This document shows positions 1 through 64,000 of a DNA stretch of 64,000 nucleotides, piece by piece. The stretch is from Punica granatum (lineage: Eukaryota > Streptophyta > Magnoliopsida > Myrtales > Lythraceae): contig NC_045127.1 in assembly GCF_007655135.1 (NCBI RefSeq), forward strand, positions 16,401,699 to 16,465,698. Reading direction: 5' to 3'. A model generated the notes under the pieces. It was not told where the DNA came from and made no database searches. It saw only the letters and a program-made list of their open reading frames with translations. A program made the translations under genes and the position numbers. How positions within the stretch are numbered: the stretch's first letter is position 1; every line of letters begins with the position of its first letter.

Positions 1-2600
1 ATGCTTTAAAATCCCGAAAATGGTGAAAATGCAATGTTTTTGAAAGTTTGAGGGCACATATGTAATTTTTGCCCCGGCCAAACTAGTTCGGTTCAACTGG
101 TTCAAGTCAACTCTCACTGAGGTGGAATTTTAAGACATGGGCGCGGTTAGTTCCCGCGTCCCTGCACAGAAGCGCGGATGGTAATCGCACCCCCTGATCA
201 GCTGTCCCAACGAATAGGTTCGAACAACTGAACATGTCCAGAGCTCTCAAATCGCAAAAATTAAATTGCGTTTTCGTCCATGAACTATCAGTTTTTGCAA
301 AACAGCCCCCGACTCCCATATATCTACAAATATGGGTTCATTTTCATTATTAGAGGACTTTTGGCAATTCATGTGCTAAAACTCTGTCAAAATTACCCCA
401 AAATCTCTAATAATGCCTATAGTTCATACATATTAGTAGGATTTAGTGAGTTTAAGTGTAATTTCCACCGATTTCGAGCTCGTGAGTCCGAACCGTGCCA
501 AGCTAAGGTGAGATAGGCGACTTTTTGCCTTTGTGTAGGACCGGGATGGAGCTCTTTAGCTCCCATCTTGGACAATTTGTGCTTAATTAGGATAACTATG
601 AGTAAATTAGATGACTAAGTTTGTAAATTGTGTGATTTAGAGTCTGGATAGGATTAATTGAGTAGTATCTTACTTAATTAGGATCAAACTTGGTTAATTA
701 GTCTTGATTGTACTCGGGAAAGACCAATTGCATGATTAATTGGACTTGCCTTGGTGCTAATTAAGTCAATTTATGCATAATTAGTTGTAATTAGTCTGCA
801 TATGTGCTAATTAGGTTCTAATTGGGTTTAATCTTACTTAATTGCTCGTGTTGACATTCTGATCGGGTAGTAATTAGGTCCAATTTGGGATCAATTAGGT
901 GCAATTTGCCAATTCGTATATAATCGGACTAATTACGAATTTGACTATGTGTAATTATGCTTGAATTAGCTTAATTAGGTGAAATTAGCATGAAATTGAA
1001 CTTCGTGACATTCTGGAATTTTTTGTAAAATAGGCTTAGATGAGTCATTTTGATGATTTGTTACTTGATTGAATTTAATTGTGTATAATGAGCTTTCCAT
1101 TGATTAAAAAATCTTGCTTAATTAGGTCTAATTAGCTTTAATTAGATCAAAATTGACTTGCATGCTGAAAATTTTTTGCGCAATTGATCCGAGTCCTAAT
1201 TGATTGCATTTGGGGTTTGATTGGACCTAGGTGCTAATTAGATTGATTATTCATTCCTCGTGTGTAATAAGGCCTAATTGTGGCCAATTCTTTCAATTTG
1301 TGTTTCAATTGATGTATGAAGATCATGAATGTATGGATGATCTGTAGGGCCGAGTGGATTAAGGCCTATTTGAGTTTAATTTCGCTTAATTTGAGTCTAA
1401 TTAGGAGTAATTAGACCAATTTAGGTGAAATTGACTTAATTAGTGTTTCGACCTTAGGAATTAGAGTCCAATTGAGTCTAATTGAGAGTATCTAGGCTTG
1501 ATTAATGTAGATAATCACCTTTGTGAGTGTCGGCCGAACTTGTATATGTCTAATTGCGTCAAAATCGGTCAAACCGTGAAACTTACATGTTAACTTGTAA
1601 TAATCATGTGTATTTGTCCTAAATCACGAGTTGGGTTAATTAGTGATTTAATTAGGAGTCTTAAAAACTAGGAAGGTCTTCGTGACCTTCAGGACAAGTC
1701 ATTAGGACCCCGAGGTCCCTAAACCGGATTAAAGTCCATCACTTGACCTAATTGGATTAATGATTCGATTTCTTGTTTGTAAAATAGTTAAAAAAGTTTA
1801 ATCATGTATATTGACACATGTCACGGGGATTAAGGAAAATCAATCAACTAATTGAGTCTTAGGATTCAAATTGAAGATCAAATTAACATTGGAGGATTAA
1901 GATAATTTTTTCATAGATTTTGAGGATTAATCAGCTAATTCACGTAAACATAACCATGTGAATGAAATCGAAAAACCGTGAATAAAATAAGTAGACATGG
2001 GAAATTAACTTGGAACTTTTCCAGGTTAGGTGCCCTAGGCCTATATTCCTCTTTTGGGCCTTAGGCCCATTTCTAGACCCACTCGGCCCGCTGTGTAAAT
2101 GTTGGCATGAATGTATGACACATGTATTATCGGCCTGAAGGCACGACCTTTTTCTTTCTTTCTTGGTCTGAATGTGAGTTATTTTGAGTCGGACTGTATA
2201 ATTGTATAAGCACATGTATCGTGCGGAGTCTATAATTTATTATTTAATTTCTTTGCACATTCGTGAGTGTAGACCCGACCCTAGGATTAAATAACTTGAC
2301 TTTAATGAATAAAATGTGTTAGAACTATTAGGAGCCCAGGAGGGTACCGAAACGGCGAGTTATTGGCTTGCGAGCCTCTAATCTCGTAATAGAGCCCCCT
2401 AACCCGTTTCTTTGGTTAGAAAGACTGAGTCAAATTTAAATCCTTAGGCAGTTAGTATCCCAACCCCATAGGTGACTTTAGGTGACTCATAAGCAAAATA
2501 AAACGGTGTAGTGACGACTCCAATCTCGATTGGGTCTTAGGACACGTGTTTAACAAAACATCCCGAAGTCGGCAGCAGAGGTCAAGATACCACGCCTGCA
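1..2600. other. AT-rich intergenic DNA, probable decayed LTR retroelement
   Basis: No credible gene is seen. From about 560 to 1900 the DNA is dominated by degenerate AATTAG/TTAATTAGG motifs at short irregular spacing. From about 2280 to 2580 it becomes more GC-rich and has phrases such as GTGACGACTCC followed by a CACGTG, which resemble the 3' part of the Tat-type gypsy LTRs further right in this window (compare 53870-53990). I infer an old gypsy LTR on the plus strand, but see no paired LTR, PBS or TSD. The short open frames here carry no recognisable domain. Confidence 0.35.
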
Positions 2601-3010
2601 TGACACATATTCATTATAAAAGAACATGAACAAAAGAGTAACGGTGTGATAGGGTGATAGCTCAAGAAGATTAGTGCTTGACCGATGAGGAAATAAAGGA
2701 ATATAAGGGTAACGATAAGCTTGACACATGAAGGCGAAGAGGACAAAGGAGGCAGAGGGAATAGAGAGGAGAGAAATGGAAAGGACATAGGAAGCAACGA
2801 TGATGGTGAAGAGCGATGCCATTGTTATTAGAACCGAATCGGACCGGACGGTTCGACCGATCGAATTGAGAACCCGCACCATGACCAATCCGGTTCCACC
2901 TTTTCACTTGAGAAGTACAATTGAACCGTTGAACCCACAGAACCGGTTGCTTTGAATCTAAAAATTCACTAAACCGGTCGGTCCATGGGTTCAATAGTTG
3001 AACAAATATA

Positions 3011-3290
3011 GAGAAAATAGCCCCATATAGCACAATTTGTATTTTATTTTCACTTCCTAACACGTTTTTAAAAGTTGTCACGATCTAGCACGAATCACAA
3101 TTTTATTCATAGATCTAGCACACCGTTAAACTTCATCTAAAAACCGTTAAACACTGTTAGACGGAGTTTAACGGTGTGCTAGATCCGAGAATAAAATGGT
3201 GATTCGTGCTAGATCGTGACAACTTTTAAAAACGTGCTAGGAAGTAAAAATAAGGTAAAAACTGTGCTACATGGGATTATTTTTCCTTAA
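3011..3290. repeat. Left foldback (two ~110-135 bp inverted arms)
   Basis: The left arm runs from the GAAAATAGCCCC end through TTTTAAAAGTTGTCACGATC and CTAGCACACCGTTAAAC (to about 3137). Its reverse complement recurs from about 3160 (GTTTAACGGTGTGCTAG) to 3290. A transcript would fold into a near-perfect stem with a spacer of roughly 20-30 nt. A related, internally deleted version forms the other end of the composite at 4541-4717. Confidence 0.8.
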
Positions 3291-4540
3291 AAAAATATTT
3301 ATCACTCTTTTTGGTATTCTTATTTTGATAATTTTTGTGAATCGTATGATCTCAAAACGAGGTGAAACTTTTACCCCATGTTCTTGATGTTATTATAAAA
3401 CTTCACACAAATTTTCAAATTTTTTTGGGTGGTTGATTTTTAGATAAAAAATATTTACCTCTTTTTTTGGTGTTGTGATTTAGATAGTTTTTGTGAATCG
3501 TCTGATCTCAAAATGAGACGAAACTTTTACCCCACATTCTTAATATTATTATAAAGCTCCACACAAAATTTTAAATTTTTATGGGCGGCGAATCTTTAGA
3601 TAAAAAATAATTACAATTCTTTTCAGAGCTTTGATTTTGATAGTTTTTGTGAACTGTTCGATCTCAAAACAAGATGAAAATTTTTCCCATGTTCCTAACA
3701 TTATTATAAAGCTCCTCACAGATTTTCAGAATTTTCCGGGCAGTGAATCTTCAGATAAAATATGTTTACCCATCTTTTTGATGTTCCGATTTTGATAGTT
3801 TTTGTGAATCGCTCGACTTCAAAACGAGATGAAACTTTTACCCCATGTTCCTGATGTTATTATAAAGCTCCACACTAATTTTTAGATTTTTTTGGGTGGT
3901 GAATTTTCAGATAAAAAATATTTACTTCTTTTTTCGGTGTTGTGATTTAGATAGCTTTTGTGAATTGTCCGATCTCAAAACGAGGTGAAACTTTTACCCC
4001 ACGTTCCTGATATTATTATAAAGCTCTGTACAAAATTTCAAATTATTTTGGGCAGTGAATCTTCAGATAAAAAATAATTACCATTATTTTCGGTACTCTG
4101 ATTTTGATAGTTTTTGTGAATCGTCCTATCTCAAAACAAGATAAAACTTTTTTTTTTCCATATTCCTGACATTATTATAAAGCTCCTCAGAGATTTTCAT
4201 ATTTTTCTAGACAATGAATTTTCAGATGAAATATATTTACTTATCTTTTCGGTGTTCCGATTTTGATAGTTTTTGTAAATCGCCCAATCTCAAAACGATA
4301 TGAAACTTTTACCCAATGTTCCTGATATTATTATAAAGCTCCACACAGATTTTTAGATTCTTCTAGGTGGTGAATCTTCACATAAAAAATATTTACCCAT
4401 TTTTTCGGTATTCTGATTTTGATAGTTTTTGTAAACCGTCCGATCTCAAAAATAGTTTAAACTCTTAACCCATGTTCCTGATATTATTATAAAACTCCAT
4501 ACTAATTTTCAGATTTTTCTGGGCGGTGAATCTTCAAATA
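3291..4540. repeat. Tandem array, ~156-bp unit, eight copies
   Basis: The motif (G)ATCTCAAAA(C/T)GA and its decayed forms recur at 3348, 3504, 3660, 3815, 3971, 4127, 4286 and 4442. The spacings are 156, 156, 155, 156, 156, 159 and 156 bp. Each unit also has TTTTGATAGTTTTTGTGAA, TTACCCCATGTTCCTGA, TTATTATAAAGCTCCACAC and TTTTTGGGTGGTGAATCTTC. Copies differ from each other at perhaps 10-20% of sites by eye, so the array is not recent. The unit length is close to one nucleosome, and the array sits exactly between the two foldbacks. Confidence 0.9.
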
Positions 4541-4717
4541 GAAAAAAGGAAAAATAACCTCATATAACATAGTTTTTACTTTATTTTCACTTCCTAGCGC
4601 GTTGGTGTGCTAGATCCAGGAATAAAATGGTGATTCGTGCTAGATCATGACAACTTTTAAAAATGTGCTATGAAGTAAAAATAAGGTAAAAACTGTGCTA
4701 TATGGGGCTATTTTCCC
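4541..4717. repeat. Right foldback, internally deleted
   Basis: This starts with GGAAAAATAACCTCATATAA, a decayed copy of the terminal repeat. It keeps only about 55 bp of the left arm and then passes abruptly (about 4600) into the right-arm sequence GGTGTGCTAGATCC to the outer end at 4717. Compared with 3011-3290 it lacks most of the left arm and the loop. Confidence 0.75.
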
Positions 4718-4807
4718 AACAAATATATAAACAAAATTATTGACAATAAAAGGTTTTGAACCTCTGACCTCTCCCTTTATGTGCACAACCAACTAGACAA
4801 CAACTAC

Positions 4808-5000
4808 AACTCCAAGGGGTTCAGCCTAATGGTTAATGTGCACCCAAGTTTGCACCGAGATTCGGGTTCGAATCTCCTTGGGGCCATCGGAGCGCTTTTG
4901 GCGTAATTATCGGCTCTGTGCGCTGCCGGGGTTCATGGAGCCCCGAGGATTAGTCGGGCGAAACCCGAACATCCCGAGTTAGCAAAAAAAAAAAAAAAGA
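4808..5000 (+). mobile_element. tRNA-derived SINE with poly(A) tail and 13-bp TSD
   Basis: An RNA polymerase III A-box-like stretch (TAGCCTAATGGTTA variant, about 4822-4838) is followed by a B box GGTTCGAATCT (4866-4876), then a unique body and an A-rich tail of about 15 A (4984-4998). A perfect direct repeat AGACAACAACTAC flanks it at 4795-4807 and 5001-5013, as expected of LINE-dependent target-primed reverse transcription. The unit is about 190 bp, typical for plant SINEs. It looks complete. It inserted inside the hAT element and so is younger than it. Confidence 0.9.
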
Positions 5001-5224
5001 AGACAACAACTACTTATTGCTTTATTTCTTCATCAATTAGTATTGTTCCCAAATATTATGCATTGTTAATGAATTTAGATAGATATTATGTTAAATAATA
5101 GAATATTATGATTAATTAAATCTGCGGTCCAACCCATCGAACCTCCGGTTGAACTCACAAACCCATGAACTCATACCCTAACCGGTTCGACGTCTAGTCC
5201 GATTCTGATAACACTGAGTGATGC

Positions 5225-5940
5225 GTAAACCCATAATTGAAGGGTACTTTGTAAAATTAACAAATGAATGGTGGTATTTTAGTTATTTCAAGCTTAATGG
5301 ATTCGGGATGAGTTTTGATGCCAAATACCCGACCCTTCCCATATCCTATAGATTTTGACGAAAAATCCTCAAGTCTTTCTCATGGCTCAACGAGTAAAAT
5401 CCTTTTATTATTCATTAGGGTCGTAGCAGGGTCAACATCCATTTAGGAATACTCACGAATACCCCTAAAAAGGAAGGAAATTCTACTCTTATTTGGATAT
5501 GCTTAACAAGGGGAAGGTCCGAAGGGAAGGGAAGGGAAGGGAAGGGAGGAAAAACTTTGATTTTGTTTGGATGCATGTTAATGAAGAAAATGGAGAGGAA
5601 GGGAAAGAATTTTAAGTTACATAACTATGTTATCCTTCTATACGGATTTATTAGCAAGATAATTTGGTCATTTTAAATAAATTCAAAATTTTTAATAAAT
5701 TTTCACTATCATTAAAACCTAAGTCAGGGTTGAGAGATAATGAGCTCTTGCAAGTGAAAAATGGTAAAATATTTACCTCATTCCCCATGCTATCTTTGAT
5801 ATTTTCATATCCAAACAGGCTGAATATGGGAGAATAAGAGTAGAGAAAATATGGCGAGAAAAATGAATGTTTGTGATTCTATTTATAGGACATTTAATAT
5901 AGTAAAGTCAAATAAACATTTCCTATATCAAGAAAAAATT
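5225..5940. other. Intergenic, no gene; GGGAA microsatellite
   Basis: No open frame or known family is seen. A run of five to six AAGGG units lies at about 5519-5548. Around 5480-5870 the text has a foldback-like flavour (TTTGGATATGC near 5495, and TATCCAAACAGGC near 5811), so a degraded MITE is possible but not delimited. Confidence 0.4.
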
Positions 5941-5943
5941 TAA

Positions 5944-6265
5944 GACCTTATTTGGTAAATGAATAATTTTTTTAACTCTATTTCACTTTAACTCCACTTA
6001 TCTTCAATTTAACAACACAATTATTACTTTTTTCCTTTTTTTATTATTTTTTACCTTAATTACCATTCAATTCAATTTTTAATACTAAATTTTTTTAATT
6101 ATTCATTACTTTTTTTAGAATTTAACAACACAATCATTACTTTCTCTCAACTATTCATTACTTTTTTTCCATAATTTAACCGCATGATTATTACAATCTC
6201 AAATAAATATAATTATTTATAATTGAAATTGAGTGGATTTAAACTCTACATTCCCAAACAAAGCC
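5944..6265. mobile_element. Tourist-like (PIF/Harbinger) MITE
   Basis: The left end GACCTTATTTGGTAAATG and the right end, read from the opposite strand, GGCTTTGTTTGGGAATG are imperfect inverted repeats. A 3-bp TAA lies on each side (5941-5943 and 6266-6268), matching the TTA/TAA target duplication of PIF/Harbinger elements. The 322-bp body is AT-rich and non-coding, with short repeated CAATTATTACTTT segments. Confidence 0.65.
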
Positions 6266-6656
6266 TAAATTATTGGGAGAATGTTTTATATTTTTCAAAA
6301 AGGTTCTTTAATTATACCCTCAAATACAAAAACATCAATGAATATTTAAAATTCGTTAAATGTAGGTATTAAAAAATGTAGAATATGAAAAATGAAAAAA
6401 TTAATAGTAGAGAATCAAAGAGTCAATTAATAAGAAGGTGAAGTTTTACTTAGAAAAAATTATCGTGATGTTTTCTTATGGCACCCCTCAATTGGTATAC
6501 ATGTTTTTTTTTCCTCTTCATACATGTTTGTGATTTATGAAAGAGAACAAAATTCAGATTTTTAAATTCAACCCTATATTTAATGAGAAATATAATTTTG
6601 AAAACTCTAACTTTGTAATCCCAATAAGTCTCAACTATTACTAATTCGGGATTTTT

Positions 6657-7019
6657 ACTATGTCTCATGATTTTACATTTTTCTCAAATCTATAATATGT
6701 TTTTAAAATTATCAAAAATATCCCATGGTTTACATTTTTTTTTTCAAATCTATCCCGACGTTATATTTTCCATTAAGAACGTAATTAGGCTCTAAATTTA
6801 TCCAATTGTTTTAATTTTTTTCTCAAATCTATCACATAATTTTGATTTTTTTCTTAAATCTATCCCAAGTAAAGGGCCACAGTAATAAGATCGTTAAATA
6901 TTGACAGAAAATATAACAGCGAGATATATTTGAAAAAAATATAAATCATGGGATATTTTTGATAATTTTAAAAGCACATGATAGATTTGAAAAAACGGTA
7001 AAATCATATGATATCTAGC
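6657..7019. repeat. AT-rich foldback element upstream of the PP2A gene
   Basis: An arm with CATGATTTTAC, then TTTTAAAATTATCAAAAATA, then TTCAAATCTATC (about 6665-6775) is repeated in inverted orientation at about 6908-7012. The spacer is about 130 bp and includes internal repeats of TTCTCAAATCTATC. No coding sequence is seen. I could not find a convincing TSD, so the superfamily is undetermined. It ends about 0.5 kb before the PP2A start codon. Confidence 0.6.
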
Positions 7020-7529
7020 GTATTTTGTCATATTAATTATTATTATATAATAAATAAAGAAAGTGCTAAATTAATTAAAAAAACTAAAGAGTTTTTCTCC
7101 AAATAATAATAAATTAATAATAATAATTAATTAAAATGATGAATAAAAGAAAATCTCGTATTCCCGTTGTTTTCCTTCTCTACGGACACGCACGAGAGGG
7201 AGAAGAGAGATGTGATGTCCTTCTCCTTCTTCTTCATCATCTTCTTCTTCATCTTCTTCTTCTTCTTCGTCTTTCACAGCCAAAGCCGAGAGACAGTGAA
7301 ATCCCATCGATTCGCAACCTCTGCATGCACGTAGCCGTGAATCGCCCCCCCGCATTCCCCACTCGCAGCTCCCTCCTCCGAATCTGCCAGATTCATGTAG
7401 GAGAAGCTCGGATCGTATCATCGGATCGGTTGCCCGTGCATTGAGTTCGCCCTCCTTCACATCTGCTCGCCCGTCGGACCGTCACTCTCTCTTTCTCTCT
7501 CCTCCTTGTGTTCTTGATTCCTTGTTTTG
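7020..7529 (+). promoter_or_regulatory. Promoter and 5' UTR of the PP2A B55 gene
   Basis: A TATTATATAATAAATAAAG stretch at about 7039-7057 could hold the TATA box; this is inference. From about 7180 to 7530 the DNA is pyrimidine-rich, with a (TTC/TCT)n microsatellite at about 7219-7273 and TCTCTCTTTCTCTCTCC just before the start codon, typical of plant 5' UTRs. The open frames on both strands through the microsatellite are products of its composition. Confidence 0.5.
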
Positions 7530-10500
7530 ATGAACGGAGGTGCCGGGGACGCCGCGTCAACGGCTGCGGTGCCGGAGCCGCTCGAGTGGAAATTCGCTCA
7601 GGTTTTCGGCGAGCCGGCTGCCGGCGAGGAGGTCCAGGAAGGTACGAATCTTGGCGTTTGCCTCATTTCAGTTCAGCTGATTGGGGTTTCCATCAGTGTC
7701 AGCTCCAATCAATTTATCCCTATCCGTATCCGCTTCTCTTTCTGGAGCTTCACTCACTGTGATTGCACTGAGAATTGATTGATAGGGCCTCTACTCATAT
7801 AGATTTGCCGAAGGAGGCATTGCTGTTCAGTTTGCTTTTACCGAAATTAGATTAGGTGTTTCCATTCTATTCAGCTTTTCCTTTTTAGCTCTTTTCACTA
7901 CTTAATGTTCAAGCAATTGGGCAACTCTTAGTTTCGTCATATCCTCCATTCGGTGGGCAATTGAGATTAGAGAAATGAGATTTAATGGGGGTGACTTCCC
8001 ATGAAAATCCTCAGTCTTTCGCCGCTCGAGTTTGATTGTTGCTGTTAATTAAGAAATGCTGTGCTTAATTGTCACTGACGAGGCTCATGTTGTGAAAATG
8101 TGATCGATATGCGTGGGGGGACAATGTGCCTATGCCTCTATAAGTTTGTGCAGAGTACCACTTGTGGTTACTTCATTTTCAGGATTTTGGCAAAGGGCAC
8201 TTATCAGAATACTTGATAAACTCCTTTTCTTTTCCTTTTGAGTTGGGGAGGTTAGCTGAGTTATTATATATACATATATATTGGCTTGAAGTTCCAGAAC
8301 TCAAAATAGATTGCTGCACACCATTGAAGAGGGTCATTTCTATCATAGTTCATTGGATCACCGTAATGGGAAAGGTTCCGTTCTGCTATGATTTGACTAG
8401 ATGAGGAACTTTAAAGGGTCTAATTCCAAATGAGACCATGCATACTTCAAACATGAGCAATGTTTGTTCCATTAGTTCTATAGTTAGGTAGTCAAATCTG
8501 CAAATCTGCAAGCCTCTTGCCATATGTAGCATTTTCTCAACTATTCCCAGTCATTAAATTGACAAGAACAGCATAATTCATTGCTATTGATTCTAAGCAT
8601 TCTAGTAAGGTAATTGTAAGTATGCCACAGACAATATCTGCAAGGGTAAATCAAGCATCATCCTGCATCCTGTGTTGTGCTGATGGATTACTTTCTTGCA
8701 TTTGGAAATTATGTGCACAACCAACTATTGGATGTAAAAATATGCTAAAAAGCAGCATTGTTATTTGGTTCTTGCAGTTGATATAATTTCAGCTATTGAA
8801 TTTGACAAAACTGGCAACTACCTTGCTACTGGAGATCGTGGGGGTCGAGTTGTTTTATTTGAAAGGACAGACAATAGGGATGTGAGTCGCTATTTATGTG
8901 CTTATTTGTTTATCTCTTTGCTCTGAAATCTCATTTTACTGTTATCTCTTGTTGGTTATATACACTTACTTTTCTGACATACATTGGCAATATGTAGAAT
9001 GGGCCACGTAGGAGAGATCTTGAGAGGATGGACTATTCAATAAGCAAGCATCCAGAGTTCCGTTATAAAACAGAGTTTCAAAGCCATGAGCCAGAGGTAT
9101 TTTCTTTGGATTTCTTCTGGATTAACTACTTATGGTTTTTTCTGTACATCACTATATATCTTATGAAGCAATGGATATCTCTCTCTTTTTTTGTTTGTCA
9201 AGTAAATGTTGTGTGAATATCAATTAACCTGCATTTTAGTTTGTTCAAATGTAGTTTGATTACTTAAAGAGCTTGGAAATTGAGGAGAAAATCAACAAAA
9301 TTAGATGGTGCCAGACAGTAAATGGTGCGCTGTTTCTTCTCTCCACAAATGACAAGACCATCAAATTGTGGAAGGTACCGGTGACTTTCATGCTATGGAT
9401 TGATATGTTTCAGGACCTAAGCTGTTTGAGGCTTTCATACTTTTCTGGCCTTCTTCATTAACAACACTGCCTCATTGCTACTTAAACTCATGTTTGAAGT
9501 GCTTATGTTTGTGCTTTTTATCTAGTATTAACTTCCTAAAAGAGAATTGTGTTGCCACTGTAGGCAACTTTGACATTCATATCAGTCTGCCAGTATCCAT
9601 ATATATATATATATATATATAGAATGAACACAGGAAAAAAAAAGTCCGCAAGCACATGGAGATATCAGGCCTTGGTTGTACATAGATGATCTGTGCTTGA
9701 TATGCTTGTAATTTTTGAAAGCTAGATACTTTTGGTTTTATATCCGTGGGAAGGATTATGATATTTCTTTTTCTTAATTTGAGCAGGTTCAAGAGAAGAA
9801 ATTAAAGAAAGTATGCAACATGAATATTGACCCTTCAAACACTATGGGAAATGGCACAGTGGGTTCCACTAGCATTCCAATTTCATCTAAACCTTGTTTT
9901 GAAAATGGAGGATGTGATGCGAAGCACTTTGGTTGTTCGATAAATGACTTTCAGTTTCCATCTGAGGGTTTTTCTTCGCTACATTTGCCTGCGGTAGTTG
10001 TACTCAACTTAGTAATTTTGATATCTCAGTTGTTTCTCTATATATTATTATAAATGATATCGTGGGGCGGCAACACATGAGTTCTGAAGATGTAAATTGA
10101 AAATCTCAGCCGCCATAACTTACCCATGGGGAGTGGCATACTGAGGCTATGGTTTTTTTTTTCCCTCTCTATATCACTATGAGAGTTAACTCTCTTAGTA
10201 TAATTGTGAATGTAGGTGACAAGCCATGAGACGAGCCTTCAGGCCAGATGTCGAAGGATCTATGGTCATGCACATGACTATCATATCAATTCTATATCAA
10301 ATAACAGGTTTATTCAACAGATATGAATGCCTCGATCTTGTGCATATGCTTTTCTTTGAATTGTCTATTGCTTCCTATTTTTTCTTGGTCTAGTTGCTGC
10401 CTGACTCCTGCTTGAAGTTGGCTTTTCCTTTTATGGATGAGAGGATGTTTATATACCCTCAAGAAAGGGCCTCCGAACCAGGAAATGATAATTTTAAGGA

Positions 10501-13084
10501 TTTCTTGCATGAAAGGATGGCACCTGGCGGCAAACTTTTTGTGGTCTTGAAACTATCCTTGTCCCAAATCACCCCCCACCCCAAAAACCAACACCGGAAA
10601 CCCGTCCAGTCTCCCTTGATTTTTGCATGTAATGTCGTCATATTGTGACCGCTTTCTTCTTTAATGTTTCTGTAGTGATGGGGAGACATTTATATCAGCT
10701 GATGATCTGCGAATCAATCTTTGGAATTTGGAAATTAGCAGTCAAAGCTTTAATATTGTTGATGTGAAGCCTACTAACATGGAGGATCTTACTGGTAAAG
10801 CTCACCTTTCACACTGGCAATTGTCTGCCTGATGAATTTAAAATGTGAAATTTGTTGCTATATTTTTCAGCATCTGTGGGAGTCTCTGCTCGAAAAGGGG
10901 GCAGCATTTTTAGTGCAAATTATTTTGTATTGATTTATTCCTGTCAATTCTGCTAAATCGTTCTCTTGGATCACCCAAATGCCAACACTGAGGTTTAGCC
11001 AGATTATGAAAAGATAATTTGCTTCCCTTCAAACACAATAACTCTTTCATCCAGAGTGGATAAATGCTCTTTAAGTACCTACGGTTTATTTGCTTATTTT
11101 GCTATTTGTGACAAAGATGATAGAATTGTTAATGAGCTGTATGAATTTGTTCATGTGTTTTATTTGCAATGTAATGCAGAGGTGATAACTTCAGCAGAGT
11201 TCCATCCAAATCACTGTAACATGCTGGCATATAGTAGCTCAAAAGGCTCAATCCGCCTCGTGGATTTGCGACAGTCAGCTCTATGTGATAATCATAGCAA
11301 ATTGTAAGTGATCAATAGTTGACCCATCTTCTTGAGTAATTCATTCATGCTTCTTGAAGTTAAGTAATTTAGTCATGCGTCTGGAAGTTAAGGTAGTTAT
11401 GAATTAAAACGAGTGTCTTTGAATATTTTTATATGTTCATAGAGCTGTTTGTAGATATACTGATGCAAATACTTTTGCTGTAATAATTTCATTGTTGTTG
11501 TTATTATTCTGGCTTGTAAACTTTGAATCTAATCCCACTTATTTTTCATTCTGAATATTCAGGTTTGAGGTACAGGAAGCTTCTGGATCAAGATCCTTCT
11601 TTACCGAGATAATAGCTTCTATTTCAGACGTCAAATTTGCTAAAGATGGGAGACATATTCTTAGTCGTGATTACATGACTCTCAAGGTGTATATTCTCAC
11701 GCTTGTTTGCTTTAAATTCTTGCTATAACAAAGTTGCCACTGCGTATTGTCAACTAGAGGAAAGACAGCCTGCTCTATAATATGAAAGGAAAAAAAAATC
11801 ATGATTTTGGTTAATTTATAAGCCATATGACATGTGAAAATTAATTAAAATGCTGTTTTTATACATAGATTGCTTTGGGGAAGTTAACTTTGTGTTTTGA
11901 AATTGATGACTGTCGTCTCACAGTGGGAGGGCTGTGATTTAGCAAATTCATTCATTGGGAATGACATTCTAATAAAAAACGTTCTCACTCTAAAAGTATG
12001 GTGGTGCAGTTAAAGAATTCTAGATCGGTTCATTCTGACATAATTATTTCTTTTGCTGGCTGATGCTGTCAGCTCTGGGACATCAATATGGATTCTGGTC
12101 CAGTTGCAACCTTCCAGGTGCATGAATATCTGAGACCAAAGGTGAGTTGTATTATATATTATTCAAAAAGTGCTTCTGCTAATTCAAACAGCATGAATGG
12201 AGCTAATTTCCGTATATTAAACCAATTCATCAGCTTTGCGATTTGTATGAGAACGACTCTATCTTCGACAAATTCGAATGCTGTTTAAGTGGAGATGGGC
12301 TTCGAGTGGCCACTGGTTCCTACAGGTTTACCTCATATTTTATCACATATATTAACCATATTAATTACGCTCCTACTATTGCTATTTCCCGGCATGCTTA
12401 CAACTTCTCTGTGATTTCAGCAATGTCTTTCGTGTATTTGGTTGCTCCGAAGGGAGCACAGAAGCTGCAACACTCGAAGCTACCAGAAACCCAATGAGGT
12501 AAGCTCTGAGTATTACTTGAGGCAACTAGGACTCGAGAGAAGGATGTATGCTAGAAGGATGCCTTCAGATTAAAACGTGCATCTCCTTTTTCGTGCATAA
12601 ACTCTTAGCTGCTGCTTTCTGATTGAATGAAGGTGCTTTAGTTTTTTTTGCGCTTTGTGTTTGTCTCAGACAATATATTATGTTTTATGTGCTTCCAGGA
12701 GACAAGCACCCACCCCTTCCAAGCCTTCTAGATCTCTCGGTTTAACTCGTGTTGTCAAAAGAGGTATACGTGCTTAGGCATCAGTGTGCCTTCTTATTTG
12801 TGGCTTCAGTAGTTCAAACTCTAAAAAGGAACAGAGCCGTTATTTCCTTTATTTATTTATTTTTCTTAGAAATGACTTCTGAACAAATGCAGAGTTTTCT
12901 CTCTTTTTCTCGCTCTTTTATGCTTCACTAACTTCAATTCTAAAAAGGAACAGATAACTCAGGAGCTGATACAAATGGGAATTCTCTTGATTTCACCACA
13001 AAGCTGCTCCACATGGCCTGTCATCCAACAGAGAACTCACTCGCTATTGCTGCTTCAAATAGTCTCTACATGTACTATGCGTAG
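7530..13084 (+). CDS. PP2AB1: PP2A 55-kDa regulatory subunit B (B55), 14 exons
   Basis: This is the regulatory B55 subunit of serine/threonine phosphatase 2A, a seven-bladed WD40 propeller that selects substrates for the A/C core in cytosol and nucleus. Exons by conserved protein and GT-AG sites: 7530-7641, 8778-8881, 8998-9096, 9255-9374, 9787-9993, 10216-10307, 10676-10794, 11180-11303, 11563-11686, 12073-12141, 12234-12325, 12421-12498, 12699-12763, 12954-13084. Phases agree throughout and give 511 codons plus TAG, close to the ~513 aa of Arabidopsis B-alpha. Landmarks: [11 protein letters not shown] near the N-terminus, [100 protein letters not shown], and the C-terminal NSLYMYYA. The first ATG (7530) fits the family; a TTG just before it is not needed. 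No lesion was seen, so it is probably functional. The symbol follows Arabidopsis PP2AB1/PP2AB2; which paralogue it matches is not decided. Confidence 0.95.
9598..9620. repeat. (AT)n microsatellite in PP2A intron 4
   Basis: An uninterrupted run of about eleven AT units lies between exons 4 and 5. It is intronic and probably polymorphic in length. Confidence 0.85.
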
Positions 13085-13700
13085 TGATTGTAGGTGAAAA
13101 GGATTTACAAGTTTCGTCCAGTGACAAGATTCCTTTCCTCCTAACAAAAATTCAGAAGGTGCGCATCATTATCTTCTCTGGGCGATAGGCCACATGACCC
13201 CAACTGTTTGATTTGACTATTTCCAAGGCAAACTATATCTGGACTTTCGCTTCATCAGGTTAGCTGTCGGTTTTTCCTGGTCGTATTCTTTTTTTGTATC
13301 AGAAGTTTGGTTTCTGCCATTCCAATGTATTCATTACGTCAGTCAAGTCCTTAAGATGACTGGTGAAGGACAGGAAGAGATTAGATCAGGAAGCAGCTTA
13401 GATTAGGTCTTGATATAAAGGAAAAGATGGGGAAGGAGCTGTGTTTCGACATGAATTAATTCTCGTTGATCACTCAGGCCTTGGTGGGTGGTGAAGCTGA
13501 AACTTCTTCGGCTCGGGAAAACATGTTAAAGGTTTCTGTTAATTATAGTTGCTATCCCACTAAAAACATGTTTTTATTTTCTTCGGCGGAGCTTGCTGCT
13601 ATGTATCTCTATCGAATAATAGTGTTTTGTGGGATGATGTAGGGTAAAGGGATCATATATGTCTTTGGACTCTCTTCTCCATTATTCCTGACGCATTAGA
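13085..13700 (+). other. Probable 3' UTR of the PP2A gene
   Basis: After the stop the DNA is T-rich and non-coding. AATGTATT at about 13325 and several AATA-type sites up to 13620 could act as polyadenylation elements. Where the transcript ends cannot be fixed from sequence. Confidence 0.4.
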
Positions 13701-14985
13701 AATGTATCTCTCATGAAATCATGAAGTTTAGTTGTTTCCTTTTGCAAGTTATTTGGGTTCATATTGAGGTTATATCAATCAGTCAAGTGGAAATTGGCAG
13801 TCGACCGAACCAAATATTTACATAAATAGGTTGTTGGGCAGTTCAGTATTACTCAGCGCAGATCAGATTGCCGGAGGTTGCGCCTGTGAGCACAGTTGTC
13901 GGTAATCAAATGGTGACATCTGTCAAGATTTCATTATTTCTATAACGGATTTAGGGCTGTGCTGAGAGTGAAACAAAAACCAGCACTTACACCTTTGGGG
14001 GCGCATAATAGGAAGAAGCAATGTAACAGCTCGAACCTGAACTATGTGGAACTCAGATCCCCAACCTGGACTGGCCTGCCCCCATCCCTGAACCATAGGT
14101 CGTACATGCGCTTTCTGTGGTGTTATATTATACATGCTGGGCAATTCTTGGATCCAATTAATGAGACTCTTCGGTTTGAATTCAATTAATGAATTTCTTT
14201 TTTGATTATAAGAAAGGTTAATGAATTTATTTTTAGATTATAAGAGAAGTTTCTGGGTATAATACAATAAAATATAAATTCTAATAGCTAATGAGGAGGA
14301 ACGGGTAGTCCTATTGAGTATTGAATTTGTAATTTCTTAATTGTCAGGCGATGGTGCGTGTTACTACAATACTATGCTTTGATAAAAAATCAATTAATGG
14401 ATTTCAAATGACTCAAATCGTATACCCGATCACAAAATATGAGAAAATTCTGACATTTTTCTGCAGCATGGTAAGGTAACAATTTTAAGGAATGAGAATT
14501 TTCTCATTTTACTTTTGCAAAAAAATAGGGATAAAGACTTGAGAGTAATCGAGCGAGGGAGTTAAGGAGATAAACTTTGACAGATGAGAAAATTCAGGAG
14601 AAAATGGCTGGCTTTGCATTACGCATGGGAAAGACACTCTTGCCCTTCATCTTTTTCATTTCTCTTATTTTTTCGATGTGATATCCCTTGAAACTCAATA
14701 AATCCATCAACACTCAAAATCGAGACCTTGTTTAAGCTTTGTTTTCTTTATTTTTTTGGTTAAAATGAAATCATCTGCCAGTGCCAAATGATGAAAATTT
14801 CAACCGTTCAGATCTTTCATTATCAATCCTTGATGTATATAGATATATATGCAATGCAATACCATGCAATCGCTCTTTTCAGGTGATTACCGATTATATC
14901 GTAGACCTTCCACAAATATTGGGATCGAATTAGAAGACGTCTTCCTATTCTCTTCCAAGTTTATGTTTGCGATCCCTCTCTCCAT
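13701..14985. other. Intergenic, nothing recognised
   Basis: Moderately AT-rich DNA. The short open frames overlapping on both strands at 13923-14189 have no domain I recognise. No TIR, LTR or RNA gene is visible. Confidence 0.4.
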
Positions 14986-15348
14986 GTGCGCTGCCAAACG
15001 CTCCTCCCACTCCCTCCTCGCCTCCACGTCCTCTCCACTGCTGTCTCCACCCCAATTACCCGCTCCCTAGCCCCACCTCCCTCCGCCTCCAGCTCCACCA
15101 GTGGTCTCTCTAAAAGCGCGGAGTACGTGATCTCCAAGATCGATGATCTCAGGAATTGGTACCACTGCGGCTCTATGTGACCCATGACCTTCAAGCATGC
15201 GTGCTACACGGTCGAGATGATGCACACTGGTGTGTCCAAATACTATCTCAATCGATTTGGGGTCATCTTCAGGCCGAGCCCTCTACATTCTGACTGCATG
15301 ATCGTTGCAAGGACCCTCACCAACAAGATGGCTCCTGCTCTTCGCAAG
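14986..15348 (+). pseudogene. NDUS7: Truncated pseudogene of complex I subunit NDUS7 (20-kDa/PSST)
   Basis: The translation contains EYVISKIDDLRNW, then after an in-frame TGA (15178-15180) [33 protein letters not shown]-like [27 protein letters not shown]. These are the core blocks of the nuclear NADH:ubiquinone oxidoreductase iron-sulfur subunit 7, which carries cluster N2. The TGA replaces a conserved Trp codon. The conserved Cys-Cys pair of the cluster site is Cys-Tyr here. Homology stops at 15348, and about 8 bp later a truncated copia LTR begins. The C-terminal ~70 residues (second cluster-ligand region) are absent. The upstream Ser/Pro-rich part fits the presequence region but drifts in frame near 15070. 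There is no poly(A) or intron evidence to say whether the copy is processed or genomic. Confidence 0.85.
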
Positions 15349-15356
15349 TATTGTTA

Positions 15357-16437
15357 TGCATGGCATATACGATCAGAGGTTCATCAGAATGTTTCAATTA
15401 TATATTCGTCACCATTTGGTTTATCATGATATGCTGCTAGGCGTCACTCGTGATTTTTGGGAACTAAGGGTATTTTGAAAATTATTATTTTGGTTACAGA
15501 AAGAGTTTCTCGTAATGTCAAATGAGTTGATATTATAATCCCATTACCAATTGGTGATGAACCTAGTTAGTCACACACATTAAGCGTGTCTAAACCGAAA
15601 AAAGAATTAATTATAATTAAGGAAGTTAATTAGGAATTAATTATCGAACAAGACTTGCAATGTGGTTGCAAGGGTGCTAGCACGTCTTGAAGCCGAGTTC
15701 AATATTAATGATAAATCTAATTAAGGAAATACGATAGTTTCCTTATTTAGAGAGTTTCTATAAATAGATTATCTATTGGTGGAAACTCGTGTCAATGACT
15801 TATTTGATCTTTCTTTCTTATTACAAGGACAAGTCATTGGATGACTTATTTGTAATTTATTAATTAATGTTGATTAATTAATAATTGCATTTTGGTCCCT
15901 AGGGTAAAGATATATATATAGATATGATCGTATAGTTAACCCAAGAACACTTATTGATAAGACCCGATATTAGTGAGAGAGAGAGGGGAGAGTTCGGTTG
16001 AAACAAACATGGCAAAACAGCCGCACACTTCCCAAGGCTGATCGAGGTCTTCCTCGTCTCTGGTTCGGCGTTTCAGTGTTGTTCTTGACGTCATTGAAGA
16101 GAACCTTTTATTCCGTGATGATTTCGTTCGAGACTGGTGACCTAGATCATAGTGTACGGGTTGAGAGGAGTCTAAACTTGGTGGAGACGTGCTCGTGTGG
16201 ACGAGCAAGAGGCCGGACACTTGGACGGCCAGTTTGATCGACTTGAATTAACAAGGTTAGTATAAAACCCTAAATTTTTCTTGTGGATTTGATATGTGAT
16301 TTTATCTATTCACTTGGGAGGTGATTCTTGTATCAAGATGTGATCTTGAAGTTTCGATTATAACGAGCACGCAATAAAAATTTGATTTTTACTGTATTTT
16401 TAAACTTTCCGCTACGTACATGCTCGGTTTTCTAATA
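15357..16437 (+). repeat. Copia LTR 1, 5'-truncated
   Basis: This is co-linear with 26662-27738 and with the reverse complement of 20543-21510, and ends ...GGTTTTCTAATA where sister copies end CTAACA. The first ~0.8 kb of the ~1.77-kb LTR is missing. It contains the (GA)n-rich stretch (about 15974-15987) and the CCGGACACTTGGACGG block shared by all copies. Confidence 0.85.
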
Positions 16438-16438
16438 G

Positions 16439-16450
16439 TGGTATTAGAGC
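16439..16450 (+). other. Primer binding site, copia internal region 1
   Basis: TGGTATTAGAGC lies one base after the LTR end and differs by one base from the usual plant copia PBS TGGTATCAGAGC, which is complementary to initiator methionine tRNA. Confidence 0.85.
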
Positions 16451-18530
16451 CGCTTTCTAATCGATTATATAGATGTTTTGTGCCTAATTTTGGTGTTTGA
16501 TTGTGATTTATTGAAGTGTTATCGGGCATGGGAAATTGTTTCTCGTGACTGACCCTAGACAATACAATTGGATTGATTGTCTTGGTTAAGGATAGCCACG
16601 GGACGGCCTTCACAGGCCAAGGACGGCGGCTATTGGTTGCTCCCGGAGCTGCTGAGTTGCCCTCGGTGGCTGCTGGGCATTCGGGACTGAATTGGATTCC
16701 TCTCGGATGATTCAGTGGTTGCTAGATGGTTCGGCTCTTCTTGGTTCCTCCCGACTGCTTCCAGTCATTCTTGGGCAGAGCGTGGCTTCCACGGATGGTT
16801 GTTGAATTGATTCCGTGGCTGCTGGTGGTTGCTGGACGCCCAAGTAGCTGCTGGTCGCGACTGTACGCGACTGGACGCGCGACTGAGCGCGCGACTGGAC
16901 GGGACTGGGCGTGCGACTGAGCACGCAGTTGGACGCAACAGAGCGCGTGACTGGACTTGGCTGTGATGGCTGGGGAGTGTTGGCTGCCATGAGCTAGTGA
17001 CAGTCACGTAACGAGCAATTTTCGATATTTTCGGAAATAAGATTTTCAAAACAATTAATTACCAAAATTGTTTTTGTAAAATTTGATTTTATGAAATTGG
17101 ATATTTGATATCCTATTCTAATGAGATTAGAGATTTGATATTTGATATCAAAAATATTTGATCTTAAATATTTTTCAAAATTTTAAATTTCCTAATATAT
17201 GATATTTGGATATTTTTGCATAGATTTACAAAATTGGCATGAAATTTATTTTCCTTTTATGCTATTAGTTTCCTTCATAAATTTCAAGCATGGCGTGTGA
17301 TTATGGACTTTAGGAAATTTTTTGCTTAATTCTTGTGGCTCTAGAATTAGGCTAATGATCATGCTTTTATCAATTTCGAATATATATTTATGCATGCGAT
17401 GTGTGAATACGGATAATGTGCAAAGTGAAATTGAATAGTAGTTAGGTCACCTAATAGAAAATCTTCCAAATTAAAATATTAAGTCGGGAATGGCACGAAA
17501 TTGCGAACTCTGTCATGGCTCTCCACCAAAACGTTCTCCAGAGAGTTTTAGTTTGTTTCATTGTCGGTCATGGACACACGGAGGCGCGAGACAGACTAAG
17601 AGATCTTTCTGCATGAATGTTTAAACATGTGATGTTTTAGATTGTTGGTTGCCAATAACGGGAGGCACCTGAGGTAGCTGACATCTAGGGTTTGGTGGGT
17701 TAGACTTAACTATATATCAAGGACCAATAACGGCAGGCACCTGAGTTCCGGAGTACTAGGAGCCGAATTGATTGAGTCGTACATAGAGATGTACTGAACA
17801 AGGAGTTGTTCACTTGTAGAGTGCTTGTTTCCAATAATGTCTAATACCTAAGGGAATTAGCATTTTATGAGAAATCAATCACCCGCTAGGAATCTTTCCC
17901 AAATAGGATTCTCGTTTCTTATTTTGCAAGTGTAGGATTCGAAAAGATAGTAGGAGACCATTTTGATTGAAAGTCCATGGTCATTATGGTTATGTACATA
18001 AATTCACTAATTAGAATCTTGTTATTTTTTGCATTACTTGATATGATATCTCTAATCCATTCGTTAGCATACTTAACATGAATAGCTATACTGGGCCTAA
18101 AAGGACTAGTTACAACACCTTGATATTGTTTGAAACTTGGAGTGTATAGGATACGTTTACTTGACTCTTTCATCCATGGCGCTTAGTGAAGAGATCATGG
18201 AAGATAAGTATATTGTATCTAAGAGAAAGACACAAAGGATAGAGGTGATTGTAAACAAAGGAAATTGTTTCCGGTTGTAGCAAGTACAAATATTAGAATA
18301 GGAAATGCTCTCAATACTTGGAGTGATTGAAGGCAAGGGAAAAGTGCTAAAATCTTTGGAAGGTAAATCCATCTCTTGCCTATTTTAATAGTTCGATTAG
18401 CTCATCTACTGTATGAGTTCTTGATATAAGTGCAAGTTTGAGAAATTGATACTTTTATACTTGAACTAGCAAGTAGTAGAGTCATTGGAAGGAATGAGGT
18501 CTGCCGGAAGATCGGCAATGGAGCAAGTGT
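16451..18530 (+). other. Copia internal leader and decayed gag region
   Basis: No intact gag frame remains. A GC-rich minisatellite with a GCGCGACTGGAC-like unit lies at about 16850-16960, and CCAATAACGG(G/C)AGGCACCTGAG recurs at about 17653 and 17725. The same segments recur in the second internal region (27752-30317). The minus-strand Ser/Arg/Gln-rich frames at 16712-17049 come from the minisatellite and are not taken as genes. Confidence 0.6.
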
Positions 18531-20542
18531 TGTGGCCAAAGCTGTAGGGTCGACTTCGTTGCATCTAGATGGACATGTTGTATTTCCAGATCGTGTTTTA
18601 GTTTTACCGACCGCCTATCGGAACATTATTTCTATTTGTAGTTTGACTATGAGTGGATATTTGTTTGATTTCAGACATGATATTTGCGACATTTATTATG
18701 GTAATAAAGTTATTGGCATTGGTTATTTACATGATGGTCTTTATTATTTTAGCGCTAGAAATGAGACGATTCCGAACACGATTGAGATTAACACCGTATC
18801 CGAATATACTAAAAGTCTAAAGCAACTTTGGCACCTTAGACTAGGGCATGTTGCAGATGATAGGATAAGTAAGTTAGAGAAGATGTGACTTATAGTTCCA
18901 TTGGGTTCTGAATCCAATCCGACTTGCGAGTCTTGTCTTCAAGGCAAGATGACTAGGACTTCATTTGTAGGAAATGGAGAGGGCTAAGGAAGTTTTAGAA
19001 CTCATACAAAGTAATGTGTGTAGTCCATTTAGTGAAGTGGCTCGAGGTGAATATTCCTACTTCATCACCTTTACCGATGATTATTCTCGGTTTGTATATG
19101 TTTATCTTATGAAGTATAAACATCAATTTTTTGAAAAGTTCAAGGAATTTAAGGCTAAAGTAGAGAAGCAAAAAGGGAAGAGCATCAAGACTCTTCAATC
19201 TGATCGAGGATGAGAGTACATGAGTATTAAGTTTGATAATTTCCTGAAGGAACATGGTATTGTTTCTCAATTTACTCCACCAGGAACACCACAATTAAAT
19301 GGAGTTTCTAAGAGGAGAAACCGTACCCTGTTGGATATGGTTCAATCGTTGATGAGCTATACAGATCTCCCTATTTCGATGTGGGGATATGCGTTGCATA
19401 CCGTATGTTACTTGCTTAACAGGATTCCAAGCAAGTCGATTTCTACCACTCCATATGAGATGTGGAATGGAAGGACACCTAGTCTTAAGCACGTTAAAAT
19501 TTGGGGTTGTTCTGCATTCGTTAGGAAGTAAAAGACCGATAAGCTAGAAACCTGGTCCGAGAAAGGCAAGTTTATTGGTTATCCAACTGACAGTTTTGGA
19601 TACTATTTCTACTTCCCTACTGAGCAAAGGGTTGTTGTCAGTACATATGCGATCTTTCTCGAGAAACAATTTATTTAGGAAGGTGGCATGGGAAGGCAAA
19701 TAGTACTTGATGAGGAGTCATCAGTACCACAGACTGATCATGCGACCATTTCGATGGACACTGATAAACCAGTTGAGACACCTACTCAGATTGAGAATGT
19801 CACGGAACCTCGAAGGTCTAGTAGAGTAACTCGTACTCCCGCGAGATACCTTAATCTTCATGAGAACGTACAAGAGTTATTCGTTCATAGAGATAATGAT
19901 CATAGGGATGATCCTACCACTTATGAGGAAGCTATATCAGATATAGATTCTTCTAAATGGCTGGAGGCCATGTAGTCCGAGATGGACTCAATGAGCAAAA
20001 ACCAAGTCTAGGATCTTGTCGACCCTCTTAAAGGTATAGTACCTATAGAGAACACGTGAGCCTTCAAGAGGAAGATTGGTGCTGATGGGAAGGTAGAGAC
20101 CTATAAAGCTAGGCTAGTGGCGAAGGGTTATCGCAAGAGGCATGGAGTCGACTATGAGGAGACTTTCTCGCTTGTAGCTATGTTGAAGTCCACCAAGATA
20201 ATGCTAGCTATTGCTGCGCACTATGATTATAAAGTTTCGCGGATGGATGTCATGACCGCCTTCCTTAATGGATACATTGAGGAAGGCATATTCATAGACT
20301 AACCCAAGGGTTTTGAATCCAAGGATCGGTCCAAGGTGTGCAAGCTTAAGAGATTCATTTATGATCTTAAACGGGTTTCGAGGAGCTGGAATCAACGTTT
20401 TGATGAGGTTGTGAAGTCCTTTGGCTTCATCAAGAACGACGATGAGCCATGTGTATACAAGAAGGCTAGTGGGAGCATGATTGTCTTTCTTGTATTATAC
20501 GTGGATGACATTCTGCTGGTGGGTAATGATGTTGGTATGCTC
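18531..20542 (+). pseudogene. Copia pol remnant: integrase and N-terminal RT
   Basis: Reading frames broken by several stops and shifts show, in order: the GAG-pre-integrase block (WHLRLGHVADDRISKLEKM and a CESCLQGKMT zinc-finger Cys pair, about 18826-18960), integrase core (YSYFITFTDDYSRFVYVYLM, SDRG, then TPPGTPQLNGVSKRRNRTL, 19040-19320), the integrase C-terminal/linker region to about 19960, and RT (KARLVAKGY, DYEETFSL, MDVMTAFLNGY, and catalytic YVDDILLVGND ending at 20534). Integrase before RT defines Ty1/copia. In-frame stops (for example 18886, 19213, 19529, 20300) show it is dead. The RT is cut by the solo LTR that follows. Confidence 0.9.
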
Positions 20543-22311
20543 TGTTAGAAAACCGAGCACGTGCGCAGCGGAAAAGTTAATTACGGTAAAAATCAAATTT
20601 TTATCGCGTGCTCATTTAATCGAAAACTTCAAGATCATATCTTGATATAAGAATCGCCTTCTAAACAAATAGATAACATTACATATTGAATCTATAAGAA
20701 AAGTTTAGATTTTTATACTAACCTTGTCGATTCGAGTCAATTAAATTAACCGTCCAAGTGTCCGGTCTCTAGCTCGTCCACACAAGCATGTCTCCACCGA
20801 GATTGACCTCCTCTCGACCAGCACACTATGATCTAGGTCACCGGTCTCGAACAGAATCGTCATGGAATAAAAGATTCTCTTTAAGGACATTAAGGACAAC
20901 ACCGAAACACTGATCCGGAGCCAAGGAAAACTCTGAATTGTCTTGGGAAGAGTGCGGCTGAGCTGCTGTAGTTTTCAACCGAATTCTCTCTCTTTCTCTC
21001 ACAAATATCGGATCTTATCGATCGATTGCGTTCTAGGGTTATCTGTAAGAACATATCTATATATATCTTTATCCTATGGACTAAAATGCAATTATTAATT
21101 AATCCACATTAATTAATAAATTACAAATGAGTCTTCACAAGTTAAGTCATCCAATGACTTGCCCTTATAGTTAAAAAGAAAGATCAAACAAGTCATTGAC
21201 ACGAGTTTTCATCAATAGACAATCTATTTATAGAAACTCTTAAAATAAGGAAACTATTGTATTTCCTTAATTAGATTTATCCTTGATATTGAACTCGGCT
21301 TCAGGATGTACCAGCACCCTTGCAACCACATTGCAAGCTTCGTTTGACACTATCAAAAACTCTTTTTGTAACCAAAAGCATAATTCTCAAAATGCCATTG
21401 GTTCCCAAAGTTTACGAGTGACACCTAGCAGCATATCGTGACAATCCAAATGATGATGAATGTATAATTGAAACATTTTGATGAACCTCTAATCGTATAT
21501 GCCATACATTGAATCCTTTCATTACAAGATCCCTATCTAGCCAGAGTTACGGTAAATGCCAAACTCTATAGCTGATTATATGGACTCTCGAATTTCATTC
21601 TTAGATCTGTAGTACTTGAGCAGAAACTCTTTTCTATTCGAGTCTATCTACCCCGACCGAGAATTTCTCGATCCAGAACAAAACTCATATCCATAGGACC
21701 TTTTCCCTGTTTACTCAGGTTAGTGAATCCCGTCTTGATCGGACACCTAACTCTAAGTATAACTAACTAGGACCACTTTCTGCCGAATACTCATGCTAAG
21801 CACAAATACATTAGCAGTAACAAATCCTAATCATCTATACTTGAGATAGCGTTCCATCTCAGGTCTAAGGACTATATGCATTAATACGATTCATATAATA
21901 TTCACTGACATTAGTAAATTACCGTATGAATATTATCTGCACATCACGTTCGACTACTTATCATATAAGTATCCACATATTTGTCCTGGTAACAGTTATT
22001 AGATAGCGTGAGACTCACTACTCCATCTTCATTAGTATCTGTATACTAATCATGGAAACAAACAGATATGACGATCTATCTGGAGAAATAATGTCCAGTT
22101 AAGTCTCCTACGATTATGAACAGTTTAAAGATATTCTTATTGAATTACTTCGTCACTCATATTCTTAACTCTTAAGAATGAAGCATTTAAAATATCTTAA
22201 GGATTTTATTCTAATAAACATAGACAATATACGAATAATAGAATAAACTTTATTGCCTATAAAAGGAATTATCCAAATACATAAATCAGGCTATATGGCA
22301 TATCACTAACA
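20543..22311 (-). mobile_element. Solo copia LTR inserted in RT, TSD TGCTC
   Basis: It begins TGTTAGAAAACCGAGCACG, the reverse complement of the 3' end of the cluster's own LTRs, and ends ATATCACTAACA. It is bounded by TGCTC at 20538-20542 and 22312-22316. At 1769 bp it is the only uninterrupted full LTR of the family in the window and so defines its length. It has no internal region, so intra-element LTR recombination probably removed one. It is opposite in orientation to its host copy. Confidence 0.92.
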
Positions 22312-22316
22312 TGCTC

Positions 22317-23253
22317 TACTTCTGTAAAGGTCTGGTTATCTAATACTTTCTTCATAAATGATTTGGAAGAAGTGACCTATATTTTGGGCATTCGGATCTA
22401 TAGAGATAGATCGAAGAGATTGATAGGTCTATCCCAAGCCTTGTATCTGGATAAGGTGTTGAAAAGGTTCAACATGCAAAATTCCAAAAGATGATTGCTC
22501 CTTGTGAGACACGATATCCATCTCTCCAAAGCGATTTCCCCCAAGACTCTTGAGGAGAGAGAGAAGATGGCACATGTGCCTTATGCTTCGGCTATAGGTA
22601 GCCTGGTGTATGCTATGTTGTGTACTAGGTCGAATATTGCGTATGCTGTTAGTGTGACTAGTAGGTATCAATCCAACCCAGGACTTGATCATTGGACTGT
22701 TATCAAGAACATCCTTGAGTACTTGAGAAGAACTAAGGGTATGGTTCTAGTATATGGAGGAGATGAGTTGAGACTAGACGGGTTTACAGATACTGATTTT
22801 CAATCAAATGTGGATGATAGAAAGTCTATGTTCAGTTATATATTCACTTGTAATGGAGGTGCAATTAGCTGGAAGAGTTCTAACCAAGAGACGACTTCAA
22901 ACTCCACTATAGAGGCTGAGTATATTGCTGCATCTGATGCAGTGAAAGTGCCAGTTTGGATTCAGAAGTTTGTGACAGAGCTCGGTGTTGTTCTTTCGAT
23001 ATCGTCACCAGTAGAGTTGTACTATGACAATACTGGAGCGTTTACTCAGGAAAAAGAACCGAGGTCACATCAGAAATCCAAACATATTGAGAGGAGATAT
23101 CATATTATCAAGGAGATTATCGGGAAAGGCGATGTAGCCATGCAGAAACTAGCTTCAGCGTACAATGTTGTTGATCCACTCACGAATGCCATGACGCAGC
23201 AGCAGTTAAAGAAACATCTTGTGAAGATGGGCCTTAGATACTATACTGAGTGA
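22317..23253 (+). pseudogene. Copia pol remnant: C-terminal RT and RNase H
   Basis: This resumes the RT interrupted at 20542: SNTFFINDLEEVTYILGIRI, then after a stop near 22491 a 252-codon open stretch (22495-23253) with YASAIGSLVYAMLCTRSNIAYAV, LDGFTDTDFQ, SWKSSNQETTSNSTIEAEYI (RNase H acidic residues in DTDF and the AEYIA block), SKHIERRYHII and a terminal TGA. The long clean stretch makes it look like a host gene, but it is the RNase H end of copia pol. Confidence 0.92.
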
Positions 23254-23259
23254 CTCTAG

Positions 23260-23273
23260 TGCAAGTGGGAGAT
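23260..23273 (+). other. Polypurine tract of copia copy 1
   Basis: GCAAGTGGGAGAT lies directly before the LTR start TGTTTGTGATATG, seven bases after the pol stop codon. It is the usual plus-strand priming site for copia elements. Confidence 0.8.
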
Positions 23274-24149
23274 TGTTTGTGATATGCCCTAAAGCCTTAT
23301 TCTTGTATTTGGATAATTCCTTTTTGAAATTAAAGTTTATTCTATTATTTATATATTATCTATTAGGGGTGATCGGTTCCGGGTACCCTGTCTTTTTCAC
23401 GATACCCGGACCCTACCCTGTAAGGGACCGGTTTCAAGATTTTGGAACCGGACCCTACCCTGTTGAATCCTGGAACCGAAACCTACCCGGAACCTGTATT
23501 ATACCACAGGTTCCGGGTACCCTGTTGGAATCTGTAAATTTTTTTCTTCCGATTTGAAATCTACTCGATTTGCAAAATCATGGGAGAGCGACACGGCATC
23601 CAAATTGTGTCAACTCCGATCAAAACAGATTTTATATATATGTATGAAATAGTTTATGGATATCCATACTCGCTCATATTTTTTCTTTTTTTCTTTTTTT
23701 CTTTTTGCCCTCGTATATCGTTTTTTCTTAATGAACAAAAAATGCTCAAGTAAACAGATTACTAAGAGGGTGCAGAAAAACATATTTTAGGAACAGGGAG
23801 CAGAGCATGCTGTGTGTGAAAGGCAAAGCACTGCATCTTGCCCAACTTAATGTTCCCCAACAATCCCTCACTGTCCAACATCAAGTTTCAATTACTTCAC
23901 TGCATCTATTGCAGTAAACAAACAAACTAACGGAACAGCTAAACTCCCTGTTGTATGATATTTAAGGCAAAACATACAGATTTTAACAGTAAGAGATTTA
24001 TTTGTGATAAAAGCTTCAGAGAAACTCTTTTCTTGCGAGTATCATAACCGTAAATCAGAGCCCTACCCAACTCAGCATGATCTGCCAGCTAGACAGCGAA
24101 GGTAAGAAAACATAATTCTTAGAAAAACAAAGGAGAAAAGCTAACATAC

Positions 24150-24874
24150 CACCAGGACCTGTAGTAACGTCCGAATAATATTTTCAAGAAGCTGGTTCTC
24201 ATCTTGCACTAACTTTGTTCGTTTCTGTCAAGAAAAAAATTATATTCATTATATTTTACTCGGATATTCACTTAAAACCAAAATAGAGTTTTAATTAGTA
24301 GCTACAGCCATTGTGTTGTATTTACAGACTTGTAGTCCAAACCCTCCACGCACAGGCCCGCAAGAAATGCTAAAATTTGATAATAAAGAATAACCATTAG
24401 GTCTAGCAGATTCTGACGAGAACATCCCGCTGCTATAGTGCTACTCCATGGGAAGTTTGAACATTCAAGAACTTAAACTCGTGCCTCCAGAAACGGTGAT
24501 TGATTTTTCACTTGTTCATGCTATCATTCTCTAATATCGAAAACTTTCCAGATAGGTCAGGTAAGCGAATGTGACGGGAACGGGAATACCTGAGGTTTTA
24601 TGACTTCCTGAACTATCCGGAGGGCAAAGTTTTCCGGTGGCCCTGGTTGCAGAATTGCCATTTTAAATGCTTCCTAAGAATCAAACTCCATCAGGAATCT
24701 AACCGAAAGACGAAGAAATTAACTAACTGTTGAATCACAAAGACAGCGCAGCAAGAAAAATGAACTTAAAGCTCTGTTGACTACCTAAATATGTTAGTCG
24801 AGCTCAGGAACAATGAAAGAGCAATCGAACAACTTCAGCAACGAGAGTGAGATCATGAACAGTGTTCTTACCAT
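24150..24874 (-). pseudogene. THO1: Captured 5' fragment of THO complex subunit 1 (HPR1) gene
   Basis: On the minus strand an ATG at 24872-24874 is followed at once by a GTAAGA donor. The next exon (24590-24673, after TTCTTAG) reads EAFKMAILQPGPPENFALRI and ends VIKPQ at a GTATTC donor. A third exon (24150-24224, after CTGACAG-type AG) reads KRTKLVQDENQLLENIIRTL and ends at a GTATGT donor. Phases join without a shift. This pattern matches the N-terminus of plant THO1/HPR1, a nuclear mRNA-export factor that starts with a similar M(E/D)AF...AIL block, as I recall it. Nothing convincing of later exons follows. Retained introns show capture of genomic DNA rather than cDNA. Family assignment is from memory and moderately sure. 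Confidence 0.6.
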
Positions 24875-25740
24875 GCTAGATTGCTAGTTGTTCAGCAATA
24901 CAATGAAAGATTCCTCAATTGAAAGCCGAAACCCAAAATCAACGACAGTGAAACAGCTCTCGGGCATTTGGAGAGAATGAGAGAAGCAGCATGAGATGAT
25001 GAATGGATGAAGTGATCGAACCCAACTGTTTCTGTAGCTGGATATATCAGAAGATATCAGGAGCTCCCATGTTAGCTCCGAGCTTAAAGCTCACCGAGGA
25101 AACGAGACTGTGTGCGCGGGCTGTATACGGAACATCAAACAGCCGTTCAGTAGATAAACAACAAACAATCTAATCTCCATTTTGTACGAAGCAACAGAGT
25201 CCTGACTGATATAAAATCGCGCTCTATGCTTTGAAAAGCAAGGCGCACAAGCATATGATCATCATTCAATTTTCGGAAATGAGTTCATCAAGCCAAAACC
25301 ACTACGCAAGTCGCAACGCACTATCCAGAAGTGAAGAAATGGAAATCATCGATACTAACGCAACAAATCATGGAGAGCGAGAGCGAGAGCGACACGGCAT
25401 CCAAATCGTTGTCAGCTGCTTCGATCAAATGGATTGAAAGCATGAATGAAGCGAAGGAAGGAGGCAATTGACCTTGGCATTTACGATGAGAGAGGGATGA
25501 CGAGGCGGTTCCTGAGAGTAATCGGACGGTGCTCAGAGTCCTGGCATTTTTGGTTCAGCTCCGCCGATTCTGGTCCTTCTATCTTCGCAGGGAGGGAGGA
25601 GGGAGTGTAGGTTGCGGCAGCAGAGAGAGAGAGAGAGAGAAGGCTCTTGTCGTCTTCTCGGATTCCTAGAGAGAGCGAGAGGGAGGGAGGGACTGCAAGG
25701 GCCAAGGGTTCTGTTAACTTTACTCTCTCTCTTTTTTTTT
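24875..25740 (-). other. Captured upstream and 5' UTR region of the THO1-like fragment
   Basis: This DNA lies upstream of the captured start codon on the minus strand. It includes an (AG)n run on the plus strand (25622-25641), i.e. CT-rich sense DNA as in plant 5' UTRs, and a GAGAGCGAGAGCGAGAGCG repeat. A 74-codon open frame (25481-25705, minus) has a Ser/Leu-rich start from the CT repeat and is not taken as a gene. The promoter may have been captured with the exons; this is inference. Confidence 0.4.
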
Positions 25741-27739
25741 TTAAAATAAATATCCGGTCCCGGTTACCGGTTCCGGTTCTGGGTACCCTGTAATCAGGAA
25801 CCGGAACCGGAACCGATTTTCACCGGTTCCTGATTTTAATACCCGGACCTTACCCTATTTTCAATACGAGCTACCCGGACCCTACCCTACCGGGTAGGTT
25901 CCGACCGGTTCCGGATATATTCGGTACCCATGCACACCCCTATTATCTATGATAATTAGAATAAAGTTCTTAAGATATTCAGAATGCTTCATTCTTAAAG
26001 AGTTAAGAATATGAGTGACAGAGTAATTCGATAAGAATATTTTTAAACTGTTCACGATCGTAGGAGACGTAACTGGATATTATTTCTCTGGATAGATCGT
26101 CACCTATGTCTGCATCCATGATTAATATATAGATACCAATGAAGATGGAGTAGTGAGTCTCATGCTATTTGATAATTGTTATCATGACAGATATGTGGAT
26201 GCTTATATGATAAGTAATCGAACGTGACGTGCAGATAATATTCATACGGTAATTTACTAATGTCAATGAATATTATTTAGATAATATTAGTGCATATAGT
26301 CCTTAGACCTGAGATGAAATGCTATCTCATGTATAAGTAATTAGAATTTGCTACTGCTAATGTATTTATGTTTAGCATGAGTATTCGACAGATAGTAGTT
26401 CTAGTTAGTTATACTTGGAGGTAGGTGTTCGATTAAAAGGGGATTCACTAACTTGAGTAAACTGGGAAAATGTCCTATGGATGTGAGTTTTGTTTTGGAT
26501 CGAGAAATCCTCGACCGAGGTAGATAGACTTGAGTAGAAAGGAGTTTTGTTCAAGTTGTACAGATCTAAGAATGAAATCAGAGAGTCCATATGATTAGCT
26601 ATAGGGTTTAACATTTACTGTAGCTCTGACTAGATCGGGATCTTGTAGTGGAGGGATTCAGTGCATGGCTTTTACAATCAGAGGTTCATCAGAATGCTTC
26701 AATTATACATTCGTCATCATTTGGTTTATCACGATATGTTACTAGGCGTCACTCGTGAACTTTGGGAACCTAAGGTATTTTGGGAATTATGCCTTTGGTT
26801 ACAAAAAGAGTTTCTGGTAATGTCAAATGAGTTGATATTATAATCCCATTGCCAATTGGTGATGAACTTAGTTAATCACACACATTGAGCGTGTCTAAAC
26901 TGAAAAAAAGAATTAATTCTAATTAAGGAAATTAATTATCGAACAAGGATTACAATGTGGTTGCAAGGGTGCTAGCACATCCTGAAGCCGAGTTCAATAT
27001 CAATAATAAATCTAATTAAGGAAATACGATACTTTTCTTCTTTAGAGAATTTCTATAAATAGATTGTCTATTGGTGGAAATTCGTGTCAATGACTTGTTT
27101 GATCTTTCTTTCTTATTACAAGGGCAAGTCATTAGATGACTTAAAGTGTGAGGACTTATTTGTAATTTATTAATTAATGTTGATTAATTACTAATTGCAT
27201 TTTGGTCCCTAAGGTAAAGATATATATAGATATGTTCATGCAGTTAACCCAAGAACACTTATCGATAAGACCCAATATTAGTGAGAGAGAGGAGAGTTCG
27301 GCTGAAACAAACAAAACAAAACAGTCGCACACTTCCCAAGGCTGATCGGGGTCTTCCTCGTCTCTGTTCGGTGTTTCGGTGTTGTTCTGAACGTCCTTGA
27401 AGAGATCCTTTCATTCCATGATGATTTCGTTCGAGACTAATGACCTAGATCGGAGTGTACGGGTCGAGAGAAGTCTAAACTCGGTGGAGACGCGCTCGTG
27501 TGAGTGAGCTAGAGGCCGGACACTTGGACGGCTAGTTTGATCGACTTGATTCGACAAGGTTAGTATAAAAGTCTAAATTTTTCTTGTGGATTCGATATAT
27601 GATGTTATCTATTCACTTGGGAGGTGATTCTTGTGTCAAGATGTGATCTTGAAGTTTCGATTAAAACGAGCATGCGATAAAAATTTGATTTTTATTGTAT
27701 TTAAACTTTCCGCTGTGCACGTGCTCGATTTTCTAACAG

Positions 27740-27751
27740 TGGTATTAGAGC
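27740..27751 (+). other. Primer binding site, copia internal region 2
   Basis: TGGTATTAGAGC starts one base after the end of LTR 2, identical to the PBS of copy 1. Confidence 0.85.
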
Positions 27752-30317
27752 TGCCTTTCTAATCGATTAGATAGATGTTTTGTGCCTAATTTTGGTGTTT
27801 GATTGTGATTTATTGAAGTGTTTGATAAATCGATATCGAATCGGGCATTAGAAATTATTTCTCATGATCGACCCTAGATAATATAATTGGATTAATTGTC
27901 TCGATTGAAGGATAGCCGCAGGACGGCCTTCACGGGCCAAGGACGGCGATTGTTGGGCGGCTGCTCGTTGCTCCCGAGGTTGCTGAGTTGCCCTCAATGG
28001 CTGCTGGGCATTTGGGACTAAATTGGATTATTCTCGGATGATTTTGTGGTTGATAGATGGTTCGGCTCTTCTTGGTTCCTCTCGACTGCTTCCCGTCATT
28101 CTTGGGTAGAGCGTGGCTTCCACGGGTGGCTGCTGAATTGATTCTGTGGTTGCTGGTGGTTGCTAGACGCCCAGGTAGCTGCTGGTCGCGACTGTACGCG
28201 ACTGGACGCACGACTGAGCTCGAGATTAGACGGGACTGAGCGCACGACTGAGCACGCAGCTGGAGGCGACTGAGCACGCAGCTGGAGGCGACTGAGCGCG
28301 TGACTGGACTCGGTTGTGATGGCTTAGGAGTGTCGGTTGCCCCGAGCTGGCAACAGTAGCGTAATGGGCAATTTTCGATATTTTCGGAAATAAGATTTTC
28401 AAAACAATTAATTATCAAAATTGTTTTTTGTAAAATTTGATTTTATAAAATTGGATATTTGATATCCTATTCTAATGAGATTAGAGATTTCATATTTAAT
28501 ATAAAAAAGGATTTTGGAAAATGCACTAGATATATGATATCTTGTATATTTTTCAAAATTTTAAATTTCCTAATATATGATATTTTGATATTTTTGTATA
28601 GAGTTACAAAATTGGCATGGAATTTATTTTCCTTTTATGCTATTAGTTTCCTTCATAAATTTCAAGCATGGTGTGTGATTATGGACCTCAGGAAATTTTT
28701 TGCTTAATTCTAGTGGCTCTAGGATTAGGCTAATAGTAAGTCAGTGATCATGCTTTTATCGATTTTGAATATATATTTATGCATGCGATGTGTGAATACG
28801 GATAATGTGCAAAGTGAAACCGAATAGTAATTAGATCACCTAATAGAAAATCTTCCAAATTAAAATATTAAGTCGGGAATGGCATGAGGTTGCGAACTCT
28901 ATCATGGCTCTCCACCAAAGCGTTCTCCAAAGAGTTATAGTTTGTTTCGTTGTCGGTCATGGACACATGGGGGCGCGAGACAGACTAAGAGATCTTTCTG
29001 CACGAATGTTTAAACATGTGATGTTTTAGATTGTCGGTTGCTAATAACGGGAGGCACCTGAGGTAGTTGACATCTAGGTTTTGCTGTGTCAGACTGAACT
29101 ATGTATCAAGGACCAATAACGGCAGGCACCTGAGGTCCGGAGTACTAGGAGCCGAATTGATTGAGTCGTACATAGAGATGTACTGAACAATGAGTTGTTC
29201 ACTTGTAGAGTGCTAGTTTCCAATAATGGCAGGTACCTAAGGAAATTAGCATTTTATGAGAAATCAATCACCCGCTAGGAATCTTTCCCAAATAGGATTC
29301 TCGTTTCCTATTTTGGAAGTATAGGATTTGAAAAGATAGTGTGAGACCATTTTGATTGAAAGTCCATGGTCATTATGGTTATGTACATAAATTCACTAAT
29401 TAGAATCTTGTTATTTTCTGCATTACTTGATATGATATCTCTTATCCGTTTGTTAGCATACTTAACATGAATAGCTATACTGGACCTAAAAGGACTAGTT
29501 ACAACACCTTGATATTATTTGAAACTTGGAGTGTATAGGATACGTTTATGAGAAATTAGCATTTTATGAGAAATCAATCACCCGCTCGGAATCTTTCCCA
29601 AATAGGATTCTCGTTTCCTATTTTGGAAGTATAGGATTTGAAAAGATAGTGTGAGACCATTTTGATTGAAAGTCCATGGTCATTATGGTTATGTACATAA
29701 ATTCACTAATTAGAATCTTGTTATTTTCTGCATTACTTGATATGATATCTCTTATCCGTTTGTTAGCATACTTAACATGAATAGCTATACTGGACCTAAA
29801 AGGACTAGTTACAACACCTTGATATTATTTGAAACTTGGAGTGTATAGGATACGTTTACTTGACTCTTTCATCCATGGCTCTTAGTGAAGAGATCATGGA
29901 AGATAAGTGTATTGTATCCAAGAGAAAGACACAAAGGATAGAAATGATTGTAAATAAAGGAAATTGTTTCCGGTTGTAGCAAGTACAAATATTAGAATAG
30001 GAAATGCTCTCTATACTTGGAGTGATTGAAGGCAAGGGAAAAGTGCTCAAACCTTTGGAAGGTAAATCCTTTAATAGTTCGATTAGCTCGTCTACTGTAT
30101 GAGTTCTTGATATAAGTGCAAGTTTGAGAAATTGGTACTTTTATACATGAACTAGCAAGCAATAAAGTCATCGGAAGGAATGAGGTATGCCTGAAGATCG
30201 GCAATGGAGCAAGTGTTGCGGCCAAAGCTTTGGGGTCGACTTCGTTGCATCTAGATGGACATGTTGTATTTCCAGATCGTGTTTTAGTTTTACCAAATGC
30301 CTATCGGAACATTATTT
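27752..30317 (+). other. Copia internal region 2, pol deleted
   Basis: Co-linear with 16451-18640 of copy 1, including the GCGACTG-type minisatellite (28180-28310, with a 22-bp direct duplication of GAGCACGCAGCTGGAGGCGA-type sequence) and the CCAATAACGG motifs. It stops at CGGAACATTATTT, just inside the GAG-pre-integrase region, and is fused to LTR sequence. No intact frame remains. Confidence 0.75.
29242..29861 (+). repeat. 310-bp tandem duplication inside copia copy 2
   Basis: The block with ATTTTATGAGAAATCAATCA at 29251 recurs at 29561, an offset of 310 bp. The two copies look identical apart from CCCGCTAGG versus CCCGCTCGG. Copy 1 (17850-18160) has a single block, so the duplication arose in this copy and recently. 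Confidence 0.9.
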
Positions 30318-30322
30318 TTAGT

Positions 30323-30875
30323 TTTATTAATTAATGTTGATTAATTAATAATTGCATTTTGTATAGATTTGATCTTACAGTTAACCCTAGAACAGTTATC
30401 GATAAGACCCGATATTAGTGAGAGAGAGAGGAGAGTTCGGCTGAAACAAACACAGCAAAACAGCCGCACACTTCCCAGGGCTGATCGGGATCTTCCTCAG
30501 CTCCGGTTCGACATTTTGGTGTTGTAATTGACGTCCTTGAAGCGATCTTTTCATTCCATGATGATTCCGTGTAAGACCAGTGACCTAGATCGGAGTGTAC
30601 GGGTCGAGAGAAGTCTAAACTCGGTGGATACATGTCGTGTAGACTAGCTAGGGGCCGGACACTTGGACGGCTAGTTTGATCGACTCGAATCGACAAGAAT
30701 AGAATAAAAGTCTAAATTTTTCTAGTGTATTCAATATGTGATGTTATCTAATCGTTTAGGAGATGATTCTCGTGTCAAGATGTAATCTTGAAGTTTCGAT
30801 TAAAACGAGCACGCAAAAAAAATTGATTTTTATCGTATTTAAACTTTTCGCTGCGCACTGCTCAGTTTTCTAACA
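30323..30875 (+). repeat. Copia LTR 3, 5'-truncated
   Basis: It starts in mid-LTR at TTTATTAATTAATGTTGATT, corresponding to about 15854 of LTR 1, and runs to CAGTTTTCTAACA at 30875. The join with internal sequence has a short T-rich overlap (about 30315-30325), consistent with microhomology deletion of pol and the first part of the LTR. Confidence 0.85.
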
Positions 30876-31393
30876 GTTGGTCCCTCCTTAGTGTATTCCC
30901 CTCTCCTCTCACACTCATGATTCGTTTTATTTCTAGGTTTCAGTTGGATTTTTTGTTGTTTTGAGAAGAAAACAATAGTTAAACCCGGCCCCGCCCACAC
31001 TATGCATCATATAATGAAGTGCATAATAAGTGCGAGTTCACGTACATTGTAATCTTGTGACATATTTCTTAATACATTGTCTCTTCCATCTTTCTTAGAG
31101 TCGATTTTTTTTTCTCGAAAATTTTGTAAAGTTTGATTTTCATGCTTATCTACGGAAACTCATAGTGAGTTTTCTAATCTTGTTCTCGACATTGATGTTC
31201 AGTCCTAAGTGCATCTTCAATGAGTGTTTATTTACATGCCTCCTTTTCTTTCATCTGAACTCTCTTATGCGTGATTTTTCGGCAACAACTGAAAGTTAGC
31301 TGTCAAGGGCAGAAGCGTCCGTGTTGCCCTGACAGTCGCTAATTGCACATCCATTTGTTGTGTGGCTTGATTGTCATACTCTTCTTCTCTAGT
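30876..31393. other. Unassigned DNA between copia cluster and gypsy element
   Basis: T-rich, no gene. A GCTGTCAAGGGCAG...CTGACAGTC inverted-repeat-like segment lies at 31299-31336. It could be the original insertion locus. I see no continuation of the NDUS7 pseudogene here. Confidence 0.4.
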
Positions 31394-31398
31394 GACTA

Positions 31399-33823
31399 TG
31401 TGCGCACCCGAATTTCGTTTCGTCGGGGCACGCATGCGCGCGCCTATGCAACGCGGCTTGGGAGTGTCCACCTTCCCAGGGACGCGCGACGGATGCACGT
31501 GAGAAGGAGTCGCCACTTGCCATTTTACGACCCGAAAGTCGAGGGCCGGCAAGTTACCCGGGTCTAGGGGTACGGGGTATACCTAAGATACTAAGGCAAT
31601 GGTCTGTATGGAACCGGAAATTCCGAATTCGGGGGTTCTATTACGTGTGGGCTTATATCCCACACGCCCTTTCGGTACTCTAACTTGCTAGGCTTGCCAT
31701 TTTATTTATTTACCGCATGATTAAGTTTCGCTCATCTTACGCGTTTTGACACCGTAAATTCGAAGAAACACTCTGACCATCTACTCCCCAACCGGGATTT
31801 TACATGAATATATGTATAATATAAAACCTTACATTGTTCTCTCAAATAAATAAAGACAAGTTATAATGACTAAATCCCGGTCGATTCGCATTTGGTCATG
31901 ATTTCACTCATGCTCACCGTATAGTTTGGAAAAGACCGAAAATTAAATTAAATGCGCACTCGGTGTATGGGGGTATTGGACCCCATGATCGACGGTTATG
32001 GGCGTTGGACCCAGTGTGAATCGAGTCCTAAAGGATCGGGCTCGATCCGCATAACAATCAAGTGTAAAAAATATAACAAGCAAGCTCAACTAAACAATCA
32101 ATGGGATTTTGTTATCGCCGAATTTACGTGAATTAACTGATTATTAACCGGGATATATTGGCATACAAATCCTACCTTAAAACAAACAAAAGAGATGATG
32201 GATAGGGTATATAGCATCCGACATTATTTTAACGGACCCGACAGACGTGATGTCCATAGTCAAGTCTCGAATGTGTGGGTTGTTTTTAGATTACTCTGTA
32301 TCGTGACAATATGGCTTTTATAAATTAAAAGTATTTTCACCTAAAAACCCAAAACCTAACCCTCTATTTGACTATTGCCCATGTTTGATTTAAGTCGAAT
32401 TTGTGATTAATTCATTTTTCCCTGAATTGAACGATATTAAAAGAGCAGGGACTGATTTGAAAATTATGAAAAAAATTGGGGACTGATCTGAAAATTCTAA
32501 AAGATTGGGGGCTGATTTGAAAATTCTAAAAAAATGAGGACTGTGCAAAAAAAATTACTGAAGATGTCCTAGGACTTATTTGAAGTGGATTTGAAAATCG
32601 GGACTGATCTGAAGATAAAAAATGGCCCACGGACTAAACTGAAACAACCTGGAAAGTCTTTTGGGACGCTTGAGAAATTCTGAAAAATCCAAGGACTGAT
32701 TGGGAAATAGTAAAATGACCGGGACTTGGTTGAAAATAAATTTTAGGGTTCGGGGCAGATCTGAAAAAAATAAAATGAGTCCTCTGGACAGAAATGTAAC
32801 AAAATGGAAAGTTCGTAAAATCGAGTTCGGGACAAATTCAATCACCCACGTGACCCAAGAACACTTAAATTCACATTATATCCATCAAGCAAGCAATAAT
32901 ATTCAGAAAATGAGTCCTAATCATGCCACTAAGTCGAGGATTTACCTAATCCGGAAAGTTGAGGGGCTTCTCTGTAAAAAAAAAAAAAAAGAAATCGCTG
33001 GACGATCGGGTCGGATCGGATCGGATCGAAGCGCCCGCCCGAAGGATAAACCTCCCGGAAGAGATGCTGGGCTGGATTGGGCGTTGGGCCTGAACGGGCC
33101 AAGCTTCCAGGCTGGGCCTGCAAAGAACGAACTGGGCCGAGGCCCGTTAGCCAAGGGCGGTCGGGATCGGGCGGTCAGCGGCGGCCACGGAGCTGCGGGC
33201 AGCAGTTCTCTTCCCTGGACGCCGTGATAAGGGCCGGAATGGACGCGGGAGATGGCTCTGGGCACCGCTTGGGCTTCGCCGTGGTCGATCGGGGCCTCAC
33301 CGGCGTTTAAACAGTCGGAATAGGGGAGAATTTTAGAATTTTCCGATTTTCCGGCGTTCTTCGATCTCCAAATTCCTTAAAACGGGAGCAAATTTTCCGA
33401 TTTCTCTCAATGGGTCTTATTCCTCCCCTGCCGAATCGCATTTCTATTCCATTTAATTGCAATTCCATCACCTTCCGTTGAGATTTCGACCGATTTGGCC
33501 GAAAATCGCGGAAATCACGATATTGGGGTTCTGGGCCGGCCGGGGATCGCGGGCAACCGGCGAGCGCTGCCCAGCCCCTGCCCGGCCTGCCCGAATCTTT
33601 TTTTTTTTTTTTAAATTAGGGCCGGCGGGTCACGGGCAGCCGGTCAACGCTGCCCGGCCTGCCCGGCCCTGCCCGACTCTTATCTTTTTTTTTTTTTCTT
33701 TTTTTTTAACATATTTAATTTAATTAAAAATAATAATAATAATTTTTTTAAGAAAAGGTGATAAATTGGGAAATGACAATTTTGCCCCCCTCGGAGCCGA
33801 TGGACCTCAATTAGGTGCTGACA
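31399..33823 (-). repeat. 3' LTR of the Tat-like element (490-bp deletion)
   Basis: Closely similar to the other LTR throughout, but TTTTTCCCTGAATTGAACG at about 32420 joins two sites that are about 490 bp apart in the 5' LTR (47337-47826). It contains a TCGGATCGGATCGG microsatellite (33008-33027) and two oligo-T tracts (about 33597-33612 and 33682-33708). Confidence 0.9.
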
Positions 33824-33838
33824 GCTTGCCCCTCTTTG
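33824..33838 (-). other. Polypurine tract of the Tat-like element
   Basis: In element sense AAAGAGGGGCAAGC stands directly before the 3' LTR start TGTCAGCACC. Confidence 0.8.
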
Positions 33839-34008
33839 GTTGCGTGCTCGGATAGAGGATGCAGCCAAAGACTATAAGAAGCACCTCGTTTGGTCCTAGC
33901 GACCGTTTGGCAATGCTCCTCGTTTTCGCTAATATGTGGGCCTGTTGCAAAAATAGTAAAAACCATAAATTAGTAACTATGAACGCATACTTGAGAGACA
34001 TTAAGTGA

Positions 34009-35490
34009 GACACGAAGTCCAAAAAGTAGTAAACGCGGACATGAAGTCCGGAATGCAATGAATGTGGACATGAAGTCCAAAATGCAATTGATGCGGACGC
34101 GAAGTCCAAAATGCTGTGAATGCGGGCACGAAGTTTGGAAAGCAGAAAATGAGGACACGAAGTCCAGAATGCAGTAGACTCGGACACGAAGTCCGGAATG
34201 CAATGAATGTGGACACGAAGTCCAAAATGCAGTAAAGATGCGGACGCGAAATCCGAAAAACGGTAAAGATGGACACGAAGTCCTGGACGCGAAGTCCGAA
34301 AAGCGGTAAAGATGGACACGAAGTCCTGGACGCAAAGTCCGAAAAGCGGTAAAGATGGACACGAAGTCCTGGACGCGAAGTCCGAAAAGCGGTAAAGATG
34401 GACACGAAGTCCTGGACGCGAAGTCCGAAAAGCGATAAAGATGGACACTAAGTCCTGGACGCGAAGTCCGAAAGCAGTAAATGTGGACACGAAGTCCTGG
34501 ACGCGAAGTCCGAAAAGCAATAAATGTGGACACGAAGTCCTGGACGCGAAGTCCGAAAAGCAGTAAAGATGGACACAAAGTCCTGGACGCGAAGTCCGAA
34601 AAACAGTAAAGATGGACACGAAGTCCTGGACGCGAAGTCCGAAAAGCGATAAAGATGGACACGAAGTCCTGGACGCGAAGTCCGAAAAGCGATAAAGATG
34701 GACACGAAGTCCTGGACGCGAAGTCCGAAAAGCAGTAAATGTGCACACGAAGTCCTGGACGCGAAGTCCGAAAAGCAGTAAAGATGGACACGAAGTCCTG
34801 GACGCGAAGTCCGAAAAGGGATAAAGATGGACGCGAAGTCCGAAAAGCAGTAAATGTGGACAAGAAGTCCTGGACGCGAAGTTCGAAAAGCAGTATAGAT
34901 GGACACGAAGTCCTGGACGCGAAGTCCGAAAAGCGATAAAGATGGACACGAAGTCCTGGACGCGAAGTCTGAAAAGCAATAAATGTGGACACGAAGTCCT
35001 GGACGCGAAGTCCGAAAAGCAGTAAATGTGGACACGAAGTCCTGGACGCGAAGTCCGAAAAGCAGTAAAGTTGGACACGAAGTCCTGGACGCGAAGTCCG
35101 AAAAACAGTAAAGATGGACACGAAGTCCTGGACGCGAAGTCCGAAAACCAATAAAGATGGACACGAAGTACTGGACGCGAAGTCCGAAAACCAATAAAGA
35201 TGGACACGAAGTACTGGACGCGAAGTCCGAAAAGCGGTAAAGATGGACCCGAAGTCCTGGACGCGAAGTCTGAAAAGTAGTAAAGATGGACCCGAAATCC
35301 TGGACGCGAAATCCGAAAAGCGATAAAGATGGACACGAAGTCCTGGACGCGAAGTCCGAAAAGCATTAAATGTGGACACGAAGTCCTGGACGCGAAGTCC
35401 GAAAAGCGGTAAAGATGGACACGAAGTCCAGAATGCAGTAGATGCGGACATGAAGTCCGAAAAACAGTAAATAAGGACACGAAGTCCAAA
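34009..35490 (-). repeat. Hairpin-rich tandem array in the 3' region of the gypsy element
   Basis: The core (34271-35416) has about 26 copies of a 43-bp unit; for example AAGTCCTGGA recurs at 34321 and 34364. The flanks (34009-34270 and 35417-35490) have simpler ~29-bp units. The 43-bp unit is a 29-bp unit plus an extra 14 bp, so it holds two GGAC...GTCC inverted repeats where the 29-bp unit has one. In element-sense RNA these read GGAC-UUCGY-GUCC, small stems with UUCG-containing loops. The sense unit has no stop in any frame, and 43 is not a multiple of three, so three long overlapping open frames (up to 560 codons) arise by repetition and all spell the same 43-residue period. I do not regard them as genes. 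Confidence 0.92.
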
Positions 35491-36624
35491 GATTGGCGAA
35501 TGCGAGAGTAAGAATCACTGTTATGGGGTAGCGTAGGGTTATATGTTTGGTGTTAAGCCGGTATTGTGCTGAAATAATGCAGTGATAATTGCACCCTGTC
35601 GCTGGTCGTGCGCCCATGGGTTTGTTTGGCGAAGTTGACGTGTGCTCCTTTTTGGGTCCTTCACCCGAATAGGGACTGCGACCTGTCGAACGAGACAGAC
35701 ATACGCCCGCTCGGGGGGACGCCTCCCGGGATCTGTACACTCAGACCTGTATGCAGGAAAACGATAACCAACGATCGTTGTCAGTCGGGCAAAACTTGCT
35801 GAAATTGCGATATGTAAAGAAATCTATGTAATGATATTCCAGGAATTTAGATTCAGTGGCCGTTTGAGGGGTGACCGCGTCCCCGAGTATGACATGTATT
35901 TGACTTGAAGGAATGGCCTTTGCAAGACGGGCATGGCCCACAGATTTTTTGCATGAAGGTAAAAGGAAGGATTTTAGGAATCCTCTAAATCAAGGATACG
36001 ACGATTCGAACTCATTTCGAGGCATATCTTGAACCCGTAGAGTCGAAGAGAGTTTGCTTGCGTTGAAAACCGTTAAACCACTACTTGTCATAGCTCCACA
36101 CGAGGTATCGCAGCTCTTTCGTGGTTGAACCGACAATTTCCCCTAATTTTTGCCCAGGCCGCAAAACGCCCGACGACCTGACGGGGTATTTTATTTTGAC
36201 TTTTCTCTCATGAATGCTCTCCTTTTGCTACGACCGCCCAAGATAGGGTCCGATCGCACCTCTCGGTTCCTTTAACTTTTGCCTAGACCGCCCTTTGTGG
36301 GTTTTCAACCTAGCAAGGATATAATTCATGCTCTCCTTTTGCCACGGCTCCCCTTTGCGGGATTTTAAGTCGTGCCCCTCATTCCCTAATTTTTGCCTAG
36401 GCCGCCTCGAGGAGGTTTTCAACCTAGCGGGAAAATTATTCTTTTTTCTCAGAGATGTTCTTATATGGAAGGATTGGATGGAGATGGCATAAATGCTGAT
36501 AATAGAAAAATGTGCTGAAGTAAAGCGGGCGTGCAGCTTGAAGAATACGGAAGAAGACAAGTGTTGGAAATGCGAGTTGTAGCTGCGGGGACATGCAACG
36601 GCTGTAGAACGACGAAGCACCCAA
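35491..36624 (-). other. 3' untranslated region of the Tat-like element
   Basis: This lies between the integrase stop and the tandem array. It has repeated TTTTTGCC(C/T)AG(A/G)CCGC phrases (36149, 36281 and 36396), suggesting an older, decayed repeat. No domain is recognised in the open frames. Confidence 0.5.
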
Positions 36625-38889
36625 TCAGGGATAGTACTTCTTAAGGGCATCGGCGTTGACTGGGAGCGCATTTTCAGTCTCGTCCATGTCGCTTAAGATA
36701 ATTGCCCCTCCGGAGAAGACTTCCTTGACGACAAAAGGCCCGTCGTACTTATATGCGAACTTGCCCCGAGAATCGGGTGTAATATGTAGGACTTTCCGCA
36801 GGACGAGGTCACCGGGTTTGAACTCGCGGTGGCGGACTCTCGCATTGAACGCTCGGGCCATTCTCTGCTGGTAGCATTGGCCGTGACAGAATGCCGTTAG
36901 TCGCTTCTTGTCAATGAGATTGAGCTGTTCACAACGTTGCTTCGCCCATTCTGCTTCTTCAAGTTCGGTCTCTGCGAGGACCCTCATGGAAGGAATCTCC
37001 ACTTCGATCGGGAGGACGGCCTCCATGCCATAGACCAAAGAATACGGGGTTGCCCCGGTTGAAGAGCGGATAGATGTTCGGTATGCCAAGAGCGCGAAAG
37101 GAAGCATCTCGTGCCAATCTTTGTAAGTCACCGTCATTTTCTCGATGATCTTCTTGATATTTTTGTTTGCAGCCTCCACTGCACCGTTCATTTGGGGACG
37201 GTATGGAGTGGAGTTGCGGTGATGCACTTTGAATCGCTCACAAAGCTCGTCAATGACCCTGTTGTTCAGGTTCTTGGCATTGTCGGTGATGATCGTCTCG
37301 GGAACTCCGTATCGGGCGATGATGTCACGCTTGAGAAAACGTGCCACAGCATTTGCTGTGACTGAAGCAAGCGTTACGGCCTCGATCCACTTGGTAAAAT
37401 AGTCTATCGCCACCAAAATGAATTGGTGTCCGTTGGATGCTTTGGGATTGATAGGACCGATCACGTCGATACCCCACATTGAAAAGGGCCATGGGGCTGC
37501 CATCGGGCGCAACTCGTTAGGCGGTGCTTTGATCTGGTCGGCATACACCTGGCACAAGTGGCAATGCTTGACGTGTTTGACGCAATCGGCTTCCATGGTG
37601 GACCAAAAGTAACCCAAACGCATGAGTTTCTTGGCAAGCATAAGTCCGCTCATGTGGGGTCCGCAGCTCCCTTCGTGTATCTCTCCCATGAGACGTTGTG
37701 CCTCAACTTCGTCAACACACCGGAGTAGTGTGGCGTCGAAAGAACGGCGATAGAGAGTTTCTCCACTCAGGAAATAATGTGCTGCGAGTCGCCGAAGTGT
37801 TTTTCGATCACGACGGTTAGTGAATGTAGGGTATTGACCGGTTTGCAAGAAATGCTTAATGTCTTCGTACCATGGCTGCTCATCGGTCGCCTCGATTGCG
37901 TCGCAGTGAGCAGGGCCTTTGGCGATCTCGATCTCGAGTGGTTCAATGAGGTTTTCTTTCGTGATGCTCACCATGGAAGCGAGCGTCGCAAGTGCATCTG
38001 CAAATTGGTTCTTGATGCGAGGTGTGTATGTGAATGAGATTTTCTCGAAGTTCTCCGCTAACTCCTCAAGATACTCGTGATATGGCACTAGCTTTTCGTC
38101 CTTCGTCTTCCATTGCCCCAGAGTCTGGAAGATTGTAAGCATAGAATCTCCGAACACTTCTAGCTCCTTCACCTTGAAGTCAATCGCCGCTTGCAGGCCA
38201 AGGATGCATGCCTCGTATTCAGCCACGTTGTTGGTGCAGGAAAAATCGACTTTTGCTGCAATCGGATAATAGCGTCCGTCGGGGGATATCAGCACTGCAC
38301 CAATGCCGGAACCGGTGGAATTCACTGCGCCGTCGAAATACATCTTCCATGCGAATTTGTTCTCCTCACTATCCACTTGGAGAATCCCTTCGTCTGGAAA
38401 ATTAGAGTTGATTGGTGTATCGTCTTCGATTGAGAACTCCGCTAAGTGATCTGCAATTGCCTGCCCCTTAACTGATGTGCGGGGCACATATTCAATGTCG
38501 TACTCCGTCAGCTGACATCGCCACTTTGAAATATTCTTCATGGAAGATGGACTATCGAGCAAGTACTTCAGGGGATCCGCCTTTGACAATAAGCGGATAG
38601 TGTGGTAGAGCGTGAATTGTCGAAGTCTCTGCATAACCCATACTAGCGCGCAATATATCTTCTCAATCTCCGAGTAGTTAGACTCCCCTTCGGTAAACTT
38701 CTTGCTCAAATAATAAATAGCGTGTTCTGCGCGCGTGGACTCCTCTTCCTGCCCTAACATGCATCCTAGGGATTGCTGGCGTATTGTCAAGTAAAGTATC
38801 AGCGGACGATCTGGTGTCGGCGGAACTAGCACTGGTGGCTGCGCCAAATATGCCTTGATAGTATCGAAGGCCTTCTGACATTCCTCGTC
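36625..38889 (-). CDS. Gypsy pol: RNase H, second (archaeal-type) RNase H, integrase
   Basis: A 740-codon frame. Residues ~15-145 are the RT-linked RNase H (LILYLTIRQQSLGCMLGQ, AIYYLSKKF, NYSEIEK). Residues ~165-295 are a second RNase H (WKMYFDGAVNSTGSGIG, NNVAEYEACILGLQAAID, LEVFGDSML, FADALATLAS), the Tat-lineage hallmark. Next come the integrase HHCC zinc site (HEGSCGPHMSG ... CHLCQ) and the D,D35E core (MWGIDVIGP, IITDNAKN, GAVEAANKN), then an RKVL-type C-terminal tail. It is one frame with the RT upstream except for a TGA at 38887-38889. Integrase inserts the cDNA; the RNases H remove template RNA. Confidence 0.92.
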   Translation of the reverse strand, partial: DEECQKAFDTIKAYLAQPPVLVPPTPDRPLILYLTIRQQSLGCMLGQEEESTRAEHAIYYLSKKFTEGESNYSEIEKIYCALVWVMQRLRQFTLYHTIRLLSKADPLKYLLDSPSSMKNISKWRCQLTEYDIEYVPRTSVKGQAIADHLAEFSIEDDTPINSNFPDEGILQVDSEENKFAWKMYFDGAVNSTGSGIGAVLISPDGRYYPIAAKVDFSCTNNVAEYEACILGLQAAIDFKVKELEVFGDSMLTIFQTLGQWKTKDEKLVPYHEYLEELAENFEKISFTYTPRIKNQFADALATLASMVSITKENLIEPLEIEIAKGPAHCDAIEATDEQPWYEDIKHFLQTGQYPTFTNRRDRKTLRRLAAHYFLSGETLYRRSFDATLLRCVDEVEAQRLMGEIHEGSCGPHMSGLMLAKKLMRLGYFWSTMEADCVKHVKHCHLCQVYADQIKAPPNELRPMAAPWPFSMWGIDVIGPINPKASNGHQFILVAIDYFTKWIEAVTLASVTANAVARFLKRDIIARYGVPETIITDNAKNLNNRVIDELCERFKVHHRNSTPYRPQMNGAVEAANKNIKKIIEKMTVTYKDWHEMLPFALLAYRTSIRSSTGATPYSLVYGMEAVLPIEVEIPSMRVLAETELEEAEWAKQRCEQLNLIDKKRLTAFCHGQCYQQRMARAFNARVRHREFKPGDLVLRKVLHITPDSRGKFAYKYDGPFVVKEVFSGGAIILSDMDETENALPVNADALKKYYP

Positions 38890-40069
38890 TCACTCAATTG
38901 CTGCATTTTTATGAAGCAGACGAAAGAGTGGTTGACATTTGTCTGTCAGGTTTGCGATAAATCTTGCAATGTAGTTCAGCCGTCCCAAGAAACCTCGTAC
39001 TTCGCGGGCCGTCGATGGCGGACGTAGCTCCCTGATTGCCTTCACCTTGTCCGGGTCAACCTCAATGCCTCGCTCACTGACCACAAATCCTAACAGTTTT
39101 CCTGACTTAGCGCCGAATATGCACTTCGTCGGGTTGAGTCTAAGCTTGTACTTCTTGAGGCGGTCAAAAAGGCGCTTTAAATTAACCAGGTGGTCCTCTC
39201 CTTCTTTGGATTTGGCAATCATGTCGTCAACGTAGACCTCGATCTCTTTGTGCATCATGTCGTGGAATAGCGTGACCATCGCCCTCTGATATGTTGCCCC
39301 GGCATTTTTGAGGCCGAAGGGCATGACTCGGTAACAGAAAGTGCCCCACATTGTGATGAACGTCGTCTTGATCTTGTCCTCTTCGGCCATCTTAATCTGG
39401 TTATACCCGGAGAAGCCATCCATGAAGGAGAACAACGTGTGGCGTGCTGTGTTGTCGACTAAGACGTCAATGTGAGGTAGGGGGAAGTTATCTTTGGGGC
39501 TGGCTTTGTTGAGGTCTCGGTAGTCGATGCAGACTCTAACTCTTCCATCCTTCTTCTCTACGGGCACGATATTCGCTACCCATTCAGAATAATTGCAAAC
39601 CTCCAGGAACCCTGCGTTGATCTGTTTAATAATCTCCTCTTTGATGCGAAGGAGAAGACCAGCACGTTGCCGCCGTAAGTGCTGTCGCTTGGGTGGAAAC
39701 CTCTCTGTATCAAGCGGTAGGAAGTGCTTGACTATCGACGGATCTAAGCCCGGCATGTCGGCGTAGGACCAAGCAAAGACCTCTTGGTAGTCTTTTAGGA
39801 ATTCGATCATCCTGGCTCGTTGTGTAGAGTCGAGACCGGTCCCAATCTTCAGGATGTGAGGTTCTTCTTCGGTACCAACATTGATCTCCTCTGTCGGCTC
39901 CACGGAAGTGAGTTGGCGGTTCTCAAGGCGACGCAAACTCTCTTCTATCTTGGGCACTCGACCATCCTCGTCGAGTCCTTCCCCGAAGTATATGGGTCGG
40001 GACTCTTCAAGGAGTTCCTCGGATGGGTTCGAATCGACGCGTCGAAGACTCAGATTCGAGTGGAGCCTG
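38890..40069 (-). CDS. Gypsy reverse transcriptase
   Basis: The RT domain spans most of the frame: FPPKRQHLRRQRAG, VPVEKKDGRVRVCIDYRDLN, DNFPLPHID, LFSFMDGFSGYNQI, MPFGLKNAGATYQRAM, catalytic EVYVDDMIAKS (about 39220-39245), LRLNPTKCIFGAKSGKLLGF. An ATG-less open stretch continues upstream to a TAA near 40070, so the frame has no obvious start of its own. In Ogre-type elements the RT region is joined to gag-pro by splicing, which would explain this. The downstream TGA (38887-38889) interrupts passage into RNase H. Confidence 0.9.
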
Positions 40070-40268
40070 GCGATTTAAATAAATTGTCTTAGAAAATTTA
40101 AAGTGCTGCAAATAAGTGAGAGAGAAAGAAAGAAGACGAGAGAGTTTTGAAAAATGCATGTAGGGATTTTATTAATGATGAGGGCGCAATGCCATAACAA
40201 GAATCCCTCTTCCGTCGTGTGGCTTATGGCTATGCCGACACGCGGGGAATAACAAAACATAGATGGCC
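40070..40268 (-). other. Gap between gag-pro and RT, possible intron
   Basis: About 200 nt with stops in all sense frames. The protease frame ends in GATGTGTAAGG, whose GTGTAAG resembles a plant 5' splice site (complement of 40267-40274), and C/T-rich AG sites (for example CTAAG and GCCAG, near 40067-40095) lie before the RT frame. Ogre elements are known to have an intron at this place. I could not find a phase-perfect acceptor by eye. Confidence 0.4.
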
Positions 40269-42431
40269 TTACACATCGGCGATTACAGCCGAGTAACGCG
40301 GGACTGAGGTCCAGTTGTTGAGTTCCTCATTTTCCTGCGCAAGGCGGATGTAAGCCCCTGGAGTTGTCTCCTCGGTGAAGGCGCATATGTTTGGCAGGTC
40401 AACAGGCTCGCTGTCTGTATCCGAGGAGAGACCGTCAAGTGTACCTCCGACGATGTGTGGAGGCCCAGGAAAAAAGTAGGAGAGCGGCTGAACCGGGATG
40501 CCCCTGTTGATCTTCCCATAGCGTGCAGCGAGACGGTGAAGGTACTTGCCCCTGCGGGCCTCAATAATCTCATGACAGGAAGGGCGAAAACCGAGTCCCC
40601 TCCTGTTCTTGTACTCTTCGACCTCGATGGGGCGGTTGATCCCCTGCCCATGTGCTCCGAGTCCGGTGTCGGGGATGTAATTGTGGCGCAGCAAAACCTT
40701 CCCCACCATGCGGTCAGCGCGAGTTGGACCGATCTCTCCGTAGTCTCGAATGACGGAGATGGTTTCAAATGAATGGAAGGGGAGGTTTTGATCGTCCCCG
40801 ATACTGATGTAGGGAACAGCTGTCTCCTTGTAAATGGCATAGTCCTCCTCACCCTTGACCGTGATAAGTCGATCTTCTGCGATGAATTTGATCCTTTGGT
40901 GTAGGGACGAAAGAACGGCGCCAGCTGCATGGATCCACGGTCTCCCGAGCAACAAGCTGAAAGCGTTCGGAATGTCTAGGACTTGGAACGTAACAGCGAA
41001 TGAGCAGGGACCCACCTCGATCACCAGGTCGATCTCTCCATTTACTTCCCTCCGCGAGCCGTCGAAGGCTCGAACCGCAGTTTTGCTCGGACGGATGCGG
41101 TTAAAGTCCACGTTCATCTGCTTCAGCGTGGAAACCGGGCAAACATTGAGTGACGAGCCATTGTCGATCATGACCCGACCGATGATAAAGTTATTGCACT
41201 TGCAGACAATGTGTAGTGCCCGCGAGTGTGCCCACCCTTCTGAGGGAAGTTCATCATCTGAAAATGAAATGTTGTTGGAGAAGATCGAACTGATAGTCTC
41301 CTCAATCCGCTCCGGAGCCGTCTCTTTGGGGATCTGCGCTGCTGTCAGGACCTTCAGAAGCGTTTCACGATGTGGCTCTGAACCCAAGAGGAGGGCGAGT
41401 AGCGAAATATGGGCCGGAGACTTGCCCATTTGTTCAACAACCTTGTACTCGCTTGCTTTGATAATCTTCATGAAAGCCTCGGCCTCCTCTTCAGTCACCT
41501 TCTTCTGGGGAATAGACGAAGCTTCCGGGGCAACTCCGGGCACTGTTAGGGCTTTCCCTTTGTTTGCAGCCTTCGGATTTTCATAGACTCGACCCGAGCG
41601 CGTCACGCCCATGACGCTAAATTGACTCTCGAGGTTCCCAACACTTCCCTCGTAGGTCCACGGGACCTTACTGTCTTGATATGGCTCTCGTGCGGGGACT
41701 TCTATCACGAATGGGGCGGGCGTGGCATCGAACCCTGTGTACCCTACACCAGCTTCTGCAGGAACATATTCGATCACAAACGGGGCTGGTGCCTCCTGTC
41801 CGGTCTCGTACTCCCCTATAGCGCAAACACCGATCATGTTAATGCTGGGTCCCGAGCTCGACCCGTGATCGGGAAGAGGATTTGATTGCACGTTCGGGGG
41901 TTTGACGGCGTTGAACGTGAGTTGCTTGTCATCAATCAACTGTTGGATCCTCTCCCGTAGTTTCCAACAATTGTCAGTGGTGTGACCGGGTGCGCCCTGA
42001 TGGTACTCGCAGCGCCGACTCTGATCTTGGATGGTTGGGTCGAAATCAGGGTTAGGTGCTATTGATCGGATCTTGTTACCCGCGAGGAGTTGCCGGTATA
42101 TGTAGGAGAGCGGAGCCGGCAGAGGTGAGAACTGTTTACGCTGCGTTTGTGTTGCGATGCCCTGTTGGTCCTGCGGAGCCGGAGCCCGTTGCACCGGCTG
42201 AGGAGTTCTCGAAGCCGGGGGCCTACTTTGTTGAATCGGAGGAGGAGCAGGGGCATAATTATGGGCGTATAGCTGCGGGACCGACGACGGAAAGGAAGCC
42301 GGCGGAGCGGAATAGTAAGCTTGCTGTGTTGGGGGTTGTTGTTGATAATGCACCGAAGGTGGGGCATACGCTTGAGTGGCCGATGGTGCGAGCGTGTAGC
42401 TTATGGAATATTGCTGGGGAGCCTGGTGCCC
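40269..42431 (-). CDS. Gypsy gag C-terminus and aspartic protease with G-patch
   Basis: A Pro/Gln/Ala-rich start is followed by a zinc-knuckle-like CEYHQGAPGHTTDNCWKLR and a retropepsin. Its active-site motif is VMIDNGSSLNVCP (about 41145-41175), with DNGS where many elements have D(T/S)G(A/S), and its C-terminal motif is LLLGRPWIHAAGAV. After the protease comes a glycine-rich block DTGLGAHGQGINRPI...RRGLGF (about 40580-40690) that looks like a G-patch, an RNA-binding module. The frame is continuous with gag apart from a TGA at 42432-42434. Usually this part is released from a gag-pro polyprotein. Confidence 0.82.
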   Translation of the reverse strand, partial: GHQAPQQYSISYTLAPSATQAYAPPSVHYQQQPPTQQAYYSAPPASFPSSVPQLYAHNYAPAPPPIQQSRPPASRTPQPVQRAPAPQDQQGIATQTQRKQFSPLPAPLSYIYRQLLAGNKIRSIAPNPDFDPTIQDQSRRCEYHQGAPGHTTDNCWKLRERIQQLIDDKQLTFNAVKPPNVQSNPLPDHGSSSGPSINMIGVCAIGEYETGQEAPAPFVIEYVPAEAGVGYTGFDATPAPFVIEVPAREPYQDSKVPWTYEGSVGNLESQFSVMGVTRSGRVYENPKAANKGKALTVPGVAPEASSIPQKKVTEEEAEAFMKIIKASEYKVVEQMGKSPAHISLLALLLGSEPHRETLLKVLTAAQIPKETAPERIEETISSIFSNNISFSDDELPSEGWAHSRALHIVCKCNNFIIGRVMIDNGSSLNVCPVSTLKQMNVDFNRIRPSKTAVRAFDGSRREVNGEIDLVIEVGPCSFAVTFQVLDIPNAFSLLLGRPWIHAAGAVLSSLHQRIKFIAEDRLITVKGEEDYAIYKETAVPYISIGDDQNLPFHSFETISVIRDYGEIGPTRADRMVGKVLLRHNYIPDTGLGAHGQGINRPIEVEEYKNRRGLGFRPSCHEIIEARRGKYLHRLAARYGKINRGIPVQPLSYFFPGPPHIVGGTLDGLSSDTDSEPVDLPNICAFTEETTPGAYIRLAQENEELNNWTSVPRYSAVIADV

Positions 42432-43936
42432 TCAGTTGACAGCGTTGACGGACGTGTCTTTCCCTCTCCTGTTTCCCGTTGTCCCAGTGGCGGCCCTCTT
42501 CGAGGACTCTCCCTCCTTTTTCTCGACCGGACCTTCTATCTTGCCGAGCTTAATGCCAATGTCGAGCTTCTTTCCGGCGTCGATAAGGTTGGAGAATGAA
42601 GACGTGTGGGCCAACAAGTGCAAGTAGTAGGCCCCTTTAAGAGTGGAGTGGAATAATAGGATCTGCTGTGCCTCACTGATCGTAGGGACGTGCTTCGCCG
42701 CTCTAGCTCGCCACTTCACTGCATAGGCCTCGAAGCCCTGGTCCTCGGTCATCTCCATCGTGCTGAGCTCCAGCAGAGTCGGGGGCGTCTCCGCACAGTA
42801 CCTGTACTGGTCGATGAATTTGCTTGAGAGATCTGCCCACGTGGGGATATCTGCAGCTTTCAGTGACATGTACCAATCTAGAGCCGCTCCTGCCAAACTA
42901 TCCTGGAACGTATGGATGACAAACTCTTCGTAGTCCCAGTACTGCAGCATTTTTCCCCGGTAGTGACGGAGATGGTGACGAGGGTCGGTCGTGCCGTAGT
43001 ACCTCTGGAATTCAGGCACCTTAATCTTTGGGGGTAGCTGCATGCTTGGGAAAAGACTCCAATCGCCGTCGCCGGCATCGAGGCGGGAGCCGCCCGATTG
43101 TAGGGCTCGGATATTCTCTTCCAACTTCTTCAATCTCTGTTCCTGTTCAATCCGGTTTCCGGGAGAAAATTTGTGGGTGGAGCTCTAGGGGCCGCGTGGT
43201 TCGGCGTGCCCGGTTCAGAATAGGCTATATTTATGGGAGGTGGAGCTTGGTAAGAAAGGCCGATATGGGGTTGTGGAGCTTGGTACGGGGGAGGTTCAGC
43301 AGTGTGAGCAGGAGCCTGGGCAGTTGTAGGCAGGAATATGATCGGCGGTGGGACAGCGGAAGTCGGAGCTGGGACCGACGCAGAGACCGAAACCGGGACT
43401 GATGTGGAGATCGGTGGAGGTACGAGCGTAGGTGGTTCCAACATTGTCGCTGAAGCAGGTGGTGCTGGAAGATTGTTAACCGGATGGGCCGCCGGCGCGT
43501 TCACTATCATTGGGGCAGACGTATCTCCATTATCAGGAATCAAGGTCGGCTGGGCCCATGGGCTTGGATCGACCGCTGGCCCGTACCCAGGAGGTGGGGT
43601 GAAGCTCGAAGAAGCGCGATTTGGGCCTTTGAGTAGGGCCATGAGCTCGGCCATATTGGTGGCCATGGTGGCAGCCAATTGATTGACCGTGCTCTCAAGT
43701 ACTGCAATACGTGCACGATCATCAGCTGCGGAAGATGGCTGCCCTCCTGAATATGCCGGGTGTGGGCCCGAAGATACAGGTGGCTGAAGATGAGTCGGGG
43801 AAGCTCCCCGATGTGCTGGTGGCACGCCTGCAGGAGACACGGGTGGTGGTGGCGCATGCATAGTCGGTGCTTGAGAATGAATTGGGGTGATAGGCGTATC
43901 TTCCTCAAAGACAGCTAATTGATTTTCTTCTGCCAT
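42432..43936 (-). pseudogene. Gypsy gag, frameshifted
   Basis: The N-terminal 268 codons (43130-43936) are Pro/Ala/Ser-rich, with an early VLESTVNQLAATMATNMAEL helix. The C-terminal 233 codons (42432-43133) carry the conserved capsid block (PPKIKVPEFQRYYGTTDPRHH, LAGAALDWYMSL, WADLSSKFIDQY, MTEDQGFEAYAVKWRARAAK). The two overlap in different frames near 43130-43190. A run of T next to the shift (element sense, about 43168) suggests a one-base indel. Gag forms the virus-like particle. Confidence 0.85.
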
Positions 43937-44235
43937 TCTTTGCTGAAAACGAGTGGGATATCGATGAGGTGCCGCCAGTTGTTAACACCTAGATTCCATA
44001 AGTGCGTGAGTAAAGATTCTCTTTAAAATGAATAAGGTATTGAATAAAAGAGGAAATGCATGAAATGCATGAAATTGAAAACTAATGCTGCCATTTGTAT
44101 TGACTCCGAACGATCCAAAATACAATGCAAATTTTTAAAAGAAATAGTCCTAAATCGATCTTCCACCACGCTCGGGAACCAAGTAACCATCGCCGTGGAA
44201 AGCCCTAGTTCGAGGGTCTAGCGGGGGTGTCTATC
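43937..44235 (-). other. Spacer between ORF1 and gag
   Basis: About 300 bp with no open frame of note, AT-rich in the middle (43990-44150). It separates the ORF1 stop from the gag start codon. Confidence 0.5.
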
Positions 44236-45726
44236 CTAGGGTGTATATGGACCCCCGCGGGCCCTTTTCCTAGACCTCTCCAAAGCGGCGTTTACTCGTA
44301 CCAATTCCTGATCGCACCTCTGTAGCTCGGCACGGGTCTGGGCGAGCTCTCTCTGTAGTTGGCGCTGATCAACAAGCTGCTCGTCCTTCTCTGCGACTTC
44401 TCGACGAAGATGATCTCTTTCAGCTCTGAGATGAGTGAGCTCGGTTTGGATGGACATATTTGGAGTGGGAGTTGCGCCGGGTGACCTGCCATCTTCGACT
44501 CGCGGAGAGTTGACGAGATCCTCGTGTGCTGCTGGACCCCATCGGTAGAAGCGAATGATGTATTCTTCTGTAGCCTGGAAATCCCGCTCATCAAGGGTCG
44601 GATGCTCGGGGAAGTATGGACGCTCGGTAATCACAGTTCGCCACGCATCCAGAACCTGTTCGATGTTACTTTGGCGATATGCGGGTGTCTGATCCTCCCG
44701 CCAAGTATGTTCAAATCTAGTTTGCGTCGTATCCTCGGGGACCGTCTGTAAGCCACCGAGCTGCCTCACTACTCGCGCCGGAAAATAAGTGGTGGACCCC
44801 GCATGACTCATGAGTGGGACTCCATAAAAATCATGACACCTAAGGGCCATGGGTCCGGGTGGCATCCACGCGGCACGCCACTTGAAGCCCCTAGGTGCTA
44901 TTTCACGAAAAATTTTGATCCACTCAGAGACCGTGCGTTCTTCCACACGCAGGAGGGGTAGCAATCGAGAAATAATTGACTCCGGACCATTAAAATACAT
45001 AATCGAGCGCAACAGACGCAGAGGGTTTGCGTGACTCTGAAGCCAAATTTGTAAAAGCATAGGGGATCCTCTTATCCTTCGGTCGCATGTTCTCAAGACG
45101 CGGTCGAGGGATCGGATGGTCTCAGCCACGAGGGCTACCTCATAACCACGCCCTCCGACCACTTGGAGGACAACACTGGCCAAGGCAGCATCGATGAGAC
45201 TATGCGAGCGAGGGAATAAGAGGGTTCCAAAGATTAGCAATAGAACAGCATGACATAAATCCTTTCGAAGAAAATCCCCCCGGACCCTATGCGCTCGTGA
45301 CTTAATAAAAAATAAGAGTTTCTCGATTGCAATCTCCGTGCTGCCGGAGTATGCGAGTTCAGCATTCAAACGAGTCGTGGGAACCCCGAGTAGGCGTGAG
45401 ACTAGGATTGGTCGGGTGGTGTGGAAGTTGGGCTCTACGATGCCGTGGACAACTGCGGTTCGACCGATGAGTGTCCGGTACTCCTCAATGGTTGGCGTGA
45501 GCTCGGTACCCTGTATGTCGAAGACGGCACGACTTGGATTCCAGAATGCGATGGCGGCTTCGAGGAAATTCCAATCAACTTGCCGAGTGGCCAGCAAAGG
45601 GATATCCCCTATGAACGCAGAGATGTAACGGCGGTCGACTGGGCGTAATGCTCCCCATATACGAGTAATCTCCTCAAGCGGTGGTGTGACTCTGTCGAGG
45701 CGCGGGTAGGAGACCGAGCGTGACAT
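44236..45726 (-). CDS. ORF1 of the Tat-like element, DUF7745 / plant-mobile-domain-like
   Basis: An intact 496-codon frame lies between the 5' LTR and gag. Residues ~15-330 (IWGALRPVDRRYISAFIGDI, FLEAAIAFWNPSRAVFDIQG, TELTPTIEEYRTLIGR, LVSRLLGVP, LLIFGTLLFPR) match, as I recall it, the DUF7745 family, a plant domain related to the mobile/aminotransferase-like domain of host proteins such as MAIN. The last ~70 residues form a charged coiled coil (TELTHLRAERDHLRREVAEK...) ending in a basic RKRARGG. Its function in the element is unknown. Tat/Ogre elements typically have an extra ORF here. The frame is intact while gag is not. Confidence 0.82.
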   Translation of the reverse strand: MSRSVSYPRLDRVTPPLEEITRIWGALRPVDRRYISAFIGDIPLLATRQVDWNFLEAAIAFWNPSRAVFDIQGTELTPTIEEYRTLIGRTAVVHGIVEPNFHTTRPILVSRLLGVPTTRLNAELAYSGSTEIAIEKLLFFIKSRAHRVRGDFLRKDLCHAVLLLIFGTLLFPRSHSLIDAALASVVLQVVGGRGYEVALVAETIRSLDRVLRTCDRRIRGSPMLLQIWLQSHANPLRLLRSIMYFNGPESIISRLLPLLRVEERTVSEWIKIFREIAPRGFKWRAAWMPPGPMALRCHDFYGVPLMSHAGSTTYFPARVVRQLGGLQTVPEDTTQTRFEHTWREDQTPAYRQSNIEQVLDAWRTVITERPYFPEHPTLDERDFQATEEYIIRFYRWGPAAHEDLVNSPRVEDGRSPGATPTPNMSIQTELTHLRAERDHLRREVAEKDEQLVDQRQLQRELAQTRAELQRCDQELVRVNAALERSRKRARGGPYTP

Positions 45727-46292
45727 CCCTTACCAAGATGAAAGGAAGATCGATTTAAGACTAGTCAATACAAATGACACCTTAATTTTGAAATTGGATG
45801 ATGCATGTATGCATGAAATAAAAATGCCCACGGCTTAATGAATATTATACATCGCACATCTCTCTCAAGAACAGAAGGAAAAAAATTCAAATTGGCGCGC
45901 AGGCCGACTCAAGGACTGTTGTTGAAGTCGGGTTGAAGGATGGCGTGGAGCTCCTGCAGAATGCATGGTTTTGGCACTACAGGGACCGTGCTACGTAAGG
46001 ATGGGGGCTCCCGACTCAAGGGTGTCTATTCCTTGAAATCGAGCGGGGATCTTTGGGGGCCTAATCGACGGTCCAACCGTGCGACGTACCCTTACTCGGA
46101 ACCCCTATCTAACCTGTGTTTCCTAAAATCGGTCGTGGGACGCGACCCGTAGGTACCTAGAAGCTAGTATGATTATGCAATGCATGTGCGGGAAATTAAA
46201 AATGCATAAAGTAGATAAGCGAAAAATTACAGAAAGCGATAAATAAACAAGCAAACAAAGCAAGCGGAAATGAGCCCGAACCCTCTAAGTGG
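45727..46292 (-). other. 5' leader of the Tat-like element
   Basis: Non-coding DNA between PBS and ORF1. Small plus-strand frames across it have no domain. Confidence 0.55.
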
Positions 46293-46310
46293 TCCCCAAT
46301 GGAGTCGCCA
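46293..46310 (-). other. Primer binding site of the Tat-like element
   Basis: In element sense TGGCGACTCCATTGGGGA begins three bases after the 5' LTR end (GCGCACA). TGGCGAC... sites are common in plant Tat elements. I have not assigned the tRNA. Confidence 0.8.
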
Positions 46311-46313
46311 AGC

Positions 46314-49234
46314 TGTGCGCACCCGAATTTCGTCTCGTCAGGGCACGCATGATCACGCCTATGCAACGCGGCTTGGGAGTGTCCACCTTCCCGGGGACGC
46401 GCGACGGACGCACGTGAGAAGGAGTCACCACTTGCCATTTTACGACCCGAAGGTCGAGGGCCGGCAAGTTACCCGGGTCTAGGGGTACGGGGTACACCTA
46501 AGATGCTAAGGCAATGGTCTGTACGGAACCGGAAATTCCGAATTCGGGGGTTCTATTACGTGTGGGCCTATATCCCACACACCATTTCGGTACTCTAACT
46601 TGTTAGGCTTGCCATTTTATTTATTTACCGCATGATTAAGTTTCGCTCATCTTACGCGTTTTGACACCGTAAATTCGAAGAAACACTCTGACCATCTACT
46701 CCCCAACCGAGATTTTACATGAATATATGTATAATATAAAACCTTACATTGTTCTCTCAAATAAATAAAGACAAGTTATAATGACTAAATCCCGGTCGGT
46801 TCGCATTTGGTCATAATTTCACTCATGCTCACCGTATAGTTTGGAAAAGACCGAAAATTAAATTAAATGCGCACTCGGTGTATGGGGGTATTGGACCCCA
46901 TGATCGACGGTTATGGGCGTTGGACCCAGTGTGAATCGAGTCCTAAAGGATCGGGGCTCAATCCGCATAACAATCAAGTGCAAAAAATGTAACAAGCAAG
47001 CTCAACTAAACAATCAATGGGATTTTGTTATCACCGAATTTACGTGAATTAACTGATTATTAACCGGGATATATTGGCATACAAATCCTACCTTAAAACA
47101 AACAAAAGGGATGATGGATAGGGTATATAGCATCCGGCATTATTTTAACGGACCCGACAGACGTGATGTCCATAGTCAAGTCTCGAATGTGTGGGTATTT
47201 TTTAGATTACTCTATATCGTGACAATATGGCTTTTATAGATTAAAAGTATTTTCACCTAAAAACCCAAAACCTAATCCTCTATTTGACTATTGCCCATGT
47301 TTGATTTAAGTCGAATTTGTGATTAATTCATTTTTCCATGTTTTGACCAATTCTATGCACAAACCTACGCTAGGATTAATGCAGGACAAGAACCAATAAT
47401 CATGCCCTTAAATCGGTAAATATGTGTGTGCATGAAAATCAAGATTACGTTGTACGTATCTCGGTGCTTTTGAAATTGTGAATTTTAAAAAAAAGGCATG
47501 ACTAACGGTTCTCGAACTGTCGACGCGATTACAAATTATTAATCAATTCGTGCAATCCATTTAAAAGTGTCAAGTGATTTAATTTAACCAAATTTAACGT
47601 CCCGATTATCCCGTATGTAGAATTCTTAGGTTAATTAGAAATTTACCGAATGCCTTAGTCTACGGATTTCGAGTCGTCGAGATAGCCATTAATTGACCGC
47701 CCAATAAACTCTAATTTCGGACATGGTCACATATGATTACAAAAATAAAATATTTAAATGGGCACATACATTGTCGGTGGGTGATCCAAGTAGGAAAGGG
47801 TCAGATATTTTAGAAAATGTCCAGGGGACTGAATTGAACGATATTAAAAGAGCAGGGACTGATTTGAAAATTATGAAAAAAATTGGGGACTGATCTGAAA
47901 ATTCTAAAAGATTGGGGGTTGATTTGAAAATTCTAAAAAAATGAGGACTGTGCAAAAAAAATTACTGAAGATGTCCTAGGACTTATTTGAAGTGGATTTG
48001 AAAATCGGGACTGATCTGAAGATAAAAAATGGCCTAGGGACTAAACTGAAACAACCTGGAAAGTCTTTTGGGACGCTTGAGAAATTCTGAAAAATCCAAG
48101 GACTGATTGGGAAATAGTAAAATGACCGGGACTTGGTTGAAAATAAATTTTAGGGTTCGGGGAAAATCTGAAAAAAATAAAATGAGTCCTCTGGACAGAA
48201 ATGTAACAAAATGGAAAGTTCGTAAAATCGAGTTCGGGACAAATCCGATCACCCACGCGACCCAAGAACACTTAATTCACATTATATCTATCAAACAAGC
48301 AATAATATTCAGAAACTGAGTTCTAATCATGCCACTAAGTCGAGAATTTACCTAATCCGGAAAGTTGAGGGGCTTCTCTGTAAATAAAAAAAAATCGCCG
48401 GACGATCGGGTCGGGTCGGATCGGATCGGATCAGATCGGAGCGCCCGCCCGAAGGATAAACCGCCCGGAAGAGATGCTGGGCTGGATTGGGCATTGGGCC
48501 TGAACGGGCCAAGCTTCCGGGCTGGGCCTGCAAAGAACGAACTGGACCGAGGCCCGTTAGCCAAGGGCGGTCGGGATCGGGCGGTCAGCGGCGGCCACGG
48601 CGCTGCGGGCGGCGATTCTCGCCCCTGGACGCCGCGATAAGGGCCGGAATGGACGCGGGAGATGGCTCTGGGCACCGCTTGGGCTTCGCCGCGGTCGATC
48701 GGGGCCTCACCGGCGTTTAAACAGTCGGAATAGGGGAGAATTTTGGGATTTTCCGGCGAGGGTTTTCCGAGTTCTCCGATCTCCAAATTCCTTAAAACGG
48801 GAGCAAATTTTCCGATTTCTCTCAATGGGTCTTGTTCCTCCCCTGCCGAATCGCATTTCTTATCCATTTAATTGCAATTCCATCACCTTTCCATTGAGAT
48901 TTCGACCGATTTGGCCGAAAATCGCGGAAATCGCGATATTGGGGTTCTGGGCCGGCCGGGGATCGCGGGCAACCGGCGAGCGCTGCCCAGCCCTTGCCCG
49001 GCCTGCCCGAATCTTTTTTTCTTTTTTTTTTTTTTAAATTAGGGCCGGCGGGTCACGGGCAGCCGGTCAACGCTGCCCGGCCCTGCCCGATTCTTATCTT
49101 TTTTTTTTCTTTTTTTTAACATATTTAATTTAATTAAAAATAATAATAATATTTTTTTTTAAGAAAATGTGATAAATTGCGAAATGACAATTTTGCCCCC
49201 CTCGGAGCCGATGGACTGCAATTAGGTGCTGACA
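46314..49234 (-). repeat. 5' LTR of the Tat-like element
   Basis: 2921 bp, TG...CA ended in element sense, with the GACTA TSD directly outside. It keeps a 490-bp segment (47337-47826) that the 3' LTR has lost. TCGGATCGGATCGGATC lies at about 48416-48436. The plus-strand frames in the GC-rich part (48352-48867) are composition artefacts repeated at 32929-33310. Confidence 0.9.
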
Positions 49235-49318
49235 GACTAAATTGATGATCTCATGTAAGGCACCTTCAACGTAACTATATGAGATGACCAAGATTGATAA
49301 AGACTTTTGAATGGGAAC

Positions 49319-52300
49319 TGTTAGCACCCTGTTTTGGTTTATCAATGCTTGAGAACTATCAAGGAGGACTAAATACACTCCTCATTTATCGAGAAAGTCA
49401 CCTCTGACCATTGCTCGATGCATTCACTATTTTTTGAAATTGGGGCATTTTTTTAATTTAACTTAATTTTTATTTTTTAGGGAAAAAAGGAAAAGAAAAA
49501 AAAAGAGCTCTATGGGATACCCTCGAGTTTTACTTGCATCAATTTCGACTTTTCAAAATTCGAGACAATATTCAAGACTGAAAAATATTTTTTTACATAA
49601 TGTTGATCCTCGAATTTTTCTAAACACAACAGTGGTTCGGATTATTTTTCGGATAGCTGATTGAAAAGATGAAAATTTTTGAAATGATCGAGCAATTTCA
49701 ATCAAACGCGTTTCTTATGTTCGAAATTGGTTTTGAATCGAGATTCAGTTTCAATTAATGCAAATTGGATATTTCATAAAGCCGATTATTTTCTGAATTT
49801 CTCAATTTTGAAATATCCATTCAAAAAATTCTGATGGACGTTGGGAAATCGAATTCTGAACGAAAGAAGCTCATACGAGTAAAATGAATTAAAAAAATTA
49901 AACTAAAAAAAAAAGGTGACAGAGGGGTCGACCCAAGTGGCCATCTTAGCCGATCCCCATGCACTTGTCATCCCTCTTCTTTCTTTTTCTTCTTCTCTGC
50001 AATTCCTTTGCTCATCCATCTCCTTCATGCCACCCTCCATTCCTAGTAAAAAAAATCCATACTCACTCCAAGATCACCATCAACTTCTCTACATTTCTTC
50101 TTGCTCCCTCTCTCTCTCTGTCATCAAAAAAACAGCAGCAGCCATCTCCTCGACCATCCTCTCTTCTTTTTCTTCTCTGCCTTCTCCATCCCATTATCAT
50201 TCTTGATCACTTTCTTTCTCAAGCTCTCAACTTTCTCTCAAGCTCTCTCTCAATCCCTCAAGCTTCAGCCAGCAGTAACAGTAGTCCCCTCATGGCTGAA
50301 ACCATATCGTTTTACCGGTAAACCATCCCGGTTCTCCCATGACCCCTCCCGACTCAACCCGAACTTCAAAATAAAATATATATAAAAAAAGAAGAAAACC
50401 ACATAACCCACACATATTCGACCTCACGAGTCCATTGGCAAGGTTCGTTTTTCCATTTGAGGCCTCCTTTAGCTCGCACCTTATCAACACAATAGCGTTT
50501 CCCTCAAGTTTTCCCCCTCCTTTTTTTTCAGTGAGTTTCCTTCATCCACAACTCTGGTGAGTTGTGCCCATATGTGCAGGAGAACCACCCGTGGTTTACA
50601 CCTTTCCCATGACTAGGAGAGTCACGGACCAAAGGCCTGAGCCCTCACCTTCCGAGTGCCTCACTCCCGAGCCACCTCTTGGCTCACTCTTCTTCACCAA
50701 GCATCATTGAGCTCTAGCAAGTGCTCAGCCTCCAGCACACCTCCTTCCTTTCTCTCTCTCTCTCTCTCTTTTACCTTATTTTGTAAGTCAAGAACCTCCT
50801 GGTGCAACCCCTCTAGCTGCACCTTTCTTAGTGGCCCCGTGTACCCGAGAAGACCACTTATTGTTCCTCCTCTTGCACGGCTGTTTCAACCTTGTAGCCA
50901 CCCCTTTCCTGGTTTATTTCCACCTCCAAGGCATATGTATAACATTTTTAAACCCTTTAGAGAAGTTAGGACTTCTAGTTTTCGAGTTTTTGTGTGGTGA
51001 TAAGGTAGTCCTTGACCGATTTAACATATTTTTACTTAGATTTTATTGCAAGGTTCTGCAAGTGTTTGACATGATGATGTATTATCGAGGTTCAAGAGGC
51101 CATCATAGCTCGGGAGAGCCATTGAGCCTCTCGGCCACTTCTTAGGAGAGGTGACCGAGAGCTTCCTTGGCTCTCTCAAGCTCGTGAAAGGCTCTTCCTC
51201 CTTGATTTTAACTTCTTTCCCATGATTTTTCATTTTCTCGTTTCCCGTGTCGGTACCATTTTATCGATTCTATTTAATATCGTGTTTTATGCTTATTTAT
51301 GTATGTTGCATGTATACCTCACTATCATGTCGGTACTGGCCTCATGCACACTTTCTTGTTATTGTGTTTGATAAGTGATGCATGTGAGAAATGTTTAAAA
51401 TCGAGGCGAGAATACTGTATAAGACCCGAGATGGGTCAATGAGCCTCTTGGCCACTCCTTTAGTGAAGTGGCCTAGAACCCCTTGACCTACATTGGGTCA
51501 AGTGGTGGCCTCCTCCTCTCGATTTGACTTTGCTTCTCGATTTTTGTGTAATCTCGATTTATATGCCAATGCCAATTTGACGATTAACCAATCATTTAAC
51601 ACATTATATACGAAATTTGCAAGGACTCGGGTCATGAGAATCATCGCAAGCCCACATGAGCCCAAGGGGCTCTCGACCATCCCTGACCGAGCCTCCTTGG
51701 CTCGTGAGGACTCGTCACGGTCCTTGTGTCGTGAGTCGTTTAACGAGGGTTAGAATTCCAATCAAACAGTTCATCAATAATCGATTGAATGATTTGAAAC
51801 TCGCAAATCCAAAAGCATTTTGTAAATCCATTAAATTAATTAATTGTATGCGCGTAGTAAAGGGGATGAACCACTCGACTAAGTAATCTACTCGACATTT
51901 AAATAAATTAAATGAACCGTCCGTTAACTTGTAATCACATCGATAAATCATGAATTAGTAATCACACCCTTTTTCAAAATCATAATTTTTAATAAAATAC
52001 CGAGACATGTGATCCGCATTGCATGGACATCCAGGAATGACTCGCGTGTCCTGACTTGAGTATGGATCCGATTTGAGATGGCTTGAGTTCGATTTGTCTT
52101 AGTTCTTCTTAGACCACTTTCGGGTGAATTGACTAGCCTCTTGGCTCTTTTAGGTCCACACGACCCTAGATTATCCAAGGGATCTGTCAGCGCCAGCTAC
52201 TGGTCTCGACCGCTCGCATCACACAATCTTTTATTTCTTTTCACAAACTTGTTTCAAGGGAACGACGATCAATTTATGATTTACCAACAACCGTAGGATT

Positions 52301-53989
52301 GGAATGATCGAAACACTCCGAGCCGAGTAAAGTCGGACAGCCCGTGCAGGCGCAGATCTTATCTAAATAGCCCTATTTATCCGACCGAAGTGTTTTTATC
52401 ATTCTAACATTGATTCGAGCGCTTAGGAACGTGAACTAGAGATGCAAGCGAAGAAGACCCGTGAAAGGCTGCCTAGTTCCTCCAGGATTGAGAATGGGGG
52501 TCTTGGCTCCCTCGTGGTGTTTCGCGCTTCCACCTTCCTAAGTTTATGTTTAGATTTGGTTAAAACATGAAAACAGATTAACTTCAAACTCGATATAATC
52601 AAACATAGGAAAATAGGCAGGATAAAACCCTAGGTCTCAGGATTTTGGCAAAACACACTCTGTTCATAATCTGTTAGTCTATCATTGTCGTCAAATAGAT
52701 AAACTTAAAATGAATCCACACACCTAGGGCTTGACGTTAGACATCATATGCGTTAAGTTCTTTCTAAGCAAAGTCGAATACTATATACTATTCAGGGCGG
52801 CGCATGGTCGATCTTCACCATGTGTGGCCATTCTTTTTTTTTTAATTATTTATTTACTTAGGATAGAAACATGTCTGTTAAGCAACCCCTAGATTAATAA
52901 ATTGATAATCACGTAAACATGGCGACTAATTCACACTTTGTCTGTTTTATCTATTTTGTATGTTTTCCTATTGTCCTTGTTTGTTTTCTAGCAGTTAGGG
53001 CACAAACCCTTAGGGCACGATCGACATGGGGTCTAACCCCTCAACCATCGACCCCGAGTCCAATACCTCCACACAGTGAGTGCGCGAGACCAAAGCGCGA
53101 TATGAGGTCTAGTCTTGAGTCATCATTTCAATCCGAGTAGTATTCAAGCGGAGGATGACACGGATTGGGGCGCGTGAAATGAGGTTAGACAACCACCTAG
53201 AAGCTTAACCGGTCTTGCAGCTATCCTGAGGATCATTCGGTGATCCTGGGATTCGTCGGTTTGGTTAGACCCGACCCCCGGCTCTCATGAGCCAGCATTG
53301 CATTAATTTCTATTCCAGTCTTCCAAACTCGCAATGAGCATGAGTGGATTTTTGGCCGAAAGCTAACCGATTATAATCCGCTTGATGCAATTGAAATTTA
53401 TATTGAAAGTACATTACAAGGAGTTTATTTGTGTATTCATTCATGTAATGATTCCAGTTGGCGAGCAAATGGCCCCAATGTTAAACCGGTCGAGCGGATC
53501 TATGCTTTTTGGGGATGAGTAAGCCTTACATATCGTGATTTCAGCCCATGCAGAGAACCTGCCATCGTGGCCTGGCAAGCCGTAACGTGAGGACGACAGA
53601 CTGAACCTTCGATGCCAAGGTCTACCCCTTTCTCGGGCTTGTAGCCAGAATCGATCGCTTCTCAACAAATTTATGATGTCAAATCGAGTATGACGAGCGT
53701 AACCTAATCCATGCAGTAAACAAACTAAAAACGACAAATTCTAGACAAATTAGAGTATCGATAAGGCGTGCAGGATGTAGGCCCAGAACCCCAAACTCGA
53801 AACTTTTGATTTTCCTTACCCCTAGACTCGGGCGACTTACCGGCTCTCGATTTTCGGGTCGTGAACAGGTAATGACGACTCTTTTTCATGTGCGTCTATC
53901 ATGCGTTTCCTCGAAAAGTGGACACTCTCAGGTCGTGCAACCACACACACTCATGCGGGTCCCATCGAGACGAAATTCGAGTCCGCATA
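49319..53989 (+). mobile_element. 4.67-kb solo LTR, distant Tat/Ogre relative, TSD GG(A/T)AC
   Basis: It starts TGTTAGCACCCTG. Its last ~180 bp (53815-53989) match, motif by motif, the last part of the Tat-like LTR above, for example TACCGGCTCTCGATTTTCGGGTCGTGAA versus its reverse-strand counterpart at 31535-31556, and the end GAAATTCGAGTCCGCATA versus GAAATTCGGGTGCGCACA. The target is the copia LTR, whose uninterrupted version (58602-58620) reads GAATGGGAACGATTACAGG. The flanks are GGAAC (49314-49318) and GGTAC (53990-53994). A CT-rich tract lies at 49970-50230 and a (TC)n run at 50753-50769. LTRs of this size occur in Ogre elements. I found no coding sequence. Confidence 0.8.
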
Positions 53990-54189
53990 GGTACGATTAC
54001 AAGAAATAGGGTAAGCAGCCTAGGTAAACGAGGAACCCCCCAAATTAGATGTCTAACAAAGAATTACAGTTAATAGCAAGAGATGATTCTAGCATAATAC
54101 ATAACATCTACCCAAGTATACAATATCTCCTATATATATATGGTACATGAGTCCCAAGAATATCATGAGAATGTATCATAATTCTCCCC

Positions 54190-55428
54190 CTCAAGTTGGA
54201 GCTTGAGGATCTCGAATGCCCAACTTGCCAAGAGTGAACCGGATCCCATCCCCACCCAATGCTTTAATCGGCAAGCTGAAGTCACGTTGAAATGTGAGCA
54301 ATAGCAATGGCGCTAGTCTTGACATGGTCTTGTATGAAATGGTAGTCAATCTCAATGAGCTTGGTTCATTCATGAAACACAAGATTGGCAGCAATTTGAA
54401 GGGTCGTCTGATTATCGCAAAACAAACAAGTTGGTCTAGTCGATGTAACTCCAACTGACGTCAATAGAGCACGAAGCCAAATGACCTCACTCACAGCTCT
54501 GACCATGGCCTACTTTCTACCTCTACAAATGATTGAGAGACTATTGTCTGCTTCTTGGTCTCCCAAGAAATAGAATAACCATCCAGCGTAATGAAATACC
54601 CAATGACAAATCATCTAATAGTTGGGTAACTTGCCCAATCAGAATCACAATATGCCTCTAGTTCCATTGACTGAGGACGTAGAAAAATCTCTTGTCCATG
54701 AGACTGCTTGAGATATTGTAACACTTGTATCGCCACATCTCAATACTCCTAACGGGGTTCTTGCATAAATTGGGATAAGACATTAACAAAATAACTAAGC
54801 TCTGGTCATGTGATGGCCAAATAGATCAATCGCCCCGCGATTCGCCGATACTGACTTCGATCCGTGAGAAGTGAGCCCATAGCTAGAGCAAGATGATGAT
54901 CTGTTCCATGTAAAAAGCTATAGGTTGTGATCCCAAGAGACCAGGCTCACCAAGAATATCTAGTACATACTTGTGTTGGCTATGAAAAAGACCACAACCC
55001 ATCTTGGCAACCTCAATTCCCAAGAAATAGCAAAGAGGACCCAAGTCCTTGATGCGGAAGCATTGATTCAGGTATCCCTTGAAGAGAGCACACTGACGAG
55101 AATTGTTGCCAACAACAAGTAGATCATCAACATATACAAATACGGCAAGGAAAATCGTACCTAGATTGAAAGTGAAGAGAGAATGGTCCACTACGAAATG
55201 CCGAAAACCATAATGTTGTAAGGCATCCGCAAATTTAGAAAACCAGTTCCGTGATACTTGGTGGAGTCCATATAAGGATTTAAGGAGTTTGCAAGCATAA
55301 CCCGTTCCTGGCCGTGAGAAACCGAGAGGAAACTTCATATAGACCTCTTCATCTAACTCTTCATGAAGAAAAACATTGCGTACATCCATATGATGGATTT
55401 CCCATTGACACGCCGTGGCCACAGTCAA
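54190..55428 (-). pseudogene. Copia pol remnant: RT and RNase H
   Basis: 54883-55428 encodes RT: MDVRNVFLHEELDEEVYM, FSRPGTGYACKLLKSLYGL, catalytic VFVYVDDLLVVGN, IKDLGPLCYFLGIEVA, VLDILGEPGLLGSQP. Downstream, to 54190, decayed fragments of RNase H are spread over frames with stops. The order and the YVDD box define copia. Confidence 0.88.
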
Positions 55429-55445
55429 TAAACAACGAACAGTGG

Positions 55446-56740
55446 CTAATTTGGCGACCAGGGCAAAGGTCTCATGGAAGTCAACGCCTTCAATCTGTGT
55501 GAAACCTTTTGATACAAACGAGCCTTAAATCGCTCGATAGAGCCATATGTTCTTCTTTTAATTTTGAACACCCACTTGCAGTCAATCGGGTGTTTGCCTG
55601 CAAGAACTTCCTCAACTCTCCAAGTCCGATTAGCCTCGAGGGCACGAACTTCCTCGGCCATGGCAGCACACCATCGAGAATCTCGATGGGCCTCTTGATG
55701 AGCTTTCGGCTCGATGTCCGAATCAATGGTGGCTAGAGATGACAATTGACTAATAGAAGTGCCTGAATAAGAAAAATAATTTTCTATTAGATAGGATGTA
55801 CCTGTTGTGGTGGAGGGTTGTGGAGGGGAGAGGGTTTTGTTCGAGGCATGAGTTGCAGTGTGGCATATGAAGTCCTTATACTTGATCGGTGCGGAAGTTA
55901 TCCTATTTGACTGTCTCAAAACTGGAACAGCAGGCTGTTGTTCCAATTCTGTATCAGACGGGTTAGAAGAAACAGCCTGCTCCGGATGAAAATTCGACCC
56001 GGATCCTGATGGAGGCGAATCGGGCTGCACTGTGGAAATGGGCTGCGCTGGAGGCAGATCTGATTGGACGGGCTGAACAGATTCGGATTGCTCTGTTGAA
56101 ACGGGCTCGGATCCAACGAATGGAGGCCCGGCTTGTGTAGAAGTCGGCCCAGAGACAACCGGCTCTCTTCCTGGTGGGCCTAGACTAAATGTTGATGTAT
56201 CTCTGGGCCCTCCTGGGAGATTCTTCCCCAATCGGTCCGGTAGCCCACAGATTGACCCATTTGCTTCATCATTTCTCCCCCTTTCTCTATTATAGTTCCA
56301 ATCCGAAATTTCCCCCTCGGTGAAATAAATTGGTGTGTCAACTCCTCCAGCTTGTGAAGGAAATGTTCTGCCATCCAGTAAAACTAAGCCTTATTCGAAA
56401 AATGGGAATATATCTTCGAAAAATCTCGCATCCCTGGAGATAAATATCTCTCGAGTATCGAGGTCGTACAAGCGCCATCCTTTCTTTCCATGCAGGTAGC
56501 CGCTGCTATGCATTCACCCCAAAAGCGCACAGGTAATGAGGCCCAAAAGAGTGAGGCTCGAGCGATATAAGTCGATGTTTCCGTTCGACTCTCCCGTTCT
56601 GCTGCAGTGTATCTATGCATGAAAGTTTGGTGTATGATGCCATTAGACATGAAATAATCTTGTAAATCTCTTGATAAGAATTTCATGCCATTGTCACTCT
56701 GAATAATTTTAACTGTTCGATTAAATTGTTTACGAACAAG
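55446..56740 (-). pseudogene. Copia pol remnant: integrase C-terminus and linker to RT
   Basis: 56384-56686 has integrase C-terminal text (LASRDLQ-type MKFLSRDLQDYFMSNGIIHQ, frame-shifted, then SLFWASLPVRFWGECIAAA). 55446-56231 holds the Ser/Pro/Gln-rich linker and the start of RT (AVLRQSNRITSAPIKYKDFI-like, HREARDSRWCAAMAEEVRAL, NRTWRVEEV, IDCKWVFKIK). Several frameshifts separate these. Confidence 0.8.
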
Positions 56741-58545
56741 GTTGCATAACTCAATGAGATATCATCGTGCCTCTGATTTATCCCGCAATAGATATAACCT
56801 AATCACCCTACTTATAGTCATCAACAATGGTACGAAAATAATAGGCTCCAGTGATTGACTTCTTCTTATACGTCCCCCATAAATCGCAATGAACTAGTTG
56901 AAAAGGATAACCGGCTTGATTCATACTTAATGAAAAATGTCACTGTGTTTGTTTAGGGAGGAGACAAATATCACATGGTTTATTCTCAACAACACCTAAA
57001 GAAATGCCCTTAAATTTAACAAGACGTGATGGGTGCCCGAGTCGTCGATGCCAAATTTATGTATGATCACCGTCCATAGGCCGATATGCAATCGCCCGTG
57101 ACGCCACACACCTTAAATAGTAAAACACAAACCCAAGCGTCCTCTTCGACGTTTGGTCCCGTATCAGGCATAAATGACGAAGGAAAGTCACTTGACAATT
57201 CAAATCGGTTGATAATTGAGCGACAGAAATTTAGTTGCAATTAAAAGTAGGAATAAATAACAAATTCGACAAGATAAAATCCTCCCCAATCTTCACTCTC
57301 CCCATTCGCGAGGCACGAGTACTACTTCCATCGGGAATGGTAACGAGAAAATTCCCGGCAATAGTGCGAGGATCCGTGAGGCAATTGATGGTTTCTGTCA
57401 TATGCTTCGAGGTTCCGGTGTCAATAATCCAATCATACTTCACATCCATGAAAACAAATCCGTTACCCGATAATGGCTGGATGTCATAGCTGTCCTGCCC
57501 AACGGTCACCATGCTCAGCAGCTCATCAGTAATTACTCCAGAAGGCCTGGATCCACTGCTCTGGGCCGCATGGGCTTGATGCTGAGCTGGGCCTACTTGT
57601 TTCCATTGGCCCCGACTGGTTTTGGCCCTTGTTCCCACCGCCGGTCGTCTTCTTCCCCTTTCCTTTGTAACCCGAGGTCTTCGCAGAAGACTCGGCTGGA
57701 ACGGAAGACTGATTTGCCATGCCTTGCTGCCATGAGAGGCCATGAAGTGCCCAGCAGCTGCTCTTCAAGTGACCAGTGCGACCACAGTGGTCACAAATAC
57801 GTATCTGCTGATTCTCTCCTCCATCTGCCTTCGCAATAGAAACTGACAGCCTCTCGGCCAGCCTCATGTGTGCGAGTCACCTATCGTTGGCTTTCTTCTG
57901 CCATGACCGTGTTGAAAATCTTGTTGAGGGTCGGGAACGGCTCGAGATTGAGAATATTCGAGCGCATTGTTCCATACTCCGCGCATTGTTACCTCCCTCG
58001 CATGAACATATGCCTATCTCGAGAAAATTCTCGAGCTCATCCAAAAGCATCTTAAACTTTGAATAGTAATCTGCCACCGATCGTCCTTCTTGTTGGGAAG
58101 ACATATCTCAGATTTTATCTGAAATATGCGAGCGTCGTTGCCATGACAATGACGCTGCTTCAAGTCGTCCCACATCTCCTTAGCCCCGGTAGCATGAGCA
58201 ACACCGCCCTGAAGGTCTTTCTCCAGCTAGTGGAAGACCCAAGTAGCTACGATGGCGTTGCAAGCTTCCCATTTTCCCTAGAGTGGATCTCCTTCTGCTA
58301 GTTTCGACACCTTAATTTTCCTTTGGCCTTCAACGCCATCTGCACGGCTCGTGTCCATGTTATGTAGTTCCTGCCGTTCAACAAGCAGGTAATGAGCACA
58401 ATTCCGGACCGTCCAACTGGTTGAGAAGATAGACCGATGGAGTCGACTGTCATCCGCCGCTGGTGGCTCCATTGTTTCCAGTCGTCAACTGTCCCTGCCA
58501 TCTCCAACGATCGGGTAAGGTTACAAAGTCGACCTCAGAAACGTC
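56741..58545 (-). pseudogene. Copia gag, zinc knuckle, protease and pre-integrase remnants
   Basis: In element order: a gag N-terminus with NGRNYITWTRAVQMALKAKGK (58298-58507), gag middle SVADYYSKFKMLLDELENF (57877-58104), a CCHC knuckle CDHCGRTGHLKSSCW (57526-57867), and protease WIIDTGTSKHMTETI (57231-57743). A decayed pre-integrase/integrase core with stops follows to 56741. The gag starts directly after the PBS. Confidence 0.82.
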
Positions 58546-58782
58546 GCTCTGATACCATAAAGACTTTTATGAATATGTGTGCTTAGCTTGATTGAATGGG
58601 AACGATTACAGGAAATTGGCTAAGCAGCCTAGGTAAACAAGTAAACCCCTAATTAGATGCCGAACTAAGAATTACAGTTAATAGCAAGAGATGATTCTAG
58701 TCTAATACATAACATCTACCCAAATATACTATCTCCTATATATATGGTACATGAGTCCCGAGAATAGCACGAGAATGTATCG

Positions 58783-59130
58783 TAATAGTAGACTATCAAG
58801 GAGGCCGGTGTCCGGCTTATGTCGGTGCACTATACACCCATCAACATATTTTGCAAGTGCTTGGACTCAGGGCTGTGTTAGTTTAGTTACTTTGGAAGGA
58901 AAGTCGTGTAGCGAGCAACATAGTGTCCCATATATTACCTTTCCTCTCACAATAAGTTCGCCAGGAGGACCCTCAACTGCCTCTATCTTTACCACCACGA
59001 CCTCCGGCCAGCATGATCACCTCTATGACCACTAGATACCGTATTGCATGAGCTATACTGATGATCGACTCGTATTGTCTGGCAATCATGATTGACTAGA
59101 CTGACTACATCTATTTAGTCTAACATATCC
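58783..59130. other. Unassigned DNA between copia element and MULE
   Basis: A 94-codon plus-strand frame overlaps this stretch (58751-59035), but it starts in the copia LTR and shows no domain. Nothing else is recognised. Confidence 0.4.
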
Positions 59131-59535
59131 AAAGGAGGAAAATTACTTCCATAATACAAAACCTTTTAAGTTGTAACGCGGACGGTATAAAATCTTTTTT
59201 TTTGTAACAATTTGGTACAAAACGTATCAAATTGTTTCAATCAAGTTCAATCCGTCAATTTTCGCTAACGCCGTGAACACCTTCTAACGTGGCAAGCTAC
59301 GTGGCAAGTCGTGTAATACGTGACTGACAACTTAAAACACTCGTTCCTAAGGCGGGAAATAATCCAAGGGCTGAAAAAAGAAAAACGCAAAATAAAAGAC
59401 AAAAAGGAAAACTTGAGAGAGAAGACGGAGGGTTGAGGGGAGACGATGCCACTGGTTGTTTCATTGTTTCGTTCTCTCCTTCTACTTGTGATCAGGCTAG
59501 GGTTTCATTGCAGGCAGTGAGAGGAATCAAAGCAC

Positions 59536-61284
59536 ATGCAAGGTTTTGGTTTGTCTATAATGCCTCACGATCTAAGCTCCTTGGACCGTGCTCCTGTGCA
59601 TGGTAAGTAATCTATTAGCTTACTGTGTCGATGATGTCTATGGTTTAGATTTTAGGTTTTGGGTGAAGTCGAAAGGTGTGTAAGGTTGGATTATCTGGTG
59701 TTGCTGTGCTTTGAGTTTAATAATCGTCTTTTTCCCCCGAAAAACATAAAAAAAGGTTCGAACTTGCAGCAATAATGGAGTTTTTGTTCGGTGTTGGGTG
59801 GGGCTTGACTTTTTGTTGATCTGAAGTTTTCATCACCCTCTCCCTTCCCTTCCCTGTCTGTCTTCAGCTTGCTTGATTTTGAAAGATTTTGCTGTGATTT
59901 GGTTAGTTTACTTCTCTCTCTCTCTCTCTATCTATCTGTAGTTGGTGTTGTTCGGTGAGTTTTTTGTAAGACCCTACATTACTTCTGCATATATAAAAGT
60001 CTATCCTTTGAGCTTGCTTAAAGACTTTCTTCAATGAGCATTCACATCAAATAGTTTATACGTCTACTTATTACCGTGTTCTTTTGTTGTTCTGTTTTGT
60101 CCTGTTGATTGCTCTGATGCTTGGTGCTTAGTGGACATTATGACTTGAACTCTTTAAATTACCTTTTATTTATCATATATGGCATAGATTCATGTTGCCT
60201 CATGAGCCCCTTTGCATTCACTATATATACATATATAGAGAGAGAAGCTACATAAATCCATTATGATATATACAGAGCCTCAAAAATGTGTGTGGCTCAG
60301 ATTGGCAAATGTCATATCTGAAAAATCTACCTGTATATTCTATTTAATATGCCAATATTAAGAACTTGGATTTGAAGAAGCCACCTTTGAGAAAGTTGAC
60401 ATGCTTCTGGCAGCTTATTAATGTAAAACATTAGGATAATTATGCAAGAATTAGCAACAAACTTTAAAATGCCATGGCTGAGCAATTATGCTTATCTGCT
60501 GTAATGTCTCACATGAATCTTTCATTCATATGTAGTTGCTTCGAGCATTCCTCTAATATTTTTTTGTTCTTGTAATTTTCATTGTCTTGAGCCCCTCTGC
60601 ATTGACTAATATGAATTGATTTGAGAATAGAAGGTTTACTCGATTGAGTGTTGGATGAAGCATCTTTCAATCTCTCTTGATATTAGTTGCCTTGAAACAA
60701 ATTTTTAGTACCCATGTATTGCTAAGCCCTCAGTTTGGTCTGTGAATGATCTCATCTTATATTCATTTTTTGTCTTATATTGAGTAGGATTGAATGGTCA
60801 ATTGGGATCACAATTGTTATGTTTAGAAAGTCAAAGGCTTTTTTGCTTTTTTAGCCCTCGTTAAGCATTTATGATGATGGGGTTTTTGTTTTGGTCCACA
60901 GAGGAGGCTATGGGAGATGCAGGAGACGCAAATGAGGTTGTTAGAGATGCAGAGGAGGCTATGGGAGATGCAAACAGAGATGTGCCTTCAGTTGATGTCC
61001 AAAATGACATTAAGTATGTAAACTTACATATGGAGGTGTTAAGAATAGATTATGAGAAAGCTTGGGATGAGGGTTTTGAATTGAATGATACTGATAATGA
61101 CATGACAGCTGCAGTGGGAATAGATGCAAATGATTGCATCTATCATATAGTATTTGGGGTGGTAGAGATTAAGAATAAAGAATCTTGGTCATGGTTCTTA
61201 GAAAATTTGGCAAGAGACTTGAATATTGATGATTCCTCCTCCTTGACTTTTATGGGAGATAAAGATAAGGTTTGGTTTTATTGA
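59536..61284 (+). pseudogene. MULE transposase gene, left arm, internally deleted
   Basis: Exon 1 is 59536-59602 (ATG to GCATG before GTAAGT). After a ~1.3-kb intron, exon 2 starts at 60902 (CCACAG), and the split Glu codon joins in phase. Exon 2 has an acidic repeat (EEAMGDA.DANEVV twice), then jumps from NDTDNDM (about 61105) into the MULE transposase block IDANDCIYHIVFGVVEIKNK, ESWSWFLENLARDLNID, and ends with TAA-type stop at 61284. The DNA-binding domain and first catalytic region are deleted, with AG microhomology at the junction near 61108. It cannot make a working transposase but could still be transcribed into the hairpin. Confidence 0.75.
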
Positions 61285-61329
61285 AAATCGATTAGGTTTA
61301 TTTACATATATGTATTAATTTATTTGAAC

Positions 61330-61521
61330 CTACTTAAATGCCTATTTACTTGTGGGACTTGCTGATAGTGTTTTTCTTTTCTTGTGTTATGTTATCAAGG
61401 GGTTAGTTCTATCCCTAGATGAAATGTTTCCTCTTGCAGAAAAAAGGTTCTACACTCGACATCTATGGAAAAATCTTTGCAGAGTAGACACTATCAAGAA
61501 GGGAAAAGAATTGAAAGACCT
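61330..61521 (+). pseudogene. MULE transposase, C-terminal fragment, left arm
   Basis: A frame across 61352-61633 reads MGLADSVFLFLCYVIKGLVL (partly intronic or decayed), SLDEMFPLAEKRFYTRHLWK and KGKELKDLLWVVAKATYPAEFRKHME. The latter two match the part of MULE transposases after the second catalytic Asp. Homology runs past the arm end into the loop (to about 61574), so the loop is genuine element sequence kept only once. Confidence 0.75.
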
Positions 61522-61574
61522 ACTATGGGTTGTTGCCAAAGCCACTTACCCAGCAGAATTCAGGAAGCACATGG

Positions 61575-63090
61575 AGGTCTTTCAATTATGTTCCCTTCTT
61601 GATAGTGTCTACTCTGCAAAGATTTTTTCATAGATGTCGAGTGCATAACCTTTTTTTCTGCAAGAGGAAACATTTCGTCTAGGGATTGAACTAACCCCTT
61701 GATAACATAACACAAGAAAAGAAAAACACTATCAGCAAGTCCCACAAGTAAATAGGCATTTAAGTAGGTTCAAATAAATTAACACATATATGTAAATAAA
61801 CCTAATCGATTTTCAATAAAACCAAACATTATCTTTATCTCCCATAAAAGTCCAGGAGGAAGAATAATCAATAGTCAAGTCTCTTGCCAGATTTTCTAAG
61901 AACCATGACCAAGATTCTTTATTCTCAATCTCTACCACCCCAAATGCTATAGGATAGATACAATCATTCGCATCTTCCCACTGCAGCTAAGAGTTGTCCA
62001 CTATATCTTCCCTTAAGTCAACACCCATCCAATCCAATTAATGGTCTGCAACCAGTTAGGAAACCCCTCTTGCATGCATCAAAACATACATACATATTCT
62101 TGAAGATTGTTGGTCAGTCCCTATCAAAACAGAGGAACTAGGATTGGTCTTTCTTAATTCTTCAGAATAGTCCCATAATTTTGCATATTGTTTCTCGTCT
62201 GAACTCCTTAATAAGGTTAGAGTATAATTCCTTACCCTCTATAGCTTCATCCTGTTGCATTTGGCCTTGGAGTCATGGTCAAGCTGATGTGCAAAAGACT
62301 TGGAGTACCAATTTGGGTCAACCCGAAACTGAGTCTTATAAGTCTCACCTAACCACTTATAAGTAATATATCTATCAGGAACCTCTTTCCCACATGTGTG
62401 CTTGTCCTTATACTTCTTAATTTGTAATGCATTGTGCATTTTATTCCATGTTGACCGTAGCATCCATCCATCGCAATTCTTACACTTTGCATTGACTCTG
62501 TCCTTTTCATTCCGCACTATGACCACGTTGACTTTGTTCACAATACGATATTGCTTTACAGCATCCTTTAACTCCTTCGTGGTTCCAAACAACATACCAA
62601 TTACAAACTTCGGATCTTGCAAGTCTCTTTCTCGCCTAAATTCTAGCAACCTACTTGCACTCCCACCTTCATCGCCAGAGTCTATACTTTGGAAGCCATC
62701 AGACTCATCACCTCCATCCCCTGCCTCCCAATCACCTTATTCACCGGTAACATCGACATGTAGTTCTCTGGTTTCAGAAGAGTGGCTACTCCTCTTCCCA
62801 TGTCGAATGTCTTCTTGCAATGCAACATTCACATCCACCAAGTCCACATCATCTGTTATGTCATTATCAGTATCATTCAATTCAGAACCCTCATCCCAAG
62901 CTTTCTCATTTTCTATTCTTAACACCTCCATATGTAAGTTTACATACTCAATATCATCTTGGACATCAACTGAAGGCACATCTCTGTTTGCATCTCCCAT
63001 AGCCTCCTCTGCATCTCTAACAACCTCATTTGCGTCTCCTACATCTCCCACAGCCTCCTCTATGGACAAAAACAAAAACCCCATCATCAT
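61575..63090 (-). pseudogene. MULE transposase, right arm, with DNA-binding domain
   Basis: Minus strand, in order: the acidic N-terminal repeat (62737-63090), the MuDR-type N-terminal domain (62239-62649: FVIGMLFGTTKELKDAVKQY, CKNCDGWMLRSTWNK, KYKDKHTCG with a Cys/His zinc-like pattern), a decayed first catalytic region (61990-62230, LWDYSEELRKTNPSS and then stops), the DANDCIYPIAFGVVEIENK-type block (61860-61985) and the truncated PLAEK region (61630-61700). Several stops and shifts are present. Exon 1 and the promoter of this arm would lie beyond 64000. Confidence 0.8.
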
Positions 63091-64000
63091 AAATGTTTAA
63101 TAAGGGCCAAAAAAGCAAAAAGCCTTCGACTTTCTAAACATAACAATTGTGATCCCAATTGACCACTCAATCCCACTCAATATAAGACAAAAAATGAATA
63201 TAAGATGAGATCATTCACAGACCAAACTTAGGGCTTAGCAATACATGGGTACTTAAAATGTGTTTCAAGGCAACTAATATCAAGAGAGATTGAAAGATGC
63301 TTCATCCAACACTCAATCGAGTAAACCTTCTATTCTCAAATCAATTCATATTAGTCAATGCAGAGGGGCTCAAGACAATGAAAATTACAAGAAAAAATAT
63401 ATTAGAGGAATGCTCAAAGCAACTACATACGAATGAAAGATTCATGTGAGACATTATAGCAGATAAGCATAATTGCTCGGCCATGGCATTTAAAAGTTTG
63501 TTGCTAATTCTTGCATAATTATCCTAATGTTTTACATTAATAAGTTGCCAGAAACATGTCAACTTTCTCAAGGTGGCTTCTTCAAATCCAAGTTCTTAAT
63601 ATTGGCATATTAAATAGAATATACAGGTGGATTTTTCACATATGACATTTGCCAATTTGAGCCACACACATTTTTTAGGCTCTGTATATATGAGAATGGA
63701 TTTATGTAGCCTCTCTCTATACATGCATATATAGTGAATGAAGAGGGGCTCATGAGGCAACAGGAATCTATGCCATATATGATAGGTAATTTAAAGAGTT
63801 CAAGTCATAATGTCCACTAAGCACCGAGCATCAGAACAATCAACAGGACAAAACAGAACAACAAAAGAACACGGTAATAAGTAGACGTATCAACTATTTG
63901 ATGTGAATGCTTGTTGAAGAAGCAATGCAGGGTCTTACAAAAAACTCACCGAACAACACCAACTAGAGAGAGAGACAGAGAGGGGGGAGAGAGAGAGAGA

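Follow-up and report, generated by a model that had tools for sequence, protein, structure and literature searches.

A decaying palindrome of two MULE 5' halves in the pomegranate genome shares the architecture of maize Mu killer

The last part of a 64,000-nt stretch of pomegranate DNA (Punica granatum, NC_045127.1, positions 16,401,699 to 16,465,698; hereafter the window) is occupied by a palindrome that consists of two 5' halves of a ~5.9-kb MULE, each with TIR, leader and part of the transposase, whereas both 3' halves are absent. Sequence comparison confirmed this architecture, which, as far as the published descriptions consulted go, is that of Mu killer. The locus is most likely a decaying relic that appears capable of forming dsRNA, and as such is a candidate silencer. 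We favor an old relic because the arms are about 5% diverged without a trend along their length, a deletion affects one side only, the split of two ordinary family members (L011 and L012) appears to be younger, and no neighboring gene was recognized among the nine window frames scanned.

Self-alignment bore out the initial annotation, in which two MULE 5' parts face each other tail to tail around a loop of ~53 bp: within the window, positions 59913-61521 pair with 61575-63996, leaving 53 nt between them. The right limit given there, 64000, was only the end of the window. When the next 762 bases of the chromosome were added, outer pairing was found between 59139-61117 and 64758-62844, and the right arm crosses the window end by these 762 bases to ~64762 (L010 position 1461), where it terminates in its own 5' TIR. 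The full palindrome thus spans ~59136-64762 (5.63 kb), and both of its outer ends are the transposase-side TIR (Table 1). These outer ends match the ~160-200-bp TIRs present at both ends of related elements, as expected of a MULE, and positions 59134-59339 match the 3' end of the relative L011. The left arm passes through the loop up to the junction, and its outer end is precise to ~3 bases.

Table 1. Features of the palindrome and its surroundings (positions in the window)
Feature	Positions	Strand	Evidence
Copia-type RVT_2	54883-55524		Domain above cut-off; Gypsy-type further left
Left arm: MULE 5' half (TIR, leader, leader intron, transposase 5' part with internal deletion)	59136..61573	+	Self-alignment and alignment to relatives L011-L023
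Left outer TIR (transposase-side end)	59136..59339	+	Matches both ends of relatives
Leader-intron insert, left copy, ~385 bp	60220..60604	+	Whole-genome DNA search and alignment
Left-arm open frame, 139 aa: transposase fragment	60865..61284	+	Pfam MULE PF10551, E 5.4e-7
Loop (53 nt): left copy continued as transposase exon, with the junction (4-bp microhomology, AGGT)	61522..61574	+	Alignment to uninterrupted relatives
Right arm: inverted second MULE 5' half, part within the window	61575..64000	-	Self-alignment, relatives
Right-arm-only segment with MuDR DNA-binding region	61989..62843 (864 alignment columns, ends approximate)	-	Alignment gap; DBD_Tnp_Mut PF03108, E 7.1e-7
Right-arm transposase frames, 119 aa and 165 aa with a stop between	62239..63096	-	Match to CRG98_007091 (P0001)
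Leader-intron insert, right copy, ~380 bp	63356..63735	-	Whole-genome DNA search and alignment

The transposase content identifies the element as a MULE: the right arm scores for PF03108 and the left for PF10551, each beyond the Pfam cut-off. In the left arm, a deletion of 864 nt fuses the N-terminal part of the transposase to the MULE domain within the 139-aa frame. The right-arm frame corresponds to an annotated pomegranate protein, CRG98_007091 (P0001), to which it is identical by eye apart from an inferred intron (92.9% over 253 columns by tblastn, with the skipped part counted as a gap); this intron skips the right-arm stop. A protein search with the left arm returned three partial matches, the best of which, P0001, is the right arm itself, and a protein search for a product spanning the palindrome junction found none.

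Mismatches between the two arms number 120 over 2313 columns (5.2%) when the arms are aligned end to end and 114 over 2312 (4.9%) when relatives are included in a multiple alignment, and there are indels in addition. Because the left arm lacks the 864 nt retained on the right, pairing falls into two blocks with a bulge on one side between them; gaps in the right arm include one of 44 nt. Perfect stretches of at least 21 nt shared between the arms number 33, and the longest reaches 133 nt. Counted per 250 columns from the center outwards, the differences are 8, 21, 14, 6, 9, 14, 18, 13 and 11, followed by 6 in the last 63, and bins of this size reveal no trend from center to edge. Private changes are also balanced, with 29 on the left and 28 on the right among 1528 columns, or 28 and 23 among 1521 under a stricter rule. 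By these measures the arms look like neutrally decaying copies without signs of conversion.

RNA folding predicts that the central 882 nt form a duplex almost throughout, at -663.8 kcal/mol compared with a mean of -194.3 (sd 9.0) for shuffled sequences, none of which (0 of 20) was as stable; the predicted central duplex is thus not due to chance. We also surveyed 213.3 kb of DNA, a non-random sample of 15 sequences made up of the extended window and 14 loci fetched from the genome, for inverted repeats whose arms measure 150 nt or more and lie no more than 3 kb apart. Eight rows were obtained, two of which are the MULE palindrome under study. In the remaining six, arm length is 171-447 nt and identity 70-84%, and two of these six are near-identical copies of one element.

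The family to which the palindrome belongs has at least 61 matches in the genome (40 of 55 candidates scored), and the 13 best places outside the locus were fetched. These represent 10 distinct loci, because L014 and L015, and likewise L017-L019, are near-identical and have the same flanks. By approximate bounds, 11 of the 13 are ~5.9-6.2 kb long, L022 is ~5.0 kb and L023 ~7.3 kb; for L020, one of the ~5.9-6.2-kb relatives, the 5' end was not located. Ordinary family members (L011, L012, L013 and others) have TIRs, leader and transposase in common with the palindrome but, unlike it, consist of one 5' half and one 3' half each, and an inverted second 5' half was found in none of the 13 fetched relatives. 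The arms are ~91-93% identical to their nearest three relatives (1521 alignable columns). In trees of 7 and 10 sequences, built with five and eight relatives respectively, the arms group together with 100% ultrafast bootstrap, and at 21 of 1528 columns they are alike and differ from four relatives that agree with one another. We also considered divergence between the sister arms as proof of a single origin and found it insufficient: some pairs of independent relatives are only 3.4-4.6% apart, and the 5.2% between the arms is not lower.

Within the family, L011 and L012 differ at 52 of 1521 columns, compared with 79 of 1521 for the arms, and the contrast holds outside CG columns (33 versus 64 of 1426). 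Assuming equal rates and arms that were initially identical, L011 and L012 seem to have split after the palindrome formed, in which case the family has moved at least once since. For the other two pairs in the L011/L012 clade, which differ at 70 and 67 columns (48 each when CG columns are left out), a younger age than that of the palindrome is not clear. L011 and L012 lie on different chromosomes in different flanks. As for coding capacity, the transposase frame of L012 carries in-frame stops, and L013 has an open first part of 423 aa followed by frames in pieces, which may reflect introns or breaks.

A further character shared by the arms is the insert in the leader intron. A genome search with this intron gave seven candidates, all of which were scored, and among these the two arms are the only places where the insert lies in a MULE context. 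Elsewhere its sequence occurs as an isolated 88% match on C2 (L024), with no other MULE similarity within the 10 kb around it. The intron without the insert occurs in four other places, two of which are copies of each other. The three closest relatives (L011-L013) lack the whole intron stretch and are therefore uninformative about the insert.

At the junction, CACATGG-AGGT is joined to AGGT-CTTTCAATT, two places that lie 53 bp apart in the uninterrupted element; 6 of the 13 fetched relatives carry the uninterrupted sequence at the breakpoint with at most six mismatches to the probe. We infer that this structure is what a fold-back template switch would leave. The palindrome is derived from a MULE, and its flanks lack the target-site duplication (~9 bp) of an element inserted as a single unit, the best agreement being 5 of 9, as in mismatched controls (90 pairings, maximum 7 of 9). 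Among the nine distinct relatives for which both ends could be placed, six score 8 or 9 of 9 and the other three 4, 5 and 7. As a special sign of the palindrome, the missing duplication is weakened by these three failures.

Beyond the right TIR, the adjoining sequence is the inner part of a high-copy palindromic repeat that is unrelated to the MULE and for which 40 of 416 candidates were scored. Measured against one copy (L026), the right flank starts ~93 bp from the center of that repeat; the part of the repeat that is missing is not in the left flank (58001-59160). When the left flank was used to search the genome for an empty site, six matches were obtained, namely the locus itself, the other repeat of the neighboring Copia element and four weak ones (~70%, confined to the first 260 bases). 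The neighborhood on the left is rich in transposons. A domain search of nine open frames of the window recognized no neighboring gene on this side, and the frames with domains above the cut-off look like transposon genes.

Two origins of the palindrome itself were weighed. The one that we consider probable is fold-back duplication of a single MULE followed by decay, leaving a locus that would still be able to form dsRNA but would contribute at most a redundant share of silencing. One MULE copy would already have carried the ~385-bp intron insert before the duplication. During DNA synthesis, in replication or repair, the new strand would have switched to the opposite strand ~53 bp away at the 4-bp microhomology and from there retraced the element as far as its 5' TIR, with probable loss of the 3' half. 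Both arms would then have decayed at a similar rate, and the left arm would have lost its 864 nt. At substitution rates of 7e-9 to 1.3e-8 per site per year, a divergence of 5.2% would place the palindrome at roughly 2-4 million years if its arms were initially identical. If fold-back were the only event, the left flank should be duplicated at the right end, so a later transposition with an adjacent deletion, or some other rearrangement, would also be needed to explain the right flank.

This additional step is not required if two MULEs inserted tail to tail and one deletion removed the intervening DNA together with the 3' half of each and part of the adjoining repeat, an origin that we regard as unlikely but give some weight. 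A single deletion would account at once for the exact TIR ends, the missing target-site duplication and the truncated repeat in the right flank, and the divergence of the arms is near that of independent relatives. However, among the MULE copies found, these two alone carry the insert, which would require the only two known members of the sublineage to have landed side by side. For breakpoints placed at random in a 5.9-kb element, we estimate a chance of ~2% that they would fall within 53 bp of symmetry. The private insert and the near-symmetry of the breakpoints lead us to prefer the origin from a single element.

Among natural cases in which a rearranged transposon silences the family that it belongs to, Mu killer (Muk) is the best known. 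According to PMC3440606 and PMC2563033, Muk of Zea mays resembles the pomegranate palindrome in its outer transposase-side TIRs, its tail-to-tail partial transposases and its missing 3' half, and in both a long hairpin RNA is conceivable. The palindrome has the structural mark of a Mu killer-type locus as defined in PMC3440606, an inverted duplication of the 5' part of a transposase element with transposase-side TIRs on both sides. The resemblance proposed in the initial annotation holds for the anatomy, and more fully than the window alone could show (transposase-side TIRs at both ends, 3' halves missing; PMC3440606), whereas the silencing role is that of a candidate. As described in PMC2563033, Muk arose in a genetic stock and is associated with a perfect hairpin of 2.4 kb, and genetic work demonstrated that it silences MuDR; the palindrome, in contrast, has arms 5% diverged, has lost 864 nt from one arm, belongs to a MULE of another plant and has no neighbor gene recognized among the frames scanned. 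Published accounts of the Muk transcript are divided between a perfect 2.4-kb hairpin processed to siRNAs (PMC2563033) and short antisense transcripts from within the locus (PMC3440606), and therefore a hairpin is not the only possible mode of action. Read-through from a flanking gene has also been proposed for Muk and is disputed in PMC3440606.

Any small RNAs that the palindrome may produce would have sequence matches in the family. The arms have 622 distinct 24-mers in common, and each of the 10 relatives tested (duplicates left out) carries 10 to 120 of these; sharing is higher with either arm alone than with the set common to both, and perfect 21-mers are also common to the palindrome and each of the 10. 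A transcript through the center would form a long, imperfect duplex open to cleavage by Dicer-like enzymes, and the resulting small RNAs may be an input to RNA-directed DNA methylation of the palindrome and its relatives. Trans-silencing of the MULE family by the palindrome is thus possible. That the locus is a working silencer of the Mu killer kind, in which a transcript from one TIR promoter or from an internal antisense promoter crosses the center and the hairpin gives rise to siRNAs that silence in trans, is doubtful. Its anatomy, the strong predicted duplex at the center, the 24-mers shared with every relative tested and the survival of both outer TIRs all agree with such a function. On the other side are the L011/L012 split, which apparently postdates the palindrome, the decay of the arms, the in-frame stops in the L012 transposase and the failure to recognize a neighboring gene among the frames scanned. 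This reading concerns function and is compatible with a fold-back origin.

Palindromes are prone to assembly error. The 'Tunisia' pomegranate assembly, from which the window probably comes, was produced from PacBio long reads with Canu (PMC7061868), but it is extremely improbable that the palindrome is an artefact such as a PacBio read folded on itself, because near-identical arms would then be expected, whereas the arms differ at 120 of 2313 columns and have private indels including the 864 nt missing on the left, a divergence by which we ruled this explanation out, and the right-arm frame recurs in P0001. The contig on which CRG98_007091 lies has 267,689 bases, a length that matches no large chromosome of the present genome; we take it to belong to another assembly and to support the right arm, though not the junction, independently.

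In a literature search by titles and abstract openings, with subscription papers mostly outside its scope, no prior report of this palindrome was found. Judged from its sequence, the palindrome is rather improbable as a Mu killer equivalent of independent origin in a woody eudicot, whose hairpin siRNAs would, a few million years ago, have contributed to turning off its own MULE family and may act even now. A second Mu-killer-like locus, apparently dating back millions of years and found in a distantly related plant, would make it possible to ask whether such silencers recur and how long they persist. Were it an independent silencer, inverted self-duplication would count as a path to self-silencing that transposon families have taken repeatedly.

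The right flank of the MULE palindrome, from about position 1463 of L010 (the C1 DNA running past the end of the window; C1:16466462 onward), is a high-copy palindromic repeat, which is truncated at its junction with the right TIR of the MULE. Across the genome we found 416 candidates for this repeat, 40 of which were scored. In L026, the copy that was read, the repeat forms an inverted pair of ~730 bp in all, and its arms are 75% alike. To the left of the palindrome lies a Copia-type element (see the table). A direct repeat stands at each of its ends, one copy at 53987-54182 and the other at 58596-58786; the two are 88% alike and probably represent LTRs.

Mobile-element features in the window and MULE copies elsewhere in the genome
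Feature	Location	Strand	Content
Copia-type element	window 53987-58786		RVT_2 domain, bounding direct repeats
RVT_2 (Copia-type)	window 54883-55524	minus	
Gypsy-type retrotransposon genes	window 36625-45729	minus	RT, RNase H, integrase, gag
L017, L018	contig C291, two places 41 kb apart		MULE copies
L019	C6		MULE copy

The Gypsy-type genes are accompanied by a G-patch domain and adjoined by a frame similar to plant mobile domain/DUF7745. At 33807-35552, more than one reading frame is long and open and the content is a short repeated motif, and this stretch is therefore probably a tandem repeat, not a gene.

The private intron insert of the two arms has an isolated match (88%) on C2 (L024; C2:7106376-7106742), with no further MULE similarity around it in the 10 kb fetched. 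This locus is probably a short repetitive sequence, or else it is related to whatever the insert came from. Among the MULE relatives, the substitution distance between L017, L018 and L019 was too small to measure (0.000) in the columns compared, and their flanks are nearly alike, which suggests that contig C291 contains duplicated or redundantly assembled sequence.
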